A DNA stretch of 64,000 nucleotides from Bartonella sp. AR 15-3 (GTDB lineage Bacteria > Pseudomonadota > Alphaproteobacteria > Rhizobiales > Rhizobiaceae): contig NZ_MUYE01000001.1 in NCBI RefSeq assembly GCF_002022445.1, forward strand, positions 496,001 to 560,000. Direction: 5' to 3'. Shown piece by piece: positions 1-64,000 of the stretch. Within the stretch, counting starts at the first letter, position 1. Every line of letters begins with the position of its first letter. Under the pieces are notes generated by a model. The model was not told where the DNA came from. It searched no databases and was given only the letters and a program-made list of their open reading frames with translations. Position numbers and translations under genes: made by a program.

Positions 1-2
1 TT

Positions 3-218
3 GGGCTTATTAATTTTTTTCCTATTCCACCGCTTGATGGTGGACATTTATTGTTTTATATTATTGAAGCTATAGTTGGTAAGCCAGTTCCTGCTAAAAT
101 TCAGGAAATTGCTTTTCATATAGGGTTTTTTACTGTCATCGTGTTTACGGTTTTTGCACTATTTAATGATTATTTTTGTGATTTGGCTATTAGCTATGGA
201 AAATATTTTACAAATTGA
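3..218 (+). CDS. rseP: RseP-type site-2 protease, C-terminal end (partial)
   Basis: This is the 3' end of an open frame that enters from the left edge. It begins with NFFPIPPLDGGHL, the second conserved motif of M50 site-2 proteases, in which the Asp of LDGG is the third zinc ligand. A final hydrophobic segment (IGFFTVIVFTVFALF) follows. The family cleaves membrane-bound anti-sigma factors and remnant signal peptides in the inner membrane. Its position just upstream of bamA is the standard proteobacterial order (rseP-bamA-lpxD-fabZ-lpxA), which supports rseP over other M50 members. The HExxH half of the active site lies outside the window. Confidence 0.85.
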   Translation, partial: GLINFFPIPPLDGGHLLFYIIEAIVGKPVPAKIQEIAFHIGFFTVIVFTVFALFNDYFCDLAISYGKYFTN

Positions 219-374
219 GGAATAATGAAGATTAAGAGGTTGTTTACTATATTCACAAAATATTGTGGCGTAGTGAGCTATGGGTAGTAATTTAAGTGCT
301 AAATGGTTCCTAATAATAAAGTTGTTGTAGCTTAATTTATTAGGGTATATGTCTAGAAATAAAAGAGTATTAAG

Positions 375-2783
375 GTGAAGAGGCTAATGACTGCGAGTTC
401 AAGATTTTTAAACGCAACATCTGCATTGGTGCTAGCTATAGTTGCAGTTGTTCCAGCAGCAGCTGTTATGTCAATCGCAACTGTTGAGGAAACACAGGCA
501 TCAATTGTTCATTCTATTGAAGTTCGTGGTAATAAGTATGTAGGTGCTCAGACTATTAGAGATAATATGAAAATTAAAGCTGGAAGAAATTTTTCTGAAG
601 GTGATATTGATGCTGAAGTAAAGCGCCTTTTTGAGCTAGGATTATTTTATGATATTAAAATAAATCAAGTAGGCAATAAGCTTGTTGTAGCTGTTAAGGA
701 ATATGAGACTGTTAATCAGGTACTCTTTCAAGGAAATAAAACATTTAAAGATCCTGATCTTAAGCGTTTCATTACTCTGAAACAAAATGAAGCTTTCAGT
801 TCTGATAAGCTTTCAGCTGATATAAAAGTGATTCGTGAAGCGTATAGGACTGTTGGTCGCAATAATGTTTCTGTTACAGTTCAAACTATTAATTTAGGTG
901 AAGGACGTGTAAATGTGGTTTTCAATATTGTTGAAGGCCAGAGGACAAAAATTGCCGATATTACGTTTCAAGGGAATAAGACATTTGGAGTGCGTCGTTT
1001 GCGTGATGTGATTTTAACGAAGCCGTCAGGGATATTCTCATTATTATTGAAGGGAGATGTTTATACAGAAGATCGTCTAGCTGCTGATGAAGAGGCTCTC
1101 CGCAGATTTTATTATAGTCGTGGTTATGCTGATTTTCGTGTTGTTTCATCTAAGGCAGTTTATGATGAAAGCAATAATGCCTATAAAATTCATTTCATTC
1201 TTGATGAAGGGGCATGCTATAAAATTGGTGATATTCAGATTGAGAGCGATATTGAAGGGGTTGATACTGAGTCTCTAAAAAAGATTATAAAGACCCGTAC
1301 AGGTGATGTTTATAATGCGGAATATGTTGAGCAGTCTGTAACACTTATTAATAATAAAGTTGCTGACTCTGGATATGCCTTTGCTAAGGTTGATCCAAGG
1401 GGAAACCGTAATTTTAAGAATCACACAATTTCAATTGTTTACAACATTGAGCAAGGTCCTCGAGCCTATGTTCAACGAATTGAGATACGTGGTAATGAAA
1501 AGACACGTGATTATATTATTCGGCGTGAGCTTGATTTAAATGAAGGTGATGCTTACAATCAAACGTTGGTGCAACGTGCAAAACGTCGATTAGAATCTCT
1601 GGGTTTTTTTAAAGCAGTTAATATTTCAATGGTTCCGACGGATCAATCTGATCAGGTTACGTTGGTTATAGATGTAGTAGAAGTTCCAACTGGAGATCTT
1701 TCTTTCTCTGGAGGCTATACGACAGGTGGTACAAGTCCAGGTATGTCACTTGAAGTATCTGTTACTGAGCGTAATCTCGGAGGGCGTGGCCAATATGTAC
1801 GTTTGGGGCTAGGGGCTGGTCAAGAGAAGTCCCGTAATTATAATTTATCGTTTGTTGATCCCCATTTCTTAGGTTATCGTTCATCTGCTGGTCTTGATAT
1901 TTTTCGCAGTACTTATCGTGCTGATAAAGCATATGATGTACGGCAAACAGGTGGCTCGCTTCGGTTTGGGCTACCAATTAATGATCAATTATCTGCTAAT
2001 TTAGCTTATTCTTATGTGCAAGAGGAATATGATTTTGGTGCACAATATGATTTAACTGATGATGCAGTTATAAGAGAATTATACCAAAAATATTCTGGTG
2101 CAATCGTTCAAGCTGCTAAGCATAGTCCTTGGCATCGTTCATCTATTAGTTATGGTTTAACTTATAATTCTATAGATGATATGAAAAATCCTCATGATGG
2201 CATATATGCACGCCTTCTTCAGGAGTATGCAGGGCTTGGTGGAGATGCGCAGTTCCTGAAGACAACTGGTAAAGCGATGATGTACAAAACACTCTCTGAT
2301 CGAATGGATGTTGTTGGTTTATTTTCTGTTGGTGCGGGTTATATATATGGAATAGGTGATAATGGTCTTCGTATTTTTGATATGTTTAAAAGCAACAATG
2401 ATATGATTCGAGGTTTTAAGTATAATGGAATAGGGCCTCGCCAGATTTCTGAGCAGGGTGAAGTGTATTTCTTAGGTGGTACAACGTATATGAATGGAAT
2501 TGCTGAAGTGCAGTTTCCTATACCTATTGTGCCCGATAGTTTAGGATTCCGCGGTGCTGTATTTTTAGATGCTGCAACACTCTATGGCAATAATTATAAG
2601 CCTGTTCTGACAAATGAGGCACCAGTTACAAATAGCCATAGTTCATGGCGTACATCTGCGGGGGTTAGTTTAATGTGGGAATCTCCATTTGGCCCGCTTC
2701 GTTTTGATTATGCTTGGCCATTAACTAAGCAAGAAGGCGATAATGTGCAAAGTCTGAACTTTGGTATTTCTACCAAGTTTTAA
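375..2783 (+). CDS. bamA: Outer membrane protein assembly factor BamA
   Basis: BamA is the central barrel of the BAM complex, which folds and inserts beta-barrel proteins into the outer membrane. The 802-residue product has a basic, hydrophobic N-terminal signal region (to about residue 43), then POTRA repeats with the recurring 'I.V.GN....D' pattern (about 45-435), then the barrel. An IRGF motif near residue 677 corresponds to the conserved VRGF/Y of barrel loop 6. The protein ends in Phe, the usual C-terminal signal of outer-membrane barrels. The start used is GTG; an in-frame ATG lies four codons on. It sits between rseP and lpxD as in most proteobacteria. Confidence 0.96.
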   Translation: MKRLMTASSRFLNATSALVLAIVAVVPAAAVMSIATVEETQASIVHSIEVRGNKYVGAQTIRDNMKIKAGRNFSEGDIDAEVKRLFELGLFYDIKINQVGNKLVVAVKEYETVNQVLFQGNKTFKDPDLKRFITLKQNEAFSSDKLSADIKVIREAYRTVGRNNVSVTVQTINLGEGRVNVVFNIVEGQRTKIADITFQGNKTFGVRRLRDVILTKPSGIFSLLLKGDVYTEDRLAADEEALRRFYYSRGYADFRVVSSKAVYDESNNAYKIHFILDEGACYKIGDIQIESDIEGVDTESLKKIIKTRTGDVYNAEYVEQSVTLINNKVADSGYAFAKVDPRGNRNFKNHTISIVYNIEQGPRAYVQRIEIRGNEKTRDYIIRRELDLNEGDAYNQTLVQRAKRRLESLGFFKAVNISMVPTDQSDQVTLVIDVVEVPTGDLSFSGGYTTGGTSPGMSLEVSVTERNLGGRGQYVRLGLGAGQEKSRNYNLSFVDPHFLGYRSSAGLDIFRSTYRADKAYDVRQTGGSLRFGLPINDQLSANLAYSYVQEEYDFGAQYDLTDDAVIRELYQKYSGAIVQAAKHSPWHRSSISYGLTYNSIDDMKNPHDGIYARLLQEYAGLGGDAQFLKTTGKAMMYKTLSDRMDVVGLFSVGAGYIYGIGDNGLRIFDMFKSNNDMIRGFKYNGIGPRQISEQGEVYFLGGTTYMNGIAEVQFPIPIVPDSLGFRGAVFLDAATLYGNNYKPVLTNEAPVTNSHSSWRTSAGVSLMWESPFGPLRFDYAWPLTKQEGDNVQSLNFGISTKF

Positions 2784-2850
2784 TTTGGATTTTCTCCAGG
2801 AGGTTAAACTTTAAGGGGAATTACATTAAACTGGGAGAGAAAGTGTTTTG

Positions 2851-3896
2851 ATGGCGGATACATTTTTTTTTACGCCGTCTCGGCGGTTAACGGTTGCTGA
2901 CCTAGTAAAGTTGACGGGTGCAAAACTTCTTAATCCAGAGTTTTCTAATACAGTTATAAATACTCTTTCTTCTGTTGAGAGTGCTAGGGAGGGTTCTCTT
3001 GTCTTTATAGAGAATCAAAAGCTTTCTGATGCTCTATTAGGGAGTTCTGCGGTTGCTGTTTTTTGTACGAGTGATATTGCTTTTAAAGTGCCTGAAACTA
3101 TTGCGATTTTAGTGACATCTACGCCGCAACGTGATTTTGCTCAAGTGGGACGTGTTTTATTTCCTGCTTCTGTTAGGCCAATACCTTGGTTCGGTCAAAA
3201 AGGAATTTCACCACATGCTCATATTCATTCAAGTGCTAAGCTTGGAAATGATGTGTGTGTTGAGGCAGGAGCTGTTATTGCTAAAAATGTTGAAGTTGGT
3301 TCAGGTACTCTTATTTCATCAACAGCTGTTATTGGAGAAAATTGTCGTATTGGACGTGATTGCTATATTGCTCCTAAGGTAACGGTTCAATATTCTTTAA
3401 TAGGTGATAGAGTTTATATTTATCCTGGTGTTTGTATTGGGCAAGATGGTTTTGGTTATGTTAAAAGTGCCGTTGGCGTTGAAAAAATTCCACATCTTGG
3501 TCGTGTGATAATTCAAGATGGTGTAGAAATTGGTGCAAACACGACGATTGATCGTGGTACATTTGATGATACAATCATAGGTGAGGGGAGCAAAATTGAT
3601 AATCTGGTGCAGATTGCTCATAATGTGAAGATTGGTCGTTATTGTCTTATTGCTGCTCAATGCGGAATTGCTGGAAGCACATTTATAGGAGATATGTCTC
3701 AGCTCGGGGAAGTGTTGGAATTGCGGATCATATTACAATAGGTGAATGTGTTCAAATTGCTGCTGGTAGTGGTGTTATGAATGATATCCCAGATGGAGAA
3801 AAGTGGGGAGGTAGTCCGGCGCGACCATTTAAACAGTGGTTTCGCGAAGTAGCGGCATTACGTAGTATCGGGAAAGTAAAAAGGGAGAAACGGTGA
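2851..3896 (+). pseudogene. lpxD: UDP-3-O-acylglucosamine N-acyltransferase LpxD, with apparent -1 frameshift
   Basis: LpxD adds the second (N-linked) 3-hydroxyacyl chain in lipid A synthesis. The first frame (2851-3741) gives the N-terminal uridine-binding domain and most of the left-handed hexapeptide helix, including the catalytic-His region [14 protein letters not shown]. At about 3707-3712 the reading frame is lost within GGGG. The next frame continues with [13 protein letters not shown] and the usual C-terminus, ending at 3896. Restoring one G gives a normal product of about 348 residues. This is either a sequencing or assembly error in a short G run or a true mutation. LpxD is normally essential, and its neighbours fabZ, lpxA, lpxI and lpxB are intact, so error is at least as likely. 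ATG 2851 is chosen over the preceding TTG. Confidence 0.85.
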
Positions 3897-3897
3897 T

Positions 3898-4365
3898 ATG
3901 ACCGATACTGAAGAGACTAAAAGTTTAGGGGCTATAGACATTGATAAATTGCTATCAATATTACCACATCGTTATCCATTTTTATTGATTGATCGTATAA
4001 TCGAAATTGATGGTGATCACGGAGCTATTGGTATTAAAAATGTAACAATTAATGAACCACATTTTATGGGACACTTTCCTGAAAAACCAGTTATGCCTGG
4101 TGTTTTCATTTTAGAAGCTATGGCACAAACAGCAGGAGCGATTTCACTTTTGAGTTTAAATAGTACGGAATTAGGTCTAGTCTATCTTATGACTGTTGAT
4201 AATGCAAAATTTCGTAAACCGGTTATACCTGGTGATCAACTGAAGATTCATGTCCAACTATTAAAAAAGCGGTCGAATATTAGACGTTTTTTATGTATTG
4301 CAAAAGTAGAAGATATTCGCGTTGCTGAAGCAGAAATTTCTGCGATGATTGTTGAATCAAAGTAA
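3898..4365 (+). CDS. fabZ: 3-hydroxyacyl-[ACP] dehydratase FabZ
   Basis: FabZ dehydrates 3-hydroxyacyl-ACP in fatty acid elongation and competes with LpxA and LpxD for 3-hydroxyacyl-ACP. The 155-residue single hot-dog domain carries the N-terminal [11 protein letters not shown] motif. The active-site pair is His59 in [12 protein letters not shown] and Glu73 in LEAMAQ. The ATG begins one base after the lpxD stop codon, so the two are co-transcribed and probably translationally coupled. Length and motifs are typical for the family. Confidence 0.96.
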
Positions 4366-4380
4366 ATTAGGAATTTTGGA

Positions 4381-5205
4381 ATGTCTGATACAAAAATCCA
4401 TCCAACTGCTTTTGTAGAAAAAGGAGCACAACTTGGTAAAAATGTATCAATAGGGCCGTTTTGTCATATTGGTCCAAAAGCTGTTATTGATGATGGATGT
4501 CATCTAATGAGTCATGTTGTAATAATGGGCGAGACAGTGATAGGTGCAAATAGTAAGATATTTCCTCACGCAGTTTTGGGTGGAGATCCACAGAATAATA
4601 AACATAAAGGGGGGCATACAACTCTTTTTATTGGTAAAAACTGTATGATTCGTGAAGGCGTTACGATGCATAGAGGTTCGGATACAAGCTTAGGAACAAC
4701 AGTTGTTGGCGATAATTGTCAATTCTTTTCTTATGCTCACGTTGCACATGATTGTTGTGTAGGGAATCATGTGACATTTGCAAATAATGCAATGATTGGC
4801 GGCCATGTTACGGTTGGTGATTATGTTATTATTGGTGGTGGTGCTGCTGTTCATCAGTTTGTTCGTATTGGACATCATGCATTTATTGGTGGTGTATCTG
4901 CATTGGTTGGAGATTTGATTCCTTATGGAACAGCTGTCGGTGTACAAGCAAAACTTGCCGGACTAAATATTATTGGTATGAAGCGTGCTGGTCTTGCACG
5001 TAAAGAGATTCATGCTTTACGTCATGCAGTTTTTATGCTTTTTGATCGTAATAAACCGTTTAAAGAACGTGTTAATGATGTTTTTTCTTCTTATTCTACT
5101 TCGCAATCTGTAATTGATGTAATTAATTTTATTCAAGAAAAAGGAAAACGTTTTTATTGTACGCCTAGATTTGAAGATAATATAATAAATTCAAATAAGG
5201 ACTAA
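4381..5205 (+). CDS. lpxA: UDP-N-acetylglucosamine acyltransferase LpxA
   Basis: LpxA catalyses the first step of lipid A synthesis, transferring a 3-hydroxyacyl chain from ACP to the 3-OH of UDP-GlcNAc. The 274 residues show an N-terminal left-handed beta-helix of hexapeptide repeats (about 1-190) and an alpha-helical C-terminal domain. The catalytic His is about residue 123 in VAHDCCVGN. HHAFIGGVSALVGDLIPYG is the conserved late-coil motif. It follows fabZ by 15 bases and precedes lpxI by two bases, so it belongs to the same operon. Confidence 0.96.
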   Translation: MSDTKIHPTAFVEKGAQLGKNVSIGPFCHIGPKAVIDDGCHLMSHVVIMGETVIGANSKIFPHAVLGGDPQNNKHKGGHTTLFIGKNCMIREGVTMHRGSDTSLGTTVVGDNCQFFSYAHVAHDCCVGNHVTFANNAMIGGHVTVGDYVIIGGGAAVHQFVRIGHHAFIGGVSALVGDLIPYGTAVGVQAKLAGLNIIGMKRAGLARKEIHALRHAVFMLFDRNKPFKERVNDVFSSYSTSQSVIDVINFIQEKGKRFYCTPRFEDNIINSNKD

Positions 5206-5207
5206 AA

Positions 5208-6080
5208 GTGCCTTTTTCTAATGTTAGAAATTGTCTTGCCGGTAGAACTGCCATCATTGCTGGAAGTGGTGTTTTACCTAGAGTAGTTGCTCAGGAACTT
5301 GAAAAACGCGGACAAAATCCTTTTCTTGTTCTTTTGCGTGGTGAAGCCGATGTAGCACTTTATAGTTATGAATATTGTGAACTATCAATTGTAGAATTAG
5401 CACGATTATTTAAAATTTTAAAAGCAACTGAAATTCGCAATGTTATTTTGGCAGGTGGTGTGAAAAAGCGTCCATCTCTTTTGCAATTGCGAGCCGATTG
5501 GGCAACTTTATCGGCTTTATCAAAGTTGTTTAAGGCATTGAGAAGTGGAGATGATACATTATTAAGAAGCTTTATACGTATTCTGGAGGATCGTGGTTTT
5601 TGTGTTATTGGTGCCCATGAAATTGTACCAGATTTGCTCGCTCCAATAGAATTTGATTTAACAGTGCAACGTGCTACTCCCAAGCAGAATGCTGATATTC
5701 TTTTAGCGGTTGAAGCAGCAAGGATGTTAGGTCGATTAGATATTGGACAAGCAGCTGTAGCTATTGATGGACGAGTGGTTGCAGTAGAAGATGCAGAAGG
5801 AACTGATAATATGTTAAAGCGAGTCCAGGAAATGCGGGAAAAGCAGCAAATTGTGCCGCAAGGTGGTGTGCTTGTGAAATGTGTAAAACCACAACAAGAT
5901 TATCGGGTGGATTTGCCATCAATTGGACCTACAACAGTAATTAATGCTGCCAAAAGTGGATTGTCTGGCATTGCAGTGGAAGCAAAGAAAAGTTTGATAT
6001 TATCTTTAGAAAAAACGATAGAAGAAGCCAACAAACGTTCTTTGTTTATAGAAACATTTAGGACAACGGACAATGAATAA
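5208..6080 (+). CDS. lpxI: UDP-2,3-diacylglucosamine pyrophosphatase LpxI
   Basis: LpxI (formerly DUF1009) hydrolyses UDP-2,3-diacylglucosamine to lipid X and replaces LpxH in most alphaproteobacteria. The 290-residue product begins AIIAGSGVLPRVVAQ, typical of the N-terminal domain. The C-terminal catalytic domain includes GQAAVAIDGRVVAVEDAEGTD and GGVLVKCVKPQQD. Its place between lpxA and lpxB is the standard alphaproteobacterial arrangement. The start is GTG, two bases after the lpxA stop. The 3' end overlaps lpxB by eight bases. Confidence 0.94.
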   Translation: MPFSNVRNCLAGRTAIIAGSGVLPRVVAQELEKRGQNPFLVLLRGEADVALYSYEYCELSIVELARLFKILKATEIRNVILAGGVKKRPSLLQLRADWATLSALSKLFKALRSGDDTLLRSFIRILEDRGFCVIGAHEIVPDLLAPIEFDLTVQRATPKQNADILLAVEAARMLGRLDIGQAAVAIDGRVVAVEDAEGTDNMLKRVQEMREKQQIVPQGGVLVKCVKPQQDYRVDLPSIGPTTVINAAKSGLSGIAVEAKKSLILSLEKTIEEANKRSLFIETFRTTDNE

Positions 6081-7266
6081 TAGTTCTTTAAAAATTGCTG
6101 TTATTGCAGGTGAAGAATCTGGTGATTTACTTGGGGCAGACTTAATTTCTTCTTTATCTAAACAGACAAGATGCGATATTCATTTGATTGGTGTTGGAGG
6201 CAGACATTTAGAAGCATTAGGTCTGAAAAGCTTTTTTAACTTTAATGATATTGCTTTAATAGGTTTAGGAGCAGTGTTAAAGAAACTGCCATTACTATTG
6301 ATGCATATTCGTAATTTATCTAAGTTCATTGCACAGGAACAACCTGATTGTTTAATTATTATTGACAGTCCTGATTTTACTCATCGTGTTGCAAAAAGAG
6401 TACGCATTTTAACGCCTTCTATTCCTATCATTCAATATGTCGCTCCAACTGTTTGGGCATGGCGGCCAGAACGTGCTAAAATTATGCATAAATTTATTGA
6501 TCATGTATTGGCAATTTTTCCTTTTGAAGAAAAGATTATAAAAGATTTGAATGGGCCAGCTACAACTTATGTTGGGCATCGCCTTTTAACCTACTCACCG
6601 CTTTTAGCTGTTCAAGCGAAAAAAAAACGTTTACGTAATGAACAAATATTACAACCTACAGTTGTTGTTTTACCAGGATCACGGAATTCAGAGATACGCA
6701 ATTTGATGCCTATTTTTGGACAAGTAATAGAAATTGCTAAGCAACGCATTCCTCATTTACGTATTATTTTACCAACTTTACCAGAGTTAATAAATGAGAT
6801 TCGTATTTTAGCTCAAGACTGGAAAAATGAGGTTGAGATTGTTGTTGGTGAAGATGCAAAATGGTCTGCTTTTGCAGAAGCTGATGTTGCACTTGCGGCG
6901 TTAGGAACAGTTTCACTTGAATTAGCACTGGCAAGAATTCCAATGGTTCTTTGCTATAAACTTGATTGCTTTTCTAAATTATTTTTTTTTTCAAAAGTAT
7001 TACTATGGAGCTCTGCTCTTCCAAATATTATTGCTGATAAGCCTGTTGTTTCGGAATATTTTAATGAATTTTTGCGACCTGGTATGTTAGCAAGGCAGAT
7101 AGAACAACTTTTAAATAACCACTTATTACGACGTGTACAATTTGATTCTTTTGATATAATAGAGACGAAAATGAAAACAAAAATGCCATCAGGAGACATT
7201 GCTGCTCAAACCATTATACGCTTTCTTAAGGAGAAAACAGAACGTTTAAAATTGTTGATACCATAA
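6073..7266 (+). CDS. lpxB: Lipid-A-disaccharide synthase LpxB
   Basis: LpxB is a GT19 glycosyltransferase that joins lipid X to UDP-diacylglucosamine to form the lipid A disaccharide at the inner membrane. The 397-residue protein starts with the family motif AGEESGDLLGADL. It carries PTVWAWRPERAK (about residues 128-139) and the nucleotide-binding region LPGSRNSEIRNL (about 200-211). GTVSLELALARIPMVLCYK follows later. It overlaps the end of lpxI by eight bases and is the last gene of the cluster. Its stop lies only nine bases from the convergent transporter ATPase gene. Confidence 0.95.
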   Translation: MNNSSLKIAVIAGEESGDLLGADLISSLSKQTRCDIHLIGVGGRHLEALGLKSFFNFNDIALIGLGAVLKKLPLLLMHIRNLSKFIAQEQPDCLIIIDSPDFTHRVAKRVRILTPSIPIIQYVAPTVWAWRPERAKIMHKFIDHVLAIFPFEEKIIKDLNGPATTYVGHRLLTYSPLLAVQAKKKRLRNEQILQPTVVVLPGSRNSEIRNLMPIFGQVIEIAKQRIPHLRIILPTLPELINEIRILAQDWKNEVEIVVGEDAKWSAFAEADVALAALGTVSLELALARIPMVLCYKLDCFSKLFFFSKVLLWSSALPNIIADKPVVSEYFNEFLRPGMLARQIEQLLNNHLLRRVQFDSFDIIETKMKTKMPSGDIAAQTIIRFLKEKTERLKLLIP

Positions 7267-7275
7267 TGTTTATGG

Positions 7276-8055
7276 TTAGTGTTTGATTTTAGCTAGAAAA
7301 TCACGAGCACGTTGGCTTTTAGGATTAGTAAAAAATGTGCTTGATGCTGTATCTTCGATAATTCTTCCGTTTTCTAAAAAGAGTATCCTTTCTGAAACTT
7401 TGCGAGCGAAACCCATTTCATGGGTAACACAAAGCATTGTTATTCCGGTATTTGCTAGTTGTGCCATAACCTCTAAGACTTCTCCAACGCTTTCTGGATC
7501 AAGTGCTGATGTCGGTTCATCAAAAAGCATTATTTGAGGTTCCATACAAAGAGCACGTGCTATAGCTACGCGCTGTTTTTGTCCACCAGATAGTTGTAAA
7601 GGATACTTATTACAGTGTTTTTCAACGCCAACTTGTGTAAGATAATGGATTGCTTTTTCTGTTGCTTGTTGTTTGGAAAGTCTTTGAACTGCTATAGGTG
7701 CTAAAATACAATTTTGTATAACAGTCATATGGGGAAATAAATTAAAGTTTTGAAAAAGCATTCCTATTGTGCGTAAAATACTTTTTTGCTGTTGTATAGG
7801 AGCTTTATTAATATCAACATTGTGAAGTAAGATTGAACCCTCTTGTGCTTGTTCTAGTTGATTAATACAACGAATTAAAGTTGATTTTCCTGATCCTGAA
7901 GGGCCACAAATAACAATACGTTCGCCAGTTTCTATATCTAAATTGATGTCGCATAGTACCTGAAAGTTCCCATACCATTTATTTAAGTGGCGGATAGAGA
8001 TAATTAAGCTTTTTGCGTTATCAAGAGGATGATTATTTTTATTTTCTAGATTCAT
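7276..8055 (-). CDS. Polar amino acid ABC transporter, ATP-binding protein
   Basis: This is the ATPase subunit (GlnQ/HisP class) of a polar amino acid importer. The 259-residue protein has Walker A GPSGSGKST, a Q-loop (MLFQNFNLFPH), the signature LSGGQKQR, Walker B IMLFDEPTSALDPE and the switch His in CVTHEMGF. It is the last gene of a minus-strand operon: binding protein, permease, permease, ATPase. The substrate cannot be read from the ATPase; family membership suggests glutamine, arginine, histidine or a similar amino acid. The 3' ends of this gene and lpxB almost touch. Confidence 0.94.
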   Translation of the reverse strand: MNLENKNNHPLDNAKSLIISIRHLNKWYGNFQVLCDINLDIETGERIVICGPSGSGKSTLIRCINQLEQAQEGSILLHNVDINKAPIQQQKSILRTIGMLFQNFNLFPHMTVIQNCILAPIAVQRLSKQQATEKAIHYLTQVGVEKHCNKYPLQLSGGQKQRVAIARALCMEPQIMLFDEPTSALDPESVGEVLEVMAQLANTGITMLCVTHEMGFARKVSERILFLENGRIIEDTASSTFFTNPKSQRARDFLAKIKH

Positions 8056-8134
8056 TTTTTATTCTCTCAATTGATGAATAAATCAATTAATTTAATATTT
8101 TGATTGGGTGAAGAGTTTTTATAATTATTTTTAT

Positions 8135-8842
8135 CTATCGTAAATATCGGGTTAGATAGTGTTCAATTAGAATAATAACTCGATGAATAAACTCGACGAT
8201 AATAAGATAAATAATAGCAGCCCAAACGTAAACTTGAAAATCAAAAGTACGTGAGTAGATTAGTTTAGTTGTGCCCATTAAATCATAGACAGTTACGAGT
8301 GAAGCAATAGCACTAGATTTGGTCATTAAAATAAATTCATTTCCTAAGGGGCGTAATGCTGCAACCATTGCTTGTGGAAAAATAATTTTGAAAAATATTG
8401 TAAAGCGATCCAGTCCTAAAGCTTTTGATGCTTCTCGTTGTTCTGTTGCTACTGCTAGCAAGCTTCCCCTAAAGATCTCAGCTTGATAGGCAGAAGAATT
8501 AAGCGAAAAAATAAAAAGACAGCAATACCAAGCATTTTGAAAAAACCACCATAAGCCAATTTGTTGCCAGAAGCTGCTTAATGATCCAAGTCCATAGTAA
8601 AAGAGAAAGAGCTGTGCCAATAAAGGAGAACTGCGAAAAAAGTAGATATAAGCACGTGCCAAATATTGTAAGGGTTTATTGTTAGATACACGTATGAGTG
8701 TAATCAATATACCAAGAAGAAGTCCTATTGAACAAGAAATAGAAACAAGTTTCAAAGTAACAATAAAGCCATCGAATAATTTTAAGCTATAACGGCTTAA
8801 AAGTACAGGATTAAAAAGAAAATAGGGCCATTCAAGAAACAT
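8135..8842 (-). CDS. Polar amino acid ABC transporter, permease
   Basis: This 235-residue inner-membrane permease is of the HisM/HisQ/GlnP class. It has about five hydrophobic segments and the coupling (EAA) loop, seen here as EASKALGLDRFTIFFKIIFPQA, preceded by FRGSLLAV. The early segment FVTLKLVSISCSIGLLLG is typical of the His/Glu/Gln/Arg permease domain. It follows the other permease by 14 bases and the pair presumably forms a heterodimer. It precedes the ATPase gene by about 80 bases. Confidence 0.92.
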   Translation of the reverse strand: MFLEWPYFLFNPVLLSRYSLKLFDGFIVTLKLVSISCSIGLLLGILITLIRVSNNKPLQYLARAYIYFFRSSPLLAQLFLFYYGLGSLSSFWQQIGLWWFFQNAWYCCLFIFSLNSSAYQAEIFRGSLLAVATEQREASKALGLDRFTIFFKIIFPQAMVAALRPLGNEFILMTKSSAIASLVTVYDLMGTTKLIYSRTFDFQVYVWAAIIYLIIVEFIHRVIILIEHYLTRYLR

Positions 8843-8856
8843 TAGATCAGTACCTT

Positions 8857-9567
8857 TTATATCCTACTTGAGCGCATGTTATCTAGATAATGTAAAATTG
8901 TGGAAGAAGCTGCTGAAAACAATAGATAGAGTAAGCATGCTACAAGATAAAACAGAATAGGTTCATTAGTTGCTGTCGCAGCTAAATTAGTTTGTCGCAT
9001 GAGATCAAGAAGTGAAATAGTTGAAACAAGAGATGTATCCTTAAGCAAAGTAAGCCAATTGTTAGAAAGTCCTGGTAAGGCATTGTGGAAAAGTTGAGGA
9101 AAAACAATCCGGAAAAACGTTGTCGAGCACGGCAAACCTAAAACTTGAGCTGCTTCATATTGGCTTTTATCAAACATATTAAATGCCGCAAGCCAAACTT
9201 CACAAGAAAAAGCTGCAAAAACCGCACTGAATGCAATAATAGCAGCAATAAAAGCATTAATACTAAATATTATGTCAATATTTAAGAAATCAAATATAGC
9301 TTGAATAAAGTTTTGTAAGCCATAATAAACAAAAAACAATGTTAAAATTTCTGGTAGCCCGCGAAATACCGATGAAAATAAAGTTGCTGTAACTTTAAGT
9401 ATCTTGATATTGGACTGAATCATTATTGCATTCATAAGCCCTAAAGGAAGTCCTAAAATTAGGCAGCACAGAGCTAATGATAATGTCATTCCTGCACTTG
9501 TAAGTATTACCACACCCCACCCACCATTGCTAAATGATAGCAATGATAAACTGTCAATCATCTCCAT
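8857..9567 (-). CDS. Polar amino acid ABC transporter, permease
   Basis: This is the second permease subunit, 236 residues, of the same importer. It is hydrophobic, with a coupling loop EAAQVLGLPCSTTFFRIVFPQ in the usual place (about two thirds along). An FRGLPEILTLFFVYYGL segment is characteristic of HisQ/ArtQ-type permeases. It lies between the binding-protein gene (75 bases upstream) and the partner permease (14 bases downstream). The alternating permease pair indicates a heterodimeric transporter of the polar amino acid uptake family. Confidence 0.92.
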   Translation of the reverse strand: MEMIDSLSLLSFSNGGWGVVILTSAGMTLSLALCCLILGLPLGLMNAIMIQSNIKILKVTATLFSSVFRGLPEILTLFFVYYGLQNFIQAIFDFLNIDIIFSINAFIAAIIAFSAVFAAFSCEVWLAAFNMFDKSQYEAAQVLGLPCSTTFFRIVFPQLFHNALPGLSNNWLTLLKDTSLVSTISLLDLMRQTNLAATATNEPILFYLVACLLYLLFSAASSTILHYLDNMRSSRI

Positions 9568-9641
9568 TCTCCTAATAAAGGTTTGAGTAGTTATTTGCTG
9601 AAAATGTAAATCATTTGCTCAATTTGTAATTAATTTTATGT

Positions 9642-10394
9642 TTAATAAGTATCACTTGGGAAGTATTTTTTAGTAATTTTATCATATGTTCCATCATCAC
9701 GAATTGCTTTTATGGCTTTATTGAACTGGCTTTTAAGATCGTCGTTATTTTGGCGAATAGCAATTGCAATAGGAAGTTGAGTTCCTTTAATACTTCCTAA
9801 AAAGTGGCAACAATCCTTTCCTTTGTTTTTAAACCAATCTAATATTTGTAATTTATCAAGAATAACAATATCAAGGCGGTTACTTAACAAATCGCGTATT
9901 ACTTCTTTTGTTGTGGGATAAAATTTAATGTTGACTCCTTTAGATACATAATGGTTTTCCGCGTATATAGCTTGTGTTGTGTTTAATTGTACACCAAGAT
10001 TTTTTCCTTTAAATGCTTCTGCTGAGATTTCTTTAATTTGTGAATCTTTAAGAACAATTACAGCTAATTCTGTGCTGTAATAAGCATCTGTGAAGTCAAT
10101 TTTTTTTAGTCGCTCTTGTGTTGGGGATAAGGACGCAATAATAGCATCATATTTTTGAGCAAGAAGACCGAGAATAATTCCATCAAAATCTTGAATAGTG
10201 ATGACGCATTCAATTTTCATTTTTTCGCAAAGTGCATGAGTTATATCAATATCAAAACCATGAAGTTTATTATTTGAGTCAATATAACTGAATGGAGGAT
10301 AGGAACCTTCAGTTGCAATTTTCAACGTTTTAGCATTAGCTAACTGGGAAAATAGTGTTGCGCTTATTATGAAGGCTACAGCCAATAATTTCAT
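9642..10394 (-). CDS. Polar amino acid ABC transporter, periplasmic binding protein
   Basis: The 250-residue solute-binding protein (family 3, PBPb) is the first gene of the transporter operon. It has a cleavable signal peptide (MKLLAVAFIISATLFSQLANA, likely cut after ANA). The mature protein opens with LKIATEGSYPPFSYID and has FDIDITHALCEKM and IIASLSPTQERLKKIDFTD, classic for lysine/arginine/ornithine, histidine or glutamine binders. No lipobox is seen, so it should be a free periplasmic protein. Exact ligand specificity is not determinable by reading. Confidence 0.93.
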   Translation of the reverse strand: MKLLAVAFIISATLFSQLANAKTLKIATEGSYPPFSYIDSNNKLHGFDIDITHALCEKMKIECVITIQDFDGIILGLLAQKYDAIIASLSPTQERLKKIDFTDAYYSTELAVIVLKDSQIKEISAEAFKGKNLGVQLNTTQAIYAENHYVSKGVNIKFYPTTKEVIRDLLSNRLDIVILDKLQILDWFKNKGKDCCHFLGSIKGTQLPIAIAIRQNNDDLKSQFNKAIKAIRDDGTYDKITKKYFPSDTY

Positions 10395-11073
10395 TATCCT
10401 CTCCTATGAAATGCACAAAGAGATACTACGCTATTACATATTTTATAATCTGTAAGCTTTATGAAGAGCAATACAAAAATTTATTAGTATTTATTTTTTT
10501 ATAATCATAACAAGTCTTTATTATGTTAGGAGTGTATAATATACGCACAGGAAAAAATTCACAGTAAGTAAAATATGAATTGTATTTTATTATCTTTATA
10601 CAAGAATTATTTTAAATTATTCAATTTGTTTTTATTAATGATGTGATAGCTTGATATTTTGAGAATGGCTGAGCACATATTCTATTATGTCATGATAACA
10701 TGCTTTTAATTCTGTCAGCTTGAATTTAGCAAAAAACATGTAAAAAGCGTAGAAAATACGATAAATAAGTTTGTGAGTGGTGAAACATAGATAAAAAAGC
10801 AACGATAGAATAGATTTACTCATTTTTAAATAAGGTAATTAAAACTTTTCATGCCTTGAAGCAGTTTGTATTGCTTTTTTGTTATTGACATGTTGACTTT
10901 GCATCTTTTCAAAGACCGCTGGTCTATAGGCGCGCAATTTAAGCCCTTACTAAGTAAGAGTTAGACGTAATATGAAACCTTATTTTAAATCTTAACTTAA
11001 TATGACGTTTCTATGTTTTGAAAAATAGAAAGATCAATTAAAAATGAGAGTGATAATTTGAAGAAAATACAAA
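10395..11073. other. Non-coding stretch upstream of the transporter operon
   Basis: About 680 bases of very AT-rich DNA separate the transporter operon (leftward) from the 3' end of gltA. It should hold the transporter promoter near its left end. The only open frame (10635-10823, minus, 62 codons) has no ribosome binding site, no recognisable motif and a composition like its surroundings, so it is not called. I see no RNA gene or obvious pseudogene here. Confidence 0.5.
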
Positions 11074-11103
11074 AATAAAGCCCCAATAAATTGAGGCTTT
11101 ATT
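11074..11103 (-). terminator. Rho-independent terminator of gltA
   Basis: An inverted repeat (AATAAAGCCCCAA / TTGAGGCTTTATT arms, four-base loop) lies ten bases past the gltA stop. On the minus-strand transcript the single imperfect position becomes a G-U pair and the hairpin is followed by a U-rich tract. That fits termination of gltA rather than of a plus-strand transcript. Confidence 0.8.
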
Positions 11104-11113
11104 GATTAATTTT

Positions 11114-12418
11114 TTATTTTTTTGAGTTTGTACGGTTGTTCATCGGGATATATTCGCGTGCTGTAGGACCTGTATACAGTTGGCGTGGACGGCCAATTTT
11201 TTGTGCTGGATCTTCAATCATTTCTTTCCATTGTGCAACCCAGCCAACACTGCGCGCTAACGCAAAGAGAACAGTAAACATTTCAGTCGGGAAACCTAAA
11301 GCTTTTAATGTAATACCAGAATAAAAATCAACATTAGGATAAAGCTTTTTTTCAATAAAGTATTCATCATTTAAAGCAATTTTTTCAAGTTCCATAGCAA
11401 TATCAAGAAGTGGATCATCTTGAATATTGAGTTCTTTTAAGACTTCATGGCAGGTTTGCTGCATGATTTTCGCACGTGGATCATAATTTTTATAGACACG
11501 GTGACCAAAACCCATAAGACGGAAACGATCATTTTTATCTTTTGCACGTGCAATAAACTCAGGAATTTTTTGAACATTGCCTATTTCTTGCAGCATTTTT
11601 AGACACGTTTCATTAGCACCACCGTGCGCTGGTCCCCAAAGGCATGCTACACCTGCTGCTATACACGCAAATGGATTAGCTCCTGATGAACCAGCAAGAC
11701 GTACTGTTGATGTAGATGCATTTTGTTCATGATCTGCATGAAGAGTGAAAATTCGGTCCATAGCTCGAGCAAGCACTGGATTAATTTTATATTCTTCGCA
11801 AGGAACGGAAAAGCACATGTGAAGGAAATTTGCAGCGTAACTTAGATCGTTACGCGGATAAACAAATGGTTGCCCAATACTATATTTATATGCCATCGCA
11901 GCAAGAGTTGGCACTTTGGAAATAAGACGAATAGAAGCAATCATTCTCTGCTGGGAATCTGTAATGTCAATGGAATCATGATAGAATGCAGACATCGCTC
12001 CAAGGCAAGCAACCATAACAGCCATAGGATGAGAATCACGACGAAAGCCATGGAAAAATCTTGCAAATTGTTCATGTACCATTGTGTGTTGCATAATACG
12101 CTGATCAAAGTCAATTTTTTCTTGTTTTGTTGGTAATTCTCCATAAAGCAAAAGATAGCAGCTTTCGAGAAAGTCTCCTTTTTCAGCGAGCTGATCAATA
12201 GAATAACCACGATAAAGTAAGACTCCTTTGTCACCATCGATATACGTGATTTTTGACTCACAAGAGGCAGTTGAGGTAAAGCCAGGATCATAAGTAAAGG
12301 TGTCAGTTTCTTTATAAAGAGAGGCAATCTCGATGACATCAGGGCCAATAGTACCTTTACGGATAGGTAATTCTATTTCTTTACCATTGACAGTCATATA
12401 TGCTTTATTTTCTGACAT
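11114..12418 (-). CDS. gltA: Citrate synthase
   Basis: Citrate synthase condenses acetyl-CoA with oxaloacetate at the entry to the TCA cycle. The 434-residue product is a type II (Gram-negative hexameric) enzyme with the N-terminal domain (to about residue 60) and catalytic region. Motifs seen are [10 protein letters not shown], the active-site His in [10 protein letters not shown], and [15 protein letters not shown]. This locus is the common genotyping gene for Bartonella, and from memory the sequence resembles that group. It is followed by a strong hairpin terminator and preceded by about 260 bases of AT-rich DNA that separates it from gltX. Confidence 0.97.
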
Positions 12419-12682
12419 TAAATATTTCCTTTCAGTGCTTCCATTTTTTTAACTTAATATGCTGGTTTATTCGCTATGGCAATTTATAGTTAAAGCTTTT
12501 CCTATTTATGTTAAGAATATATTGACTCTAAAATTTTGTTTAAGCCAATGTGAAATATTATTTATTATAGTTTTTTTAAAAATATTTATTTCAATTTTTT
12601 AAATTTAAAAACAATTTTATTTTTCATTAAGAGAATTATACTTTAATTTTGCTAGTTTTGTATATATTCATTAATATGCTAT

Positions 12683-14098
12683 TCAGGTAATTTGGTCGTT
12701 GATGCGATTAAGAGACTCATCTTTTCCTAATAAGATAAGTATATCAAAAATTCCTGGTGATGTTACGCGTCCTGTAAGAGCCGCTCGAAGCGGTTGAATA
12801 ACAGCTCCAAATTTAAGTTCTTGTGTTTGTGCATAATGTTTGATGGTTTTGTCCAAAGTATTTGCGTCCCAATTTGAGCACGATATTAGGATAGGATAAA
12901 TTCCTTTTAAAATAGTTCGACCATTTTCATTTAAGAGTGTTTTTGCTTGTTCATCAAGAGGTAACGGTCGTTGTGTAAAAATAAATGATGCGTTATTAAT
13001 AAGTTCAAGTAATGTTTTTGAACGTTCTTTTAAACTTGGTATTGCAGCTAGAAATTGAGCACGACATTTTTCATCAAGTTGTTTTGTTATTTTTAATTCA
13101 TTTGCATTTTCCTGTAAAATATTAAGAGCAGCATCACATAGATTTTCATCATTACTTAGACGCATATAATGTCCGTTGATGGCATCTAATTTTTTGAAAT
13201 CAAAACGGGCAGCACTTTTATTTATATCATCAATATCAAACCAAGCAATCATATCTTCTATTGAAATAATCTCATCATTACCATGGCTCCAGCCTAGACG
13301 AACAAGGTAATTGAGCAAGGCAGCAGGGAGATATCCCATTTTTCGATAGGCATCGATACCTAGTGCGCCATGCCGTTTTGATAATTTTGCACCGTTTTCA
13401 CCATGGATGAGCGGGATGTGGGCCATAATAGGAATATCCCATCCCATTGCATTGAAGATAATTGCTTGGCGAGCTGCATTCGTAAGATGATCATTACCGC
13501 GAATAATATGTGTTATCCCCATATCATGATCATCAACAACAACAGCATGCATATAAGTTGGAGAACCATCAGAACGTAAAATGATAAAGTCATCTAGATC
13601 TTTATTAGGAAAGCGAATATCACCTTGAACACGATCGTGTAAAATCGTTTCGCCATCTTGTGGAGCTTTAATTCGAATAACAGGTTTAATTCCTTTGGGG
13701 GCTTCAGCAATATCACGGTCACGCCAGCGCCCATCGTAGCGTGGTGGGAGACCTTTTGCAAAGGCATCCTCTCGCATTGCAGCTAATTCTTCAGGTGTTG
13801 CATAGCAATAATAAGCTTTGCCATTTTTTACGAGTTGTTCAGCGACTTGACGGTGACGCTCTGCTCGTTTGAATTGCGAAATGGGATCTCCTTCATAGTG
13901 AAGTCCCATCCAGTGCAGACCCTCTATGATAGCTTTAACTGCAGCTTCTGTTGAACGCTCTCGATCTGTATCTTCAATACGTAAAAGCATTTTTCCTCCA
14001 GTATGTTTCGCATAAAGCCAATTAAAAAGTGCGGTACGAGCGCTACCAATATGAAGGAAGCCTGTAGGTGATGGTGCAAAACGAGTAATAACAGACAC
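12683..14098 (-). CDS. gltX: Glutamate--tRNA ligase (copy 1)
   Basis: This class I synthetase charges tRNA-Glu with glutamate. The 471-residue protein has the HIGH motif as [15 protein letters not shown] near the N-terminus and the KMSKS loop as [10 protein letters not shown] (about residues 241-250). An alpha-helical anticodon-binding region follows. It lies upstream of and in line with gltA and divergent from comEC, as in related Rhizobiales. A second, diverged gltX is at 23289-24677. In many alphaproteobacteria such a pair divides tRNA-Glu charging from tRNA-Gln mischarging, with the product amidated by GatCAB; which copy does which here is inferred only. Confidence 0.95.
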
Positions 14099-14212
14099 AG
14101 ATCTTATCCTCTAAAGTTGAGATATTATTTATGATATTTTATTGAAGAACTATGTTAACATAGGTATTAGGGTGTGCAACAGCCGCGTTGCAAGTAAAGT
14201 GGGGATTTGCGG

Positions 14213-16477
14213 ATGTTAAATCAAAATAAAGTTGAAGATGATCTATCAAGAGGTCTTTTCTCACAGAGAAAACGTCTTATTTTGATACAGAAGGGAGATC
14301 CGTCTGTTATTGATGGTGCAAGCAATGCTACCTATAATGGGCAAGAGGATTCTTTATTTTCTTTTTTAAAGGAAAAAGTAGTTTTTTTGTGGGAATGGCT
14401 GATAGATTGCGTAAAGCAGGAAATTTCTTTTGGACTGCTTTTCTCATTAATTTTGGTATTTTTTTGTACAGGTATTATTTTTTATTTCAGTTTAGAGCAA
14501 GAACCGAGTTGGAAACAATTTGTTGTATTGATTACTATATTCCCTGGCTTGTTATATCTTTTACGGTGTTATCAGAAAATATGGATTATAACTGGGTTTT
14601 TGTTTTGTATTGTATTAGGCGCTTTGGCAGCAAAAATAGAAACATGGCATATGTCTACTCCAATGTTGAACTGCGATGTTATAACTATGCTAACAGGACG
14701 AATTGTTTCTATTAAGTCTGTAGGAAAAGGGGGATTTCATTTAAAAGTAGATGTTTTGAAGACAGAGCGATCTACTTTACCTTATAAACTCAATCGAGTG
14801 CATTTAGTCGCAAAGTCTTTACCATATGGGTTAACTCCTGGAGACGGCTTATATGGAAAAGTAAAGCTTCGTGCTTTATCTGGAGCAATACGTCCAGGAA
14901 GTTATGATTTTAGTTTTCATAATTATTTTAAAAGAATTGGTGCTCAGGGATTTTATTTAGGAACACCAAAAAAGATATTGGTTTTTCAGCCTAATACGAT
15001 GTTAGGAACAGTTTTACAAAAAATTGAAAATTTACGCATGCAAATGACTGAGAAAGTTAGTAAAGCAGTTGGTGGAGAAGAAGGAAAAGTTTCTGCTGCT
15101 TTGATAACAGGACAGAGAGGGGGGATTTCAAATAATACTAATGAAGCATTACGTATAGCTGGATTGGCACATATCTTATCAATATCAGGTTTGCATATGG
15201 CATTACTCAGTGGTGTGGTTTTTATTATTGTACGGAGTTTTTTTGCATTTTTTCCAGTCTTTTCATCTTATTACTCAGTTAAAAAAATTGCTGCTATTGC
15301 TGCATTAATAGTTACAGCTTTTTATTTGATATTGTCTGGTTCAAATATTGCCGCACAAAGAAGTTTTTTAATGGTTGCTGTTATGTTGACTGCTATATTA
15401 TGTAACCATTCTGCTATAACAATGCGTAATTTTGCTATTGCTGGTTTAGTAACTGTAGCTATAAGTCCGCATGAGATATTAGGGCCTAGTTTTCAAATGT
15501 CATTTTCTGCAACTGCGGCTTTGATTGCTGCTTTTGCTTGGTGGAGTGAGGGGCATTTTTCTTATAAAGGAAATACAGCCCCTTCTTATGTTGGGGGAAG
15601 GGTACTTCGTTTTGTCTTTTTATCTGTTGTTTCAACTTGCATGTCCTCATTGGTTGCTGGTTCTGCAAGTGGGATTTACGCAGCTTATCATTTTTCTAAT
15701 GTAGCTCTTTTAGGTATTATCAGCAATGTTTTAGCTTTTCCTATTGTATCAATTTTCATCATTCCATTTGGACTACTCTCCGTTTTTTCAATGTTTTTAG
15801 GCCTTGAATGGTGGCCATTACAGGTTATGGGATTTGGAACGAGCCTTATGATAAAAATTGCTTATGTTGTAAAAGCTATTTCTCCTGTTTTAAATCCTGG
15901 ATTTATCCCGTTATCTGCATTGATTTTATTAAGCATCGGTTTAGTTGGACTCACTTTTTTAAAAACAGCTATTAGATTCTTTTTTGGTTTCTTTATTTTA
16001 GGAGGTATTTTAGTTTGTATAATGCAGTCGCCTATACAATTAATAATAGCAGATAATATGAAAATTGTGGGTGTTCTCAATGACGATATATTATATATTG
16101 ATCATTATCATCCTTCTAAGTTTACGATATCTCTATGGGAAAAATCATTTCGCATAAATAAAACCATTAAACCAACAAAGATTGGTCCATCTCTCAAAGG
16201 ACAATTTATTTGCGATGATAACATCTGTACAACTTTATTAGAAAATGGATTTAAAATTGCTATCTTATATGGAGAAACAGATCACTGTGTAAAAGCAGAT
16301 ATTATAATTAGAAAACATGCAACAAGTAATCGAACATGCGATACAACAAACGCAATAATATTTACACCTCAACAATTATTATCGCGAGGGAGTATTATAC
16401 TTAATAAAGATAAAAACACTCTTTGGTCTTCTTCAGGTTTTAATAGACCATGGAATATTCATAGAAAAAGCTTATAA
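14213..16477 (+). CDS. comEC: ComEC/Rec2-family competence protein
   Basis: ComEC-type proteins form the inner-membrane channel for single-stranded DNA during natural transformation. The product is about 754 residues. It has N-terminal membrane segments, a DUF4131-like soluble region (about 130-260), then the competence domain with LAHILSISGLHMALLSG and FQMSFSATAAL, spanning many hydrophobic helices to about residue 610. The C-terminal part (about 615-754) lacks the metal-binding histidine motifs of a complete metallo-beta-lactamase domain. ATG 14213 is preferred over TTG 14207 because GGGGA lies seven bases before it. Divergent from gltX. Confidence 0.88.
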   Translation: MLNQNKVEDDLSRGLFSQRKRLILIQKGDPSVIDGASNATYNGQEDSLFSFLKEKVVFLWEWLIDCVKQEISFGLLFSLILVFFCTGIIFYFSLEQEPSWKQFVVLITIFPGLLYLLRCYQKIWIITGFLFCIVLGALAAKIETWHMSTPMLNCDVITMLTGRIVSIKSVGKGGFHLKVDVLKTERSTLPYKLNRVHLVAKSLPYGLTPGDGLYGKVKLRALSGAIRPGSYDFSFHNYFKRIGAQGFYLGTPKKILVFQPNTMLGTVLQKIENLRMQMTEKVSKAVGGEEGKVSAALITGQRGGISNNTNEALRIAGLAHILSISGLHMALLSGVVFIIVRSFFAFFPVFSSYYSVKKIAAIAALIVTAFYLILSGSNIAAQRSFLMVAVMLTAILCNHSAITMRNFAIAGLVTVAISPHEILGPSFQMSFSATAALIAAFAWWSEGHFSYKGNTAPSYVGGRVLRFVFLSVVSTCMSSLVAGSASGIYAAYHFSNVALLGIISNVLAFPIVSIFIIPFGLLSVFSMFLGLEWWPLQVMGFGTSLMIKIAYVVKAISPVLNPGFIPLSALILLSIGLVGLTFLKTAIRFFFGFFILGGILVCIMQSPIQLIIADNMKIVGVLNDDILYIDHYHPSKFTISLWEKSFRINKTIKPTKIGPSLKGQFICDDNICTTLLENGFKIAILYGETDHCVKADIIIRKHATSNRTCDTTNAIIFTPQQLLSRGSIILNKDKNTLWSSSGFNRPWNIHRKSL

Positions 16478-16544
16478 AAACTAGCTAATTTATAACCTCT
16501 ATAATAATTTATAATAAGCTTTTCACAGATGAGACAATGGTTTT

Positions 16545-17030
16545 TTAGCATTCACATTCAGTAGAATTCGCATTGAGCTGACTATATTTCTCTTCTCCCA
16601 TTGTGTTAAAAAGCTGAAGTTGAGTTTCAAGAAAATCAATGTGTTTCTCCTCGTCTTCAAGCAATCCATCAAATAATTTCTTTGAGATATGATCAGAAAG
16701 CTTAGCACAAATTTCACGTGATTTTAAGTAAAGTTCTCGAGCTTCATATTCACTTGCAAGATCACATTCTAAAATATTCTTGAGGTTTTTTCCAATGCGT
16801 AATGGCCCAGAAACTTGAATATTTGGATGGCCTTCAAGAAAAGTAATACGTTTAACGAGTTTGTCTACATGTTCCATTTCTTCTATAGATTCTTTACGTT
16901 CTATTTTGGCTAATTTGATATAGCCCCAGTTTTCTATAAGAGAAGAATGCAACAAATACTGATTAACAGCACTAAGCTCAAGAGAAAGGGCTTTGTTGAG
17001 CTGCTCGATAACTTGTAGGTGGCCTTTCAT
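16545..17030 (-). CDS. bfr: Bacterioferritin
   Basis: Bacterioferritin stores iron as a 24-mer and oxidises Fe(II) at a di-iron centre. The 161-residue product aligns without gaps to known Bfr over the core. The ferroxidase ligands are all present: Glu18, Glu51, His54, Glu94, Glu127 and His130. The haem-ligand Met52 is also present. The C-terminus (NSTECEC) is Cys-rich and unlike the E. coli protein. It converges with comEC and is transcribed away from rpiA. An AT-rich upstream region contains an inverted repeat noted separately. Confidence 0.95.
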
Positions 17031-17496
17031 AGTATTCTATTGTCCTATTTTTGTAGTACTAGATACGACTAATACAAGAAATGATATTTTATATATTGTT
17101 TTGATTAAGTGTGGGCGAATCTTTTCTCTCCTTAATGTTAAAGATCCGATAACATGAGGAAAATAATTACCACATCTTACTACCCTATTCCATTAATTTC
17201 TAAATTAATTAGAAAGAATCAGTAGTTAATAATCATTTTTTAAAAGTAGGTATTTTTTTTGATCCTTATTTGCTTTATAAGTTTGCAGGAATGCTCTTTG
17301 TATTAGGATTTTCAAATAATTGTTTAATGAATTATAGCTCTTTTATTACAAAAACAAAATAGTTAATTACTATACTCTATGTAAAAAATATTATTTTCAA
17401 TAAGACAACAAATAAAGTTATAGCTGATTAGAGCAATAAGTCATTTTTTATAATTCATAATGGATATTGCTAATTTATATGAAGAAAGGATAATAT
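17031..17496. other. AT-rich intergenic region between divergent bfr and rpiA
   Basis: This 466-base region should carry the divergent promoters of bfr and rpiA. The only structured element I see is an inverted repeat TTTCTAA-N5-TTAGAAA at 17197-17215, a possible regulator site. AAGAAAGGA lies just before the rpiA ATG as its ribosome binding site. No open frame of significance is visible. Confidence 0.5.
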
Positions 17497-18201
17497 ATGG
17501 ATATCCAAAAATTAAAAAAAATAGCGGCTGCTAAAGCACTTGAGTCTGTGCAAAATAATATGCGTCTCGGTATAGGCACTGGTTCCACCGTAAATGAATT
17601 TATTCGTCTTCTTGGTGAGCGCATTGCAGATGGTTTAAGGATAACTGCTGTTGCTACTTCTTATTATTCTGAGCAGTTATGTCGTCAATTTGGAGTGTCT
17701 ATCACTACTTTAGATGAAGTATCTGAGCTTGATCTTTGTATTGATGGAGCTGATGAAATTGATCCTAAGATGACCTTGATAAAAGGAAAAGGTGGGGCAT
17801 TGTTGCATGAGAAAATTGTAGCATCTGTATCTGACGAGATGCTTATTATTGCTGATGAAACAAAGATGGTAAAAACACTTGGTGCTTGTGGGGTGCCAAT
17901 AGAAGTTAATCCATTTGGAATGAATGCTACATGTAAAGCAATTGAAAAAGTAGTGAATGATTTAGGACACTCAGGAGAAATTAGGTTACGTATGAATGGA
18001 GATATCCCTTTTGAAACTGATGGTGGTCACTTTATTTTTGATGCATTTTTAGGATCTATTTTAAATCCAAAAGTATTATCAGATGCGTTATTGAGAGTCC
18101 CTGGTGTTGTTGAACATGGTCTTTTTTTAGGTTTTGCTTCTCGTGCAATTATAGCTATGGCAGATAGTACAATAAAGGTTTTAGAGTCATCTGGTAATTA
18201 A
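17497..18201 (+). CDS. rpiA: Ribose-5-phosphate isomerase A
   Basis: RpiA interconverts ribose 5-phosphate and ribulose 5-phosphate in the pentose phosphate pathway. The 234-residue protein has the phosphate-binding [12 protein letters not shown], the catalytic-region [11 protein letters not shown] and the [12 protein letters not shown] motif. GGHFIFDA follows later. Length is normal. A good ribosome site (GAAAGGA) precedes the ATG. The following genes, a DUF2059 protein and gor, keep the order seen in other Rhizobiales. Confidence 0.96.
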
Positions 18202-18263
18202 AGAGTCGTTAGAAATTTAAAATAATAAATTTAAGCTATGATATTTATGGAGTCACCATTATA

Positions 18264-18821
18264 ATGAGAACAACAGTTTTTTTTCAAAAATTTATATTAT
18301 CGTTTAGTGCAGTTGCTATTTTGATTGTGAATATTGGAATAGCTTATGCGCAAGATGTGAGTGATAAACATTTAAATTCAGCCAAAAATGTAATTAATAC
18401 TATTCGTGCAACTGATCAGTTTGATAGTTTTTTGCCAATGGCAGCACGTGATATTAAAGAAAAATTAATAAGTACTGATCCAAACTTAGAAAAAAATATT
18501 GCTACGATTGTTGATAAACAAGCACTTGCTTTAGCTAAACGACGTGCTGATTTGGAAAAAGAAGTTGCTCATGTATATGCAAAACATTTTAGTGAGGAAG
18601 AACTCGATAAAATTTCAGCATTTTATAGTTCTGATGTTGGTAAAAAATTTTTGATGAAAGTTCCGGATGTTGCACGCGATGCTTATTCTGTATTTGATGC
18701 ATGGTGTTCTACTATAATGCAGAATCTTATAAGAAATGTAGAAAAAGAAATGTCTCAAACACTTAACTTAAATAATTCTATTACTCCTATGGAGTCTACT
18801 TCTTCCAAATCTCCAATATAA
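18264..18821 (+). CDS. DUF2059 domain exported protein
   Basis: The 185-residue product has a signal peptide (about residues 1-29, ending AYAQ). It contains a DUF2059-like region including HFSEEELDKISAFYSSDVGKKF (about 110-131), the family signature. The mature protein should be periplasmic; its function is unknown. It sits between rpiA (62 bases upstream) and gor, a Rhizobiales-conserved arrangement, though no biochemical link is established. The C-terminal tail is Ser/Thr-rich and low in structure. Confidence 0.85.
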   Translation: MRTTVFFQKFILSFSAVAILIVNIGIAYAQDVSDKHLNSAKNVINTIRATDQFDSFLPMAARDIKEKLISTDPNLEKNIATIVDKQALALAKRRADLEKEVAHVYAKHFSEEELDKISAFYSSDVGKKFLMKVPDVARDAYSVFDAWCSTIMQNLIRNVEKEMSQTLNLNNSITPMESTSSKSPI

Positions 18822-19000
18822 TAATTTCATAAGTATTTTGTTTAAAAGCAGTAGTTAATTATTGCTTTAAAGAAAAGAGAGCACACTGAAAGTATTGGTC
18901 TTTACACAAAAAATTATTTTCGGAAAAAAGAAAAAATTTTTATTTGATGACAAGAAGCAATACCTGTACAGTAAAAATGTATGGGAAGGGATACTATGTA

Positions 19001-20383
19001 ATGCTTTTTGATTTGTTCGTTATTGGAGGGGGATCAGGTGGAGTACGTGCTGCTCGTCTTGCTGGGCAGCTTGGTAAGCGTGTCGCTATAGCAGAAGAAC
19101 ATCGTGTAGGCGGGACTTGTGTTATTCGCGGTTGTGTTCCTAAAAAATTGTTTGTTTATGCTTCGCAATATACACACGAATTTAAGGATAGCGCTGGTTT
19201 TGGGTGGAAATGTGTTGATCCAGTTTTTAACTGGAGTAAATTAATTGAAGCCAAAAATAAAGAAATATCGAGGTTAGAAGAGCTTTATTGTAGGGGATTA
19301 AAAAATAACAATGTTCACATTTATAAAAGTCGCGCTGTTTTTATTGATGAGCATACATTAGAGCTTTCTGCAACTGGCGAGCGAGTGAAAGCAGAAAAGA
19401 TTTTGATCGCGACAGGAGCAATGATTGCTCCAAATTCTGCAATAAAAGGCAGTGAATTCTGTCTTACTTCTAATGAGATTTTTGATCTTGAAAAATTACC
19501 AAAATCAATAGTCATTGTTGGTGGTGGTTATATTGGGCTTGAATTTGCTAGTATTTTTCACGAATTAGGTGTGAAAACAACATTAGTTCATCGTGGTGAT
19601 TTAATTCTTCGTAATTTTGATTATGATTTGCGGCGATTACTAAGTGATGCGATGATCGAAAAGGGCATTTCTATTATCTATGGGGCTACAGTTGCTCAGG
19701 TTGAAGCCAAAAACAATCGCTATAAAGTTGTTTTATCAAATGGGCAAATTATTAGCACTGATCAAGTTATGTTGGCTACAGGACGTGTGCCAAATACAAA
19801 GAATTTAGGGCTCCAGAAAATAGGTGTTAAACTTAATGAAAATGGAGCCATTATTGTTGATGAAAAAATGACAACAAGTGTATCTCATATTTGGGCTGTT
19901 GGTGATGTCACGGGTCATGTTCAGTTAACACCTGTTGCTATCCACGATGCAATGTGTTTTATTAAAACTGCTTTTGAGGAAATTCCAACTATACCGGATT
20001 ATAATTTAATTGCGACAGCTGTTTTTTCGCAGCCAGAAATTGGGACGGTTGGTCTTTCAGAAGAATATGCTGTACGTTGTTATAAGTATGTTGAAATTTA
20101 TCGTACGCAATTTCGTTCTTTGCGTAATACTCTCTCTGGTAATTCAGAAAAGATGTTTATGAAATTAGTTGTTGATGGCGAGAGTCGTATTGTTGTTGGT
20201 GCACATATTTTAGGAGAAGGGGCTGCTGAAATGGCGCAGCTTATTGGAATAGCGCTAAAAGGAAAACTGACGAAAGATATATTTGATGAAACTATGGCAA
20301 TTCATCCAACAGCAGCAGAAGAGCTAGTGACGATGTATAAACCAAGTTATATATATAAAAATGGAAAAAAATTAGAAAGTTAA
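19001..20383 (+). CDS. gor: Glutathione-disulfide reductase
   Basis: This FAD-dependent enzyme uses NADPH to regenerate glutathione. From ATG 19001 the product is 460 residues. It shows the FAD-binding VIGGGSGGVRAARLAG, the redox-active disulfide in GTCVIRGCVPKK, an NADPH-binding VIVGGGYIGLEFASIFHELG, the second FAD motif WAVGDVTG, and the C-terminal His-Glu pair in AIHPTAAEE. ATG 19001 is chosen because GGGAAGGGA lies just upstream and the protein then begins as in the family. An upstream ATG at 18944 would add 19 atypical residues. Immediately downstream is a decayed aro gene. Confidence 0.95.
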   Translation: MLFDLFVIGGGSGGVRAARLAGQLGKRVAIAEEHRVGGTCVIRGCVPKKLFVYASQYTHEFKDSAGFGWKCVDPVFNWSKLIEAKNKEISRLEELYCRGLKNNNVHIYKSRAVFIDEHTLELSATGERVKAEKILIATGAMIAPNSAIKGSEFCLTSNEIFDLEKLPKSIVIVGGGYIGLEFASIFHELGVKTTLVHRGDLILRNFDYDLRRLLSDAMIEKGISIIYGATVAQVEAKNNRYKVVLSNGQIISTDQVMLATGRVPNTKNLGLQKIGVKLNENGAIIVDEKMTTSVSHIWAVGDVTGHVQLTPVAIHDAMCFIKTAFEEIPTIPDYNLIATAVFSQPEIGTVGLSEEYAVRCYKYVEIYRTQFRSLRNTLSGNSEKMFMKLVVDGESRIVVGAHILGEGAAEMAQLIGIALKGKLTKDIFDETMAIHPTAAEELVTMYKPSYIYKNGKKLES

Positions 20384-20439
20384 ATAAAGAGAATTACAGA
20401 AAGCTTTTGTATCTGTAGGCTGATTAGGTTCTCTTGATG

Positions 20440-21470
20440 ATAAAAAATGGGTGCGAATCTTGAAGATAAAAACCAATTAAACAAGTTCCAACTTATTCCG
20501 GTAAATCTGCATTACGGAAATTGAAAAGGAATTGGACAAATAGCCTCTTTTGTTTTTTAGTGATGAAATGTGCATTTTAAAGAATGAATTAGTATTGGTT
20601 GCGGAAGGTCAAGCTTTTTTATTGCAAGGAATGTTATAATACAGAAAGCTTTATATCGGATAAGACTGATAATCTTTATAATTTTTTCATTTATTTTTAC
20701 AAATGGCAATTATTTTAATCTTTGGCAGCTTAAAACTGGTTATTAAATTGGTTATGTTGTTAGCCAATTTGAGAAGCCACGCTTTTCTGATATGAAAGAA
20801 AAGGTGCAGAGGAGCTGCCATTTTATGAAGGAGATATCATTATGGGTATGAAGAGAATCTGACACAACCGATACAACCTCTAATGATTAGTAGTAGCATT
20901 AGTCCATAAGTTATATAGATTAGCGATCGTACGTGCCAGCTTGGTCATATACGTGTAGAATATTTCATAGTATTAAAAATTTTATTGGATTCAAATATGA
21001 TCCTTCTATTAATTCTGACGAACTTTTAAAATTAATTGATATTCTCAATTTTGTAAACCAGGTTAGCTTACCCTTATTGTCCGTTTTAGTTATGATAGAG
21101 TTTAGGATTATATTCCTAAATTAATTCGTACAGTTTAAAGCAAGAAGCATAGTAGTGTTTAGTTTTATGATTCAATGCATGGCAATACGATTATGGCTAA
21201 TGGTTATAAACGCATTCTTTTGCTCATGTTTTAAAAGAAGTTGGGAATTTTTCTCAGTTCATTAAGAATGAAGCTATTCGCCCAAATACCATTCTGTAAT
21301 GACAGAAATCAATGTAACTAAATGTGCAGATAATACGAATACTCTTTCAGAAAAAGATCTTTCTGATTACTATCGTATCCATTATAATCCAAGATTGGGT
21401 GCGAATCAATCACTGCATTAACTTTTTCTGTTGCTGAACTCCTGAAGAAAGCCGTGATACTGATTCGTTA
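20440..21470 (+). pseudogene. Class II 3-deoxy-7-phosphoheptulonate (DAHP) synthase remnant
   Basis: This stretch contains no long frame, but pieces in several frames read in order as a class II (plant/AroG-type) DAHP synthase. They are a segment like 'EIEKELDK', then 'VAEGQAFLLQG' (about 20600-20635), 'SIKNFIGFKYDPS' followed by 'SDELLKLIDILN' (about 20950-21055), 'MHGNTIMANGYK' (about 21177-21212), and 'EKDLSDYYRIHYNPRLGANQ' (about 21350-21410). Stops and frameshifts interrupt it many times. The intact enzyme makes the first step of the shikimate pathway. The identification is by recall of family motifs; exact ends are approximate. Confidence 0.82.
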
Positions 21471-21600
21471 ATTGTCGGAAAGAAGGTTTAGATAATAATC
21501 CTATCCTGTTATTTATTCCTAATTTTTATGGAATTCAGCACTTTTGATAAAAAATGCTTTGATGATTGAAACTAATTGATGATCACACTAAATTGATGCA

Positions 21601-23277
21601 ATGGCACAAAAACTTATAAAAGATAATTTGCGGATTGTAATTGCTCAATTAAATCCCATTATTGGTGATATTGAAGGAAATCTCGCTCTTGCAGAAATGA
21701 CATATCAAAAAGCTTACGAACAGGATGCTGATCTTGTTTTGTTGACTGAGCTTTTCATAAGTGCTTATCCCCCTGAAGATCTTGTTCTTAAATATGCTTT
21801 TACAAAAGCATGTGAAGATGCTGTTAAAAAGTTAGCACAGCTTACGAAAGAGGGGCCGGGAATTATTATTGGTATTCCGTTAAAACGTGATAATGACCTT
21901 TATAATGGTATCATGCTTCTCGATGATGGACAGGTGATTGCGGAACGCTTTAAGTGTGATTTACCTAATTATTGTGAATTTGATGAAAAGCGCGTGTTTT
22001 CTCCTGGTCCACGTCCTGAACCTGTTGTTTATCGTGGGATGACGTTAGGAGTTGTGATTTGTGAAGATATTTGGAATGATCCTTCTATCTGTGCTGAGCT
22101 TAGCCATAAAGGAGCTGAAATTATTCTCGTTCCTAATGGCTCGCCTTATCAGCGTAATAAAACACAAAAACGTTTAGACATTGTTCGGGCACAAGCTGTT
22201 CAATCATATGTACCAATTATTTATGCTAATCAAGTAGGCGGACAAGATGAGTTAGTATTTGATGGGGGGTCTTTTGCAGTTGATGAGCACGGTCAAATAG
22301 TGTTTCAAATGAAGCACTTTGAAAATCATATTTCTTTGAGCCATTGGCAAAGAAAATCTATTGGGTGGCAATGTATTTCTGGCCCAAATGAAGAGCTTTT
22401 AGATGGGATAGCTGCTGATTACCATGCCTGCGTTTTAGGATTAAAGGATTACGTCAATAAAAACCGTTTTAAAGATGTTCTTCTTGGTTTTTCAGGAGGA
22501 ATTGACTCAGCACTTTGTGCTGCAATTGCGGTCGATGCTCTTGGAGCTGAAAGGGTTCGTGCTGTGATGATGCCTTATTGTTATACATCACAGGAATCAT
22601 TAAAGGATGCTAAACATTGTGCGCATCTTTTGGGGTGTCGTTATGAGGTAATACCCATTTTTAAACCTGTTGAGAGTTTTTTGAGCATAATGGCCCCTAT
22701 TTTTGCGGGGTTGCAAACTGATGTTACAGAAGAAAATCTTCAAAGTCGTATACGTGGAAGTGTTTTAATGGCCCTTTCAAATAAATTTGATTCTATGGTA
22801 ATAACAACAGGTAATAAATCGGAAATGGCTGTTGGGTATGCGACACTTTATGGCGATATGAATGGTGGTTTTAATCCCATTAAAGATATTTATAAAATGC
22901 AGGTTTATAAATTAGCTGAGTGGCGTAATAAAAATTACTTGCAGAATTTATTGGGACCAAAAGGAATTATTATTCCATCTAATATTATAGAGAAAGCGCC
23001 TTCTGCAGAACTTCGAGAAAATCAAAAAGATGAGGATTTTCTTCCTCCTTATCCTATTTTAGATGATATCTTGCAATCTCTTGTGGAAGATGACATGAGT
23101 GTCTGTGATATTGTTAAACGTGGACATTTACGGCAAACAGTTGAGAAAGTTGAACATTTGCTTTATTTAGCTGAGTATAAAAGACGACAATCTGCACCAG
23201 GTGTAAAAATTAGTTATAAAAACTTCGGACGCGATCGTCGTTATCCTATTACCAATCATTTTCGCGATAAAAGTTGA
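21601..23277 (+). CDS. nadE: Glutamine-dependent NAD(+) synthetase
   Basis: This enzyme amidates nicotinic acid adenine dinucleotide to NAD using ammonia channelled from glutamine. The 558-residue product has an N-terminal nitrilase-type glutaminase domain with the triad Glu50 (LLTELF), Lys118 (RFKCDLPNY) and Cys154 (VICEDIW). The C-terminal synthetase domain has the PP-loop GFSGGIDSALCAA (about 298-310) and TTGNKSEMAVGYATLYGDM. Both domains look complete, so it should not depend on free ammonia. It ends 11 bases before the likely ATG of the second gltX. Confidence 0.95.
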   Translation: MAQKLIKDNLRIVIAQLNPIIGDIEGNLALAEMTYQKAYEQDADLVLLTELFISAYPPEDLVLKYAFTKACEDAVKKLAQLTKEGPGIIIGIPLKRDNDLYNGIMLLDDGQVIAERFKCDLPNYCEFDEKRVFSPGPRPEPVVYRGMTLGVVICEDIWNDPSICAELSHKGAEIILVPNGSPYQRNKTQKRLDIVRAQAVQSYVPIIYANQVGGQDELVFDGGSFAVDEHGQIVFQMKHFENHISLSHWQRKSIGWQCISGPNEELLDGIAADYHACVLGLKDYVNKNRFKDVLLGFSGGIDSALCAAIAVDALGAERVRAVMMPYCYTSQESLKDAKHCAHLLGCRYEVIPIFKPVESFLSIMAPIFAGLQTDVTEENLQSRIRGSVLMALSNKFDSMVITTGNKSEMAVGYATLYGDMNGGFNPIKDIYKMQVYKLAEWRNKNYLQNLLGPKGIIIPSNIIEKAPSAELRENQKDEDFLPPYPILDDILQSLVEDDMSVCDIVKRGHLRQTVEKVEHLLYLAEYKRRQSAPGVKISYKNFGRDRRYPITNHFRDKS

Positions 23278-23288
23278 GCATTATTTTG

Positions 23289-24677
23289 ATGATAAAAGTT
23301 CGTTTTGCCCCATCTCCAACAGGTTATATTCATATAGGCAATACTCGTATTGCATTATTTAATTGGTTGTATGCGAAAGCGCATAATGGTATATTTATTT
23401 TACGTTATGATGATACGGATGTTGAGCGCTCCAAACAAGAATACATTGACGCTCTTATGGTTGATCTCGAGTGGCTTAATATTCAACCAGATGAAGTTTA
23501 TTATCAGTCTAGACGCTTTAATAGATATGATGAAGTTGCAGAAATTTTAAAACAACGTGGACTTCTTTATCCCTGTTATGAAACGGCAGAGGAATTGAAT
23601 CGGCGTCGTAAAATACAACTTTCACGTAAATTACCTCCTGTTTATAATCGTGATGCATTAAAATTGTCATTAGAAGATAAAAAAGCCTTTGAGAAACAAG
23701 GTCGTAGGCCTCATTGGCGTTTTCTTTTGCCTAATTTTGAAAATAATCCGTTTCAAACTAAACGAACCGAAGTTCATTGGCATGATATTATAAAAGGTAG
23801 GCAGACGATTGATTTGGCTTCTATGTCAGATCCTATCTTAATTCGTGAAGATGGAAGCTATCTTTATACTCTACCTTCTATCATTGATGATATAGATATG
23901 GCTATTACACATATTATTCGTGGAAGTGATCACATTACCAATACTGGTGTGCAGGTTGCTCTTTTTGAGGCTCTCGATGCAGTGCCTCCAATTTTTGGTC
24001 ATATTAATTTATTAACGACAGCTTCAGGAGAAGGGCTTTCAAAACGGAATAGTGATCTTTCCATTCGTTCTTTGCGCGAAGATGGCTTTGAATCTATGGC
24101 TGTCCAATGTCTTGCAGTATTACTTGGGACATCGCAAAATGTACAAGCATACCCTAATCAAGCTGCTCTTTTAAATCATTTTGATCTCCAAGATATATCA
24201 AAATCAGCAGCAAAATTTGATATGGTTGATCTTCTTGTACTGAATAGGCATTTTGTTCATGAATTGACTTATGAAGACATTAGAACACGACTTGAGAAAT
24301 TTTCTATTTATGGAGAACAAGCAGAACGTTTTTGGAATACGGTAAGAAACAATATTACTAAGGTGAATGATGCAGTCTTATGGTGGAAAATTATTCATAC
24401 TGATGAGAGCTTTGATATAACTTTGCCTGAAGATTGCGCTTATGCGCAACAATCTGTTCATTCTTTACCTGAGGGGGTATTGAGTGATGAAAGCTGGAAA
24501 ATTTGGACGACGGCATTACAAGAAAAAACGGGTCGTAAAGGAAAAACTTTGTTTATGCCGTTGCGTCAAGCTCTTACAGGGATGACACATGGGCCTGAAA
24601 TGGGAAAATTTTTGCCCCTTTTAGGGCGTGAAAAGATAGTAAAAAGACTGCTCACGGTATGCAGCGGAAAACTTTAA
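23289..24677 (+). CDS. gltX: Glutamate--tRNA ligase (copy 2)
   Basis: A second class I glutamyl-tRNA synthetase, about 462 residues from ATG 23289. It has HIGH as PTGYIHIGNTR and a KMSKS-type loop reading GLSKRNSDLSI, which differs from the KLSKRHGA of copy 1. The sequence has diverged strongly from the 12683-14098 copy, so this is an old paralogue, not a recent duplication. Alphaproteobacterial pairs often split tRNA specificity (tRNA-Glu versus tRNA-Gln mischarging). An in-frame TTG at 23274 overlapping the nadE stop is a less likely start. Confidence 0.93.
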   Translation: MIKVRFAPSPTGYIHIGNTRIALFNWLYAKAHNGIFILRYDDTDVERSKQEYIDALMVDLEWLNIQPDEVYYQSRRFNRYDEVAEILKQRGLLYPCYETAEELNRRRKIQLSRKLPPVYNRDALKLSLEDKKAFEKQGRRPHWRFLLPNFENNPFQTKRTEVHWHDIIKGRQTIDLASMSDPILIREDGSYLYTLPSIIDDIDMAITHIIRGSDHITNTGVQVALFEALDAVPPIFGHINLLTTASGEGLSKRNSDLSIRSLREDGFESMAVQCLAVLLGTSQNVQAYPNQAALLNHFDLQDISKSAAKFDMVDLLVLNRHFVHELTYEDIRTRLEKFSIYGEQAERFWNTVRNNITKVNDAVLWWKIIHTDESFDITLPEDCAYAQQSVHSLPEGVLSDESWKIWTTALQEKTGRKGKTLFMPLRQALTGMTHGPEMGKFLPLLGREKIVKRLLTVCSGKL

Positions 24678-24725
24678 GCCTAGTAAAGCACTCGCTATTA
24701 TTTCTCAGTAATAAAATTAGAGAGT

Positions 24726-26123
24726 TTAAGTATGTTTTTTTATAAGCATAAAAGCTGGAATATCATTGCCAAATCCGATTGGAATAGGAGTTTTTTTTTC
24801 ATGACATTGGTTTGATAATTCCTCTTTATTATCTTTAGTTTTAACGTAAGCTAGTTTTTCTTTTTCTAGTATTTTTTTTGTTTGAGTTTTATGCTTTTTT
24901 TGAGCAGTTTTCTGTTGTAACCTTGCAACTTTTGTCTGTGCAACAGTGTCATTTGTTTCATCATAATCTATTAAAGTAGAAAGATCACCATTGAGCCACT
25001 CAATTTTTTCTTGGCTTATTTCTTCAATAGCACTAATATATTTTTCATCGGCTTTTGTGACAATCGTGAAAGCTTTACCACTACGTTTTGCTCGTCCTGT
25101 GCGACCGATACGATGAATATAATCTTCTGCATGTGTTGGTACATCATAGTTGAAAACATGGCTGACTGCTGGGATATCAAGTCCACGAGAAGCAACATCA
25201 GAAGCAACAAGAAGTGTAAGTTTATTGTCTTTGAAATTAGCTAATGTGCTTGTGCGTGAATGTTGGTCCATGTCACCATGAAGCGTGCCCACGCTGAAGT
25301 TATGTTTAATAAGAGATCGGACAAGCTCAGAAATATCTTTTTTTCGATTACAGAAAATGATAGCATTTTTAAGTTCGTCACCTTCTTTGTGAATAAGTTC
25401 TCTTAAAATAGCTCTTTTATCCCATGGTTTACTTCCAGATTTAACAAGTCGTTGAGTGATTTTTTTTGCTGTTGAAGATGCTTTTGTAATTTCGATATAT
25501 ACGGGGGAATGTAAAAATTGCTTTGTTAATTTTGTAATTTCTGGTGCCATTGTTGCTGAAAAGAACAAGGTTTGACGTGTAAAAGGAGTCAATTTGCAAA
25601 TGCGTTCAATGTTAGGGATAAAACCCATATCTAGCATGCGATCAGCTTCATCAATGACTAGAATTTCAATACCTAACAGGAGTAATTTACCATGCTCAAA
25701 ATGATCCAGTAGACGTCCCGGTGTTGCTATCAAAACATCCGCACCTCGTTCAAGTTTACGATCTTGTTGTTCGAAAGACACACCACCGATTAACAGTGCA
25801 ACATTTAAATTATGATTAACACCATATTTATCAAAATTTTCTTGAACTTGGGTAGCAAGCTCTCGTGTTGGTTCTAATATGAGGGTACGAGGAATTCTTG
25901 CTCTTGCACGCCCTTTTTCAAGTAAGGTAAGCATGGGGAGAACAAAAGAGGCTGTTTTACCAGTACCTGTCTGAGCAATCCCTAAAATATCTCTTTTTTG
26001 AAGAATATGAGGAATTGTCCCACTTTGAATAGGTGTTGGGATCGTATATCCTGCTGATTTTATAGCATTAATAACCTTTTTTGAAAGGCCCAAATTATCG
26101 AAACTGTCCAAAGCTAGTATCAT
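24726..26123 (-). CDS. DEAD-box ATP-dependent RNA helicase (RhlE-like)
   Basis: This helicase remodels RNA duplexes, probably in ribosome assembly or RNA turnover. The canonical motifs occur in order: Q motif (GYTIPTPIQ), I (AQTGTGKT), Ia (PTRELA), II (DEAD in LVIDEADRMLDMGF), III (SAT), IV-VI including HRIGRTGRA. A Lys-rich tail follows (about 395-465), as in RhlE-type proteins. ATG 26123 (MILALDSFDNLGLS) is preferred. An upstream in-frame ATG at 26192 would add 23 unrelated residues. It converges with gltX copy 2. Confidence 0.92.
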   Translation of the reverse strand: MILALDSFDNLGLSKKVINAIKSAGYTIPTPIQSGTIPHILQKRDILGIAQTGTGKTASFVLPMLTLLEKGRARARIPRTLILEPTRELATQVQENFDKYGVNHNLNVALLIGGVSFEQQDRKLERGADVLIATPGRLLDHFEHGKLLLLGIEILVIDEADRMLDMGFIPNIERICKLTPFTRQTLFFSATMAPEITKLTKQFLHSPVYIEITKASSTAKKITQRLVKSGSKPWDKRAILRELIHKEGDELKNAIIFCNRKKDISELVRSLIKHNFSVGTLHGDMDQHSRTSTLANFKDNKLTLLVASDVASRGLDIPAVSHVFNYDVPTHAEDYIHRIGRTGRAKRSGKAFTIVTKADEKYISAIEEISQEKIEWLNGDLSTLIDYDETNDTVAQTKVARLQQKTAQKKHKTQTKKILEKEKLAYVKTKDNKEELSNQCHEKKTPIPIGFGNDIPAFMLIKKHT

Positions 26124-26274
26124 TCTTTCTTCTTGCTGATTACTCTGCAATTTTAACGATTTTTTAGGGTATTTGCCAAGTAAACATTCCATCCTCTTGA
26201 AGACGGGTTAAGGTGCATTTAAAAAAAAGTCAACTGTAACTACTATAATATCCGCAAAAAGAATGATAAAAAAA

Positions 26275-27048
26275 TTAATAACGAAATTGTTCTGATAAGA
26301 TGCGTTCATCCCAAGAATGGTCAGGATCAAAAAGGATGGAGACTGTTATTTCTGTTGCTGATGAAATAATAACTGAATAGACAGATTTCATTTCCACGTT
26401 GTCGGCAGCTGCATTGACGGGACGTTTGTCATATTCAAGCATATCAAAGCATATTGTGGCAGTATTTGGAAGTAAGGCTCCATGCCAGCCTCGAGGACGA
26501 AAAGGGCTAACGGGAGTAAGAATCATAAGGGGTGCCATAAGAGGTAAAATAGGCCCTTGTGCTGATAAGTTATATGCGGTTGAACCTGCTGGTGTAGCAA
26601 CCAGAATACCATCGCAAATCAATTCTTCCATGCGGACTTTGTTATCAATGCTGATACGAATTTTAGCGGCCTGATATGATTGACGAAATAAGGATACTTC
26701 ATTGATCGCAAGTGCTTCGATATGTCCTTGAGGTTGTGCGTTTGCGATCATGCGTAAGGGATGAATTTCTTTTTTATGTGCAGCAGCAATACGGTTTGGT
26801 AATTTTTTTTCATGAAACTCATTCATTAGAAAACCTACTGAGCCTCGATTCATACCATAAATAGGTTTGTTGGTATTCATGACATCCCGTACTGTTTGCA
26901 ACATTGTTCCATCTCCACCAAGTGCAACAATGACATCAGCTTCTTCAAGAGAAGAGTGACCATAAATAGATATTAATTTATTGGTAGCTTTAATAGCTTC
27001 TTCAGTTTCGGCAGAAATGAAATGAAAGCGGCTTGGTGGTGTAGTCAT
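26275..27048 (-). CDS. nadK: NAD kinase
   Basis: NAD kinase phosphorylates NAD to NADP. The product, 257 residues from ATG 27048, carries the GGDGTML motif (about 47-53), the NRGSVGFLMNE segment and the DGILVATPAGSTAYNLSAQGP motif of the PPNK family. The upstream ATG at 27072 would add eight residues not expected in alphaproteobacterial homologues. It lies about 80 bases beyond the helicase start and may share its transcript. Together with nadE, it puts two NAD(P) cofactor steps within 6 kb. Confidence 0.93.
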   Translation of the reverse strand: MTTPPSRFHFISAETEEAIKATNKLISIYGHSSLEEADVIVALGGDGTMLQTVRDVMNTNKPIYGMNRGSVGFLMNEFHEKKLPNRIAAAHKKEIHPLRMIANAQPQGHIEALAINEVSLFRQSYQAAKIRISIDNKVRMEELICDGILVATPAGSTAYNLSAQGPILPLMAPLMILTPVSPFRPRGWHGALLPNTATICFDMLEYDKRPVNAAADNVEMKSVYSVIISSATEITVSILFDPDHSWDERILSEQFRY

Positions 27049-27320
27049 TAAGAATTGTCCTAATATTCGCAACTTATTTTAAAATTTTTTTAGAATTTAA
27101 AAAGTTTATATAAGGATTGTTTTGGTAAAAGAAAGAATTTTATGTGGAAAGTAATCTATTAAAATAGATAGATATGTATCCAAAATAGGATAAAAAAATA
27201 ATATAATTTTATCAAAATAAGCATATATTCTTTATTAAGTTTTTAAAAGGAGTAATTCATTATTGAAGCTGAGAGTATGATCAGCTAAAGGAATATAACA
27301 ATTTTAATAGTTATCTTTAA

Positions 27321-27397
27321 GCATCCGTAGCTCAGTTGGATAGAGCGCTGCCCTCCGAAGGCAGAGGTCACAGATTCGAATTCTGTCGGGTGCACCA
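27321..27397 (+). tRNA. tRNA-Arg (anticodon CCG)
   Basis: A complete cloverleaf can be folded. The acceptor stem is GCATCCG/CGGGTGC with one G-U pair. The D-arm contains AGCTCAGTTGGATAGAGC. The anticodon stem CTGCC/GGCAG encloses loop CTCCGAA, giving anticodon CCG. The T-arm is CAGATTCGAATTCTG, and CCA is encoded at the 3' end. No integrase or repeated 3' end is seen next to it in this window. Confidence 0.96.
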
Positions 27398-27459
27398 AAT
27401 TTCCTACTTTGCTTCATATTTCTTATAAATACTGTTTTAAATATTGAAATCAGGTAAAG

Positions 27460-28830
27460 TTACTTTGGATGAACTTGAAACTGTTGTTTATTGAGATGGT
27501 AAAACGAGCAAGCTTTATCATGATATACATTTGGTTATTAAAAGAAGCAGCACATATTGCTGAAATTGCTGTTAGCAGTGAACCAGTTTATGGGATTAAT
27601 ACTGGATTTGGCGAATTAGCTTCGATTAAAATTGATATAGATAAATATGTTCATTTTGCAAAGAATCATATTTTGTCACATTGTTATAGAGTAGGGGTGC
27701 CTACTCCTGAAAATGTTGTACGATTAATGATGAGCTTGAAGCTTATTTCTCGGGGATGAGTGGGTTCAAATATTCATCTGCAATTAGGTATTTACTAGAG
27801 AACATGCTTGCAAATGGACTTATTCCTGTCATTTCCGAAAAGGCTCAATGAGCGCATCAGTTAGTTTGGCTTCTTTTTCTCATATGGCTGCTGTGGTAAT
27901 GGAAGAAGGAGAAGAATTTTTTCAAAGTATTTGTATGAGCGAGAAGGCTGATTTAGAAAAAGAAGGATTATTCCTCATTTTTTAGAAAAGTAAGAAGAAT
28001 TAGCCCTGATCAATGATACTTAAACATCGACAGTGTTTTCTTTTTCAGGCCTTTTTCATGTTATTAAAACTGTGTGGCGGATTTTTTCGGGCGCATTAAC
28101 AACAGATGTTGCTATGAGTTCAACTACATTATTTCATCCTTATATTCATATTCTGAGTGGCCATTACAGAAAAATTGTTGTGTCATAAACATTAGAAAAT
28201 CTTGTAGAAAATTCAGAAATTCGGGAGGCATATTTGTGTTAAGATAAGTGTGTTCAAGATTCTTGTTGTATACGTTATCAAGCACAAATTATGGATGCGT
28301 GTTTTGATATTCTGATGGCAGTAGCACAAACACTAATTATTGAAACAAATGCAGTTACAAATAATCCATTAATTTAAAGGTATGCTAATAAGGTATGGTA
28401 ATATTGTATCCGGTGGAATTTTCATGTTAAGCGTATAACATTTGCTGCTGATTAGATTACGCTTTTTATGTGAAATATGAGCAATTTTTCAAAGACGTAT
28501 TGTGATGGTAGCTGCTACTTTATTGTCTAGAAATGCACAAATGGCATATCCTGCTTCGGTTGATTCGACACAAACTTTGGCAAATCAAGAAGATCATGTT
28601 TCAATGGCTTGTTACGGTGTTCGTTAGTTGTTGGTGAAAAATGAGAAGCTTGGCTATTGATATTAAGGCATTTTTTGCAGCACAAGGAATTGAATACCGT
28701 ATTCCTTTTAAGCTACTTATTACAATTTGTGATGAAGCATTTACGTGCACATATTAAGATTCTAGAACAAGATCACACATGGCTTCAGATCTTGGAAAAG
28801 CAGGTGCATTTTTGTGAGCGAAGGATACTT
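27460..28830 (+). pseudogene. hutH: Histidine ammonia-lyase (hutH) remnant
   Basis: Fragments of HutH occur in order across three frames. They include '[17 protein letters not shown]' (27580-27630), '[12 protein letters not shown]', 'KGSMSASVSLASFSHMAAVV' (27838-27900) and 'QAQIMDACFDILMAVAQTL', then 'NAVTNNPLI' (28270-28375). A C-terminal piece follows to about 28820. The Ala-Ser-Gly that forms the MIO cofactor is replaced (ASV). Many stops and frameshifts show long decay. Intact HutH deaminates histidine to urocanate. A 96-codon frame at 27469-27759 covers only the N-terminal part and is not a functional gene. Confidence 0.87.
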
Positions 28831-29288
28831 GTTATCGATTTTCACAAAAACAATTTTCCACCATTAGTAATAAGCAATTAATTTTGAACTATGATCAGGA
28901 CGTTATAATAGAGAAAAACTAGAGATTCGTTTTTTTTAATGATACTTGCTCATCGAAATTTTTTTTGATAAATTTAGGAGCTACTTAGCTTAATCAAGAA
29001 AGCAATGTGTATTATCGTAACATAATTTATCCATGTTTCCTCAAAGCTGAAGGGGAAGGAAGGGCGCAGTTTTTTTTTGTTGTAAACGGTATACGTTGTA
29101 TTGCCATACGAGATGAGATTATGCATCTTAGCCGTTATGAATTGTATTTTTTTATGGAACTAAAGAAAATAAAAATTCAAGTTTTTCAGATATTTTAAAG
29201 TTTTTTCACATTTCAATCAGTTTTGATTCTTATTAATCTGCCAATTTTGTTCTGTAAAGGCTGGAATGATATTTGATGAAGGATAGAA
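28831..29288. other. Intergenic DNA after the hutH remnant
   Basis: About 460 bases of AT-rich DNA lie before the permease gene. A 63-codon frame at 29007-29198 has no recognisable motif and may be further decayed coding sequence. GATGAAGGATAGAA just before 29289 supplies the permease ribosome site. I see no RNA gene. Confidence 0.4.
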
Positions 29289-30680
29289 ATGACAACAAAT
29301 AATCTTAAACGCGGTATAAACCAGCGTCAGGTTATATTTTTAGCTCTTGGTTCTGCTATTGGGACAGGGCTTTTTTATGGATCTGCGCAGGCGATTAATC
29401 TGGCTGGTCCAAGTGTTTTAATTGCTTATTGTATTTCTGGTTTAGCTATTTTTATAGTTATGCGTGCTTTAGGTGAGATGATTATTCATAATCCGCTGCC
29501 TGGTTCTTTTGCTCGTTACGCTACAACTTATATATCGCCATTAGCTGGTTTTTTAACAGGATGGACATATGTTTTTGAGGTAGTACTTGTTGGTTTAGCT
29601 GATATTACGGCTTTTGCAACTTATATGAATTTTTGGTATCCTGACGTTGCTCCTTGGATATGGACATTGAGCATTACACTTATCATTACCGGTGTTAACC
29701 TAACAGCAGTGAAAGTATATGGTGAGCTAGAATTTTGGCTTTCTTCCATCAAAATTATCGCCATTATCACTATGATTATTTTAGGCATAGCAATTATTTT
29801 TTTTGATTCGAATACAAATACATTCTCTACTATTGGGTTTCATAATTTATGGCAAAATGGTGGAGTATTTCCAAATGGTTTGTTTGGTTTTTTAGCTTGC
29901 TTTAGTGTTGTTGTTTTTGCTTTTGGTGGCGTAGAGATTATTGGAATGGCAGCAATGGAAGTACAGGATCCTAATCAAACAATCTCGAGAGCAATTAATT
30001 CTATTCCAATTCGAATTTTGCTTTTTTATGTTATGACTTTAGCAGTTTTAATGTCACTTTATCCTTGGAATGAAATTCCCCTTATTAGTAGTCCTTTTGT
30101 TACAATTTTTGAAAGGTTCGGTATTTCGTCAGCAGCCCATATTCTTAATATTGTTGTTATTACAGCCGTGGTTTCTGCAATTAATAGTGAAATGTATGGT
30201 GCAGTCCGCATGATACATGGTTTGTCTCAGGAAGGTTATGCATTTAAGAAATTCCAGTATTTATCAAAAAATGGTGTACCGATTTTTGTTATTTTACTCA
30301 TATTTAGCGTATTTCTTTTTGGTGTTATTCTTAATTATTATTATCATAATCACCTTTTTTTTCTCATTGCAGCAATGGCGACATTTGCGACAGTTTTTGT
30401 TTGGAAGATGATTTTGCTTTCGCAAATTTTTATGCGGCTTAAAATGTCTTCAGAAGAACGCCTTGATCTAAAATTTCCAATGCCATTTTGGCCAATAGGA
30501 TCAATTTTTGCTACTGTATTTATGGTCTTTATTTTTGTTTTATTATGGTTTTTTGATAATACGAGATCAGTGTTGATTATAGGTGCTATTTGGCTTTCTT
30601 CCCTTGTTATTTGTTTTTATGCACTTAAACTTTATAATTTAAAGAAAAGAAAAATCTATCAAAAAGAAAAGAAGGTTTAA
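29289..30680 (+). CDS. Amino acid permease, AAT family (HutT/ProY-like)
   Basis: The 463-residue inner-membrane protein has about twelve hydrophobic helices. Its first helix bears FLALGSAIGTGLFYGSAQAI, the consensus of the amino acid transporter branch of the APC superfamily. MRALGEMIIHNPLPGSF follows, and GWTYVFEVVLVGLADITAF is close to histidine (HutT) and proline-specific (ProY) permeases. It most likely imports histidine or proline by proton symport. The neighbouring hutH ruin favours histidine as the ancestral substrate. That the permease is intact while the catabolic gene is dead suggests it now supplies the amino acid for protein synthesis. Substrate is inferred. Confidence 0.88.
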   Translation: MTTNNLKRGINQRQVIFLALGSAIGTGLFYGSAQAINLAGPSVLIAYCISGLAIFIVMRALGEMIIHNPLPGSFARYATTYISPLAGFLTGWTYVFEVVLVGLADITAFATYMNFWYPDVAPWIWTLSITLIITGVNLTAVKVYGELEFWLSSIKIIAIITMIILGIAIIFFDSNTNTFSTIGFHNLWQNGGVFPNGLFGFLACFSVVVFAFGGVEIIGMAAMEVQDPNQTISRAINSIPIRILLFYVMTLAVLMSLYPWNEIPLISSPFVTIFERFGISSAAHILNIVVITAVVSAINSEMYGAVRMIHGLSQEGYAFKKFQYLSKNGVPIFVILLIFSVFLFGVILNYYYHNHLFFLIAAMATFATVFVWKMILLSQIFMRLKMSSEERLDLKFPMPFWPIGSIFATVFMVFIFVLLWFFDNTRSVLIIGAIWLSSLVICFYALKLYNLKKRKIYQKEKKV

Positions 30681-31382
30681 AATCCAAAGCAGTGCAATTT
30701 CCATATAATGATCTATAGTTGAGGGGATTACTTTCAAATATAAAAAAATTATTGGGTGATGTGATTTTAAGATAGCGTTGCTATTTTAAGAAGAGAGGGT
30801 AATCTTTTCTAAGAATTTTATACTTATTGTCTTGTCTTGAAAAGTTATTTTTATATTTATAATAATTATTAATTCTTTTTAACAAAAAGACATAGAAAAG
30901 TTTAAAAAATCAATTGAAAAAGTAAAGATAGAAAAACATCACAGATTATAGAATAAGTTTGAAAATTCTACATCTTAATTTTGACTTTAGTTCTTTTATT
31001 TTAAAAAAGATTAAGCTATAAAAGTTCAAGAACTTATAAAAATGGAAAAACAATTCAAAAAAGATATCGATCCACGAAATCTTGTTAGAAGAAAGTATAA
31101 AATCCTAATTTCTGCATCTTTTTTTATATATAAAAGAATCTGGTGGGCGTGACAGGCGGCATAAAATTAATTAAAATCAAATACTTATTGTAAAAGTAAG
31201 GGATTCTATAGTTATTGATTTTATTATGTTTTTTTGGGGCTTATCCCTAACTTTTTTGGGATTTTTTTTTTATGACTTATATCTCAATTGTTTTAGCCTG
31301 TTGTGAAATAAAATTTATTAGTACGCTGCTTGATTCTTATTTCTATTGATCGTATAGTAATAGTATACGATAAGGAATGGTA
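30681..31382. other. Non-coding stretch before the prophage/toxin-antitoxin region
   Basis: About 700 very AT-rich bases without a credible gene. A weak hairpin with a long T run is at 31243-31272. AAGGA at 31372-31376 is the ribosome site of the following toxin gene. This is one possible place for the left prophage attachment site, but no direct repeat can be tested because the right end of the prophage is outside the window. Confidence 0.45.
31243..31272 (+). terminator. Possible weak terminator
   Basis: A five-base-pair stem ATCCC/GGGAT with a ten-base loop is followed by about nine T residues. The stem is short for a rho-independent terminator and no gene ends close by, so this is tentative. 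Confidence 0.3.
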
Positions 31383-31664
31383 ATGGCAATTGTGAGTTTT
31401 AAACATAAAGGCTTGAAATTATTTTATACAACGGGATCTACAAAAGCTATTCAAGCAACTCACACAAAAAAATTACGCGTTATCTTAACGGCTTTAACAA
31501 GTGCTACATGTCCTGAAATGTTGAAAGCTCCTGCTTTTAAAATGCATTCTCTTAAAGGCGACTATACAGGTTACTATTCTATATGGGTCAATGGTAATTG
31601 GCGTGTTACCTTTCGCTTTATCGGAACGGATGTTGAACTTGTTGATTATCAAGATTACCATTGA
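31383..31664 (+). CDS. higB: HigB-type RelE-superfamily toxin
   Basis: The predicted toxin is an mRNA interferase of the HigB/RelE fold. The product, 93 residues from ATG 31383, has the family features FKHKGLKLFYTTGS near the N-terminus, HSLKGDYTGYYSIWVNGNWRVTF in the middle and ELVDYQDYH at the C-terminus. ATG 31383 is chosen because AAGGA lies six bases before it; the ATG at 31377 touches that site. The antitoxin gene follows 17 bases downstream, the toxin-first order typical of higBA. It may belong to the host or the phage. Confidence 0.9.
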   Translation: MAIVSFKHKGLKLFYTTGSTKAIQATHTKKLRVILTALTSATCPEMLKAPAFKMHSLKGDYTGYYSIWVNGNWRVTFRFIGTDVELVDYQDYH

Positions 31665-31681
31665 TGAAAGGAATAAAAAAA

Positions 31682-31981
31682 ATGATGCATAACCCCGCAC
31701 ACCCAGGCGAAGTTCTAAAAGTAGCTTTCTTGGAAGAAATGGGGCTATCAATACAAAAATTAGCCGACCATCTTCATATAACAAGAGCTTCTCTATCTAG
31801 AGTGATTAACGGTCATGCTTCTATGAGCACAGAGCTTGCAGTTAAATTAGAATTAGCTGGTTTTAGTAAAGCAAAATTTTGGTTGGATATGCAAACAAAC
31901 TATAACTTGTGGCAAACAATGCAACAGTTACAACCATCTATTTCTCCTCTTGTTTCTGATTCAGCTCAACCGCCGCTTTGA
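31682..31981 (+). CDS. higA: HigA-type HTH antitoxin
   Basis: The 99-residue product binds and neutralises HigB and represses the operon. It opens with HNPAHPGEVLKVAFLEEMGLS, a HigA signature, followed by an XRE helix-turn-helix (IQKLADHLHITRASLSRVINGHASMSTELA). An ANTAGONIST-type C-terminal helix is rich in Gln and Ser. ATG 31682 has AAAGGA nine bases upstream; the earlier TTG/ATG at 31661/31664 overlap the toxin stop. It ends 54 bases before the 3' end of the integrase gene on the other strand. Confidence 0.88.
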   Translation: MMHNPAHPGEVLKVAFLEEMGLSIQKLADHLHITRASLSRVINGHASMSTELAVKLELAGFSKAKFWLDMQTNYNLWQTMQQLQPSISPLVSDSAQPPL

Positions 31982-32035
31982 TTTTGTTAATATTTTTGAT
32001 AACAATTTGGTTTGTTACGCTGTGAGTTTGTGAGG

Positions 32036-33073
32036 CTAACTTTTTTGGAGTTTTTTGATTGATTCAAGAGCAAGTTTTTTACGATCAGCACTTTTTGTAT
32101 AAAGAGAGGCCATGTTATCATTTGTCCAGCCAAAAATTGCTTTGAGTTGTGAGACTGTAGCACCTGAATTTGCGGCACGTGTTGCTGCTAATTTTCTTAA
32201 ACCATGAGCTGATTTTTTAATACTTGCTGTATTACAAGCTTCTCTAAATAGATTGCCAAAGCTTTCTTTTGTTAATTTCTTATTACCTTTGCCGCAAATG
32301 AATGTTTCATCTCCGATAGGGCCAATTTTAAGAGTTTCTGCGAGCTCTGGTAAAATAGGGAGAAAAACATCTGTTTGGAATTTGCTTTTCTCTGTTTTAA
32401 GATGAATGATGTTATCTTTCACATCTTTCCAACCAATGCGCATGGCATCACCTCGTCGTAATCCTGTATAGAGAATAACATCAATCCAAACGCGTTCATG
32501 CGTACCATGAGGCCATTGCTTATAATATTTCTCTATATCCTCTTCTGTCCAAGCAGGAAATCCATCTTTGTTTTTGAGTGGAGGCCTTTTGATATTTAAA
32601 GTTGGGTTCTCATCTAAGAGGTTTTGCTCAATTGCCCACGTAAAAAGCCCATTGAGTGCTTTTAGAAAATTTCGAGCACTTGCTGGTGTTTCTTTACGTC
32701 GTTCGACTCCTGCTATGATATGTTTTTTGTTAATTGCTTTGTATGGGATACTTCCTACAGAATCACAAACTTTCATTAGAATGAGTTCTTTTTGCCTTTG
32801 TGTAGTTTTGGCTAAACTATACCAATTAACGCTATTAAAATATTGTTTAAGGAGCCATGCAAATGATCCTTCAACAAGTTTACCAGGTTTTGATTTAGGA
32901 AGTATAAGTCCTTGCAATTGAGCAATAGCTCTTTTGTAGTTATCAATAAATTCTTGTGCTCCGTAAGTCCCGTAGATTCTAACACGTTGTCCATGTCCAA
33001 TACGCACATACCATATGACTTTACCATGGCGTGTGATTTCCTTGACAAGGTGGGGAGGGCGTTGTTTGGGCAT
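32036..33073 (-). CDS. int: Phage integrase (tyrosine recombinase)
   Basis: Site-specific recombinase that inserts and excises the prophage. The 345-residue protein has an N-terminal arm/core-binding region and a C-terminal catalytic domain. The active-site residues are visible: Arg206 (YTGLRRGDAMR), His290 and Arg293 (HGLRKLAATRAA), Trp316 in the His/Trp position (GWTND), and nucleophile Tyr325 (SLYTKSAD). It is the last gene of the leftward early operon, nine bases beyond a small protein gene. No separate excisionase was recognised, though the small upstream protein is a candidate. Confidence 0.95.
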   Translation of the reverse strand: MPKQRPPHLVKEITRHGKVIWYVRIGHGQRVRIYGTYGAQEFIDNYKRAIAQLQGLILPKSKPGKLVEGSFAWLLKQYFNSVNWYSLAKTTQRQKELILMKVCDSVGSIPYKAINKKHIIAGVERRKETPASARNFLKALNGLFTWAIEQNLLDENPTLNIKRPPLKNKDGFPAWTEEDIEKYYKQWPHGTHERVWIDVILYTGLRRGDAMRIGWKDVKDNIIHLKTEKSKFQTDVFLPILPELAETLKIGPIGDETFICGKGNKKLTKESFGNLFREACNTASIKKSAHGLRKLAATRAANSGATVSQLKAIFGWTNDNMASLYTKSADRKKLALESIKKLQKS

Positions 33074-33082
33074 GGATAGGGC

Positions 33083-33295
33083 TTATAAGACGATATCAAA
33101 ATCGTGGTCATCGTTTGAAAGATTCCAGAATTTATCGGGATGTGTTGCTGAGTTTGGAATTGGGATATCGGATTTGAGATAGATGAGGAGTTCCCCCGTA
33201 GGTTTGATTTCTATGAGTTCGCATCCTTGTTTTTTAGCTTCTCTTAAAGCACGAGCAATAGCTGGTTGTGTTATAGTAGGAAGGCGATGTGCCAT
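33083..33295 (-). CDS. Small phage protein next to integrase
   Basis: A 70-residue product from ATG 33295, which has AAGGAG seven bases upstream; an earlier ATG at 33343 has no such site. It begins MAHRLPTITQPAIARALREAKKQG, which could form a DNA-contacting helix pair, then EIKPTGELLIYLK. This type of short protein, with a 'TITQAAIARALRAAK' start, is common beside integrases in Rhizobiales prophages. An excisionase or DNA-binding role is possible from position alone. No firm family assignment is made. Confidence 0.7.
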   Translation of the reverse strand: MAHRLPTITQPAIARALREAKKQGCELIEIKPTGELLIYLKSDIPIPNSATHPDKFWNLSNDDHDFDIVL

Positions 33296-33310
33296 GTTTT
33301 TTCTCCTTAC

Positions 33311-33364
33311 ATTGAGATGCAACTCACTCGTGGCGTGAAGCACGCTTGTATTTAAAAGTTTTTA
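33311..33364 (-). repeat. Intergenic repeat, copy A
   Basis: This roughly 50-base element sits just upstream of the ribosome site of the 70-residue protein gene. It is about 80% identical by eye to copy B at 34890-34941. Both contain a small hairpin (GCGTG-AAG-CACGC here) and a T/A-rich arm. It may be a phage module boundary sequence or an mRNA structure element. Confidence 0.7.
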
Positions 33365-33406
33365 GGAAAGGGTGGGGGTGCTGGGAGGAGAGAGCACCCC
33401 CTAACT

Positions 33407-34030
33407 TTAAGCAGCTTGAGCTGTAATCTGTTTTATGTCTTGTTCGATTTCTTCTAAAAAGGTTTCAACCGCTTGATTGATGGCTTCAATCTGCTCATCA
33501 TTGCGATGAATACGCTGAACCTTAAGACGTAAGTGAGCGGATTGTCCTGCAAACCGAGGATCATAGCTTACAAAATCACACCACTGACGTCCTGTACAAG
33601 CCATTTGAAAGTGCATTTGTGCTAAATATTCTGGTTTGATTGTTTCTGTCATCCAGAAACGAAGGTGGTTTGCAGACTGGGGACATTTAATCTCAACTAA
33701 CCCGTCCTCACCAATGAGCCCATCAGGACTTGCTCCGGCCATTTGAATGGTAGGATGTTGGATGAAACCACATTGAGTGACCTCTGTATCGTAAATGAAG
33801 GCATATTCTTTCAATGCATTCTCTTCATGTTCAATGCCCCATTGCATCGCTGCTGTTGTATAAGATTGGCTTATTTCACCGACGAAACGTTCTGTTATGA
33901 GTTTGATTTTGTATTCTTCATATTTGCTTGTGGGCAAGTTTTTAGAAGTTCGACTAAGGACGTTGTAAATATTTGAAGAGGTGACTTTCCCTAAACGTGC
34001 TTGAAACCATTCTGCAGTTCTTTGCTTCAT
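33407..34030 (-). CDS. YqaJ-family phage exonuclease
   Basis: Predicted 5'-3' exonuclease of the lambda-exonuclease/YqaJ class, which resects DNA ends for annealing by the neighbouring Bet-like protein. The product is 207 residues from ATG 34030. It opens MKQRTAEWFQARLGKVTSS (the family start) and has MQWGIEHEENAL and the PD-(D/E)xK site as GASPDGLIGEDGLVEIKCP, with catalytic Asp, Glu and Lys. A longer in-frame start at 34165 would lie inside the upstream bet gene and is rejected; GGTGGTG precedes ATG 34030. One base separates it from bet. Confidence 0.92.
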   Translation of the reverse strand: MKQRTAEWFQARLGKVTSSNIYNVLSRTSKNLPTSKYEEYKIKLITERFVGEISQSYTTAAMQWGIEHEENALKEYAFIYDTEVTQCGFIQHPTIQMAGASPDGLIGEDGLVEIKCPQSANHLRFWMTETIKPEYLAQMHFQMACTGRQWCDFVSYDPRFAGQSAHLRLKVQRIHRNDEQIEAINQAVETFLEEIEQDIKQITAQAA

Positions 34031-34031
34031 T

Positions 34032-34823
34032 TTACACCACCCTTTGCTCTGGGGGATGAACACGGTCTTGACTGTAGATGTCATCATAGTCATAGACAAT
34101 TTCAACCGGCTGTTGTTCTTGAGGGGGTTGTTTTTCTCTTTTTTTCTGTAAGAGCTGCAAAACAATTTGCCCTTCTTGCAGAGAAAGATCTGTTATATTT
34201 TTGACATTTGCAAAGCTCAAAACTTTTGTTTCATCTGTTTGTGTTTCATGCATGAGGCCTTGGATTTCCATGATCATTTCATCGGATACAAGCTGCCTTT
34301 GTGAATGAGAGCCTTGATTAATCCGTTCAGCTTCATCTTCATCGTAAATACCAGAAAATCCGAAAGCATAACGGGCACATTGGATGACCGCTTTATGACG
34401 CAACATGCGTGCAGGATACTTTTGCCACGGGTCAGTTTTTTGTTTGCATTCGTTAAGATATTCAGTGACCTCAATAGGATCTTTAATTTCTTTCAAACGA
34501 ATAGCACATTTGATGGCTATCAGCTGGCCATTCTTGTCAAGTTGATCTTGAAAGGTCATCCCATCAAATTGAGGATTTGATTTGATAATCTTGATCCATC
34601 CGTCAATAGAGACAACAGGAATAATCCCGCCCCCTCTTTTAGGAAGAGCGTAAATCTCTTTTGTGAGTGGATTGAGTCCATAAGTATTAGCGACGGAAAT
34701 AAAAGCAGCAAACTCTTCATCAGAGAAGTTATGGCTGATACAGGTTTTAATAATGGTTTTACGAAACTCTTGTTCTGAGAAGCCATATTTTTGTGAAATA
34801 AGGGCTAAAGGAGAATGTGTCAT
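34032..34823 (-). CDS. bet: Phage recombination protein Bet/RecT-type single-strand annealing protein
   Basis: Single-strand annealing protein that pairs the 3' overhangs made by the YqaJ exonuclease. The 263-residue protein has FAAFISVANTYGLNPLTKEIYA and GGIIPVVSIDGWIKII, the diagnostic core of the Bet/RecT superfamily. KTDPWQKYPARMLRHKAVIQCARYAFG follows at about residues 130-156. The C-terminal third is Gln/Glu-rich and probably flexible. AGAGGAG lies nine bases before the ATG. Together with the exonuclease it forms a lambda-Red-like recombination pair. Confidence 0.93.
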   Translation of the reverse strand: MTHSPLALISQKYGFSEQEFRKTIIKTCISHNFSDEEFAAFISVANTYGLNPLTKEIYALPKRGGGIIPVVSIDGWIKIIKSNPQFDGMTFQDQLDKNGQLIAIKCAIRLKEIKDPIEVTEYLNECKQKTDPWQKYPARMLRHKAVIQCARYAFGFSGIYDEDEAERINQGSHSQRQLVSDEMIMEIQGLMHETQTDETKVLSFANVKNITDLSLQEGQIVLQLLQKKREKQPPQEQQPVEIVYDYDDIYSQDRVHPPEQRVV

Positions 34824-34837
34824 GTAAATTCTCCTCT

Positions 34838-34876
34838 TTAAATTACATCTGTTAGGTTAGTGTTTTGTTTATTCAT
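34838..34876 (-). other. Twelve-codon micro-ORF between two phage modules
   Basis: A GGAGG site precedes ATG at 34876, and a 12-residue frame (MNKQNTNLTDVI) runs to a stop 15 bases before bet. Its last codons and following bases match the end of the acidic protein gene at 35544-35561 (CTCTTTAAATyACATC on the plus strand). It may be the scar of a deleted gene, with the start of one and the tail of another, or a leader peptide. Confidence 0.45.
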
Positions 34877-34889
34877 CTTGATTTCCTCC

Positions 34890-34941
34890 ATTGAAGCGCA
34901 ATTCACCCGTTCGTGAAACACGCTTGTGTTAAAAAGTTGTT
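34890..34941 (-). repeat. Intergenic repeat, copy B
   Basis: The partner of the 33311-33364 element. It lies between the beta-helix gene and the micro-ORF upstream of bet, again directly before a ribosome site. It has the same hairpin core (CGTG-AAA-CACG) followed by GCTTGTGTTAAAAAGTT. Confidence 0.7.
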
Positions 34942-34948
34942 TGTGTGG

Positions 34949-35491
34949 TTAGAAACGGCTTATATAGCTTGTTAAATATTTACTTTTGGAGACGATTGCA
35001 GTTTCTCCACGAATTTCAAAATCACCAGAAATCCTTACATAATCGAAAACATATACTCTATCTTGAATTATAACATCTCCGGAAATGTGTGCTTTATCAC
35101 TTATAAAAGTATTGCCAAAAACACGGGCATTTTCACAAACAAGCCCATAAATCCGAGCTTTACCATAAATTTGTGTATTGCCGAAAATCTGCGCATCGTA
35201 TTCAACACAAGCATCTCCACAAACTTTTGCATTGTCATAAACACGCGCATTGTCTGCAATCTTTGCATTTTCAAATATTTGTGCATTACCAAAAACTTTA
35301 GCGTTATCACAAACACTGGCTTGATCCCAAACCCAACAATTTCCCTCATGGCTTAAATTATCTTCTTTTTGTATAAAGCCACCTAAGTAACCTTTTTTAA
35401 CATTTCTAAAGTCTCTTAGTGCCCTGATACAGTGCAGAGTTTTTCCATTAACTTCAATTGTTTCATCAGTGAGCTCGTATTTCTTTTCCAT
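34949..35491 (-). CDS. Hexapeptide-repeat beta-helix phage protein
   Basis: The 180-residue product has a short N-terminal region (about 1-50: ETIEVNGKTLHCIRALRDF, then GYLGGFIQKEDNLS). A long run of imperfect six-residue repeats of the type (N/D)A(K/R)(V/I)xx follows (about 50-165), as in left-handed beta-helix acyltransferases. The repeats are more degenerate than in LpxA and no catalytic His or helical cap is evident. It is therefore more likely a structural or binding protein than an enzyme. Similar proteins are found in phage early regions, function unknown. It lies between the acidic protein gene and bet in the leftward operon. Confidence 0.75.
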   Translation of the reverse strand: MEKKYELTDETIEVNGKTLHCIRALRDFRNVKKGYLGGFIQKEDNLSHEGNCWVWDQASVCDNAKVFGNAQIFENAKIADNARVYDNAKVCGDACVEYDAQIFGNTQIYGKARIYGLVCENARVFGNTFISDKAHISGDVIIQDRVYVFDYVRISGDFEIRGETAIVSKSKYLTSYISRF

Positions 35492-35547
35492 GATAAATTC
35501 ATTTCTTAGTATGATGAGAGTATTTTCAAAGGAAGTTTAGAGGCTCT

Positions 35548-35928
35548 TTAAATCACATCAGAGAGTCTGAGGCGGTGCTGCTCTTCATAAGTGCCATAGA
35601 TCTCATCATCAATTTTTTGATTTTCTAGATCTTTTTTAAAGATTTCATAGGCATTACTGTATTCTACAAAAGGAGGAACATCGCTTTCTTCATCAAGCAT
35701 CCATCTGCTTTGATCTAAATATTCTTCAGCAATTTCTTCGGAAATATCTTCCCATCGATTTGTTGAGAGTTCGATGCGAATAATTTTTTCAACATCATCG
35801 ATACCCGATAAAAAGTTCAATACTTCTGTTTCATCGTAAAAAGGACCAGAACGTGCAGTGTTTTCACTTTCATTGCTGCACATTGCTAAAAGAATTTCAT
35901 CTGAATTAATAAAAATCAGCTTTTTCAT
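35548..35928 (-). CDS. Acidic hypothetical phage early protein
   Basis: A 126-residue, strongly acidic protein (many Asp and Glu, few Lys/Arg) without a recognised family. The start ATG 35928 has GAGGGGG just upstream. It is the first gene of the leftward early operon, so it should be expressed soonest after derepression from the operators at 35987-36024. Small acidic first-operon proteins of phages are often inhibitors or DNA mimics of host nucleases; that is a suggestion from charge and position only. Confidence 0.7.
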   Translation of the reverse strand: MKKLIFINSDEILLAMCSNESENTARSGPFYDETEVLNFLSGIDDVEKIIRIELSTNRWEDISEEIAEEYLDQSRWMLDEESDVPPFVEYSNAYEIFKKDLENQKIDDEIYGTYEEQHRLRLSDVI

Positions 35929-35986
35929 TATTACCCCCTCTAATGCCCTGCGACAGTTGCTTGTGTTTTGTTTATAGATGAATGTA

Positions 35987-36024
35987 TACCATAATGGTAA
36001 TATTTAGTCAATACCAAAATGGTT
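35987..36024. promoter_or_regulatory. Left operator pair (two palindromes)
   Basis: Two 13-base palindromic sites lie here: TACCATAATGGTA (35987-35999) and TACCAAAATGGTT (36012-36024), centres 25 bases apart. They match the pair at 36476-36522 and sit upstream of the leftward early operon. They are the likely binding sites for the 36140-36439 repressor and/or the Cro-like protein. Confidence 0.85.
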
Positions 36025-36057
36025 ATTTTTGTATTTTTATATCTGAAAGAGGGGAAA

Positions 36058-36186
36058 ATGATAGATAAAAATCTACTGATTAATGCACAAATACTAGCAT
36101 TTTGGAAAAAATTAACAGAAGACGAAAAAAAGAAATTTATCACTTTTTTTCTTGATAAAATGAAGAAAGAAGATCAAGAAGCTTAA
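36058..36186 (+). CDS. Small basic hypothetical protein (42 residues)
   Basis: A short frame begins at ATG 36058 after AGAGGGGAAA. It encodes a Lys-rich helical peptide (containing LAFWKKLTEDEKKKFI). It starts beside the left operators and overlaps the 3' end of the repressor gene tail-to-tail by 47 bases. A ribosome site and plausible amphipathic composition support it. No family is recognised, and a chance frame remains possible. Confidence 0.4.
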   Translation: MIDKNLLINAQILAFWKKLTEDEKKKFITFFLDKMKKEDQEA

Positions 36187-36439
36187 CTTTATTATCATAG
36201 CTTAGGTGTTCGAGCATATCTTCTATTTGTTCATCTAAGCTATTTGTTTGTTGTTCTGAAAACATTAATTGCTTAGGTGTAACCGCTAAATGAGGAGCTA
36301 AACGCATAGCCCATTCTTTTGTTAGCTTTCGATGTCCGTTTTCTAAGCGAAAAATCTGTGGCTGACTCGTGCCTGCTAATTCGGCTAATTTTTTGGAGCT
36401 TAACCCCATTTTTTCTCTGAAAAATTTCAAATTATTCAT
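36140..36439 (-). CDS. Phage repressor, XRE helix-turn-helix
   Basis: Probable lysogeny repressor. The product is 99 residues from ATG 36439. An N-terminal HTH (MGLSSKKLAELAGTSQPQIFRLENGHRKLTKEWA in part) is followed by a short C-terminal helical region that probably dimerises. It lacks the LexA/CI-type S24 autoprotease domain, so induction by RecA-stimulated self-cleavage is not expected; an antirepressor or other release is needed. AGGATAAG precedes ATG 36439. A start at 36481 would run over the operator at 36476-36488 and is rejected. Divergent from the Cro-like gene. Confidence 0.88.
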   Translation of the reverse strand: MNNLKFFREKMGLSSKKLAELAGTSQPQIFRLENGHRKLTKEWAMRLAPHLAVTPKQLMFSEQQTNSLDEQIEDMLEHLSYDNKVKLLDLLSSFYQEKK

Positions 36440-36475
36440 GATTCTTATCCTATTTAAAAAAAAATATCTTTCAAA

Positions 36476-36522
36476 TACCAATATGGTAAAAATCTTCTTG
36501 CATTAAAATTACCGATATGGTA
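36476..36522. promoter_or_regulatory. Right operator pair between repressor and Cro-like genes
   Basis: Two palindromes lie between the divergent regulators: TACCAATATGGTA (36476-36488) and TACCGATATGGTA (36510-36522), centres 34 bases apart. With the left pair they give a consensus TACCAwwATGGTA. A possible -35 TTGCAT at 36498-36503 lies between them, so binding would control the rightward promoter. Confidence 0.87.
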
Positions 36523-36532
36523 ATAAAAATAA

Positions 36533-36832
36533 ATGTTTAAGCTAAAATCATATTTGTTGAAGAATAATATTACTTATGCTGAGTTTGCAGTTTCTGTAGG
36601 TGTTACGCAGACATCAATAGCACGTTACGTAAGTAACAAGAGATTTCCTCATCCTAAGATAATAAAAAAAATAGCAAAGATTACGAATAATTATGTAAGT
36701 CCTAGTGATTGGTATCAAGAAAATTGTACTACTGTAATGCAAAAAAAAGAAATATCCTCTTCCTCTTCATTTTGCGATAATTTTTCTGGTTGCAGAGATG
36801 AGTGTGAGTGCAACGATATGCAACGGCTTTAG
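36533..36832 (+). CDS. Cro-like HTH regulator
   Basis: A 99-residue protein with an N-terminal helix-turn-helix (ITYAEFAVSVGVTQTSIARYVSNKRFPHPKI in part) typical of phage Cro/YdaS-like regulators. A Ser/Cys-rich tail follows (SSSSSFCDN, CRDECECND) that is unusual for Cro and could bind metal. It is the first gene rightward of the switch and divergent from the repressor. The start codon lies only eleven bases from the second right operator and has no clear ribosome site, so the message may be nearly leaderless. Confidence 0.82.
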   Translation: MFKLKSYLLKNNITYAEFAVSVGVTQTSIARYVSNKRFPHPKIIKKIAKITNNYVSPSDWYQENCTTVMQKKEISSSSSFCDNFSGCRDECECNDMQRL

Positions 36833-36874
36833 AGAGTATGATAATATAATTCAATATAAAGAAAGAAAATAAAG

Positions 36875-37213
36875 ATGGATTACAGTTTGGCAGCGATGAT
36901 TATGCTTTTTATAGTCAATGTAATCATGTTTTTTGTTGGTTTTTATGTCTTTCGTAAAAAAATACAAAACTTATCTTATACTTTTTGCATTTTAGAAGAT
37001 TTAACAAAAGAAATGCATTTTCCAGATGGCAGCACAATTGTTTTTAGCGATTCTGATTGGGATTTTTCTCTTGATGAAAATGATAATTTAATAGCTAAAA
37101 GTGCTTTAGGACCATCATTGTCTATAAAGGCATATAGTAGTGCGTACGGTTTCAAAAAGCATTTCATAGATAGTTTACAGAAATACATACGATGTGGTGA
37201 ACACATAATATAA
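36875..37213 (+). CDS. Membrane-anchored phage early protein, unknown
   Basis: The 112-residue product begins with a hydrophobic segment (about residues 5-25, MIMLFIVNVIMFFVGFYVF) followed by basic residues, predicting one N-terminal membrane anchor with a cytoplasmic domain. The soluble part has GSTIVFSDSDWDFSLDENDNL and no recognised motif. AAAGAAAATAAAG precedes the ATG weakly. Position between the Cro-like gene and replication genes is where superinfection-exclusion or accessory proteins occur in temperate phages; function is unknown. Confidence 0.7.
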   Translation: MDYSLAAMIMLFIVNVIMFFVGFYVFRKKIQNLSYTFCILEDLTKEMHFPDGSTIVFSDSDWDFSLDENDNLIAKSALGPSLSIKAYSSAYGFKKHFIDSLQKYIRCGEHII

Positions 37214-37242
37214 GCACGTTATAGTCTTGAGGGGAGATAATC

Positions 37243-37575
37243 GTGGTTTTTAAAGCTCATAAGAATGATATTGGTAAATCGCGTGTTGATCTTATTCCAC
37301 CACTTACATTGCTTGATATTGGTCGTGTTTTGGAATTTGGAGCCAACAAGTATGGTGCTAATAATTGGCGTTCTGGCATGAATTGGAGCCGTTTGTATGG
37401 AGCTTCTTTACGTCATTTATTAGCTTGGTTTGGTGGAGAGGATAAGGACCTTGAAAGCGGATTACCACACTTGGCTCACGCAGTTTGCTGTCTTCTTTTT
37501 CTCATGGAGTACGAAACCCAACAGATTGGTTGTGATAATCGGCTAAAAGAAAGGCTGAAGTATCATGATCACTAA
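37243..37575 (+). CDS. dATP/dGTP diphosphohydrolase-like phage protein (DUF5664)
   Basis: A 110-residue protein of the all-alpha NTP pyrophosphohydrolase-like group found in phages. It has KSRVDLIPPLTLLDIGRVLEFGANKYG (in part), NWRSGMNWSRLYGASLRHLLAW and SGLPHLAHAVCCLLFLME, where the His/Glu/Asp residues would bind metal. Relatives hydrolyse deoxynucleotides, shaping the nucleotide pool. The start is GTG with GAGGGGAG upstream. It overlaps the RuvC-like gene by 11 bases. Confidence 0.8.
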   Translation: MVFKAHKNDIGKSRVDLIPPLTLLDIGRVLEFGANKYGANNWRSGMNWSRLYGASLRHLLAWFGGEDKDLESGLPHLAHAVCCLLFLMEYETQQIGCDNRLKERLKYHDH

Positions 37576-38044
37576 CGCACAAAACATTTTATGCCTTGAT
37601 CTAGGCACCAAGACTGGTTGGGCGCTCTGCGGTGCAGATGGTCATATAATAAGTGATACAGAACATTTTCCATCACGCCGTTTTGAAGGCGGTGGAATGC
37701 GTTATTTGCGTTTTAAGCAGTGGCTTATGGAGATCAATCGGTCCGTTGATAGAATTGACGCAGTATATTTTGAAGAGGTGAGACGTCATATTGGTACCGA
37801 TGCTGCCCATGTTTATGGCGGCTTTTTAGCAACGTTAACAGCGTGGTGTGAACATCACCAGATCCCGTATGAAGGGATCCCTGTTGGTACGATAAAGAAA
37901 GCAACAACAGGAAAAGGAAATGCTTCGAAAGAAGAGATGATAGAGGCAATGTGTTCCAAAGGGCATGCACCTTGTGATGATAATGAAGCAGATGCTTTGG
38001 CAATTTTATATTTAAAAAAAGAAGGGGGTATACATGTCCAGTAA
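37565..38044 (+). CDS. RuvC-like Holliday junction resolvase
   Basis: The 159-residue product shows a RuvC/RNase H fold: ILCLDLGTKTGWALC (first catalytic Asp near residue 12), AVYFEEVRRH (catalytic Glu), and a C-terminal DDNEADALAILYL (last acidic pair). GTIKKATTGKGNASKEEM is typical of phage crossover-junction nucleases. It probably resolves branched replication or recombination intermediates before packaging, complementing the Bet/YqaJ pair. It overlaps both neighbours by 11 bases. Confidence 0.88.
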   Translation: MITNAQNILCLDLGTKTGWALCGADGHIISDTEHFPSRRFEGGGMRYLRFKQWLMEINRSVDRIDAVYFEEVRRHIGTDAAHVYGGFLATLTAWCEHHQIPYEGIPVGTIKKATTGKGNASKEEMIEAMCSKGHAPCDDNEADALAILYLKKEGGIHVQ

Positions 38045-39254
38045 ATTACCTTGGACGAGACTTTTTGCAGATAAGTGGATTCTTGATCTCTCTTGTTTAT
38101 CTCCCATTGAATGCAATGTTTATATCAAATTGCGTTTGCAAATGCTTTATACTGGAGAGCCGCTTTTAAATGATATGAAGATCTGGGCTAATTACACTGG
38201 CTGTTCAGTAAAAATGTTTATGAAAGCGTTAGATGTTTTGTTAAAAACAGGTCATATCGAACGTTTAGATGATGGGTATTTGTGGAGTTTAAAAGTTGCA
38301 GAAGAACTCAATAACTCTAATGAGAGTTTAGAGAAGATATCGAAAACATCTCGGTCAAAGAAATTATCGGAGAGAGCACAAAAAGCAGCGCAGGCAAGAT
38401 GGGAAAAACATAAAAATGATGCTTGCGATGATGCTAAAGCCCCTGAAAATCCTGAAAACTATGCTAAAAATGATGCTAAAGTTATTAAGCATGATGCTAA
38501 CAGTATGCTTAACGATGCTAAGCATGATGCTTACGACATGCTTAATGATGCCTATATATATAACAATAACAATAACATTAACAGTTATAATAAAAAAACT
38601 AATACTATCGTATTAGCAAAAAAAGAAATTGGTTCTGAAAGTTTAGAACCTATCGATTTAGTTGATGAGCCAACAGAGGTTCGTGATTGCGAAAGCCGAC
38701 CAGAGCAAATCGCAACCTCATCAGACAACCAACCTCCCATTCACGAGCAAGAGAACATTTCCAAAAAAGCAAAACGGTCGAGAAGTGATCGAGGCTGTCG
38801 ACTGCCTGAGGATTTCAAACCTAATTTCCAATACGCAATCGATAAAGGCTTAGCACATGATGAGGCGCTGTTAGAATTTGAGCGGTTCACAAATTACTGG
38901 TTAGCAAATCCAAGTAAAAATGCAAACAAACGGGATTGGCAAAGGACATGGTACAGTTGGGTTACAAATCCCGACTATGGAATGCTAGCAAAGAAAAAAG
39001 CAAGATTAGAACAGGAAAAACGGTTAGGTGATCATTATGGCAAATTCCCTCAGAAAACTTTCACAGAACAGCTTGCAGAAGGCTTCAACGAACTCAGAGA
39101 TCATCTCTCATCTGGAGAAGATTATCGAAATGATCAGTCCGGGGTACCCGTTGACGCTGAAAGCTGGGAATTCATTGACAAAACAGGAGGAGGAGCAAGC
39201 CTTAGATTCTTGCAATCGTCTACAAGTGTTGCTCTCTGTGAAAGCTTCAGTTAA
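38034..39254 (+). CDS. DUF1376-type phage replication protein
   Basis: Probable replication initiator or helicase-loader accessory. The 406-residue product has an N-terminal YdaU/DUF1376-like winged-helix region (PWTRLFADKWILDLSCLSPIECNVYIKLRLQ in part, residues about 5-95). A low-complexity linker rich in Asn-Asp-Ala repeats follows (about 125-180). The C-terminal region (RLPEDFKPNFQYAIDKG, then FERFTNYWLANPSKNANKRDWQRTWYSW, about 262-318) is like those of phage DnaT/replication proteins. The last 73 codons overlap the next gene in another frame. The repeats in the linker DNA may be an origin. Confidence 0.82.
   Translation: MSSKLPWTRLFADKWILDLSCLSPIECNVYIKLRLQMLYTGEPLLNDMKIWANYTGCSVKMFMKALDVLLKTGHIERLDDGYLWSLKVAEELNNSNESLEKISKTSRSKKLSERAQKAAQARWEKHKNDACDDAKAPENPENYAKNDAKVIKHDANSMLNDAKHDAYDMLNDAYIYNNNNNINSYNKKTNTIVLAKKEIGSESLEPIDLVDEPTEVRDCESRPEQIATSSDNQPPIHEQENISKKAKRSRSDRGCRLPEDFKPNFQYAIDKGLAHDEALLEFERFTNYWLANPSKNANKRDWQRTWYSWVTNPDYGMLAKKKARLEQEKRLGDHYGKFPQKTFTEQLAEGFNELRDHLSSGEDYRNDQSGVPVDAESWEFIDKTGGGASLRFLQSSTSVALCESFS
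38418..38552 (+). repeat. Iteron-like ATGCTWA repeats inside the replication gene
   Basis: About nine copies of ATGCT(A/T)A lie within 135 bases, many preceded by G or TG (e.g. starts near 38419, 38431, 38461, 38474, 38494, 38505, 38515, 38526 and 38538). Spacing is irregular, about 10-30 bases. They encode an Asn-Asp-Ala-rich linker. The arrangement resembles iterons placed inside a phage initiator gene. Confidence 0.6.
38553..38620. other. AT-rich tract with inverted repeat, possible origin unwinding element
   Basis: Directly after the repeats come about 45 bases almost without G or C (TATATATA, AACAATAACAATAAC and similar). An exact inverted repeat CTAATAC-TATC-GTATTAG follows at 38599-38616. 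Repeats next to an AT-rich tract in an initiator gene is the lambda-origin layout; activity is inferred. Confidence 0.5.
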
Positions 39255-39630
39255 GGAGATTGAGCAAGCTTCTTTCCTCCTCTCAAGCATGAGAGTCCCT
39301 GCAAATACAGATGCCAAAGCCGTGGTTTTATCCTATGGCATGATGCTGGATCGCATTTCGTCATATGCTCTGAAAAAGGGTGTTGAAGATATCGTAACTG
39401 GTCAAGCACTTGGGATATCAAAAACGTTTATGCCAACTTGTGGAGAGCTCTTAGCTTATTGCCAGACAGTAGAAAATACGCTTCTTTCAAAAGCCGAAAA
39501 TGTCCGTAGAGCAATTGAAAATACACGTAAGAAAGCACTCCAAGAAAAAACAGCGCAAGAGCATTTTAGACCACTAACGCTTATTCACAAGCAAGAGCTT
39601 GAAGAGGTTTTAAAACGGATTGAAGGATAA
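39037..39630 (+). CDS. Hypothetical phage early protein, overlapping the replication gene
   Basis: A 197-residue product if it starts at ATG 39037, overlapping the end of the upstream gene by 218 bases in another frame. A second candidate start, ATG 39127 (MISPGYPLTLKAG) with GGAG upstream, cuts the overlap to 128 bases. The sequence is helical, with Ala/Glu-rich stretches (KAENVRRAIENTRKKALQEK) and an HFRPLTLIHKQELE end. Such proteins occur after replication genes in related phages; no function is assigned. The overlapped region reads sensibly in both frames. Confidence 0.7.
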   Translation: MANSLRKLSQNSLQKASTNSEIISHLEKIIEMISPGYPLTLKAGNSLTKQEEEQALDSCNRLQVLLSVKASVKEIEQASFLLSSMRVPANTDAKAVVLSYGMMLDRISSYALKKGVEDIVTGQALGISKTFMPTCGELLAYCQTVENTLLSKAENVRRAIENTRKKALQEKTAQEHFRPLTLIHKQELEEVLKRIEG

Positions 39631-39736
39631 ACAGCAAAATAGTGAAAAGTGCTGATCGTTTTGTGATTGGATATGTGTTTAAATCGACAGAAAGGCACCG
39701 TCGAAAGAGATTTGATAGTTTTTTGATGAATTCCAC

Positions 39737-40258
39737 ATGAGAAACATGAAAGTCGCTGTGTGGTCAAATTTGAGTCAAACAGAGCATGATGCAAAAATAG
39801 GAAAAAAGATGCAGATTTTAAATTTAAAACAGTTGTTCTTAACAAACCGTCAACAGCCGATGCAAAAGAAGTTTGTAGCAACGGCAATTGGTCATGTGCC
39901 ATGGGGGGATGGAGTGGCAGAATATTTTTACAATCTCTACGAATATGAAGATGGCACAAGAGAGTGTGAAAAGTTTGATGGTGGCCAGTATTATACCATA
40001 CCAGAAAATGCGGATTTCAGTACCAAAGCGCAGGTAAAGGCCTGGATCTATGGGGGAAATGTGCCACGGAATATTCTGAATGTCGAGCCTCTCATAGAAG
40101 AGGTGAACAAAAACATCAAAAAACATTCTGTAAAGATGGTGATGGACGATCGAGATGATGAACCAATGTTGAAGAAAATGGAAAAGGAGATAGAGAAAGC
40201 TCTTCATCAAGAATTTAAGAAATCCGCAAAAAAGAAAAGCATTTCAAAAGAAATTTGA
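39737..40258 (+). CDS. Hypothetical phage protein
   Basis: Up to 173 residues from ATG 39737; ATG 39746 and ATG 39809 are alternatives, the last preceded by AGGAAAAAAG. The conserved-looking core is KKFVATAIGHVPWGDGVAEYFYNLYEYEDGTR, a small beta-rich domain with several aromatic residues. A Lys/Glu-rich C-terminal helix follows (ending KKSAKKKSIS). I do not recognise a family. It overlaps the start of the next small frame by four bases, consistent with co-translation. Confidence 0.65.
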   Translation: MRNMKVAVWSNLSQTEHDAKIGKKMQILNLKQLFLTNRQQPMQKKFVATAIGHVPWGDGVAEYFYNLYEYEDGTRECEKFDGGQYYTIPENADFSTKAQVKAWIYGGNVPRNILNVEPLIEEVNKNIKKHSVKMVMDDRDDEPMLKKMEKEIEKALHQEFKKSAKKKSISKEI

Positions 40259-40422
40259 CAGTACTGAGGTCGCTTAAACCTATTTTACAAAAGGTTGTAA
40301 TAAATCAAGTTAAGCGTTCTGGCAAAAACTGGAAAGAAATATTTCTGAAAATTTGTCATGCTCTTAAAGAAACAGGCGCTATGGCTGACTTTGTTCAAAA
40401 AATTATTGAAAAAGGCACGTAA
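40255..40422 (+). CDS. Small phage protein (55 residues)
   Basis: A short frame with a TTG start overlapping the stop of the previous gene (TTGA). It encodes a basic helical peptide with SGKNWKEIFLKICHALKETGA. It ends two bases before the methylase ATG, so the three genes are tightly packed, which supports it being real. No family is recognised and the non-ATG start lowers confidence. Confidence 0.45.
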   Translation: MTVLRSLKPILQKVVINQVKRSGKNWKEIFLKICHALKETGAMADFVQKIIEKGT

Positions 40423-40424
40423 CA

Positions 40425-41291
40425 ATGACTCATCTCTACTCACCATTAAGGTATCCGGGCGGCAAGGCTGTACTTTATGGAAAAGTCAAAGAAATATTTG
40501 AGAAAAATGCATTAAATGGCTGTTCCTATAGAGAGCCATTTGCTGGTGGGTGCGGGCTTGCTCTAAAGCTTCTTTTAAATGGTGATGTTAAAGATATTCA
40601 CATTAACGATAATGATCCATTCATTTGGAGTTTTTGGCATTGTGTTTTGCACAAGACAGAAGAATTAATAGAAAAAATTAACACAACTACCATTAGTTTA
40701 GAAGAATGGTACATACAAAAAGAAATTTCTCCTGAAACAGCAGATGTGCTTAGCACAGGATTTGCAGCACTTTTTTTGAATCGCACAAATAGATCAGGAA
40801 TCATTAAAAATGCTGGTCCAATTGGAGGAAAAGGACAAATCGGTACTTATAAAATAGATTGCCGGTTTAATAAAGGGAATATAATTGAACGCATTCTTTG
40901 CATAAGTAAACAAAAAGAGAGGATACATTTAACGCAACTGGATGCGCAGGAATTTTTACTGCGTTATGGAACAGATGAAAATACCTTTGTTTATATGGAT
41001 CCTCCTTATTTTAAAAAAGGAAAAGGGCTTTATACTTCGTTTTATCAAGCTAATGATCACCACAATTTAGAAAATATCATCTCCCAACATGTGAAAGCTC
41101 CTTGGCTAATAACTTATGATAACGTAGAAGAAATTAAATTTTTGTATAAGCAATATACCTCAATAGAATTTAGCTTACAGTATTCTCTACAAAAGAAAAG
41201 ACAAGCTACCGAACTCATGATTTTTTCTCCTAAAATCAAAATACCTCAATTCGCAGAAAAGAATATAGGTTCACTTCTCAAAGCAGCTTGA
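40425..41291 (+). CDS. Dam-type (D12 class) adenine-N6 DNA methyltransferase
   Basis: Methylates adenine in DNA, probably to protect phage DNA or alter its expression; the recognition site is not readable. The 288-residue protein has SPLRYPGGK near the N-terminus and SAM-binding FAGGCGLALKLL (about 39-50). FLNRTNRSGI (about 117-126) and the catalytic DPPYF (Asp192-Phe196) follow. No cognate restriction enzyme gene is adjacent, so it is a solitary phage methylase. It follows the small frame by two bases. Confidence 0.93.
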   Translation: MTHLYSPLRYPGGKAVLYGKVKEIFEKNALNGCSYREPFAGGCGLALKLLLNGDVKDIHINDNDPFIWSFWHCVLHKTEELIEKINTTTISLEEWYIQKEISPETADVLSTGFAALFLNRTNRSGIIKNAGPIGGKGQIGTYKIDCRFNKGNIIERILCISKQKERIHLTQLDAQEFLLRYGTDENTFVYMDPPYFKKGKGLYTSFYQANDHHNLENIISQHVKAPWLITYDNVEEIKFLYKQYTSIEFSLQYSLQKKRQATELMIFSPKIKIPQFAEKNIGSLLKAA

Positions 41292-41322
41292 TTGCAGATA
41301 CATTAATAGGAGCTTTAATTAA

Positions 41323-41706
41323 ATGCTTACATCATTTGGAAAAACCTTACGAAAACTCCGTATTGATCATGAAGAACGTCTTTTGGATATGGCTAAGAAA
41401 TTAGGTGTGTCTAAAGTGTTTTTATCTTCTGTCGAGATTGGCAAAAAATCTGTGCCCATTGGTATGGAAGAAAAAATCATCAAGTTGTACGCTTTAGATC
41501 AGGATATGGCTTCACTCTTAAGAAAAGAGGCTGATGCTTGCCGTAAGAGTGTTACAATACAGCTTTCTAATTCATCCAAAGGTCGACTTGTTCGTATGTT
41601 TGCTAAAATTGTAGATAAAATTACTTCAGAAGATGAAGTAAAAGAAGTGGAACAACTCTTGTTGATTGGTATGCTGAGTAACATTACTTCAGAAGATAAA
41701 AAATAA
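41323..41706 (+). CDS. XRE-family transcriptional regulator
   Basis: A 127-residue protein with an N-terminal HTH (LRKLRIDHEERLLDMAKKLGVSKVFLSSVEIG in part, about 10-42). A helical C-terminal region ends in an acidic segment. It is distinct from the repressor and Cro-like proteins of the switch. Its place after the methylase, before SSB, suggests a later regulatory step, possibly controlling the early-to-late transition or lysogenic genes. This is positional inference. Confidence 0.82.
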   Translation: MLTSFGKTLRKLRIDHEERLLDMAKKLGVSKVFLSSVEIGKKSVPIGMEEKIIKLYALDQDMASLLRKEADACRKSVTIQLSNSSKGRLVRMFAKIVDKITSEDEVKEVEQLLLIGMLSNITSEDKK

Positions 41707-41895
41707 AAAAACTAATGAAACAGATAAAATAAATGTTGCTTGCAAAATAAATAATTTCTTTATCTTATAAACACGCTGCAAAACATAATTTAATATGTTA
41801 AATTATAATAATATATCATTGAAATAATTGAAAAAATAAGCAAATCATGTTAAGATCTTATGTCTATAAAATACAAGTTTAAGGTCAGGAAAAAC

Positions 41896-42351
41896 ATGCT
41901 GAATAAAGTGACATTAATCGGACGCCTTGGTGCTGATCCAGAAGGAAAAATGATGCCTTCTGGTTCAGAGATTGTGAATTTTCGTATGGCTACTTCGCAG
42001 AGCTATACAGATAAAAAGACCAATCAAAAAATAGAAAAAACTGAATGGCATTCTGTGGTGATTTTTAATCCACATTTAGCAAAAATTGCTCTCCAATATA
42101 TCAGGAAAGGAAGTAAGGTTTACCTTGAAGGACAGCTTCAGACACGTAAATGGAAAGATAAAAATGGACAAGATCATTCCACAACAGAAATTGTTCTGCC
42201 TCAGTACAAAGGCGAGTTAAAGTTGCTTGAGAGTATTAAAGATGATGATCATGAAGAATCCATACAAGAGCAAGCAAAGCCATGGGAACAGAGCTTTCAA
42301 AAGCCTTCAGAAATGCCAAAGACTTCTTTCAATGATGGTATGCCGTTTTAA
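41896..42351 (+). CDS. ssb: Single-stranded DNA-binding protein
   Basis: A phage-encoded SSB that coats single-stranded DNA during replication and annealing. From ATG 41896 it is 151 residues. The OB-fold begins MLNKVTLIGRLGADPE and contains FRMATSQSYTDKKT, TEWHSVVIF and KGSKVYLEGQLQTRKWKD, all family signatures. The C-terminus is NDGMPF rather than the acidic DDDIPF tip that recruits host partners. ATG 41896 has AGG about eight bases upstream; the longer start at 41860 adds 12 basic residues not typical of SSB. Confidence 0.93.
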   Translation: MLNKVTLIGRLGADPEGKMMPSGSEIVNFRMATSQSYTDKKTNQKIEKTEWHSVVIFNPHLAKIALQYIRKGSKVYLEGQLQTRKWKDKNGQDHSTTEIVLPQYKGELKLLESIKDDDHEESIQEQAKPWEQSFQKPSEMPKTSFNDGMPF

Positions 42352-42365
42352 TCAACAGGATGGTC

Positions 42366-42896
42366 ATGAGACAAAGAGGAAGACCCAAAATATTAGGGAA
42401 GCTCCGAGAACCAAATGGACGTATTTCTCGGGCTAAAAAGCCATTTGTTGCTGCTGATCAATTAGCGATTGAAATGCGGGCTAAGCATTTTGGTTTGACA
42501 AAACAAGATGCAAAAAATCCACTTTCCAGTACTTACATAGGGCGGCTTTGTTTGAAAGATGAGCTCACTCAAGAGCAATATGACGCAGCACAAAAGTATC
42601 TACAAATCAAAAACAATTACCTCTGTGCAAAAGGATTGCCTAATGCTGTTTATGATGAAATGCCTTCCTCTTCTGATGAGAAGGAAAGGGATAAATGGGT
42701 TAAATTGGTAACAGAGCAATTTTCAAATGTACAAGAGGTCATAAGAGAAACACAAGGCTTCTATCGACAACATAATCTTTACGCTGCGCTACAATATCTT
42801 GTGATAGAAGATAAAGAATTGCCATATCTTGTATCTTCATTGCGGATTATTCTGAATGCGCTTCAGAAATATTTTGTCAGAAAAACTAAATGTTAA
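42366..42896 (+). CDS. Hypothetical phage protein with N-terminal AT-hook-like motif
   Basis: A 176-residue product starting MRQRGRPKILGK, where RGRPK resembles an AT-hook that binds the minor groove of AT-rich DNA. The rest is helical (DQLAIEMRAKHFGLTKQDAKNPLSS, then a Tyr/Leu-rich C-terminus). I do not recognise a family. ATG 42366 is preferred, with AGGATGG just upstream; ATG 42360 is an alternative. It lies 14 bases after ssb and probably shares its transcript. Confidence 0.7.
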   Translation: MRQRGRPKILGKLREPNGRISRAKKPFVAADQLAIEMRAKHFGLTKQDAKNPLSSTYIGRLCLKDELTQEQYDAAQKYLQIKNNYLCAKGLPNAVYDEMPSSSDEKERDKWVKLVTEQFSNVQEVIRETQGFYRQHNLYAALQYLVIEDKELPYLVSSLRIILNALQKYFVRKTKC

Positions 42897-42992
42897 ATGT
42901 TTTATGAAGTTTTTTGTAGCATGACGTAAAATGTTTTTCTGTACAATACGTTGTATTTGTATTACAGTGAATACAAATATGAGGATTGCGTT

Positions 42993-43220
42993 ATGACGAT
43001 ATCTATTCGGTTGCCAAGTGATCTCGAAACACGTTTGAATAATTTAGCTTCTAAGACAGGACGTACAAAATCTTTTTATTTGCGTGAAATTATTGAACGT
43101 GGAATAGAGGAAGCAGAAGATTACTATTTAGCTTCACAAGTAAGAGAGCGCATTCAAAGAGGAGAGGCTACTTTTTATAGCTCTGAAGAGGTGAGGAAAG
43201 AGCTTGGCTTGGACGATTAG
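42993..43220 (+). CDS. RelB/DinJ-type ribbon-helix-helix antitoxin (orphan)
   Basis: A 75-residue protein with an N-terminal ribbon-helix-helix (MTISIRLPSDLETRLNNLASKTGRTKSFYLREII in part), a central helix and an acidic end (SSEEVRKELGLDD). This is the layout of RelB-like antitoxins that also bind operator DNA. GAGGATT lies before ATG 42993; a start at 42951 lacks such a site. Only the first 20 codons of a partner toxin remain at 43204-43266, so the antitoxin is orphaned here. It could still counter other RelE toxins. Confidence 0.85.
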   Translation: MTISIRLPSDLETRLNNLASKTGRTKSFYLREIIERGIEEAEDYYLASQVRERIQRGEATFYSSEEVRKELGLDD

Positions 43221-43266
43221 ATATGAAAAACTAGAATTAGAAGATATTTTGTACCAAAGTATATAA
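43204..43266 (+). pseudogene. Truncated RelE-type toxin start
   Basis: In the frame overlapping the antitoxin stop, a TTG-initiated piece reads LAWTIRYEKLELEDILYQ before a stop. Typical RelE partners begin MAWTIEYD and overlap the antitoxin end in just this way. The rest of the toxin is missing, and the downstream 200 bases show no continuation. Confidence 0.6.
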
Positions 43267-43476
43267 TCATTTCTCTATCATAACAGATACTGTATCAAGT
43301 GTCCGTAAGATCTGTCGAAATTAAAATATTTATTTTTAAAAATCGCCTCTCGCATTTGAATATTAAACTGTCTGCTTTCTTCGTTGAAAGCCTCGTTCAA
43401 TGTTTTCATTTTTTCAGCACTGAATATTATATTTAGCTTCTCTTGTCCTATAAGTGTATTCCAATAGCTTAACCTA

Positions 43477-44508
43477 TCATAGCATTGATTTAATTCTTTC
43501 TATTACTCCTAGTTGATAAGCTCTCTCAAATGTTGGAATATCTTCAGAATTCTGTAGATTATAGCTATCTTTTTTATTTATAAGTTCTTTATCTTTTTCC
43601 TTATACTGATTTACTTGCCATTTCACCTCGTCGGCAGAGCAATCCTCATCTAAAGCAATATATCCTTCTGTAACAGTTTCAAGAAGACTCTTATAATGAA
43701 TAAAAATTTCTCTTGCTATTCTATAGTCATCCGAAATGTCATACAACAATGTCAGTAAATATTTTTTTATCCCTACTAGGCATTCATACTTAGGAGGCAA
43801 ATGCCATGATGTCAGTATTTCTTCTATCTCTTCGTATTCTGTATTTTTAGACATTTCATCCCAGTAGATGTCAAGCGATTTATCATTTTTATAAAACCCA
43901 TGTAACGCTTGTTTTTCGTACTCGGCTATGATCATATCATCAACCACATATAACCACCAATGCAACAAAAACATTGTAGATTTATGACATGTTTTTTCTG
44001 TAAGGGGATCTACGATTTTTTCAACAACTATCCCGTTTTTTTTCATGAGTCGCATTGTTTTTAGATAGCTGTTCTTAAAAGCTATGTGTTTCTTGAATAC
44101 ATTGATTTTTTCGCAATGCTCAGCAGAAGGTTCTGTTTCCAAAGCTTTCTTATAGAGAAACGGTATTTCTTTATATCCTTGAGTACAGATATCTTTTATG
44201 ATGGGATGGTGATGTTCATAATCTTCACCTATCATTATGGGATCTTTTATTCTTAGTATATCCTTTTCCCACCGTCTAATTTCTGTATTCCATTGCTTAA
44301 TCCATTTTCGCGATATTTCTTGAGCCTTCTTTAAAAGACTTATATCCGATTTCGTAATTTGTTCTTTGTATACTTCTATTTCTCGATCTTTCTGTTCCTG
44401 AAGTAACTTGAATTGTTCTTCATAGTCATTCATTCTTAAATAGCCCCTAAAAGACAACAGAAAAGTTGCTATTATTAATATTCCTCCTATGACTATGATT
44501 ATTCCCAT
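43477..44508 (-). CDS. Antisense membrane-anchored protein, putative moron
   Basis: A 343-residue product from ATG 44508, which has TGGGGGGG immediately upstream. Residues 1-20 form a strong hydrophobic anchor (IIIVIGGILIIATFLLSF), followed by a charged coiled-coil-like segment (about 25-70). A large, mostly helical soluble domain rich in aromatic and charged residues follows. No family is recognised. It is read against all neighbouring phage genes, between the early and late regions, the classic place for 'moron' genes expressed by the prophage. Candidate roles are superinfection exclusion, phage defence or host interaction; none can be shown from sequence. Confidence 0.75.
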   Translation of the reverse strand: MGIIIVIGGILIIATFLLSFRGYLRMNDYEEQFKLLQEQKDREIEVYKEQITKSDISLLKKAQEISRKWIKQWNTEIRRWEKDILRIKDPIMIGEDYEHHHPIIKDICTQGYKEIPFLYKKALETEPSAEHCEKINVFKKHIAFKNSYLKTMRLMKKNGIVVEKIVDPLTEKTCHKSTMFLLHWWLYVVDDMIIAEYEKQALHGFYKNDKSLDIYWDEMSKNTEYEEIEEILTSWHLPPKYECLVGIKKYLLTLLYDISDDYRIAREIFIHYKSLLETVTEGYIALDEDCSADEVKWQVNQYKEKDKELINKKDSYNLQNSEDIPTFERAYQLGVIERIKSML

Positions 44509-44740
44509 TATTCCCCCCCACTTTTTGCTAATCAATAACTTGGTGCTACCGTATAATGGATTCGTTTAGATGATACAATAATGTCTCATTTGGTGTTAAA
44601 AACACTAGATTTAGGTGAGGGAAATAAAAAAAGCACAATATTTAGATTTTTTTGTTGACATTGTGTAGGAAATCATATTTAATGATGTCACTGTACTTAG
44701 TCGTGTTGTATCTAAAATTATGTTGTATTTCTTCTGTATG

Positions 44741-44764
44741 CCCTGCAAATGCGGGGTTTTTTGT
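44741..44764 (+). terminator. Rho-independent terminator before the late genes
   Basis: Hairpin CCCTGC-AAAT-GCGGGG (one G-U pair) followed by TTTTTT. It lies just before the terminase small-subunit gene, so it would stop early rightward transcripts unless antiterminated. Confidence 0.75.
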
Positions 44765-44783
44765 TATTTAGAGGGTGTATTTA

Positions 44784-45119
44784 ATGACATCAGAAAATAC
44801 CACTCAGCCTCTTCAAGCACCACTTAAGAAGCGTATTCCTCCGAAGGCAGGGAGTGGTCGTGTCAAAGGTGTTCCGAATAAAATAACGCGTCTTTTGAAA
44901 GAAGCTGTGATTAAGGCTGCTGAGAATGCGGGCAATAAAATAGGAAATGATGGATTGGTCTCTTATTTAGAAAAGCAAGCTGTCAGCTGCCCAGCAGCTT
45001 ATTTAGCATTGCTTGGTAAGGTTTTACCGTTACAGGTTACCGGAGAGGACGGTGGAGCGATTAAAATGATAGGGCGCGTTGAAATAGCGCCTTTGGTTGA
45101 TGACCATAAGACAGATTAA
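44784..45119 (+). CDS. terS: Terminase small subunit-like protein
   Basis: An 111-residue protein with a basic N-terminal region (PLKKRIPPKAGSGRVKGVPNK) and helices, ending in an acidic/hydrophobic tail. It is directly upstream of, and overlaps, the large terminase gene, where the DNA-recognition subunit is expected. The GRVKGVPNK motif is common in small DNA-packaging proteins of Rhizobiales phages. ATG 44784 has GAGGG eight bases upstream; the GTG at 44775 is too close to it. The assignment is from position and size more than motif. Confidence 0.75.
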   Translation: MTSENTTQPLQAPLKKRIPPKAGSGRVKGVPNKITRLLKEAVIKAAENAGNKIGNDGLVSYLEKQAVSCPAAYLALLGKVLPLQVTGEDGGAIKMIGRVEIAPLVDDHKTD

Positions 45120-46425
45120 GATTGTTCCCAAGCTCATACCGATTTTTTCAGGAAGAGCAGCGGTGCGTGCGGCGTGGGGAGGACGAGGATCAGGGAAGAC
45201 AAGATCCTTTGCTTTGATGGCCGCTTTGAAAGGTTATCAATTTGGTATGGGAGGGATCTCTGGGACGATCCTTTGTGCGCGTCAGTTTCAGAATTCGTTA
45301 GCAGAGAGTTCCTTGGAGGAAATTAAGCGCGCTGTTGAAGCGCATGATTTTTTAAAGGATTATTATAAGGTTGGGGAGTCCACGATTAAGTCGAAGGATG
45401 GTCGAATATCTTTCCAGTTTTCAGGACTAGACCGGAATATAGCCAGTATCAAATCGATGGGTCGGATTTTGCTTTGTTGGGTTGATGAGGCAGAGCCTGT
45501 TACAGAGACAGCTTGGCAAACGCTGATACCGACTTTGCGGGAAGAGGGCGATGGCTGGCGTGCAGAGTTATGGGTGACATGGAATCCTTTACGTGAGAAT
45601 GCTCCTGTTGAGAGGCGGTTTCGTTTTTCAGAGAATGAAGGGATTAAGGGTGTTGAGATCAATTGGTCAGACAATCCGAAGTTTCCGCAGATATTGAATG
45701 AGGCACGTTTGGATGATCTTAAGAACCGTGCAGAGAGCTATCAGCATATTTGGGAAGGTGGTTATTTAAAAGCGGTTCAGGGAGCCTATTTCCAAAAGGA
45801 AATGTTGGCTGCCGAGCAAGAGGGTCGGATCGGGCGTGTTGCTCGTGATCCTCTGATGCAGCTCCGTGCCTTTTGGGATATTGGAGGGACGGGAGCGAAG
45901 GCAGATGCCACGGCGATTTGGATAGCACAGTTTGTTGGCAGAGAAATCCGTGTTTTGGATTATTACGAAGCACAAGGACAGCCGTTATCGGAGCATATCG
46001 GATGGTTGCGTCAGAATGGCTATGAGAAGGCACTGATGATTTTGCCACATGATGGTGCCACGAAGGATCGCGTGCATAATGTGAGTTTTGAGAGTGCCTT
46101 GAATGAGGCAGGTTTTGAAACGCAGGTTATTCCTAATCAAGGCCCTGGAGCGGTCAAGATGCGGATAGAGGCAGTGCGTCGTATTTTACCGTCTGTTTGG
46201 TTTCATGAAGAGACAACGGTTGGTGGCCGCAAGGCATTAAGTTGGTATCACGAAAAGTGGGATGACAAACGTGGCATTGGTTTAGGAGCTGAACATGATT
46301 GGTCGAGCCATGGAGCCGATGCTTTTGGCTTGATGTGCATCACCTATGAAGCGCCACGCATGAAGACACAGCAAAATCGTTATTACGCTATAGAAAGAGA
46401 AACAGCCTCATGGATGGCCTTTTAA
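45100..46425 (+). CDS. terL: Terminase large subunit
   Basis: ATP-driven motor and nuclease that packages phage DNA into the prohead. The product is 441 residues. The ATPase domain has Walker A WGGRGSGKTRS (about 27-37) and Walker B LLCWVDEAE (about 125-133). The C-terminal RNase H-like nuclease domain has FWDIGGTGAKADATAIWI and a later HGADAFGLM. It is of the PBSX/Terminase_3-6-like group. It overlaps terS by 20 bases and the portal gene by 16 bases. Confidence 0.95.
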   Translation: MTIRQIKIVPKLIPIFSGRAAVRAAWGGRGSGKTRSFALMAALKGYQFGMGGISGTILCARQFQNSLAESSLEEIKRAVEAHDFLKDYYKVGESTIKSKDGRISFQFSGLDRNIASIKSMGRILLCWVDEAEPVTETAWQTLIPTLREEGDGWRAELWVTWNPLRENAPVERRFRFSENEGIKGVEINWSDNPKFPQILNEARLDDLKNRAESYQHIWEGGYLKAVQGAYFQKEMLAAEQEGRIGRVARDPLMQLRAFWDIGGTGAKADATAIWIAQFVGREIRVLDYYEAQGQPLSEHIGWLRQNGYEKALMILPHDGATKDRVHNVSFESALNEAGFETQVIPNQGPGAVKMRIEAVRRILPSVWFHEETTVGGRKALSWYHEKWDDKRGIGLGAEHDWSSHGADAFGLMCITYEAPRMKTQQNRYYAIERETASWMAF

Positions 46426-48452
46426 AGAACGATAAAAAGAAAGCATATCTTGACGATTATGCACTCTATCGACGCTTAAAGTCTTGGTATGCTGAAGATA
46501 TTAAGCCTGTTAATGAATGGCGGGAACAAGCGCGTGAAGACTTTGATTTTTACAATGGTCGTCAGTGGGCAGAGGAAGATCTTGCGGTTTTAAGAACGCA
46601 ACGGCGTCCTGTGATGACCTTTAATCGGATAGCGCCTTTGGTGAATGCGATTGTTGGAGCGGAGCGGAATAATAAGCGAGAAGTACAGTTTCAACCGCGG
46701 CAAGTTGGTGCTGCAATCCCCAATGAATTGCTAACGGGAGCAGCGGAATGGTTTCGAGATGAAGCGGAAGCTGAATATGCAGATTCCGATGCTTTTCAAG
46801 ATATGATCATTTGTGGCATGGGATGGACGGATACACGTTTGGATTATGAAACAAATCCGGAAGGTGTGCCCACAGTTAGGCGTTTAGATCCGCTAAAAAT
46901 GGTTTGGGATGCGAATGCTGTGAGGTCGAATTTGGTTGATGCGCAGCGCTTGTGGTATGTGGATCGCAAATCCATTGAGGATGCTAAAAATCTTTTTCCT
47001 GATATGGCTTTAGAAGATCTGAATGCGGACTGGTCTGTAGAGGGTGCTGTGGGTTCTGAAGATTACCCTGTATCGCTTGATGCCTATAGCGATCCTCACA
47101 CTGGAGGCTTACCGTTTTCAGAAAAGCGGTTTGTGACCCTTGTTGAATGTCGTTGGTTTGAGTATGAGACTTATTATAAGGCACCGGATCCCCAAACGGG
47201 TCAGATGCGCGATTATAGCCAACAAGAGTTTGAAGAGCTTCAGACTGTTCTGCCTGAACTCCAAGGAGCTCGCTTTCAGAAGAAAATTGTCAAGCGCGCT
47301 TTTCTTGGCCGTCGCCTTTTAGCAAAGCCGGATCGACCTTTAGCGCCTGACGGACAGCTGGGGTGGGAATGTATTACAGGCACATTGGATAAGCTTAAGA
47401 ACCAATTTTACGGGATTGTTCGTCCTGCAAAAGATCCGCAAAAATGGTCTAATAAATATTTTAGTCAGGTGATGTATATCCTCAACAGCCAATCCAAAGG
47501 CGGTTTGATGGCTGAACGCGATGCTTTTGACGATGAACGTCAGGCTTTGGACAGTTGGTCGCGAACGGATGCGATCACATGGCTGAAGAATGGAGCTTTG
47601 ACCAATGGAAAGATACAGCCGAAGCCGAGTGCGCAGTTTCCTTCGGGTTTTTTCCAGTTATTTAATGAATCGCGTGAGGCCATCACGCATGTTACAGGAT
47701 TATCTGCTGAGTTTATAGGGACCAGGGAGGTTAATCAAGCGAATGTCCTGGAAAATACCCGCCGACAATCCACATTGAATTTGCTTGCCAGTTTATTTGA
47801 TAATCTCAAGCTTTACCGTTGCAGGCAAGGAAAAATTATTCTTTATTTGATCCAGAATTATCTTTCTGATGGTCGTTTAGTACGGATTTCTGGTCCTGAG
47901 AATGCTCAGTATGTTCCGTTAACGCGTGAAGCTGTGACAAGTCTTGAATACGATATTATTGTTGATGACTCTCCGACCAGTCCGAATGAAAAAGAGAAAA
48001 CTTTTGCAGCGATTACTCAGATGTTACCGTTGCTTGGTGGTTTTTTAACACCGGAGATGATCCCCGATCTTCTGAAGCTTTCACCGTTACCCGCTACGCT
48101 TGTGGCGAGTTTAACGGCCAAGGCACAGCAGGCACAGGAACAACAGCAGCAACAGCAGATGATGCAACAAAACCAGGGGCCACAGTTAAGTCCAGAGCAA
48201 CAAGCAAAGATTGCAGCTTTACAGCAGGAAACACAGGCAAAAAGCACTCTCTATCACCTTGATGCACAGCAGAAACAAGCTGCCTTACAGCAGAAAAATA
48301 TTGAGCTTTTCTTGAAGCAGGAACAAGCGCGGATGCAGCTTGAGCTTCAAAGAGCCAAGAATGCGCTAGCGCAGCGTGATTTAGAGCGTAAAGCATTACA
48401 AGCACAGTCAGAACAGTATCGTGCTGTAACTAGAAGAGCAACAATATATTAA
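46410..48452 (+). CDS. P22-like portal protein
   Basis: The portal forms the dodecameric ring through which DNA enters and leaves the capsid. The 680-residue product has features of P22-type portals: EWREQAREDFDFYNGRQW near the N-terminus, PVMTFNRIAPLVNAIVGAERNNK (in part), and GLSAEFIGTREVNQANVLENTRRQ later. A Gln-rich C-terminal barrel/coiled region follows (about 560-680). Its length matches long podovirus portals rather than short siphovirus ones. It overlaps terL, and the scaffold gene follows 11 bases on. Confidence 0.92.
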   Translation: MDGLLKNDKKKAYLDDYALYRRLKSWYAEDIKPVNEWREQAREDFDFYNGRQWAEEDLAVLRTQRRPVMTFNRIAPLVNAIVGAERNNKREVQFQPRQVGAAIPNELLTGAAEWFRDEAEAEYADSDAFQDMIICGMGWTDTRLDYETNPEGVPTVRRLDPLKMVWDANAVRSNLVDAQRLWYVDRKSIEDAKNLFPDMALEDLNADWSVEGAVGSEDYPVSLDAYSDPHTGGLPFSEKRFVTLVECRWFEYETYYKAPDPQTGQMRDYSQQEFEELQTVLPELQGARFQKKIVKRAFLGRRLLAKPDRPLAPDGQLGWECITGTLDKLKNQFYGIVRPAKDPQKWSNKYFSQVMYILNSQSKGGLMAERDAFDDERQALDSWSRTDAITWLKNGALTNGKIQPKPSAQFPSGFFQLFNESREAITHVTGLSAEFIGTREVNQANVLENTRRQSTLNLLASLFDNLKLYRCRQGKIILYLIQNYLSDGRLVRISGPENAQYVPLTREAVTSLEYDIIVDDSPTSPNEKEKTFAAITQMLPLLGGFLTPEMIPDLLKLSPLPATLVASLTAKAQQAQEQQQQQQMMQQNQGPQLSPEQQAKIAALQQETQAKSTLYHLDAQQKQAALQQKNIELFLKQEQARMQLELQRAKNALAQRDLERKALQAQSEQYRAVTRRATIY

Positions 48453-48463
48453 AGGAACAAAAG

Positions 48464-49357
48464 ATGGAAGAACAATTGACGCCAGAAGAACAAGCGATTT
48501 ACGATGCACAAGCTAATGATTATTCTGTTGAGCTTGTTGAGCCTGAGCAAGTGATTGACACGATTGAATCGCATGAGAATTCTGAACAGGTGTTCGATGA
48601 ACAGCCTCAGAAACCGTATGATTATGAAGCGATAGAACAGGAGAGACAAGCCCGCCAAAAGGCAGAGCAAAGTGCTGAAGAAGCACGTGAGCTTGCTATT
48701 GAGATTGCGCAGCAATATGCTGCTATGCAGGAAGAAATTGCTCAACAGTATGATAAAAATGTCCCGACTTTAGAAGATGATCCTAAAGCGCATATCGCCT
48801 GGCTTAGCCATAAAGTGCAAGAACAACAGAAATTGCTGAATGAGTTTTCTGTTATGAGAGAGGAGCAGGAGCGTATAAATCAAGAGCACTATGAAAGGCA
48901 GCAATTAGGGGCTTATTTTGAAGAAGCCAAGGCCCAGGTTCAAGACAAATATCCAGATTTAGACAATATCACAAATTATCTCTATGAGATTGCCGATAAT
49001 TCATTAAAAGCGCAAGCAAGTCTCTACCCCCAATGGGAAGATCCTGCACTGAGACAGCAGCAAATTGGTGCTGAATTACGCCAAATCTGCCAGCAGTGCC
49101 AAAAATCGGGTTTTAACCCCATCGAGGTGCTTGTGCAAAAGGCAAAAGCTTTTGGCTATAGTGGTCCCCAGAACAAGAATGAAGTTGAAGCTCTCCAAGA
49201 GCGTAACACAGCAGCGCGGACCTTAGCTGCGCGTGGTGGACAGGTTCCCTTAGGCGGTGTTGATATAAGAACACTCTCTTCCATGTCGGAAGCTGAGTTA
49301 GCTGCATGGGTTGAGAAGAATCAAGAAAAATTTGAACACATCATGGACAGGATGTGA
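48464..49357 (+). CDS. Scaffolding-like capsid assembly protein
   Basis: A 297-residue, highly acidic and Gln/Glu-rich protein with long coiled-coil helices (about 50-150) and no globular motif. It sits between portal and major capsid genes, the place of scaffolding proteins that shape the prohead and are then removed. The C-terminal region (RTLAARGGQVPLGGVDIRTLSSMSEAELAAW in part) contains the short conserved-looking motif seen in similar phage proteins. AAAGGAAC precedes the ATG. The role is inferred from position and composition. Confidence 0.82.
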   Translation: MEEQLTPEEQAIYDAQANDYSVELVEPEQVIDTIESHENSEQVFDEQPQKPYDYEAIEQERQARQKAEQSAEEARELAIEIAQQYAAMQEEIAQQYDKNVPTLEDDPKAHIAWLSHKVQEQQKLLNEFSVMREEQERINQEHYERQQLGAYFEEAKAQVQDKYPDLDNITNYLYEIADNSLKAQASLYPQWEDPALRQQQIGAELRQICQQCQKSGFNPIEVLVQKAKAFGYSGPQNKNEVEALQERNTAARTLAARGGQVPLGGVDIRTLSSMSEAELAAWVEKNQEKFEHIMDRM

Positions 49358-49448
49358 AGAGATGCGCAGTGGTGCAGAAGAGATAACCAAGTGGTTGCTT
49401 GGTTATGCCGCAAGGCTCATTTAAAAACCAAGAAAGGTATTTTTTGAA

Positions 49449-50564
49449 ATGGCAACAACAAACGTAAACATTAATAGTCCCTTAGCTGTTCAGATTTGGG
49501 CTAAGCTGCTTAACGCAGAAAGCTCAAAAGCAACACCAATAGCTCCTCTTATGGGAAAAGATAAAAATAATGTCATCCAAGTTTTGGAAGGCTTGAATAA
49601 AACAGCGGGTGATTCAGTCACGAGTGGACTGCGTGTTCAGCTTATGGGAGCTGGTGTTACCGAAGGGCAAACGCTGGAAGGAAATGAAGAGGGGCTTCAA
49701 TTTATGAATGAAACAGTGCGGCTCAATGAGCTTTCTCATGCTGCGCGTGTTAAATATGAAGGAACAATTGATCAACAACGTGTTCCGTTTAATTTGCGTG
49801 CAGAAGCAAAGACTGGACTTGTTGATTGGTATGCTGATCGACTGAGTATGATGTTCTTTATCCAGGCTACTGGATATACAGCTCCATGGATGAAGTTTGA
49901 GGGTCGTACAACGACGATAGAACCAGTGCATTATGGTTTTAATGCGCCATTGGAGCCCAGTAAATTGCGCGTTATTCGCCCAGGAAAGAAAAAGGCTGAT
50001 GAAGAACTCACAAAAGAAGATAAGTTTACATTATCTCTTATCGATGATGCTGTGGAACGTGCGAAATTGGCTAATCCTAAAATTAGACCGGTGCGTGTCA
50101 ATGGAGAAAGTGTCTATGTGGTGTATCTTCACCCAAAACAGGTGACACAATTGCGCACGAATACAGATGCTGGCCAGTGGCTTGACATTACCAAAGCGGT
50201 TTATAGTGGAAGCCGCGCTAAAAACCCCATTTTTGATGGTTCGTTGGGCATGTATAACGGTGTCATTTTACGGGAGTCCGAACATGTTCCTCATGGTGTT
50301 CATTCAAAAACGCAAGAGCCTGTTCTTTCTGTTCGTCGCGCTGTTTTGCTTGGAGCGCAAAGTGTGATTATGGCTTATGGTCATAGTAAGGGTAAAACGC
50401 GTTATCATCTTGTAGAGAAATTGTTTGACTATGAACGCGAATTTGGCATTGCTGCCAAAACCATTATTGGGATGAAAAAGTCACGTTACACGTTGCCTCA
50501 TTCTGAGCAAGGAGGGCAAGATTTTGGCACGATAGTTCTCCCATCTTTTTCTGAAGCCCTATAA
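49449..50564 (+). CDS. Major capsid protein, N4-gp56 family-like
   Basis: Main shell protein of the virion. The 371-residue product begins MATTNVNINSPLAVQIWAKLL. It contains GDSVTSGLRVQLMGAGVTEGQTLEGNEE and VYVVYLHPKQVTQLRTNTDAGQW (in part), then AVLLGAQSVIMAYGH, matching the N4-gp56-like capsid family found in podoviruses. No N-terminal cleavage domain is obvious. AAAGGTATTTTTTGAA before the ATG carries the ribosome site. The 90-base gap upstream has no gene. Confidence 0.9.
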   Translation: MATTNVNINSPLAVQIWAKLLNAESSKATPIAPLMGKDKNNVIQVLEGLNKTAGDSVTSGLRVQLMGAGVTEGQTLEGNEEGLQFMNETVRLNELSHAARVKYEGTIDQQRVPFNLRAEAKTGLVDWYADRLSMMFFIQATGYTAPWMKFEGRTTTIEPVHYGFNAPLEPSKLRVIRPGKKKADEELTKEDKFTLSLIDDAVERAKLANPKIRPVRVNGESVYVVYLHPKQVTQLRTNTDAGQWLDITKAVYSGSRAKNPIFDGSLGMYNGVILRESEHVPHGVHSKTQEPVLSVRRAVLLGAQSVIMAYGHSKGKTRYHLVEKLFDYEREFGIAAKTIIGMKKSRYTLPHSEQGGQDFGTIVLPSFSEAL

Positions 50565-50594
50565 AAATATTGAGCACATAAAGAGGATTAAATT

Positions 50595-51026
50595 ATGGAA
50601 AAGAAACACTCCCTCGCACGTTCATCTTTTGATGGTGCTGAGACAACGGATGATGGAATGCCGATCGCTTTACAAGGTCGGAATCTCCATACACAACAAG
50701 TCAGTTTTTTTCGGACTCGGATTAAACATACCGATCGTGGCCTTACAACACAAGTTGGTATTTTGCCTCGAGATGCTTTCATTAAGAGCATCAGTGTTTA
50801 TACGCTTAGCGATTTTAATGGCGCAACAGCAAAGTTTGGAAAAAAACCTCATGACAGTGATTATGGCACAGCAACGCTGGCGACCTCTGGTGTTGAAGAG
50901 CTTGATTTGCCTCTCACTGTGCGAAACGTTCCGTTAGAATTTGAAAACACGATTTACGTTACACGAGATAAGACAAGTACCCAAGGGGAGGCTGAAGTCA
51001 TTGTTGAGTTTTACACAAATCGTTAA
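50595..51026 (+). CDS. Capsid-associated hypothetical protein
   Basis: A 143-residue, beta-rich protein beginning MEKKHSLARSSFDGAETTDDG and containing GILPRDAFIKSISVYTLSDF and ENTIYVTRDKTSTQGEAEVIVEFYTN. It follows the capsid gene by 30 bases, the usual place of head decoration or stabilising proteins. Small all-beta composition fits that role, but no family is recognised. AGAGGATT precedes the ATG. A strong hairpin follows its stop. Confidence 0.72.
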   Translation: MEKKHSLARSSFDGAETTDDGMPIALQGRNLHTQQVSFFRTRIKHTDRGLTTQVGILPRDAFIKSISVYTLSDFNGATAKFGKKPHDSDYGTATLATSGVEELDLPLTVRNVPLEFENTIYVTRDKTSTQGEAEVIVEFYTNR

Positions 51027-51030
51027 AAAA

Positions 51031-51057
51031 GGGGGACGTTTGCTCCTTTCGTCCCCC
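51031..51057 (-). terminator. Strong hairpin after the capsid genes
   Basis: Perfect eight-base-pair stem GGGGGACG/CGTCCCCC with an 11-base loop. The T run needed for termination lies on the minus-strand side (TTTTTT after CCCCC). On the plus strand there is no U tract, so for late mRNA it may act as a partial terminator or a 3'-end stabiliser of capsid messages. No minus-strand gene is near. Confidence 0.6.
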
Positions 51058-51076
51058 GAAATTCTTGAAAGCATTG

Positions 51077-51775
51077 ATGATGGCAATAACGATACAGACC
51101 AGTGGTCCGATTGAAGAAAAAGGTACCTTTGTTCCGCGTAACAAAAACTTTATTCAGATGTTAAAGGACATTCAAGATGAAATAGATGATCAAACCGATG
51201 AATATATAGATCAAGTACAGAAGGCGATCTTTTCTGCACTTCGGTTTTGTGAACGCTTGCCCTTTTATTTTAATGAAAGCCGTGAGGTTGTTTTTACGAC
51301 TTTAAGGGGCAAAAATCGTTATGGAAGGGAGGTCAGTCCCTTTATTGCAGAGGCTGTTCAGATTGTTGATGTTTATCTTTATAAGCATTCCCATAAGTTC
51401 AAGCTTTTGCAGACAGACCCGATCATGCTTGAAAGCTCTGAGAATGAATTGGATCGTGGTATCCCAACACGTTATGCCTATTTTGAACAAAAGCTTGTCT
51501 TGTCTCCAATCCCAGATGATGCTTACTCCATACGGCTTATTCTTAATCCCATGAGAATAAAAGAGATCGAGACTATGCAAGAGGATTCCATCTGGTTTTT
51601 GGAAGCGTATGAGCTTATCAAAACGCGGGCGAAGTACGAACTTTATACGAACATACTCAAAGAACCACAAATGGCTGCAGCGGCTTTTGCGATGTTTCAG
51701 GAACAATTAGAAGCCCTGACCATCGAGACTTCACGACGTAAAAACTTATTTCAGATACAACACACAGATTTTTGA
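51077..51775 (+). CDS. Head-tail adaptor-like protein
   Basis: A 232-residue, largely helical protein (from ATG 51077; ATG 51080 is equally possible). It has an N-terminal region with IQDEIDDQTDEYIDQVQKAIFSALRFCERL (in part). A beta region and a C-terminal helix pair (AYELIKTRAKYELYTNILKEPQMAAAAF in part) follow. Size, place after the capsid genes and the 'EAYELIKTRAKY' motif match gp6/SU10-type adaptors that join portal to tail. It overlaps the next gene at TGATG. Confidence 0.75.
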   Translation: MMAITIQTSGPIEEKGTFVPRNKNFIQMLKDIQDEIDDQTDEYIDQVQKAIFSALRFCERLPFYFNESREVVFTTLRGKNRYGREVSPFIAEAVQIVDVYLYKHSHKFKLLQTDPIMLESSENELDRGIPTRYAYFEQKLVLSPIPDDAYSIRLILNPMRIKEIETMQEDSIWFLEAYELIKTRAKYELYTNILKEPQMAAAAFAMFQEQLEALTIETSRRKNLFQIQHTDF

Positions 51776-53235
51776 TGACTTTTATTCCTATTGCTGAATT
51801 TCGGCCAGACATCGCCTTTATTAATAGTGGCTATTCGAATGAGATCGTAAATGTTTTGCCTGCTCCTCAGTCCTATATTCCATTTCCAATGGTTGCACCG
51901 GCATCGGATCCTTTTCCTGATGTTATCTTGGGTGTTTATGCTCTACGGTCCTTAAATGGTGTGCGGATTATCATAGGTTCACCGACAAAGCTGTATGAGT
52001 ATAACAATAGTACGCGTGGATGGAAAGATATCAGCAAGCCAGGGACTGAATATCATGCGAATGAAAACGCGCCATGGTCTTTTGCTTCTTTTGGAGAGCA
52101 TATCATTGCTGTTAATAGCAACGATGTTCCTCAAAAGCTTGTGCTGAAGATGGATGAAAAGTTTGATGATTTAGGCGGCAATCCCCCACGTGCGGGTCTT
52201 GTTCGTGTATGGGGAGATTTTGTTTGCTTGATGAAGCTGACCGATAAGCCCAACCGTGTTCAGTGGTCTGGATTGAATGATGCTGAATGGTGGACTGTTG
52301 GTGAAAAGAATTGCGACTATCAAGATTTTCCCGATGGGGAATATGTTCAAGGCTCAACGGAAGCGACCAATCCGCTTATTTTTATGCGCTCGGCTATCTA
52401 TCATGCAACATTTGTTCCGGGCTCTAAAATTATCTTCAGCTTTGCCAAGATAAAAGATAAAATGGGGGCTAAAAGCAGTACGGCTATTGCAAGTCGTGGC
52501 AACAACACTTTTTTTATTTCTGATGATGGTTTTTACCAGATCAACAGTACAGGAGAAATGGTTCCTATTGGTTTTGGTAAAGTGGATAAAACCATTTTTA
52601 CACTCTACAGTAATTTTGCTCTTGATGAGATGAAAGCGTGTATTGATCCCATCTATTCACGGGTTTATTTCTCTCTTTATGATGACATTGCAGGAAGCAG
52701 TATCTATGTTTATGACTGGCTGCTCCAAATCTGGAGTGTTATTAAGGGACAGGATCTCCTTTTATTTCCTCTCTTTGCAGCGGGTTATACATTGGAAGGT
52801 TTAGACGAAGTCTCAGAGCGCCTTATAGATTTACCCGCTTCCCTTGATAGTAAGATGTGGCAAAATGGCGCACCGGTGTTGGGAGCTTTTACTGAAGACA
52901 ATAGATTTGGGCTTTTTGCGGGAGCACCGATGGAAGCAGTGATTGCTTCACAAACGGTAGGAGACACAGGAAGACAGATCAATTTAATGACGGAAGCCTT
53001 TGTTCAAGCGGACACAATAAAAGGTCGTTTAAGTGTTGGCTCTGCATTTATCATTGATAAGAGAAATAAGTTAAACTGGGACAAAGAACGCTATGCGGCC
53101 TATAATAATAATGGGATGTACACTCTTCGGTCTCGGGCCCGTTATCACGCTTTGCGTCTTAGAATTCCAGAAGGGACCCAATGGACTCATATGACGGGTT
53201 TTGATGTGACGCTTAAACCCGCAGGCATAAGATGA
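51775..53235 (+). CDS. Tail hub/packaged-DNA stabilisation protein (P22 gp10-like)
   Basis: A 486-residue beta-rich protein. It has repeats suggestive of a beta-propeller (VNVLPAPQSYIPFPM, TKLYEYNNSTRGWKDIS, WSFASFGEHIIAVNSNDVPQ, RVQWSGLNDAEWW). In P22-like phages the protein after the adaptor is the hub (gp10) that plugs the portal and holds the tailspike. The sequence similarity is at the level of pattern, so gp10 is inferred. ATG 51775 overlaps the upstream stop; the 3' end overlaps the next gene by four bases. Confidence 0.75.
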   Translation: MTFIPIAEFRPDIAFINSGYSNEIVNVLPAPQSYIPFPMVAPASDPFPDVILGVYALRSLNGVRIIIGSPTKLYEYNNSTRGWKDISKPGTEYHANENAPWSFASFGEHIIAVNSNDVPQKLVLKMDEKFDDLGGNPPRAGLVRVWGDFVCLMKLTDKPNRVQWSGLNDAEWWTVGEKNCDYQDFPDGEYVQGSTEATNPLIFMRSAIYHATFVPGSKIIFSFAKIKDKMGAKSSTAIASRGNNTFFISDDGFYQINSTGEMVPIGFGKVDKTIFTLYSNFALDEMKACIDPIYSRVYFSLYDDIAGSSIYVYDWLLQIWSVIKGQDLLLFPLFAAGYTLEGLDEVSERLIDLPASLDSKMWQNGAPVLGAFTEDNRFGLFAGAPMEAVIASQTVGDTGRQINLMTEAFVQADTIKGRLSVGSAFIIDKRNKLNWDKERYAAYNNNGMYTLRSRARYHALRLRIPEGTQWTHMTGFDVTLKPAGIR

Positions 53236-53660
53236 ACTTTAAGATTTATAATACGGAAAAATGGAGTGCGGACCAGATGGCACCCTATTTTGATCCTGTC
53301 TTAAAATCCATTGTTAGCTTTAACAAGAAGTTTGCTGAGGATTACGCTCCAGAGACTATTTTAAATGATATTTTGAATGGCGATAAAATTCTTTGGATTA
53401 TTGTTGATGCGCATGAAAATTTTATGGCTCATGTCACAACAGAATTACAGAAACTCATCACAGGAACCCTGCGCGCTGTTATTGTAACGCTTAGCGGAAG
53501 AGGCGGAAAACACTTAAGCCAGGTTATTCCTCAGATTGAAGCTTATTATAAGGAAAAGGGAGCGAAAGAGCTTCTTATCATAGGCCGGCGTGGATGGAAA
53601 AAATCTCTTCAATCGCATGGCTACGTCGTTAATCTTTTAGAATATAGAAAGCAGCTTTAA
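53232..53660 (+). CDS. GNAT-like phage protein
   Basis: A 142-residue product with a possible GNAT-like fold. An N-terminal helix pair is followed by strands ILWIIVDAHENFMAHVTTEL and LRAVIVTLSGRGGKHLSQVIPQIE, where SGRGGKHLS resembles the acetyl-CoA phosphate-binding loop. KELLIIGRRGWKKSLQSHGY is like the end of GNAT domains. Similar small proteins lie between hub and ejection genes in N4/P22-like phages, with unknown target. The ATGA overlap links it to the hub gene. Confidence 0.7.
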   Translation: MNFKIYNTEKWSADQMAPYFDPVLKSIVSFNKKFAEDYAPETILNDILNGDKILWIIVDAHENFMAHVTTELQKLITGTLRAVIVTLSGRGGKHLSQVIPQIEAYYKEKGAKELLIIGRRGWKKSLQSHGYVVNLLEYRKQL

Positions 53661-53661
53661 C

Positions 53662-54693
53662 ATGGGGAAAAGTACCAAACCCACTCAGACAACAACACAA
53701 ACAAGTGCCCCCCCTCAATGGGCGCAAGGGATTTTTAAGCAAGCCGCTCAGGATGCCATGAATTTCTATAATAAAGGCAGTGGAAAGGCTGTTTATGACG
53801 GTGAGCGTGTCACAGGTCTCAGTGATCAAACAAAGAATGCGATCAATGGGCTTAACAATACTGCTCAGAACTATGAGAATAGTTATTTGAATGGATTGGC
53901 GACAGGACAAAATTCAACCAGTAAAAACTTAAGTGAGATGGCTTCTGGCCAACAAATAGGGAATAACCCTTACTTTAATGATGCGCTTCAAAATGCGTTA
54001 AACAAAGCGACGAATTCCATTAACAGTTCCTTGGCGGGTGCTGGTCGTTATGGTTCTGGTGCCCATACAGGGGTTCTTGCAAATGAATTAGGGGGCATGG
54101 CAACCCAAGCGTTATCGCAGCAATATAACCAAGATGTCAGTCATATGATGAATGCCAATGGTTTAATCGATCAAGCGAACCAAAATCAATTGGCCGGGGC
54201 GAATAACTTTTTTCAAGGGCAAGGTCAGTCCAATATGAATGCTTTGACGGGAGGAAGTTTGATTGATGCCAATAATCAACAAAAATTAGATGCAGAACGA
54301 CAAAAATGGGAACAACAGAATAATCTTGATTGGGATCATTTAAGTAAGTTGCTTTCAGCTGGAGGCGCTGCTGCTGGAGGCTATGGAACACAAACATCGC
54401 TTACACAGCAAAAACAAAATCCTTGGAAAATTCTTGGAAACGCTGGAAGCATTCTTGGAAACTGGGCTGGGCTTAGTGATGTGCGGGCAAAAGAAAACAT
54501 TATCGCAGTGGGACAGAAAAATGGTCATAAGCTTTATGATTATAACTACAAGGGTTATCCCGAGCGCTATCGTGGTGTCATCGCGCAAGAGGTTTTTCAA
54601 GCAAATCCTGAGGCCGTTTTTTTGAACACTGCTACAGGCTTTTTGCATGTTGACTATAACAAGCTTGGCTTTACCATGGAAAGGGTTTTGTGA
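53662..54693 (+). CDS. Ejection-type virion protein with S74-like C-terminal domain
   Basis: The 343-residue product is Gly/Asn/Gln-rich in its first 240 residues, with helices typical of DNA ejection proteins. The C-terminus (about 270-335) reads GLSDVRAKENIIAVGQ then YNYKGYPERYRGVIAQEV, the pattern of the peptidase S74 intramolecular chaperone domain (Ser-Asp-x-Arg with a Lys-Glu). S74 domains usually end trimeric tail spikes and cleave themselves off, so its use on an ejection-type protein is unusual. The role is inferred from position and composition. Confidence 0.75.
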   Translation: MGKSTKPTQTTTQTSAPPQWAQGIFKQAAQDAMNFYNKGSGKAVYDGERVTGLSDQTKNAINGLNNTAQNYENSYLNGLATGQNSTSKNLSEMASGQQIGNNPYFNDALQNALNKATNSINSSLAGAGRYGSGAHTGVLANELGGMATQALSQQYNQDVSHMMNANGLIDQANQNQLAGANNFFQGQGQSNMNALTGGSLIDANNQQKLDAERQKWEQQNNLDWDHLSKLLSAGGAAAGGYGTQTSLTQQKQNPWKILGNAGSILGNWAGLSDVRAKENIIAVGQKNGHKLYDYNYKGYPERYRGVIAQEVFQANPEAVFLNTATGFLHVDYNKLGFTMERVL

Positions 54694-56486
54694 TGGAGCA
54701 AAAAAAAGAATCTTTTTCTTTCTCGAAATTTTTTGATCCCAAATTTTTGCGTCCTTTGATGCATGAGGTTATTCCTCAATTGCCAGGGTATTTTCTCAAA
54801 CAGCCTACGCTTCCAGATTCATCGTCTGCGGTTATTACAGATTCTGAAAAATCTGATCATTCGCAAAAAAACGATCTTAGTGCATTGATCCGAGGTGTTA
54901 ATACGGTATTCGGGGAATCGAACACAAAAAATCCAACAGCATTGATTATGTCAACGGATGATTTAAAGCAGCAAACACCTCCACTTCCTGATTATTCGAA
55001 TTATAAGCTCCTAGAGGATGAGAGACAGAATTTTCCGAAACAGGGTGTCTCATTGAGCCCTCAACCTGCATTTGTTTCAAGTATTGATAAAGCGGATGAG
55101 AACGAAGAACACGCACAGTATAAAAATGTGATGGATTATATTTCTGAGATTAACAGAAAACCTACACAAGAAGACTTACAGAATAAGGGCACTCCACTCA
55201 ATAATGAGGAATTTCCTCGTCCTTTGACAGAGGAACGAGCCTTACAAGACAAGAATGTTTTTGATGGCCGGACAGCAAAGGATGAAGGTGAAAACGGGAG
55301 TAACTTTTGGGATCGCTTGAAGAAATCGGAGTTTTCAGAGCATTTAATGGATTTTTTCTCTGGTCTTTCACAAGGAGAAACACCAGAGGAAAGTTTTTCC
55401 AATGCAGGGATTGCTTTGCGACAGGGGAATGTTGAACGTGCACAACGTCAGCAAACTTTAGAATTTTTACGCTCAAAGGGATATAGCGCTGAAGATGCAA
55501 AAGCCCTTATGCAATATCCTGATGTTGTTCAAAAAATGATTGGAAATACCTTGAATTCTGAGGAAGGGTATAGAACACTCACGGCAGAAGAAAAGGCGGA
55601 ATATGGACTTCCGGAAAATATCCCTTTCCAGGTTTCAAGCTCGGGGAAAATCATTCCTGTTTCAAGTCCTGAGGGAGGATATAGAACGCTTACAGCAGAA
55701 GAAAAGGCGGAGTATGGACTTCCAGAAGATATCCCTTTCCAGGTTTCAAGCTCAGGGAAAATCATCCCGGTACAGGGGATGCAGGGTTCTAGATCTGCTG
55801 CTGAAGCTGGTTACACGCTTGTGAAGGATAAAAGTACACAGAGTGGTTTACGCGCCATACCCATTACAGGAAGTGCCGCAGAACGTACATTAATCAAAGA
55901 AAAGAACGAAGCATTATTACGCTATGCCGAGGGGATTGCCCGTGGAGAACGGCTTGTTAACACATCAAAAGATTTAATGAAGATCCTTGATGAAAATCCA
56001 AAGATCGTTGGGACGATTGGTCATCTTCTCTCCAAGATACCAGGGTCGGACGGAGCTGATTTTGCGGCTATATTGAAGACTCTGAAAAGTAACATTGCCA
56101 TTGATACATTGCAAAAAATGAAAGCTTTGGCTCCGAATGGAGCATCGGGCTTTGGAAACTTATCAAATGTTGAATTTGAAGCGCTGCAGAATTCGATTGC
56201 AGCATTGGGTACGAATCTTACAGCAGAGCAAATGAAAAAATCTCTTCAAACAATTATTGAGACTTACAGTAAAGCGAATAGAGCAACGAAGATTCTTCTT
56301 TTTGGGCAAGAAGCATTAACAGTTGAACTTGTTGAAGAAGCCTATGGGATTACGCCTGATAAGCAAAATGATGAGAAGAGTGAAGGATCCGATCATCAAT
56401 TCAACAAATATTTCGAAGCATTACCGGAAGGGATGATGTTTGTTGATAGTGATGGCCACATTAAGGAGAAACAAATCAATGGCTGA
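54693..56486 (+). CDS. Putative DNA ejection/internal virion protein
   Basis: A 597-residue protein with a disordered, Ser/Pro/Glu-rich N-terminal half (about 1-190). Two near-identical 37-residue tandem units follow (about 290-363, SEEGYRTLTAEEKAEYGLPE and its copy). A helical C-terminal half contains GTIGHLLSKIPGSDGADFAA and GNLSNVEFEALQNSIAALG, as in phage injection proteins. No enzyme motif is seen. ATG 54693 overlaps the upstream stop (TGATG); the 3' end overlaps the next gene by eight bases. The 'GYRTLTAEEKAEYGLP' units resemble repeats in phage structural proteins. Confidence 0.75.
   Translation: MEQKKESFSFSKFFDPKFLRPLMHEVIPQLPGYFLKQPTLPDSSSAVITDSEKSDHSQKNDLSALIRGVNTVFGESNTKNPTALIMSTDDLKQQTPPLPDYSNYKLLEDERQNFPKQGVSLSPQPAFVSSIDKADENEEHAQYKNVMDYISEINRKPTQEDLQNKGTPLNNEEFPRPLTEERALQDKNVFDGRTAKDEGENGSNFWDRLKKSEFSEHLMDFFSGLSQGETPEESFSNAGIALRQGNVERAQRQQTLEFLRSKGYSAEDAKALMQYPDVVQKMIGNTLNSEEGYRTLTAEEKAEYGLPENIPFQVSSSGKIIPVSSPEGGYRTLTAEEKAEYGLPEDIPFQVSSSGKIIPVQGMQGSRSAAEAGYTLVKDKSTQSGLRAIPITGSAAERTLIKEKNEALLRYAEGIARGERLVNTSKDLMKILDENPKIVGTIGHLLSKIPGSDGADFAAILKTLKSNIAIDTLQKMKALAPNGASGFGNLSNVEFEALQNSIAALGTNLTAEQMKKSLQTIIETYSKANRATKILLFGQEALTVELVEEAYGITPDKQNDEKSEGSDHQFNKYFEALPEGMMFVDSDGHIKEKQING
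55563..55784 (+). repeat. Tandem 111-base duplication within the ejection gene
   Basis: Two consecutive 111-base units (about 55563-55673 and 55674-55784) are about 90% identical. They encode two copies of a 37-residue segment with GYRTLTAEEKAEYGLP and IPFQVSSSGKIIPV. The sequence stays in frame. Confidence 0.9.
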
Positions 56487-58866
56487 GCTCCCCCCTCTTA
56501 TTCATCGTAAAAATACAAAAGTCATTGGGCATATCAGTGACTATACTCCCGAACAACTTCAAGAGCTTTTTTCGAAGAATAAAGAAAGGCTTAATGGTTC
56601 TATTCCAGAGAATAAAGAGGCAACAGGAAAAGACGCGTTGAAGCCGACTGCCGCAGGTGCTTTTGGATGGGGAGCCGTTCACGGAGCAGCTTGGGGTTAT
56701 GATGATGAAGTAGCAGGAGCGTTAGCAGCAGGCCCTGTAAAATATTGGAAGGGTGATAAGGAAGCAGTCAAAAAATATGATGAAGTAGCGAAGAGATGGC
56801 GTGACTATCAAAAAGCGGCGGATAGAGATCATCCTTATTTATCTATTGCGGGTAATGTGGCTGGTTCTGCAATGAACATACTTGTGTCGCCTATAGCTAC
56901 AGGAGCGAAGGTAGTGGTTGGTTCTGCAATGCGTGCTGCACCCTATCTAATGCGTGCTGCACCCTATCTTTGGAAAGGTCGATCAGCAGCTTCGGGAGCA
57001 AAAATGACCGGTAAAGCTTTGTTAGATGGAGCAGAGCAAGCAGCAGCAAAGCTTGGAAGGCGTGCAGCAAAGATTGGAAGAAATATAGCAGCTCCGGAAG
57101 GACAACTAACTGGTAAAGCTTTATTAGATGGGGCAAAACAAGTTGCAAAGCGTGCAGCAGAAAAAGCAGTGGGGAATCAAGGAGCAAAAATAACAAGCAG
57201 CGCTCTTGCAGCAGGAGAAAGAGCTGCTCAATCGGCCTTGGCGGAAGGTGCAGGACAAGCAGCCGCAAAAGCAGCAGCTCTTGCCGCAAGGAAAGCAGCA
57301 GCACGCAAAGAGGCTGCAAAATTTAAGTGGGGACGTGCAATAGGAAACGGAGCCATCTATGGTGCTATAGCAGGAAGTGGTGAAGGCGAAGGTTTTTGGA
57401 ATACTTTAGGCACAACAGGCACTGGAGCAGTGCTAGGAGTAGCGGCGCCTTTTGCCATTGGTGGAATCTCAAAAGCTATACCTTCTTCTGTTAAAGAAAT
57501 GCCTTCTGCTGCACTCCGTAGTTTAGGTGAATTGGTTAGGAAGACACAACCTGCAACCCATGGAATAAGCCCTAAAGCATTGAGGGAAATCCGTCATTCT
57601 TTAGGGGATGATGTTATGGACAATCTTGAACAGACATTAAAACGGCGTGGTCCTGACTCAATGATCATTGATCTTCATGATGGTCTTGCTGCACGGGCTT
57701 TTGAGGCTGCCCAAAAAGATCATGATGCCTATTCCATTGTAAGAAACCGTTTAGGAGCCAGGCAAAATGAAACTTATCGACGGATTGACGACGGAATAAC
57801 AAGGGTGCTTGGTCCAAAAGTCAATACAAATGATTTACAACAGGAGATTATTAACCGAGCGAAGGCAAAGGCTGGGCCACTGTATGAGAAGGCAAAGGCA
57901 ATGCCAATTGCTAAGACTGTTCAAGAGAAATTACGGATTTTGCAAAAAAGACCTGCATTTCAAGACGCCTCCGAAAAAGCACTGGTAAGAGTGCTTAATG
58001 ATTTGGATTCAAAGGTTCTGGCAAGCAATAGCAGTCCACAGTTAGATATGCGGCTTTTGCACAAGGCGAAAGAAGTACTGGATGATAAGATTAACTCTGC
58101 TGCTATAAAAGGAGAACGGGGATATTCTAGAGAGTTAATGAATGTTAAGCAAGAACTTCTTGATGTTTTGGAAACCTCTTCTCCAGGGTATGCTAAAGCG
58201 CGGAACCTTTATCGGAGCGAACTCGAAATTGGTGATGCTTTAAGTCAAGGGAAAGAAGCGCTCAAGAAGAATATTGATTTGGATACGATTAAAAGCCAGC
58301 TTGCAGGCATGAGCGCATTGGAACAAGATGCCTTTAAAAAAGGTGTTCGTGGACAAATAGAGACCGCATCAAAAAATGCCAATAACCCAGAGCATAATTT
58401 GTTGAGTTTGTTCGATACACAAAACACTCAAGAGAAACTACAGCATATTTATGGTGAGAATAAAGCAGATCAATTGATGAAAATATTGAAACCAGAGGCG
58501 GAGAGATCAAAGCTTTTTGCACAACTGCCAAAACATATAGGAGAAGTAGGAGAAAGGGCAGCGCAAAACGATAAGAATACAAAGAATCTCAGTCCAGGTA
58601 AGGCATTAATGAAGTTTTTTACAGGACCATGGGCAAACGGAATGCGAGGATTCCACAAAGATACAGAGAGGGATATTGCAGCTCTTATAACAGCGCGTGA
58701 GAAGGGAAATATTGGATTATCAAGGAAAAAAGCGGTTGAACTTCTTAAGAAGTTTCATGAAGCAGAAAAGAAACGCTTAATAAAGAAAGAAGATGTTGCA
58801 AAATTCATCAGTCTTCTTTCTCTTCTTTTGAATGACACTGCTGTTAGAAGGATTGCAAATAAATGA
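56479..58866 (+). CDS. Large Ala/Lys-rich ejection-type virion protein
   Basis: A 795-residue product from ATG 56479 (AAGGAG upstream; an earlier ATG at 56440 lies inside the previous gene). The early part has GAFGWGAVHGAAWGYDDEVAG. Residues about 135-285 are very rich in Ala, Gly and Lys with hydrophobic stretches, suggesting membrane-interacting helices. The rest is helical with RPAFQDASEKALVRVLNDLDSK-type segments. Large, late, helical proteins beside a transglycosylase gene are typical of podovirus ejection complexes that form a trans-envelope channel. No catalytic motif is visible. Confidence 0.78.
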   Translation: MAELPPLIHRKNTKVIGHISDYTPEQLQELFSKNKERLNGSIPENKEATGKDALKPTAAGAFGWGAVHGAAWGYDDEVAGALAAGPVKYWKGDKEAVKKYDEVAKRWRDYQKAADRDHPYLSIAGNVAGSAMNILVSPIATGAKVVVGSAMRAAPYLMRAAPYLWKGRSAASGAKMTGKALLDGAEQAAAKLGRRAAKIGRNIAAPEGQLTGKALLDGAKQVAKRAAEKAVGNQGAKITSSALAAGERAAQSALAEGAGQAAAKAAALAARKAAARKEAAKFKWGRAIGNGAIYGAIAGSGEGEGFWNTLGTTGTGAVLGVAAPFAIGGISKAIPSSVKEMPSAALRSLGELVRKTQPATHGISPKALREIRHSLGDDVMDNLEQTLKRRGPDSMIIDLHDGLAARAFEAAQKDHDAYSIVRNRLGARQNETYRRIDDGITRVLGPKVNTNDLQQEIINRAKAKAGPLYEKAKAMPIAKTVQEKLRILQKRPAFQDASEKALVRVLNDLDSKVLASNSSPQLDMRLLHKAKEVLDDKINSAAIKGERGYSRELMNVKQELLDVLETSSPGYAKARNLYRSELEIGDALSQGKEALKKNIDLDTIKSQLAGMSALEQDAFKKGVRGQIETASKNANNPEHNLLSLFDTQNTQEKLQHIYGENKADQLMKILKPEAERSKLFAQLPKHIGEVGERAAQNDKNTKNLSPGKALMKFFTGPWANGMRGFHKDTERDIAALITAREKGNIGLSRKKAVELLKKFHEAEKKRLIKKEDVAKFISLLSLLLNDTAVRRIANK

Positions 58867-59687
58867 TTCATCCTAACGTTAAGTCTGCGATTTCTCAGGC
58901 AGCGCAGAAGTATGGTTTACCGGAAAGCTTTCTTCAGCGGGTGGCCATGATAGAAAGTAATGGTAATCCCACTGCACAAAATAAGAACAGTAGTGCAGGA
59001 GGGTTGTATCAATTTTTAGATTCAACAGCCGAGCAGTATCACTTAAAGAATAAGTTTGATCCCTTTGAAGCAACGGATGCTATGGCGCGATTGACGAAGG
59101 ATAATACGCGTTATTTGCAAACAGCTTTGGGGAGAGCTCCTTCAGAAACAGAGCTTTATTTAGCGCATCAACAAGGTCCAGCAGGGGCTGCCAGATTGAT
59201 TAAAAATCCCACGCTTCCTGCAGGACAGCTTTTAGGTCAACAGGCGGTAACATTGAATGGTGGACAGATGAAAAACACGGCAAGTGATTTTATGAATCAT
59301 GTTTATCAGCTTTATAACAAAACGGGTGCTGCTTCAAATATGATGACGCATTCACAGCAAGAAAGAGCTTCACAAGGAATTGAGAGATTTCAAAAAGCGA
59401 TTGAGGGTGATCAATCCCTGATGAAGAACACACCTTCTTTTAAAAACGGTTTAATGAAACTCGCTGACTTAATGAAACAGAGTGCAGAGATATACAATAA
59501 GGAAGAGCAGAGGGCACAGCAGCAACCCAGCATGAGAGGGGGGATGCAGTTTGGCACCCGTCCTCCTATAGATTTAACACCGTTAATTGATCCCTCAAGG
59601 CGGCAGTTTGCTGCTTTTTCTGGCCAGCAAAGAGATAAGCACTCACGAGAAGAATTATTAAAGAGAGGAGGGGTTTATCATGTCTGA
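58863..59687 (+). CDS. Virion lytic transglycosylase
   Basis: Probably opens the peptidoglycan locally during DNA injection. The 274-residue protein has an SLT domain at its N-terminus. The catalytic Glu is in VAMIESNGNP (about residue 30), followed by SSAGGLYQFLDSTA and ELYLAHQQGPAGA, all family motifs. The C-terminal part is helical and Gln-rich. No signal peptide is present, which fits a protein delivered inside the virion. It overlaps its neighbours by four and eight bases. Confidence 0.9.
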   Translation: MIHPNVKSAISQAAQKYGLPESFLQRVAMIESNGNPTAQNKNSSAGGLYQFLDSTAEQYHLKNKFDPFEATDAMARLTKDNTRYLQTALGRAPSETELYLAHQQGPAGAARLIKNPTLPAGQLLGQQAVTLNGGQMKNTASDFMNHVYQLYNKTGAASNMMTHSQQERASQGIERFQKAIEGDQSLMKNTPSFKNGLMKLADLMKQSAEIYNKEEQRAQQQPSMRGGMQFGTRPPIDLTPLIDPSRRQFAAFSGQQRDKHSREELLKRGGVYHV

Positions 59688-60660
59688 TATTTATGACTGG
59701 TCGCTTACAGCTGATGCCAATGCACACTCAGATGATTTGATCAATTGGGCAGAAGGTCAGCCACCAAGTTCTGTTAACGACAGTGCACGGGCGATGATGC
59801 AACGTGTGCGGGAATATCTCGCAGATAATGGGGGATCTCTTCATTCGGTTTTTAATGTGAATGATCAGGAAAAGACAACATCCATTACGCTGACGACGGT
59901 TTCTCCAATAACGATGTATAAAAATGATCTTATTCTGCGTTTTAAGGCTTGTGGCGTCAATATTGGTCCGACAACACTCACAGTGAACAACATAGGAGAG
60001 AAGCCTGTTTACAAAGCAACGGATGCTGGTGTTGTCTCCTTAGAGGGTGGTGAATTACAAGCGGGCGGTATTTATGAAATCGTTTATAGTGAGGATGCTT
60101 CAAAAAAAGATCTTGATGGCTGGTATTTAATCAATCCTACACCCAAAACTCCGCCCCAGGTAAAAAGCTTTCCTGCTGGTTTTGTCGCGACATTTGCTAT
60201 GCAAGACCTCCCGGGTGGTTGGCTTCTCTGTAATGGTGCTGTTTATAAGCGTAGAGATTATCCAGACTTATTCAAAGCTATAGGGGTTCAGTGGGGGAAA
60301 GACAGTGATGAAACCTTTAAAGTTCCCGATTTTAGAGGAATGTTTTTGCGTGGCTTTGATGATGGTCGTGGCTTAGATAGCAAAAGAACATTTGCTGAAA
60401 TGCAGAAAGATAGCATCAAATCGCATACCCACAATTGCACTATTGAAAAATCAGGCAGACATAACCACGGGTTTGATTATTATTCCATTATGGAAGGGGG
60501 GCCTAATGTTGGTGCAAGAAATCCAGCTTATAGGACTACCTACAGAAGAAGTGCGACAGATTCTGCTGGTGAACATACACATAAGGTCAGTCTTTCTTCA
60601 ACAGGTGAGACAGAAACCCGTCCTGTGAATGCAACGGTTGTTTATGCCATAAAATCATGA
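59680..60660 (+). CDS. Tail fibre/collar domain protein
   Basis: A 326-residue product. The N-terminal part begins DIYDWSLTADANAHSDDLINWAEGQPPSSVNDSARAMM (in part), a common start of phage tail proteins. A beta domain follows (about 60-150). A phage tail collar domain contains VATFAMQDLPGGWLLCNGA and YPDLFKAIGVQWG and FKVPDFRGMFLRGFDDGRG (about 167-230), ending with His-rich strands that can bind metal in trimeric tips. It is likely part of the receptor-binding apparatus. Confidence 0.9.
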   Translation: MSDIYDWSLTADANAHSDDLINWAEGQPPSSVNDSARAMMQRVREYLADNGGSLHSVFNVNDQEKTTSITLTTVSPITMYKNDLILRFKACGVNIGPTTLTVNNIGEKPVYKATDAGVVSLEGGELQAGGIYEIVYSEDASKKDLDGWYLINPTPKTPPQVKSFPAGFVATFAMQDLPGGWLLCNGAVYKRRDYPDLFKAIGVQWGKDSDETFKVPDFRGMFLRGFDDGRGLDSKRTFAEMQKDSIKSHTHNCTIEKSGRHNHGFDYYSIMEGGPNVGARNPAYRTTYRRSATDSAGEHTHKVSLSSTGETETRPVNATVVYAIKS

Positions 60661-60669
60661 AGTTTTTGA

Positions 60670-60924
60670 ATGTTTAATCATCCCTCTGCTATTGATGATA
60701 TTACTGACGCGGAGCAAATCCGCGTTCTTTTTTATGCCAGTCATAGAATAGTTCATGCACCGTTAAATAAGATCATCGCTATGATTAAAAAGGATGTTCA
60801 GCATGATCTTTCCAGTGCTTTTATGGAGCAGCAAAAAGCAACAGATGAACGCCTGGAAACTCTACAAAAAATGATCGATGAGTTACGTTTGCAGTGTTCC
60901 CCTTCCACACCCCCTCAAAAATGA
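60670..60924 (+). CDS. Small coiled-coil phage protein
   Basis: An 84-residue protein with EQIRVLFYASHRIVHAPLNKIIAMIKKDVQ (in part) and a C-terminal coiled coil (EQQKATDERLETLQKMIDELRL). It lies between the collar protein and the large adhesin. It may be a fibre chaperone or connector; no family is recognised. The next gene starts 19 bases after it. Confidence 0.65.
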   Translation: MFNHPSAIDDITDAEQIRVLFYASHRIVHAPLNKIIAMIKKDVQHDLSSAFMEQQKATDERLETLQKMIDELRLQCSPSTPPQK

Positions 60925-60943
60925 ATTTAAGGAATTGAATGCC

Positions 60944-63034
60944 ATGCCTCTTCCACACCATACACATACATTTACGCTTGAACCAGCAACCAAAGAAGAA
61001 GTCAAAGAAGGTCTTTCAGACAGTAAGGCTCTTGCCCCTGTTTCAGTAGGCAGTGCAGCAGCTTATTCTGTCAATTATTTTGCAACCGCTGCTCAAGGCA
61101 AAAAGGCCGATGATGCCGTTGCTAAGAGAGATATTGGGGCCCTTGCTTACAAAGATAAAGCCACAGTTTATGATATAGAAGCCAGCGGTTATCCTGGTGA
61201 AGAGACGCTTTTATCCGGGGCTGGTTGGGTCACACCATCCTCTTTAGAGGTTGGTGATATGAAAGCCTCACTTTATGACCCAGACAATATCAGGTTAAGT
61301 GCGTTTTCGATGGAAAATATGAGTGAGGGTCCTACAAAAAAGATTTTGTCTGAGGAAGAAAGATTAAAGTTGCAGTGGCTTAGTTCTTTGGGTCCCACGA
61401 TAGAAAAGTGGCATGCAGGCGATGAGGGGATCAACTATCCTATTTCGCCTGTTGATCTGAAAAATACCATCCATTACTTTTCGTTGTCGAAGTCTCTTGG
61501 GATGTCAAAGTCGGTCTATGATCCACAAAAAGTGGGCAAAGATGCTTTTGATATGGACAATATGCGAGAGGGAGAGAAGCATTTTATCTTAACAGCTGAA
61601 GAGCGCATACAGATAGCAGAGATTGAGGCGATTAAAGAAGGCATTCATGATGCCAAAGAGACAGCGGAATGTGGGGTTCATACAGCTCATGAAGCAAAAG
61701 AAGCTGCGGACAGCGCATTAAGTATAGCAAAGGGTGCAGAAACTAAAGCTGTGGATGCACAAACTACGGCTCAAGGATGTGCGAGTATTGCAGGTGAAGC
61801 AAAGGAAACTGCTGAGAGCGCTTTCAATAGAGCGGAGAAAGCAGAAGTTCATGCTTCAGAAGCACAAGCTATTGCTACTATTGCACAAAGTACAGCTCAG
61901 GATGCACAAGATTCCATCAGTACTGTGAAAGAAACAGCTGATAAAGCGAAAGAGACAGCGGATAAGGTGCAGGAAAAAGTTGATCTCATGCAAGCTTTTG
62001 AACAGCAAGACTGGATTAATGGCACCAAAACAGAGGGTGGTCTAATCTCACCGGTTCATCTCCTCGCTTCGATACAAGCACATAGCAGCAATAGCAGCGG
62101 CGGTGGGAGTTGTAGTTGTAACGGAGCTCTGAAACCGATTGAAATTTTGATGACAGAAAGTGGAGAGATCCCTTGGCCAGAAGGTATTACTGATGAGACA
62201 GAACTTGAAATATGGGCTTGGGGAGGAGGCAATGCTGGGGTTAGTAGTTCTGTTGGCTGTGGTGGTGCTGGTGGTTGTTGTACATACGTAAGAACAAGGA
62301 AAAAGTTTCTTGGCAAGAGTTCAGTGAAAATTGGAAGAGGAGGAAGGACTGATGATGATCATGGTGGCAGAGAAACAAAAGTTGGTCAATTTATTATAGC
62401 TCTTGGTGGAGCCTCATTACAACCTCATCAAACAGGTGGATTTGACGGTGAAAATGCTGAACTTGGTGCTGGTGGTGATGGTTTTCTTGGCGGCAATGGC
62501 GGTAATGGCGGTTTGGGTGGTAAGGGCGGTGATAACGGCGGTCGTGGTGGTCATGGTGGTGATAATTTTTTATCCAATGGTGGTAAGGGCGGTAACGGTG
62601 GTTTGCCCATTAACAAAGGTAATTGTGGTAATGGCGGTGATGGTGGTGATAGTGTTTATGGTGGAGGAGGGTTAGGGGGGATGGGTGGTAATGGTTTTCG
62701 TGGCGGCAATAGCGGTAATGGCGGTTGGGGTGGTAAGGGTGGTCGTGGTGGGAGTAGTATTTATGGCGGCGGTGGTGGCGGCGGTCGTGGCGGTCGTAGC
62801 GGTGGTAATGGCGGTGATGGTGGTGATAGTATTTATGGCGGCGGCGGCGGCGGTGGTGGTCATGGCGGCGGTCGTGGTGGTAATGGTGGCGGTAGCATGT
62901 GGGGCGGTAAGGGTGGTCGTGGTGGTAATGGTGTTGGCGGTGGCGGTGGCGGTTATTTTCCTGGAAAAGATGCAACGTCCTCATCTAGTGGCGATGGTGG
63001 CGATGGCGCCGTATTAATCAAGGTTTACTTATAG
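60944..63034 (+). CDS. Tail adhesin with coiled-coil stalk and polyglycine-rich tip
   Basis: A 696-residue product from ATG 60944 (AAGGA upstream; an earlier ATG at 60878 lies inside the preceding gene). Residues about 1-230 are fibre-like. About 230-370 form an Ala-rich coiled coil with repeated ETA-type heptads. A domain with EIWAWGGGNAGVSSSVG (about 425-445) opens the tip. About 500-680 consist almost only of GG-x repeats with short inserts (SIYGGGG, SMWGGKG), ending GDGGDGAVLIKVYL. This is the layout of glycine-rich receptor-binding tips such as phage S16 gp38 polyglycine-II sandwiches. Host-range determinant by inference. Confidence 0.82.
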   Translation: MPLPHHTHTFTLEPATKEEVKEGLSDSKALAPVSVGSAAAYSVNYFATAAQGKKADDAVAKRDIGALAYKDKATVYDIEASGYPGEETLLSGAGWVTPSSLEVGDMKASLYDPDNIRLSAFSMENMSEGPTKKILSEEERLKLQWLSSLGPTIEKWHAGDEGINYPISPVDLKNTIHYFSLSKSLGMSKSVYDPQKVGKDAFDMDNMREGEKHFILTAEERIQIAEIEAIKEGIHDAKETAECGVHTAHEAKEAADSALSIAKGAETKAVDAQTTAQGCASIAGEAKETAESAFNRAEKAEVHASEAQAIATIAQSTAQDAQDSISTVKETADKAKETADKVQEKVDLMQAFEQQDWINGTKTEGGLISPVHLLASIQAHSSNSSGGGSCSCNGALKPIEILMTESGEIPWPEGITDETELEIWAWGGGNAGVSSSVGCGGAGGCCTYVRTRKKFLGKSSVKIGRGGRTDDDHGGRETKVGQFIIALGGASLQPHQTGGFDGENAELGAGGDGFLGGNGGNGGLGGKGGDNGGRGGHGGDNFLSNGGKGGNGGLPINKGNCGNGGDGGDSVYGGGGLGGMGGNGFRGGNSGNGGWGGKGGRGGSSIYGGGGGGGRGGRSGGNGGDGGDSIYGGGGGGGGHGGGRGGNGGGSMWGGKGGRGGNGVGGGGGGYFPGKDATSSSSGDGGDGAVLIKVYL

Positions 63035-63048
63035 AATGGAAGTGAATA

Positions 63049-63714
63049 ATGGCACGAAAAATCAGTAAAAATTGTCTCAATTATTTAAAGAAATGGGAAG
63101 GGCTACGGCTTTATGCTTATCAAGATGCTTCTGGCATTTGGACCATAGGATATGGTCATACGGAAAAAGCCGGTAAACCAATCGTTTTTGAAGGCATGGT
63201 CATTACAGAAAAAAAGGCGGAAACTATGCTTTTGTCGGATTTGCGTCAATATGAGCGGGCGGTAGAGAAAGCGGTTTATGTCAACTTAAGTGATGAGCAG
63301 TTTGGAGCTCTTGTTTCCTTTTGTTATAATATAGGGATAAGAGCTTTTCAAAATTCTACCTTGCTTAGGAAGCTTAATAAAGGGGATTATGAATCTGTAC
63401 CCATTGAATTGCAGAAATGGACAAAAGCAGGAGGCAAGCGTTTGAAAGGTCTCGTCCATCGTCGTGCAGCAGAGGCAGGATTATGGGCTAAGAGTGCGTA
63501 TGTTTCGTCTAATTATCAGCCAGTTGAAAAGCTAGAGTCCACAGGGCTTTTCAAAGCAGAAATTCTTGCCCCTATCATAGCTTCTTTTTCGGGATTTGGG
63601 GAATTATTAGCAGGGAGCGGTCCTATGCAATGGGCTTTAGCGACGATTATGGTTTTTGCATCCTGTGTAGGGTTAGTGTTTATTGTTAAGCGCTTGTGTG
63701 AGCAACGTTTATGA
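63049..63714 (+). CDS. Endolysin, GH24 lysozyme with C-terminal membrane segment
   Basis: Cleaves peptidoglycan at lysis. The 221-residue protein has a T4-like GH24 domain with catalytic Glu17, Asp26 and Thr32 in WEGLRLYAYQDASGIWTIGYGH (in part), the same spacing as T4 lysozyme Glu11-Asp20-Thr26. Residues about 170-215 are hydrophobic, with a clear final membrane segment (MQWALATIMVFASCVGLVFIV) and basic end. A membrane-tethered endolysin could be released or act like a signal-anchor type. No separate holin gene is recognised before it. Confidence 0.92.
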   Translation: MARKISKNCLNYLKKWEGLRLYAYQDASGIWTIGYGHTEKAGKPIVFEGMVITEKKAETMLLSDLRQYERAVEKAVYVNLSDEQFGALVSFCYNIGIRAFQNSTLLRKLNKGDYESVPIELQKWTKAGGKRLKGLVHRRAAEAGLWAKSAYVSSNYQPVEKLESTGLFKAEILAPIIASFSGFGELLAGSGPMQWALATIMVFASCVGLVFIVKRLCEQRL

Positions 63715-63938
63715 TTTTTCTGGGAAAAAAATATTTTGCAGTGATGATGGCGGTTTTAACCGCTTTTTTTATAGCTTTAATGAGGGTTTTTCGTTTGGGT
63801 AAGAAGACTGAACGGCACAAACAAAGAGAGAGCATAGTCAAAAGAGCAATAACACGGCTGGAAATAGAAAATGAAGTTAATAAGAAAAATGATGCCGATG
63901 TGCGTGCTGATCTCTCTGAGTGGGTGCGCGACAAATAA
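63711..63938 (+). CDS. Inner-membrane spanin-like protein (Rz-type)
   Basis: A 75-residue protein with one N-terminal hydrophobic segment (about 8-24, YFAVMMAVLTAFFIALM) followed by a basic, charged helical domain rich in Arg, Lys and Glu. This is the layout of i-spanins that disrupt the outer membrane at the end of lysis. It overlaps the endolysin stop by four bases. The o-spanin frame starts inside it at 63871, as in lambda Rz/Rz1. It is short for an i-spanin, so the assignment rests on context. Confidence 0.8.
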   Translation: MIFLGKKYFAVMMAVLTAFFIALMRVFRLGKKTERHKQRESIVKRAITRLEIENEVNKKNDADVRADLSEWVRDK

Positions 63939-64000
63939 GCTTGCGTCTTCTTGTGTTGGTTGGTTGCCTATTTACTTAAGCCGGCAAGATTTAAACGCCA
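63871..64000 (+). CDS. Outer-membrane lipoprotein spanin-like protein (Rz1-type), partial
   Basis: An ATG at 63871, in a different frame within the Rz-like gene, opens MKLIRKMMPMCVLISLSGCATNK: a basic start, hydrophobic stretch and lipobox LSGC. It continues CVGWLPIYLSRQD to the window edge. The Trp-Leu-Pro-Ile-Tyr with Ser-Arg-Asp pattern is seen in Rz1-like proteins of other phages. A lipoprotein nested in an Rz gene is the hallmark of two-component spanins. The end of the gene is outside the window. Confidence 0.8.
   Translation, partial: MKLIRKMMPMCVLISLSGCATNKLASSCVGWLPIYLSRQDLNA

Follow-up and report, generated by a model that had tools for sequence, protein, structure and literature searches.

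A probable tail fibre gene of a Bartonella prophage with a heptad-stepped stalk and a predicted polyglycine-II tip

Polyglycine-II adhesins are best known from lytic phages. Their described design, in which a helical shaft leads through a beta domain to a polyglycine-like lattice at the distal end, is exemplified by gp24, the tail fibre of the cyanophage myovirus Pam3 (excerpts of PMC9608196), and the gp38 proteins of the T-even-like phages S16 and PP01 are its cap-type counterparts (excerpts of PMC6851490 and PMC12892980). TFP_Y of Klebsiella phage SCNJ1-Y can be likened by description, since the available portion of PMC12671077 presents a Pam3-like fibre that is reported to recognise LPS as trigger and whose glycine-rich domain is hit by host-adaptation mutations.

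The Bartonella fibre reported here shares with Pam3 gp24 the single chain, the conserved stems and the variable segments between them; a helical shaft, a beta domain (TNF-like in Pam3) and a distal glycine-rich lattice are predicted for it. Unlike Pam3 gp24, its shaft is a long alanine heptad coil of variable length, its tract is richer in glycine (55% vs. 39%), and it resides in a prophage; no gp25-like trimeric chaperone, as found beside Pam3 gp24, was recognised among the scanned neighbour genes. Common to S16 and PP01 gp38 are the polyglycine-II sandwich, predicted in our case, and variable loops, which presumably lie at the receptor end here too, whereas gp38 is a separate protein with a beta-helix that caps gp37 and a single Bartonella ORF encodes the tip together with its anchor and stalk. 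The initial annotation had noted a resemblance to polyglycine-II receptor-binding tips, and the anatomy indeed matches that of the known adhesins as excerpted from PMC12892980 and PMC9608196. By analogy, the Bartonella fibre probably works like Pam3 gp24 and gp38; sequence searches do not show such kinship. Literature searches of open-licence full texts returned, among the matches listed and in the portions retrieved, no description of this fibre, which is likewise absent from the retrieved parts of PMC3610622, PMC10684924 and PMC11080155. New are the long heptad-stepped stalk, the exchange of tip classes on a constant anchor, the tract-length differences between near-identical copies and the host group.

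The analysed window is a 64,000-nucleotide stretch of the Bartonella sp. AR 15-3 genome, and the fibre gene sits near the right end of an intact-looking prophage of ~33 kb in a Bartonella tRNA-Val. A 17-bp attL core (31140..31156) is identical in 17/17 positions (E 0.023) to the attR core, which is located just outside the window (window coordinates 64249-64265) at the 3' end of the tRNA-Val gene (minus strand; mapped at L070:2250-2324). A 16-bp match elsewhere had an E value of 0.082, and the 17-bp match is read as the att core because of its place at the tRNA end. The identity marks likely att cores and a prophage length of about 33 kb. The element comprises integrase, annealing protein, terminase, portal, head, ejection and lysis genes, e.g., the integrase at 32036..33073 (minus strand; phrog_1, E 2e-42) and, on the plus strand at 45097..54693, the genes for the terminase large subunit, the portal, the major head protein, a virion structural protein and a DNA ejection protein (phrog_3717, phrog_156, phrog_334, phrog_3287 and phrog_4287), interspersed with genes of unknown function. 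The portal and ejection proteins are presumably of the P22-like, short-tailed kind, and the phage is probably short-tailed.

Two tandem repeats were observed in this region, one of 111 bp with 1.9 copies and 90% matches (55558-55765, within the unknown-function gene 54690-56486) and one of 33 bp with two copies (38486-38551, within the primosomal-protein gene 38034-39254). A second major head protein gene of the same genome (G000:C1:1265448-1266566; 66% identical) indicates the presence of another related phage element. A second copy of the fibre gene, degraded and with many stops, is found at G000:C1:283855-285102.

In 13 named loci and 10 viral contigs, two sets that overlap in part, the genes follow one order (SLT protein, collar fibre, 84-aa ORF, present fibre, endolysin, spanin), with the SLT protein and the spanin each absent once at a contig end. 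In the window, the syntenic second tail fibre protein with a Tail Collar domain (59680..60660, plus strand; PF07484, E 1.4e-18) is followed by the 84-aa ORF between the two fibre genes (60670..60924, plus strand; phrog_23103, function unassigned), and the endolysin (63049-63714, plus strand; PF00959, E 2e-48) and the Rz-like spanin (63711-63938, plus strand; phrog_1026, E 7e-9) lie downstream. The 84-aa ORF is present in 13/13 named loci (L038-L050) and 10/10 viral contigs (L055-L064), i.e., in 23/23 with some loci counted twice, and as a fragment in two of the six distant loci L032-L037; one may guess at a candidate accessory of fibre assembly.

The fibre gene is an open reading frame encoding 696 residues (60944-63034, plus strand). 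An in-frame ATG is also located at 60878, but position 60944 is preceded by an AGGA site (by eye) and is the start common to the orthologues; in the majority of these, a stop precedes it by no more than a few codons. The protein begins with a constant anchor (residues 1-221; 60944..61606, plus strand, end at 61606) that measures 221 residues in 27/28 loci and 215 in one. On the same strand follow the Ala-rich heptad coiled-coil stalk (residues 222-354; 61607..62005), a linker (residues 355-396; 62006..62131), the tip beta core with strands in the models (residues 397 to about 505; 62132..62458), the Gly tract (residues 506-683; 62459..62992) and a C-terminal strand (residues 684-696, DGGDGAVLIKVYL, plus the stop; 62993..63034) that is conserved in alignments and corresponds to strand E293-299 of the tip model. 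The anchor shows weak similarity to 23 records of phage tail fibre, minor tail and hypothetical proteins (best E 2e-9), mostly from Rhizobiales phages, none with 80% coverage; a search of the phage collection with the whole fibre gave one matching record. The anchor is inferred to dock the fibre on the phage tail, and the gene would encode the tail fibre, probably trimeric, of a temperate Bartonella phage.

Some match to the fibre was found in 60/71 Bartonella genomes, in many of them to the tip or the anchor alone. The set of 28 loci used throughout consists of ORFs whose match to the anchor begins close to its first residue and extends past residue 200; anchor-broken copies are therefore absent, and three pairs with identical anchors are included. 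Within this set the reading frame is broken in the tract in G041b, G038 and vinsonii and in the beta core in massiliensis, and the koehlerae and G029 loci contain stretches of N; outside the set, the ORF of L061 (IMGVR_UViG_2751185855_000003) is interrupted in the anchor, with stalk and tip open in one frame. These breaks, together with the degraded fibre copies elsewhere in the window genome, would fit a decaying prophage and fibre in which both the tract differences and the frame breaks represent relics or errors of assembly. We regard such decay as unlikely, given that 22/28 loci, the window among them, read through in a single frame without N, albeit in a set chosen for an open anchor, that the anchor has a low dN/dS (0.024/0.222 for the closest pair), and that structural, lysis and att parts are all present.

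That the protein has an Ala-rich coiled stalk, as initially annotated, is borne out by an alanine content of 25% over residues 225-346 and by a match to Pfam Alanine_zipper above the curated cut-off (23.5 vs. 23.1 bits; best stretch residues 225-281). The window stalk of 133 residues represents 19 heptads. Taken as the distance between the conserved anchor end and the DWI[DN]G motif, which is conserved too, stalk length is divisible by 7 in 28/28 loci (42, 49, 56, 84, 91, 98, 105, 126, 133, 161, 196 or 259 residues). Two further loci, measured afterwards, have stalks of 70 residues each, which makes 30/30 multiples of seven with 13 lengths ranging from 42 to 259; the stalk of the degraded copy L080 is not measurable and lies outside the 30. 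There are 22 distinct stalk sequences among 27 rows, and at least 15 changes of stalk length are needed on the anchor tree (7/22 inner branches well supported). These sequence comparisons support a heptad coiled coil whose register matters, and the whole-heptad steps in length presumably serve to preserve the register of the helix at either end. No report of heptad-stepped fibre stalks was found among the matches listed in literature searches.

Multiples of seven could also arise by unequal recombination of 21-bp repeats without any selection on register. This is suggested by the similarity of the heptads of which the stalk is made and by the differences between near relatives, which are large in-frame blocks of 189, 357 and 147 bp, all multiples of 21. 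The rule holds, however, between diverged stalks as well and across the at least 15 length changes. Stray 3-bp indels would be expected if they were tolerated, yet the rule holds, so that selection is favoured and a purely mutational origin of the steps appears plausible without being probable; it concerns the stalk alone and is compatible with the best explanation of the tip.

Glycine accounts for 98/178 residues (55%) of the tract. The initial annotation had described about 180 residues of GG-x repeats on a long, slippage-prone, microsatellite-like stretch of GGT/GGC DNA. A Gly-rich tract of 178 residues does exist, but the GG-x pattern is loose, with strict GGx runs of at most five units and a 3-residue Gly period that is not significant (p 0.077, 2000 shuffles). 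On the DNA level, 91/98 tract glycine codons are GGT or GGC, compared with 224/452 in twelve other ORFs of the window, and the G+C content is 0.57 vs. 0.38 for the window. To speak of a microsatellite would overstate the case: the tract is degenerate, the longest GGY-only run spans eight codons and the longest identical-codon run five, no exact direct repeat exceeds 29 bp (copies at 62625 and 62802), and TRF detected arrays of about 2-3 imperfect copies and nothing longer. Nor do long G runs support the original wording: the window gene contains one run of five or more G vs. 9.4 expected from the codon use of the other window ORFs (0/2000 draws as low). The depletion recurs in four relatives and in one of three class II tips (0 vs. 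3.8 expected; for the tip classes, see below) and is lacking in three relatives of the G041/G038 clade (7, 12 and 12 vs. 9.6-10.0 expected); it may merely reflect descent from GGY units. Two tract breaks represent a one-base difference in a run of G relative to a near copy, and both fall in the G041/G038 clade, the one without depletion. Tract-specific phase variation by G runs was considered and is not proposed, as assembly error is possible and other breaks are located in the beta core (massiliensis) and the anchor (L061).

The short aromatic inserts and the conserved-looking end pointed out in the initial annotation hold across relatives. DNFL, [VI]Y, SMW and GYFPG anchors occur in conserved order, six in a row, in 9/9 class I tips examined; the third is S[VI]Y in six tips and SMW in three, and one tip has a seventh match. 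The end GAVLIKVYL is found in 17/18 aligned tips and GAILIKVYL in the remaining one. An alignment of eight class I tips, from which phoceensis (a near copy) as well as koehlerae, G029, vinsonii, massiliensis, G038 and G041b (with N or broken) were left out, has a mean identity of 0.80 without gaps in the 60 columns up to six positions from an aromatic anchor, and of 0.36 with a gap fraction of 0.32 in the 98 middle columns. In a rotation control with a window of eight columns and anchor columns counted, the contrast was reached in 0.014 of 2000 draws, a control that is partly circular because the anchors were picked as conserved motifs and that allows few distinct rotations. The eight class I tips show variable, gapped loops in alternation with conserved stems that bear aromatic turns.

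The fold of the tip was predicted with AlphaFold2 as a monomer from seven class I tip sequences (mean pLDDT 50, pTM 0.56), in which ten-residue blocks of the Gly tract have pLDDT values of 30-76 and most of the class I beta core lies at 24-50. In VIA, a second look at 265 chains ranked by Foldseek, 115 residues of the model (tip 133-257, blocks 48-76) fit the nine-helix springtail antifreeze protein 7jjv (Z 16.9, rmsd 1.6) and 79 residues align to the snow flea antifreeze protein 2pne (Z 9.6/9.4), a likeness of fold alone to proteins of unrelated function and organisms. Scores were lower for the Bxb1 tail tip (Z 5.0), the Pam3 fibre (Z 3.1) and PP01 gp38 (Z 2.6), and S16 gp38 was not among the matches listed. 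Foldseek itself gave weak PDB matches (best E 2.9e-3, probability 0.33). Further rows at Z of about 2-4, galectin, TCR and ALK among them, were not taken as kinship, nor were the weak Foldseek rows; an ALK likeness is also reported for Pam3 gp24 in the excerpts of PMC9608196. PDB sequence searches, which handle Gly-rich sequence poorly, gave one weak row (E 0.17) with one tip profile and none with the other.

The snow flea antifreeze protein was probably part of the AlphaFold2 training set, and a model bias towards the polyglycine-II fold is therefore possible. The class II tip model has some good beta-core blocks (76-85) and others at 29-60, so that its beta core is better modelled than that of the window's own tip. 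With the Pam3 fibre, Z values of 3.1 and 3.8 were obtained in two comparisons. Its Gly-rich part remained unmodelled (22-26); the program hence does not assign polyglycine-II to every Gly-rich stretch, a contrast that is weak as a control given the shallow class II alignment (88-95% identity). The structure prediction proposed with the initial annotation gave a bundle, as judged from VIA (Z 16.9 over 115 residues), but with a tip mean pLDDT of 50 and aligned blocks of 48-76. Most of the Gly tract is predicted, with moderate model confidence, to fold as a polyglycine-II bundle.

Alternatively, the tract might be a flexible or disordered spacer whose Gly-rich DNA resizes neutrally, the beta core alone binding the receptor. 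The low overall pLDDT and the unmodelled Gly-rich part of class II would suit a spacer, as would the rattimassiliensis/ML70 pair, in which the tract is less diverged than the anchor, and another pair with equal dN. The aromatic anchors in conserved order in 9/9 tips, alternating with variable loops, and the strong match of the modelled tract to solved polyproline/polyglycine-II bundles speak against this explanation, which we consider improbable.

A second kind of tip occurs at the same orthologous position. Class I, the type of the window with its long Gly tract, is found in 15/28 loci and class II in 13/28. The 11 class II tips that were aligned have 214-215 residues and share 88-95% identity with the first of them. 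At least five changes of tip class are required on the anchor tree, at least four of which are forced by well-supported branches; two tip classes share one gene position and appear to have been exchanged about five times. Pfam Gly_rich_2 (PF21722) matches 11/11 class II tips (best E 4.1e-9, the first over the cut-off) and 2/7 class I tips (best E 4.6e-4), and in the genome search the class I orthologue of G029 exceeded the cut-off. The window tip matched neither Gly_rich_2 nor any other family at E up to 1, and a search of the phage collection with the class II tip gave no match.

The window genome also encodes a 472-aa fibre of another type that has a class II-like glycine-rich tip (L072:3688-5106; G000:C1 around 383.7-385.1 kb). 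This tip starts at the same KPVEILMTESG motif (by eye) and reaches 22.4 bits with Gly_rich_2, below the cut-off; fibres of this type share DNA stretches of 80-110 bp (80-84% identity) with the present type. A recombinase and TnpB-like pair (by eye), which we take to be IS607-like, is located nearby at L072:1690-3506. Locus L023 (G025) has a tandem duplication of 151 class II tip residues relative to B1099 (identical by eye).

Divergence along the gene is uneven. Counted per 300 bp, the window and Bartonella sp. G70 differ by 18, 19, 14, 28 and 26 substitutions as far as position 1500, by 80 and 81 within the tract and by 28, 48 and 38 beyond it, with five tract indels in the DNA alignment and six in the protein alignment. 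Both rates are raised in the tract (dS 0.68, dN 0.27) relative to the anchor (dS 0.22, dN 0.02), a pattern that suggests recombination or import in addition to relaxed constraint. Eight pairs were compared; they are not independent, and aligning their tracts is difficult. The tract exceeds the anchor in dN in seven of them (once 0.068 vs. 0.067) and in dS in six, rattimassiliensis/ML70 being an exception for both; indels number 0 in the anchor, 10 in the stalk and 23 in the tract. The ratio dN/dS of the tract exceeds that of the anchor in all five class I pairs and not clearly so in the class II pairs. The data do not show positive selection on the tract, its dN/dS being below 1 in 8/8 pairs (0.10-0.41). 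The B. rattimassiliensis and B. phoceensis copies differ by three substitutions in 3.2 kb and by one in-frame 9-bp tract unit (the other gap is the end of the compared stretch). The comparison of tract length and inserts among isolates, suggested at the outset, hence revealed a length difference between near-identical copies. The idea of a quickly varying tip is upheld as regards indels, whole-tip exchange and the higher tract dN in 7/8 pairs, but not in the sense of a dN/dS above 1.

Taken together, we favour, with a probability of roughly three in four, a temperate-phage fibre with a constant anchor, a heptad stalk and a polyglycine-II tip for receptor contact that is diversified by indels, recombination and tip replacement. 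The alanine coiled coil would form a stalk whose length changes by whole heptads. From the beta core, the chain is predicted to run out and back several times as polyglycine-II helices and to return so that the last strand closes the core. The conserved aromatic turns would lie at the helix ends that probably face the beta core, and the variable segments halfway between them would sit at the distal end, where, to judge from gp38 and Pam3 gp24, these loops may contact a cell-surface receptor, either an outer-membrane protein or LPS, and might thereby influence host range, as the initial annotation had proposed. This contact might be diversified by Gly-rich units being lost or gained in frame, to which the differences seen by comparison point, by recombination within the tip and by whole-tip swaps to the second class. 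More speculatively, the gene could be a two-part diversification device in which an adjustable-ruler stalk, changed by heptads only, keeps the coil register and an exchangeable polyglycine tip cassette is drawn from a pool shared with unrelated fibres of the same genomes and resized or switched off by changes of G runs or Gly units; we find this extension rather doubtful.

With respect to Bartonella, no phage receptor was named among the matches listed in literature searches. The two tip classes on one anchor represent a natural experiment on receptor choice, and the thirteen natural stalk lengths in 30 loci offer existing material for asking if infection is limited by the length of the fibre or by the register of the helix. 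The fibre would extend polyglycine-II adhesins to temperate phages of an animal-associated genus.
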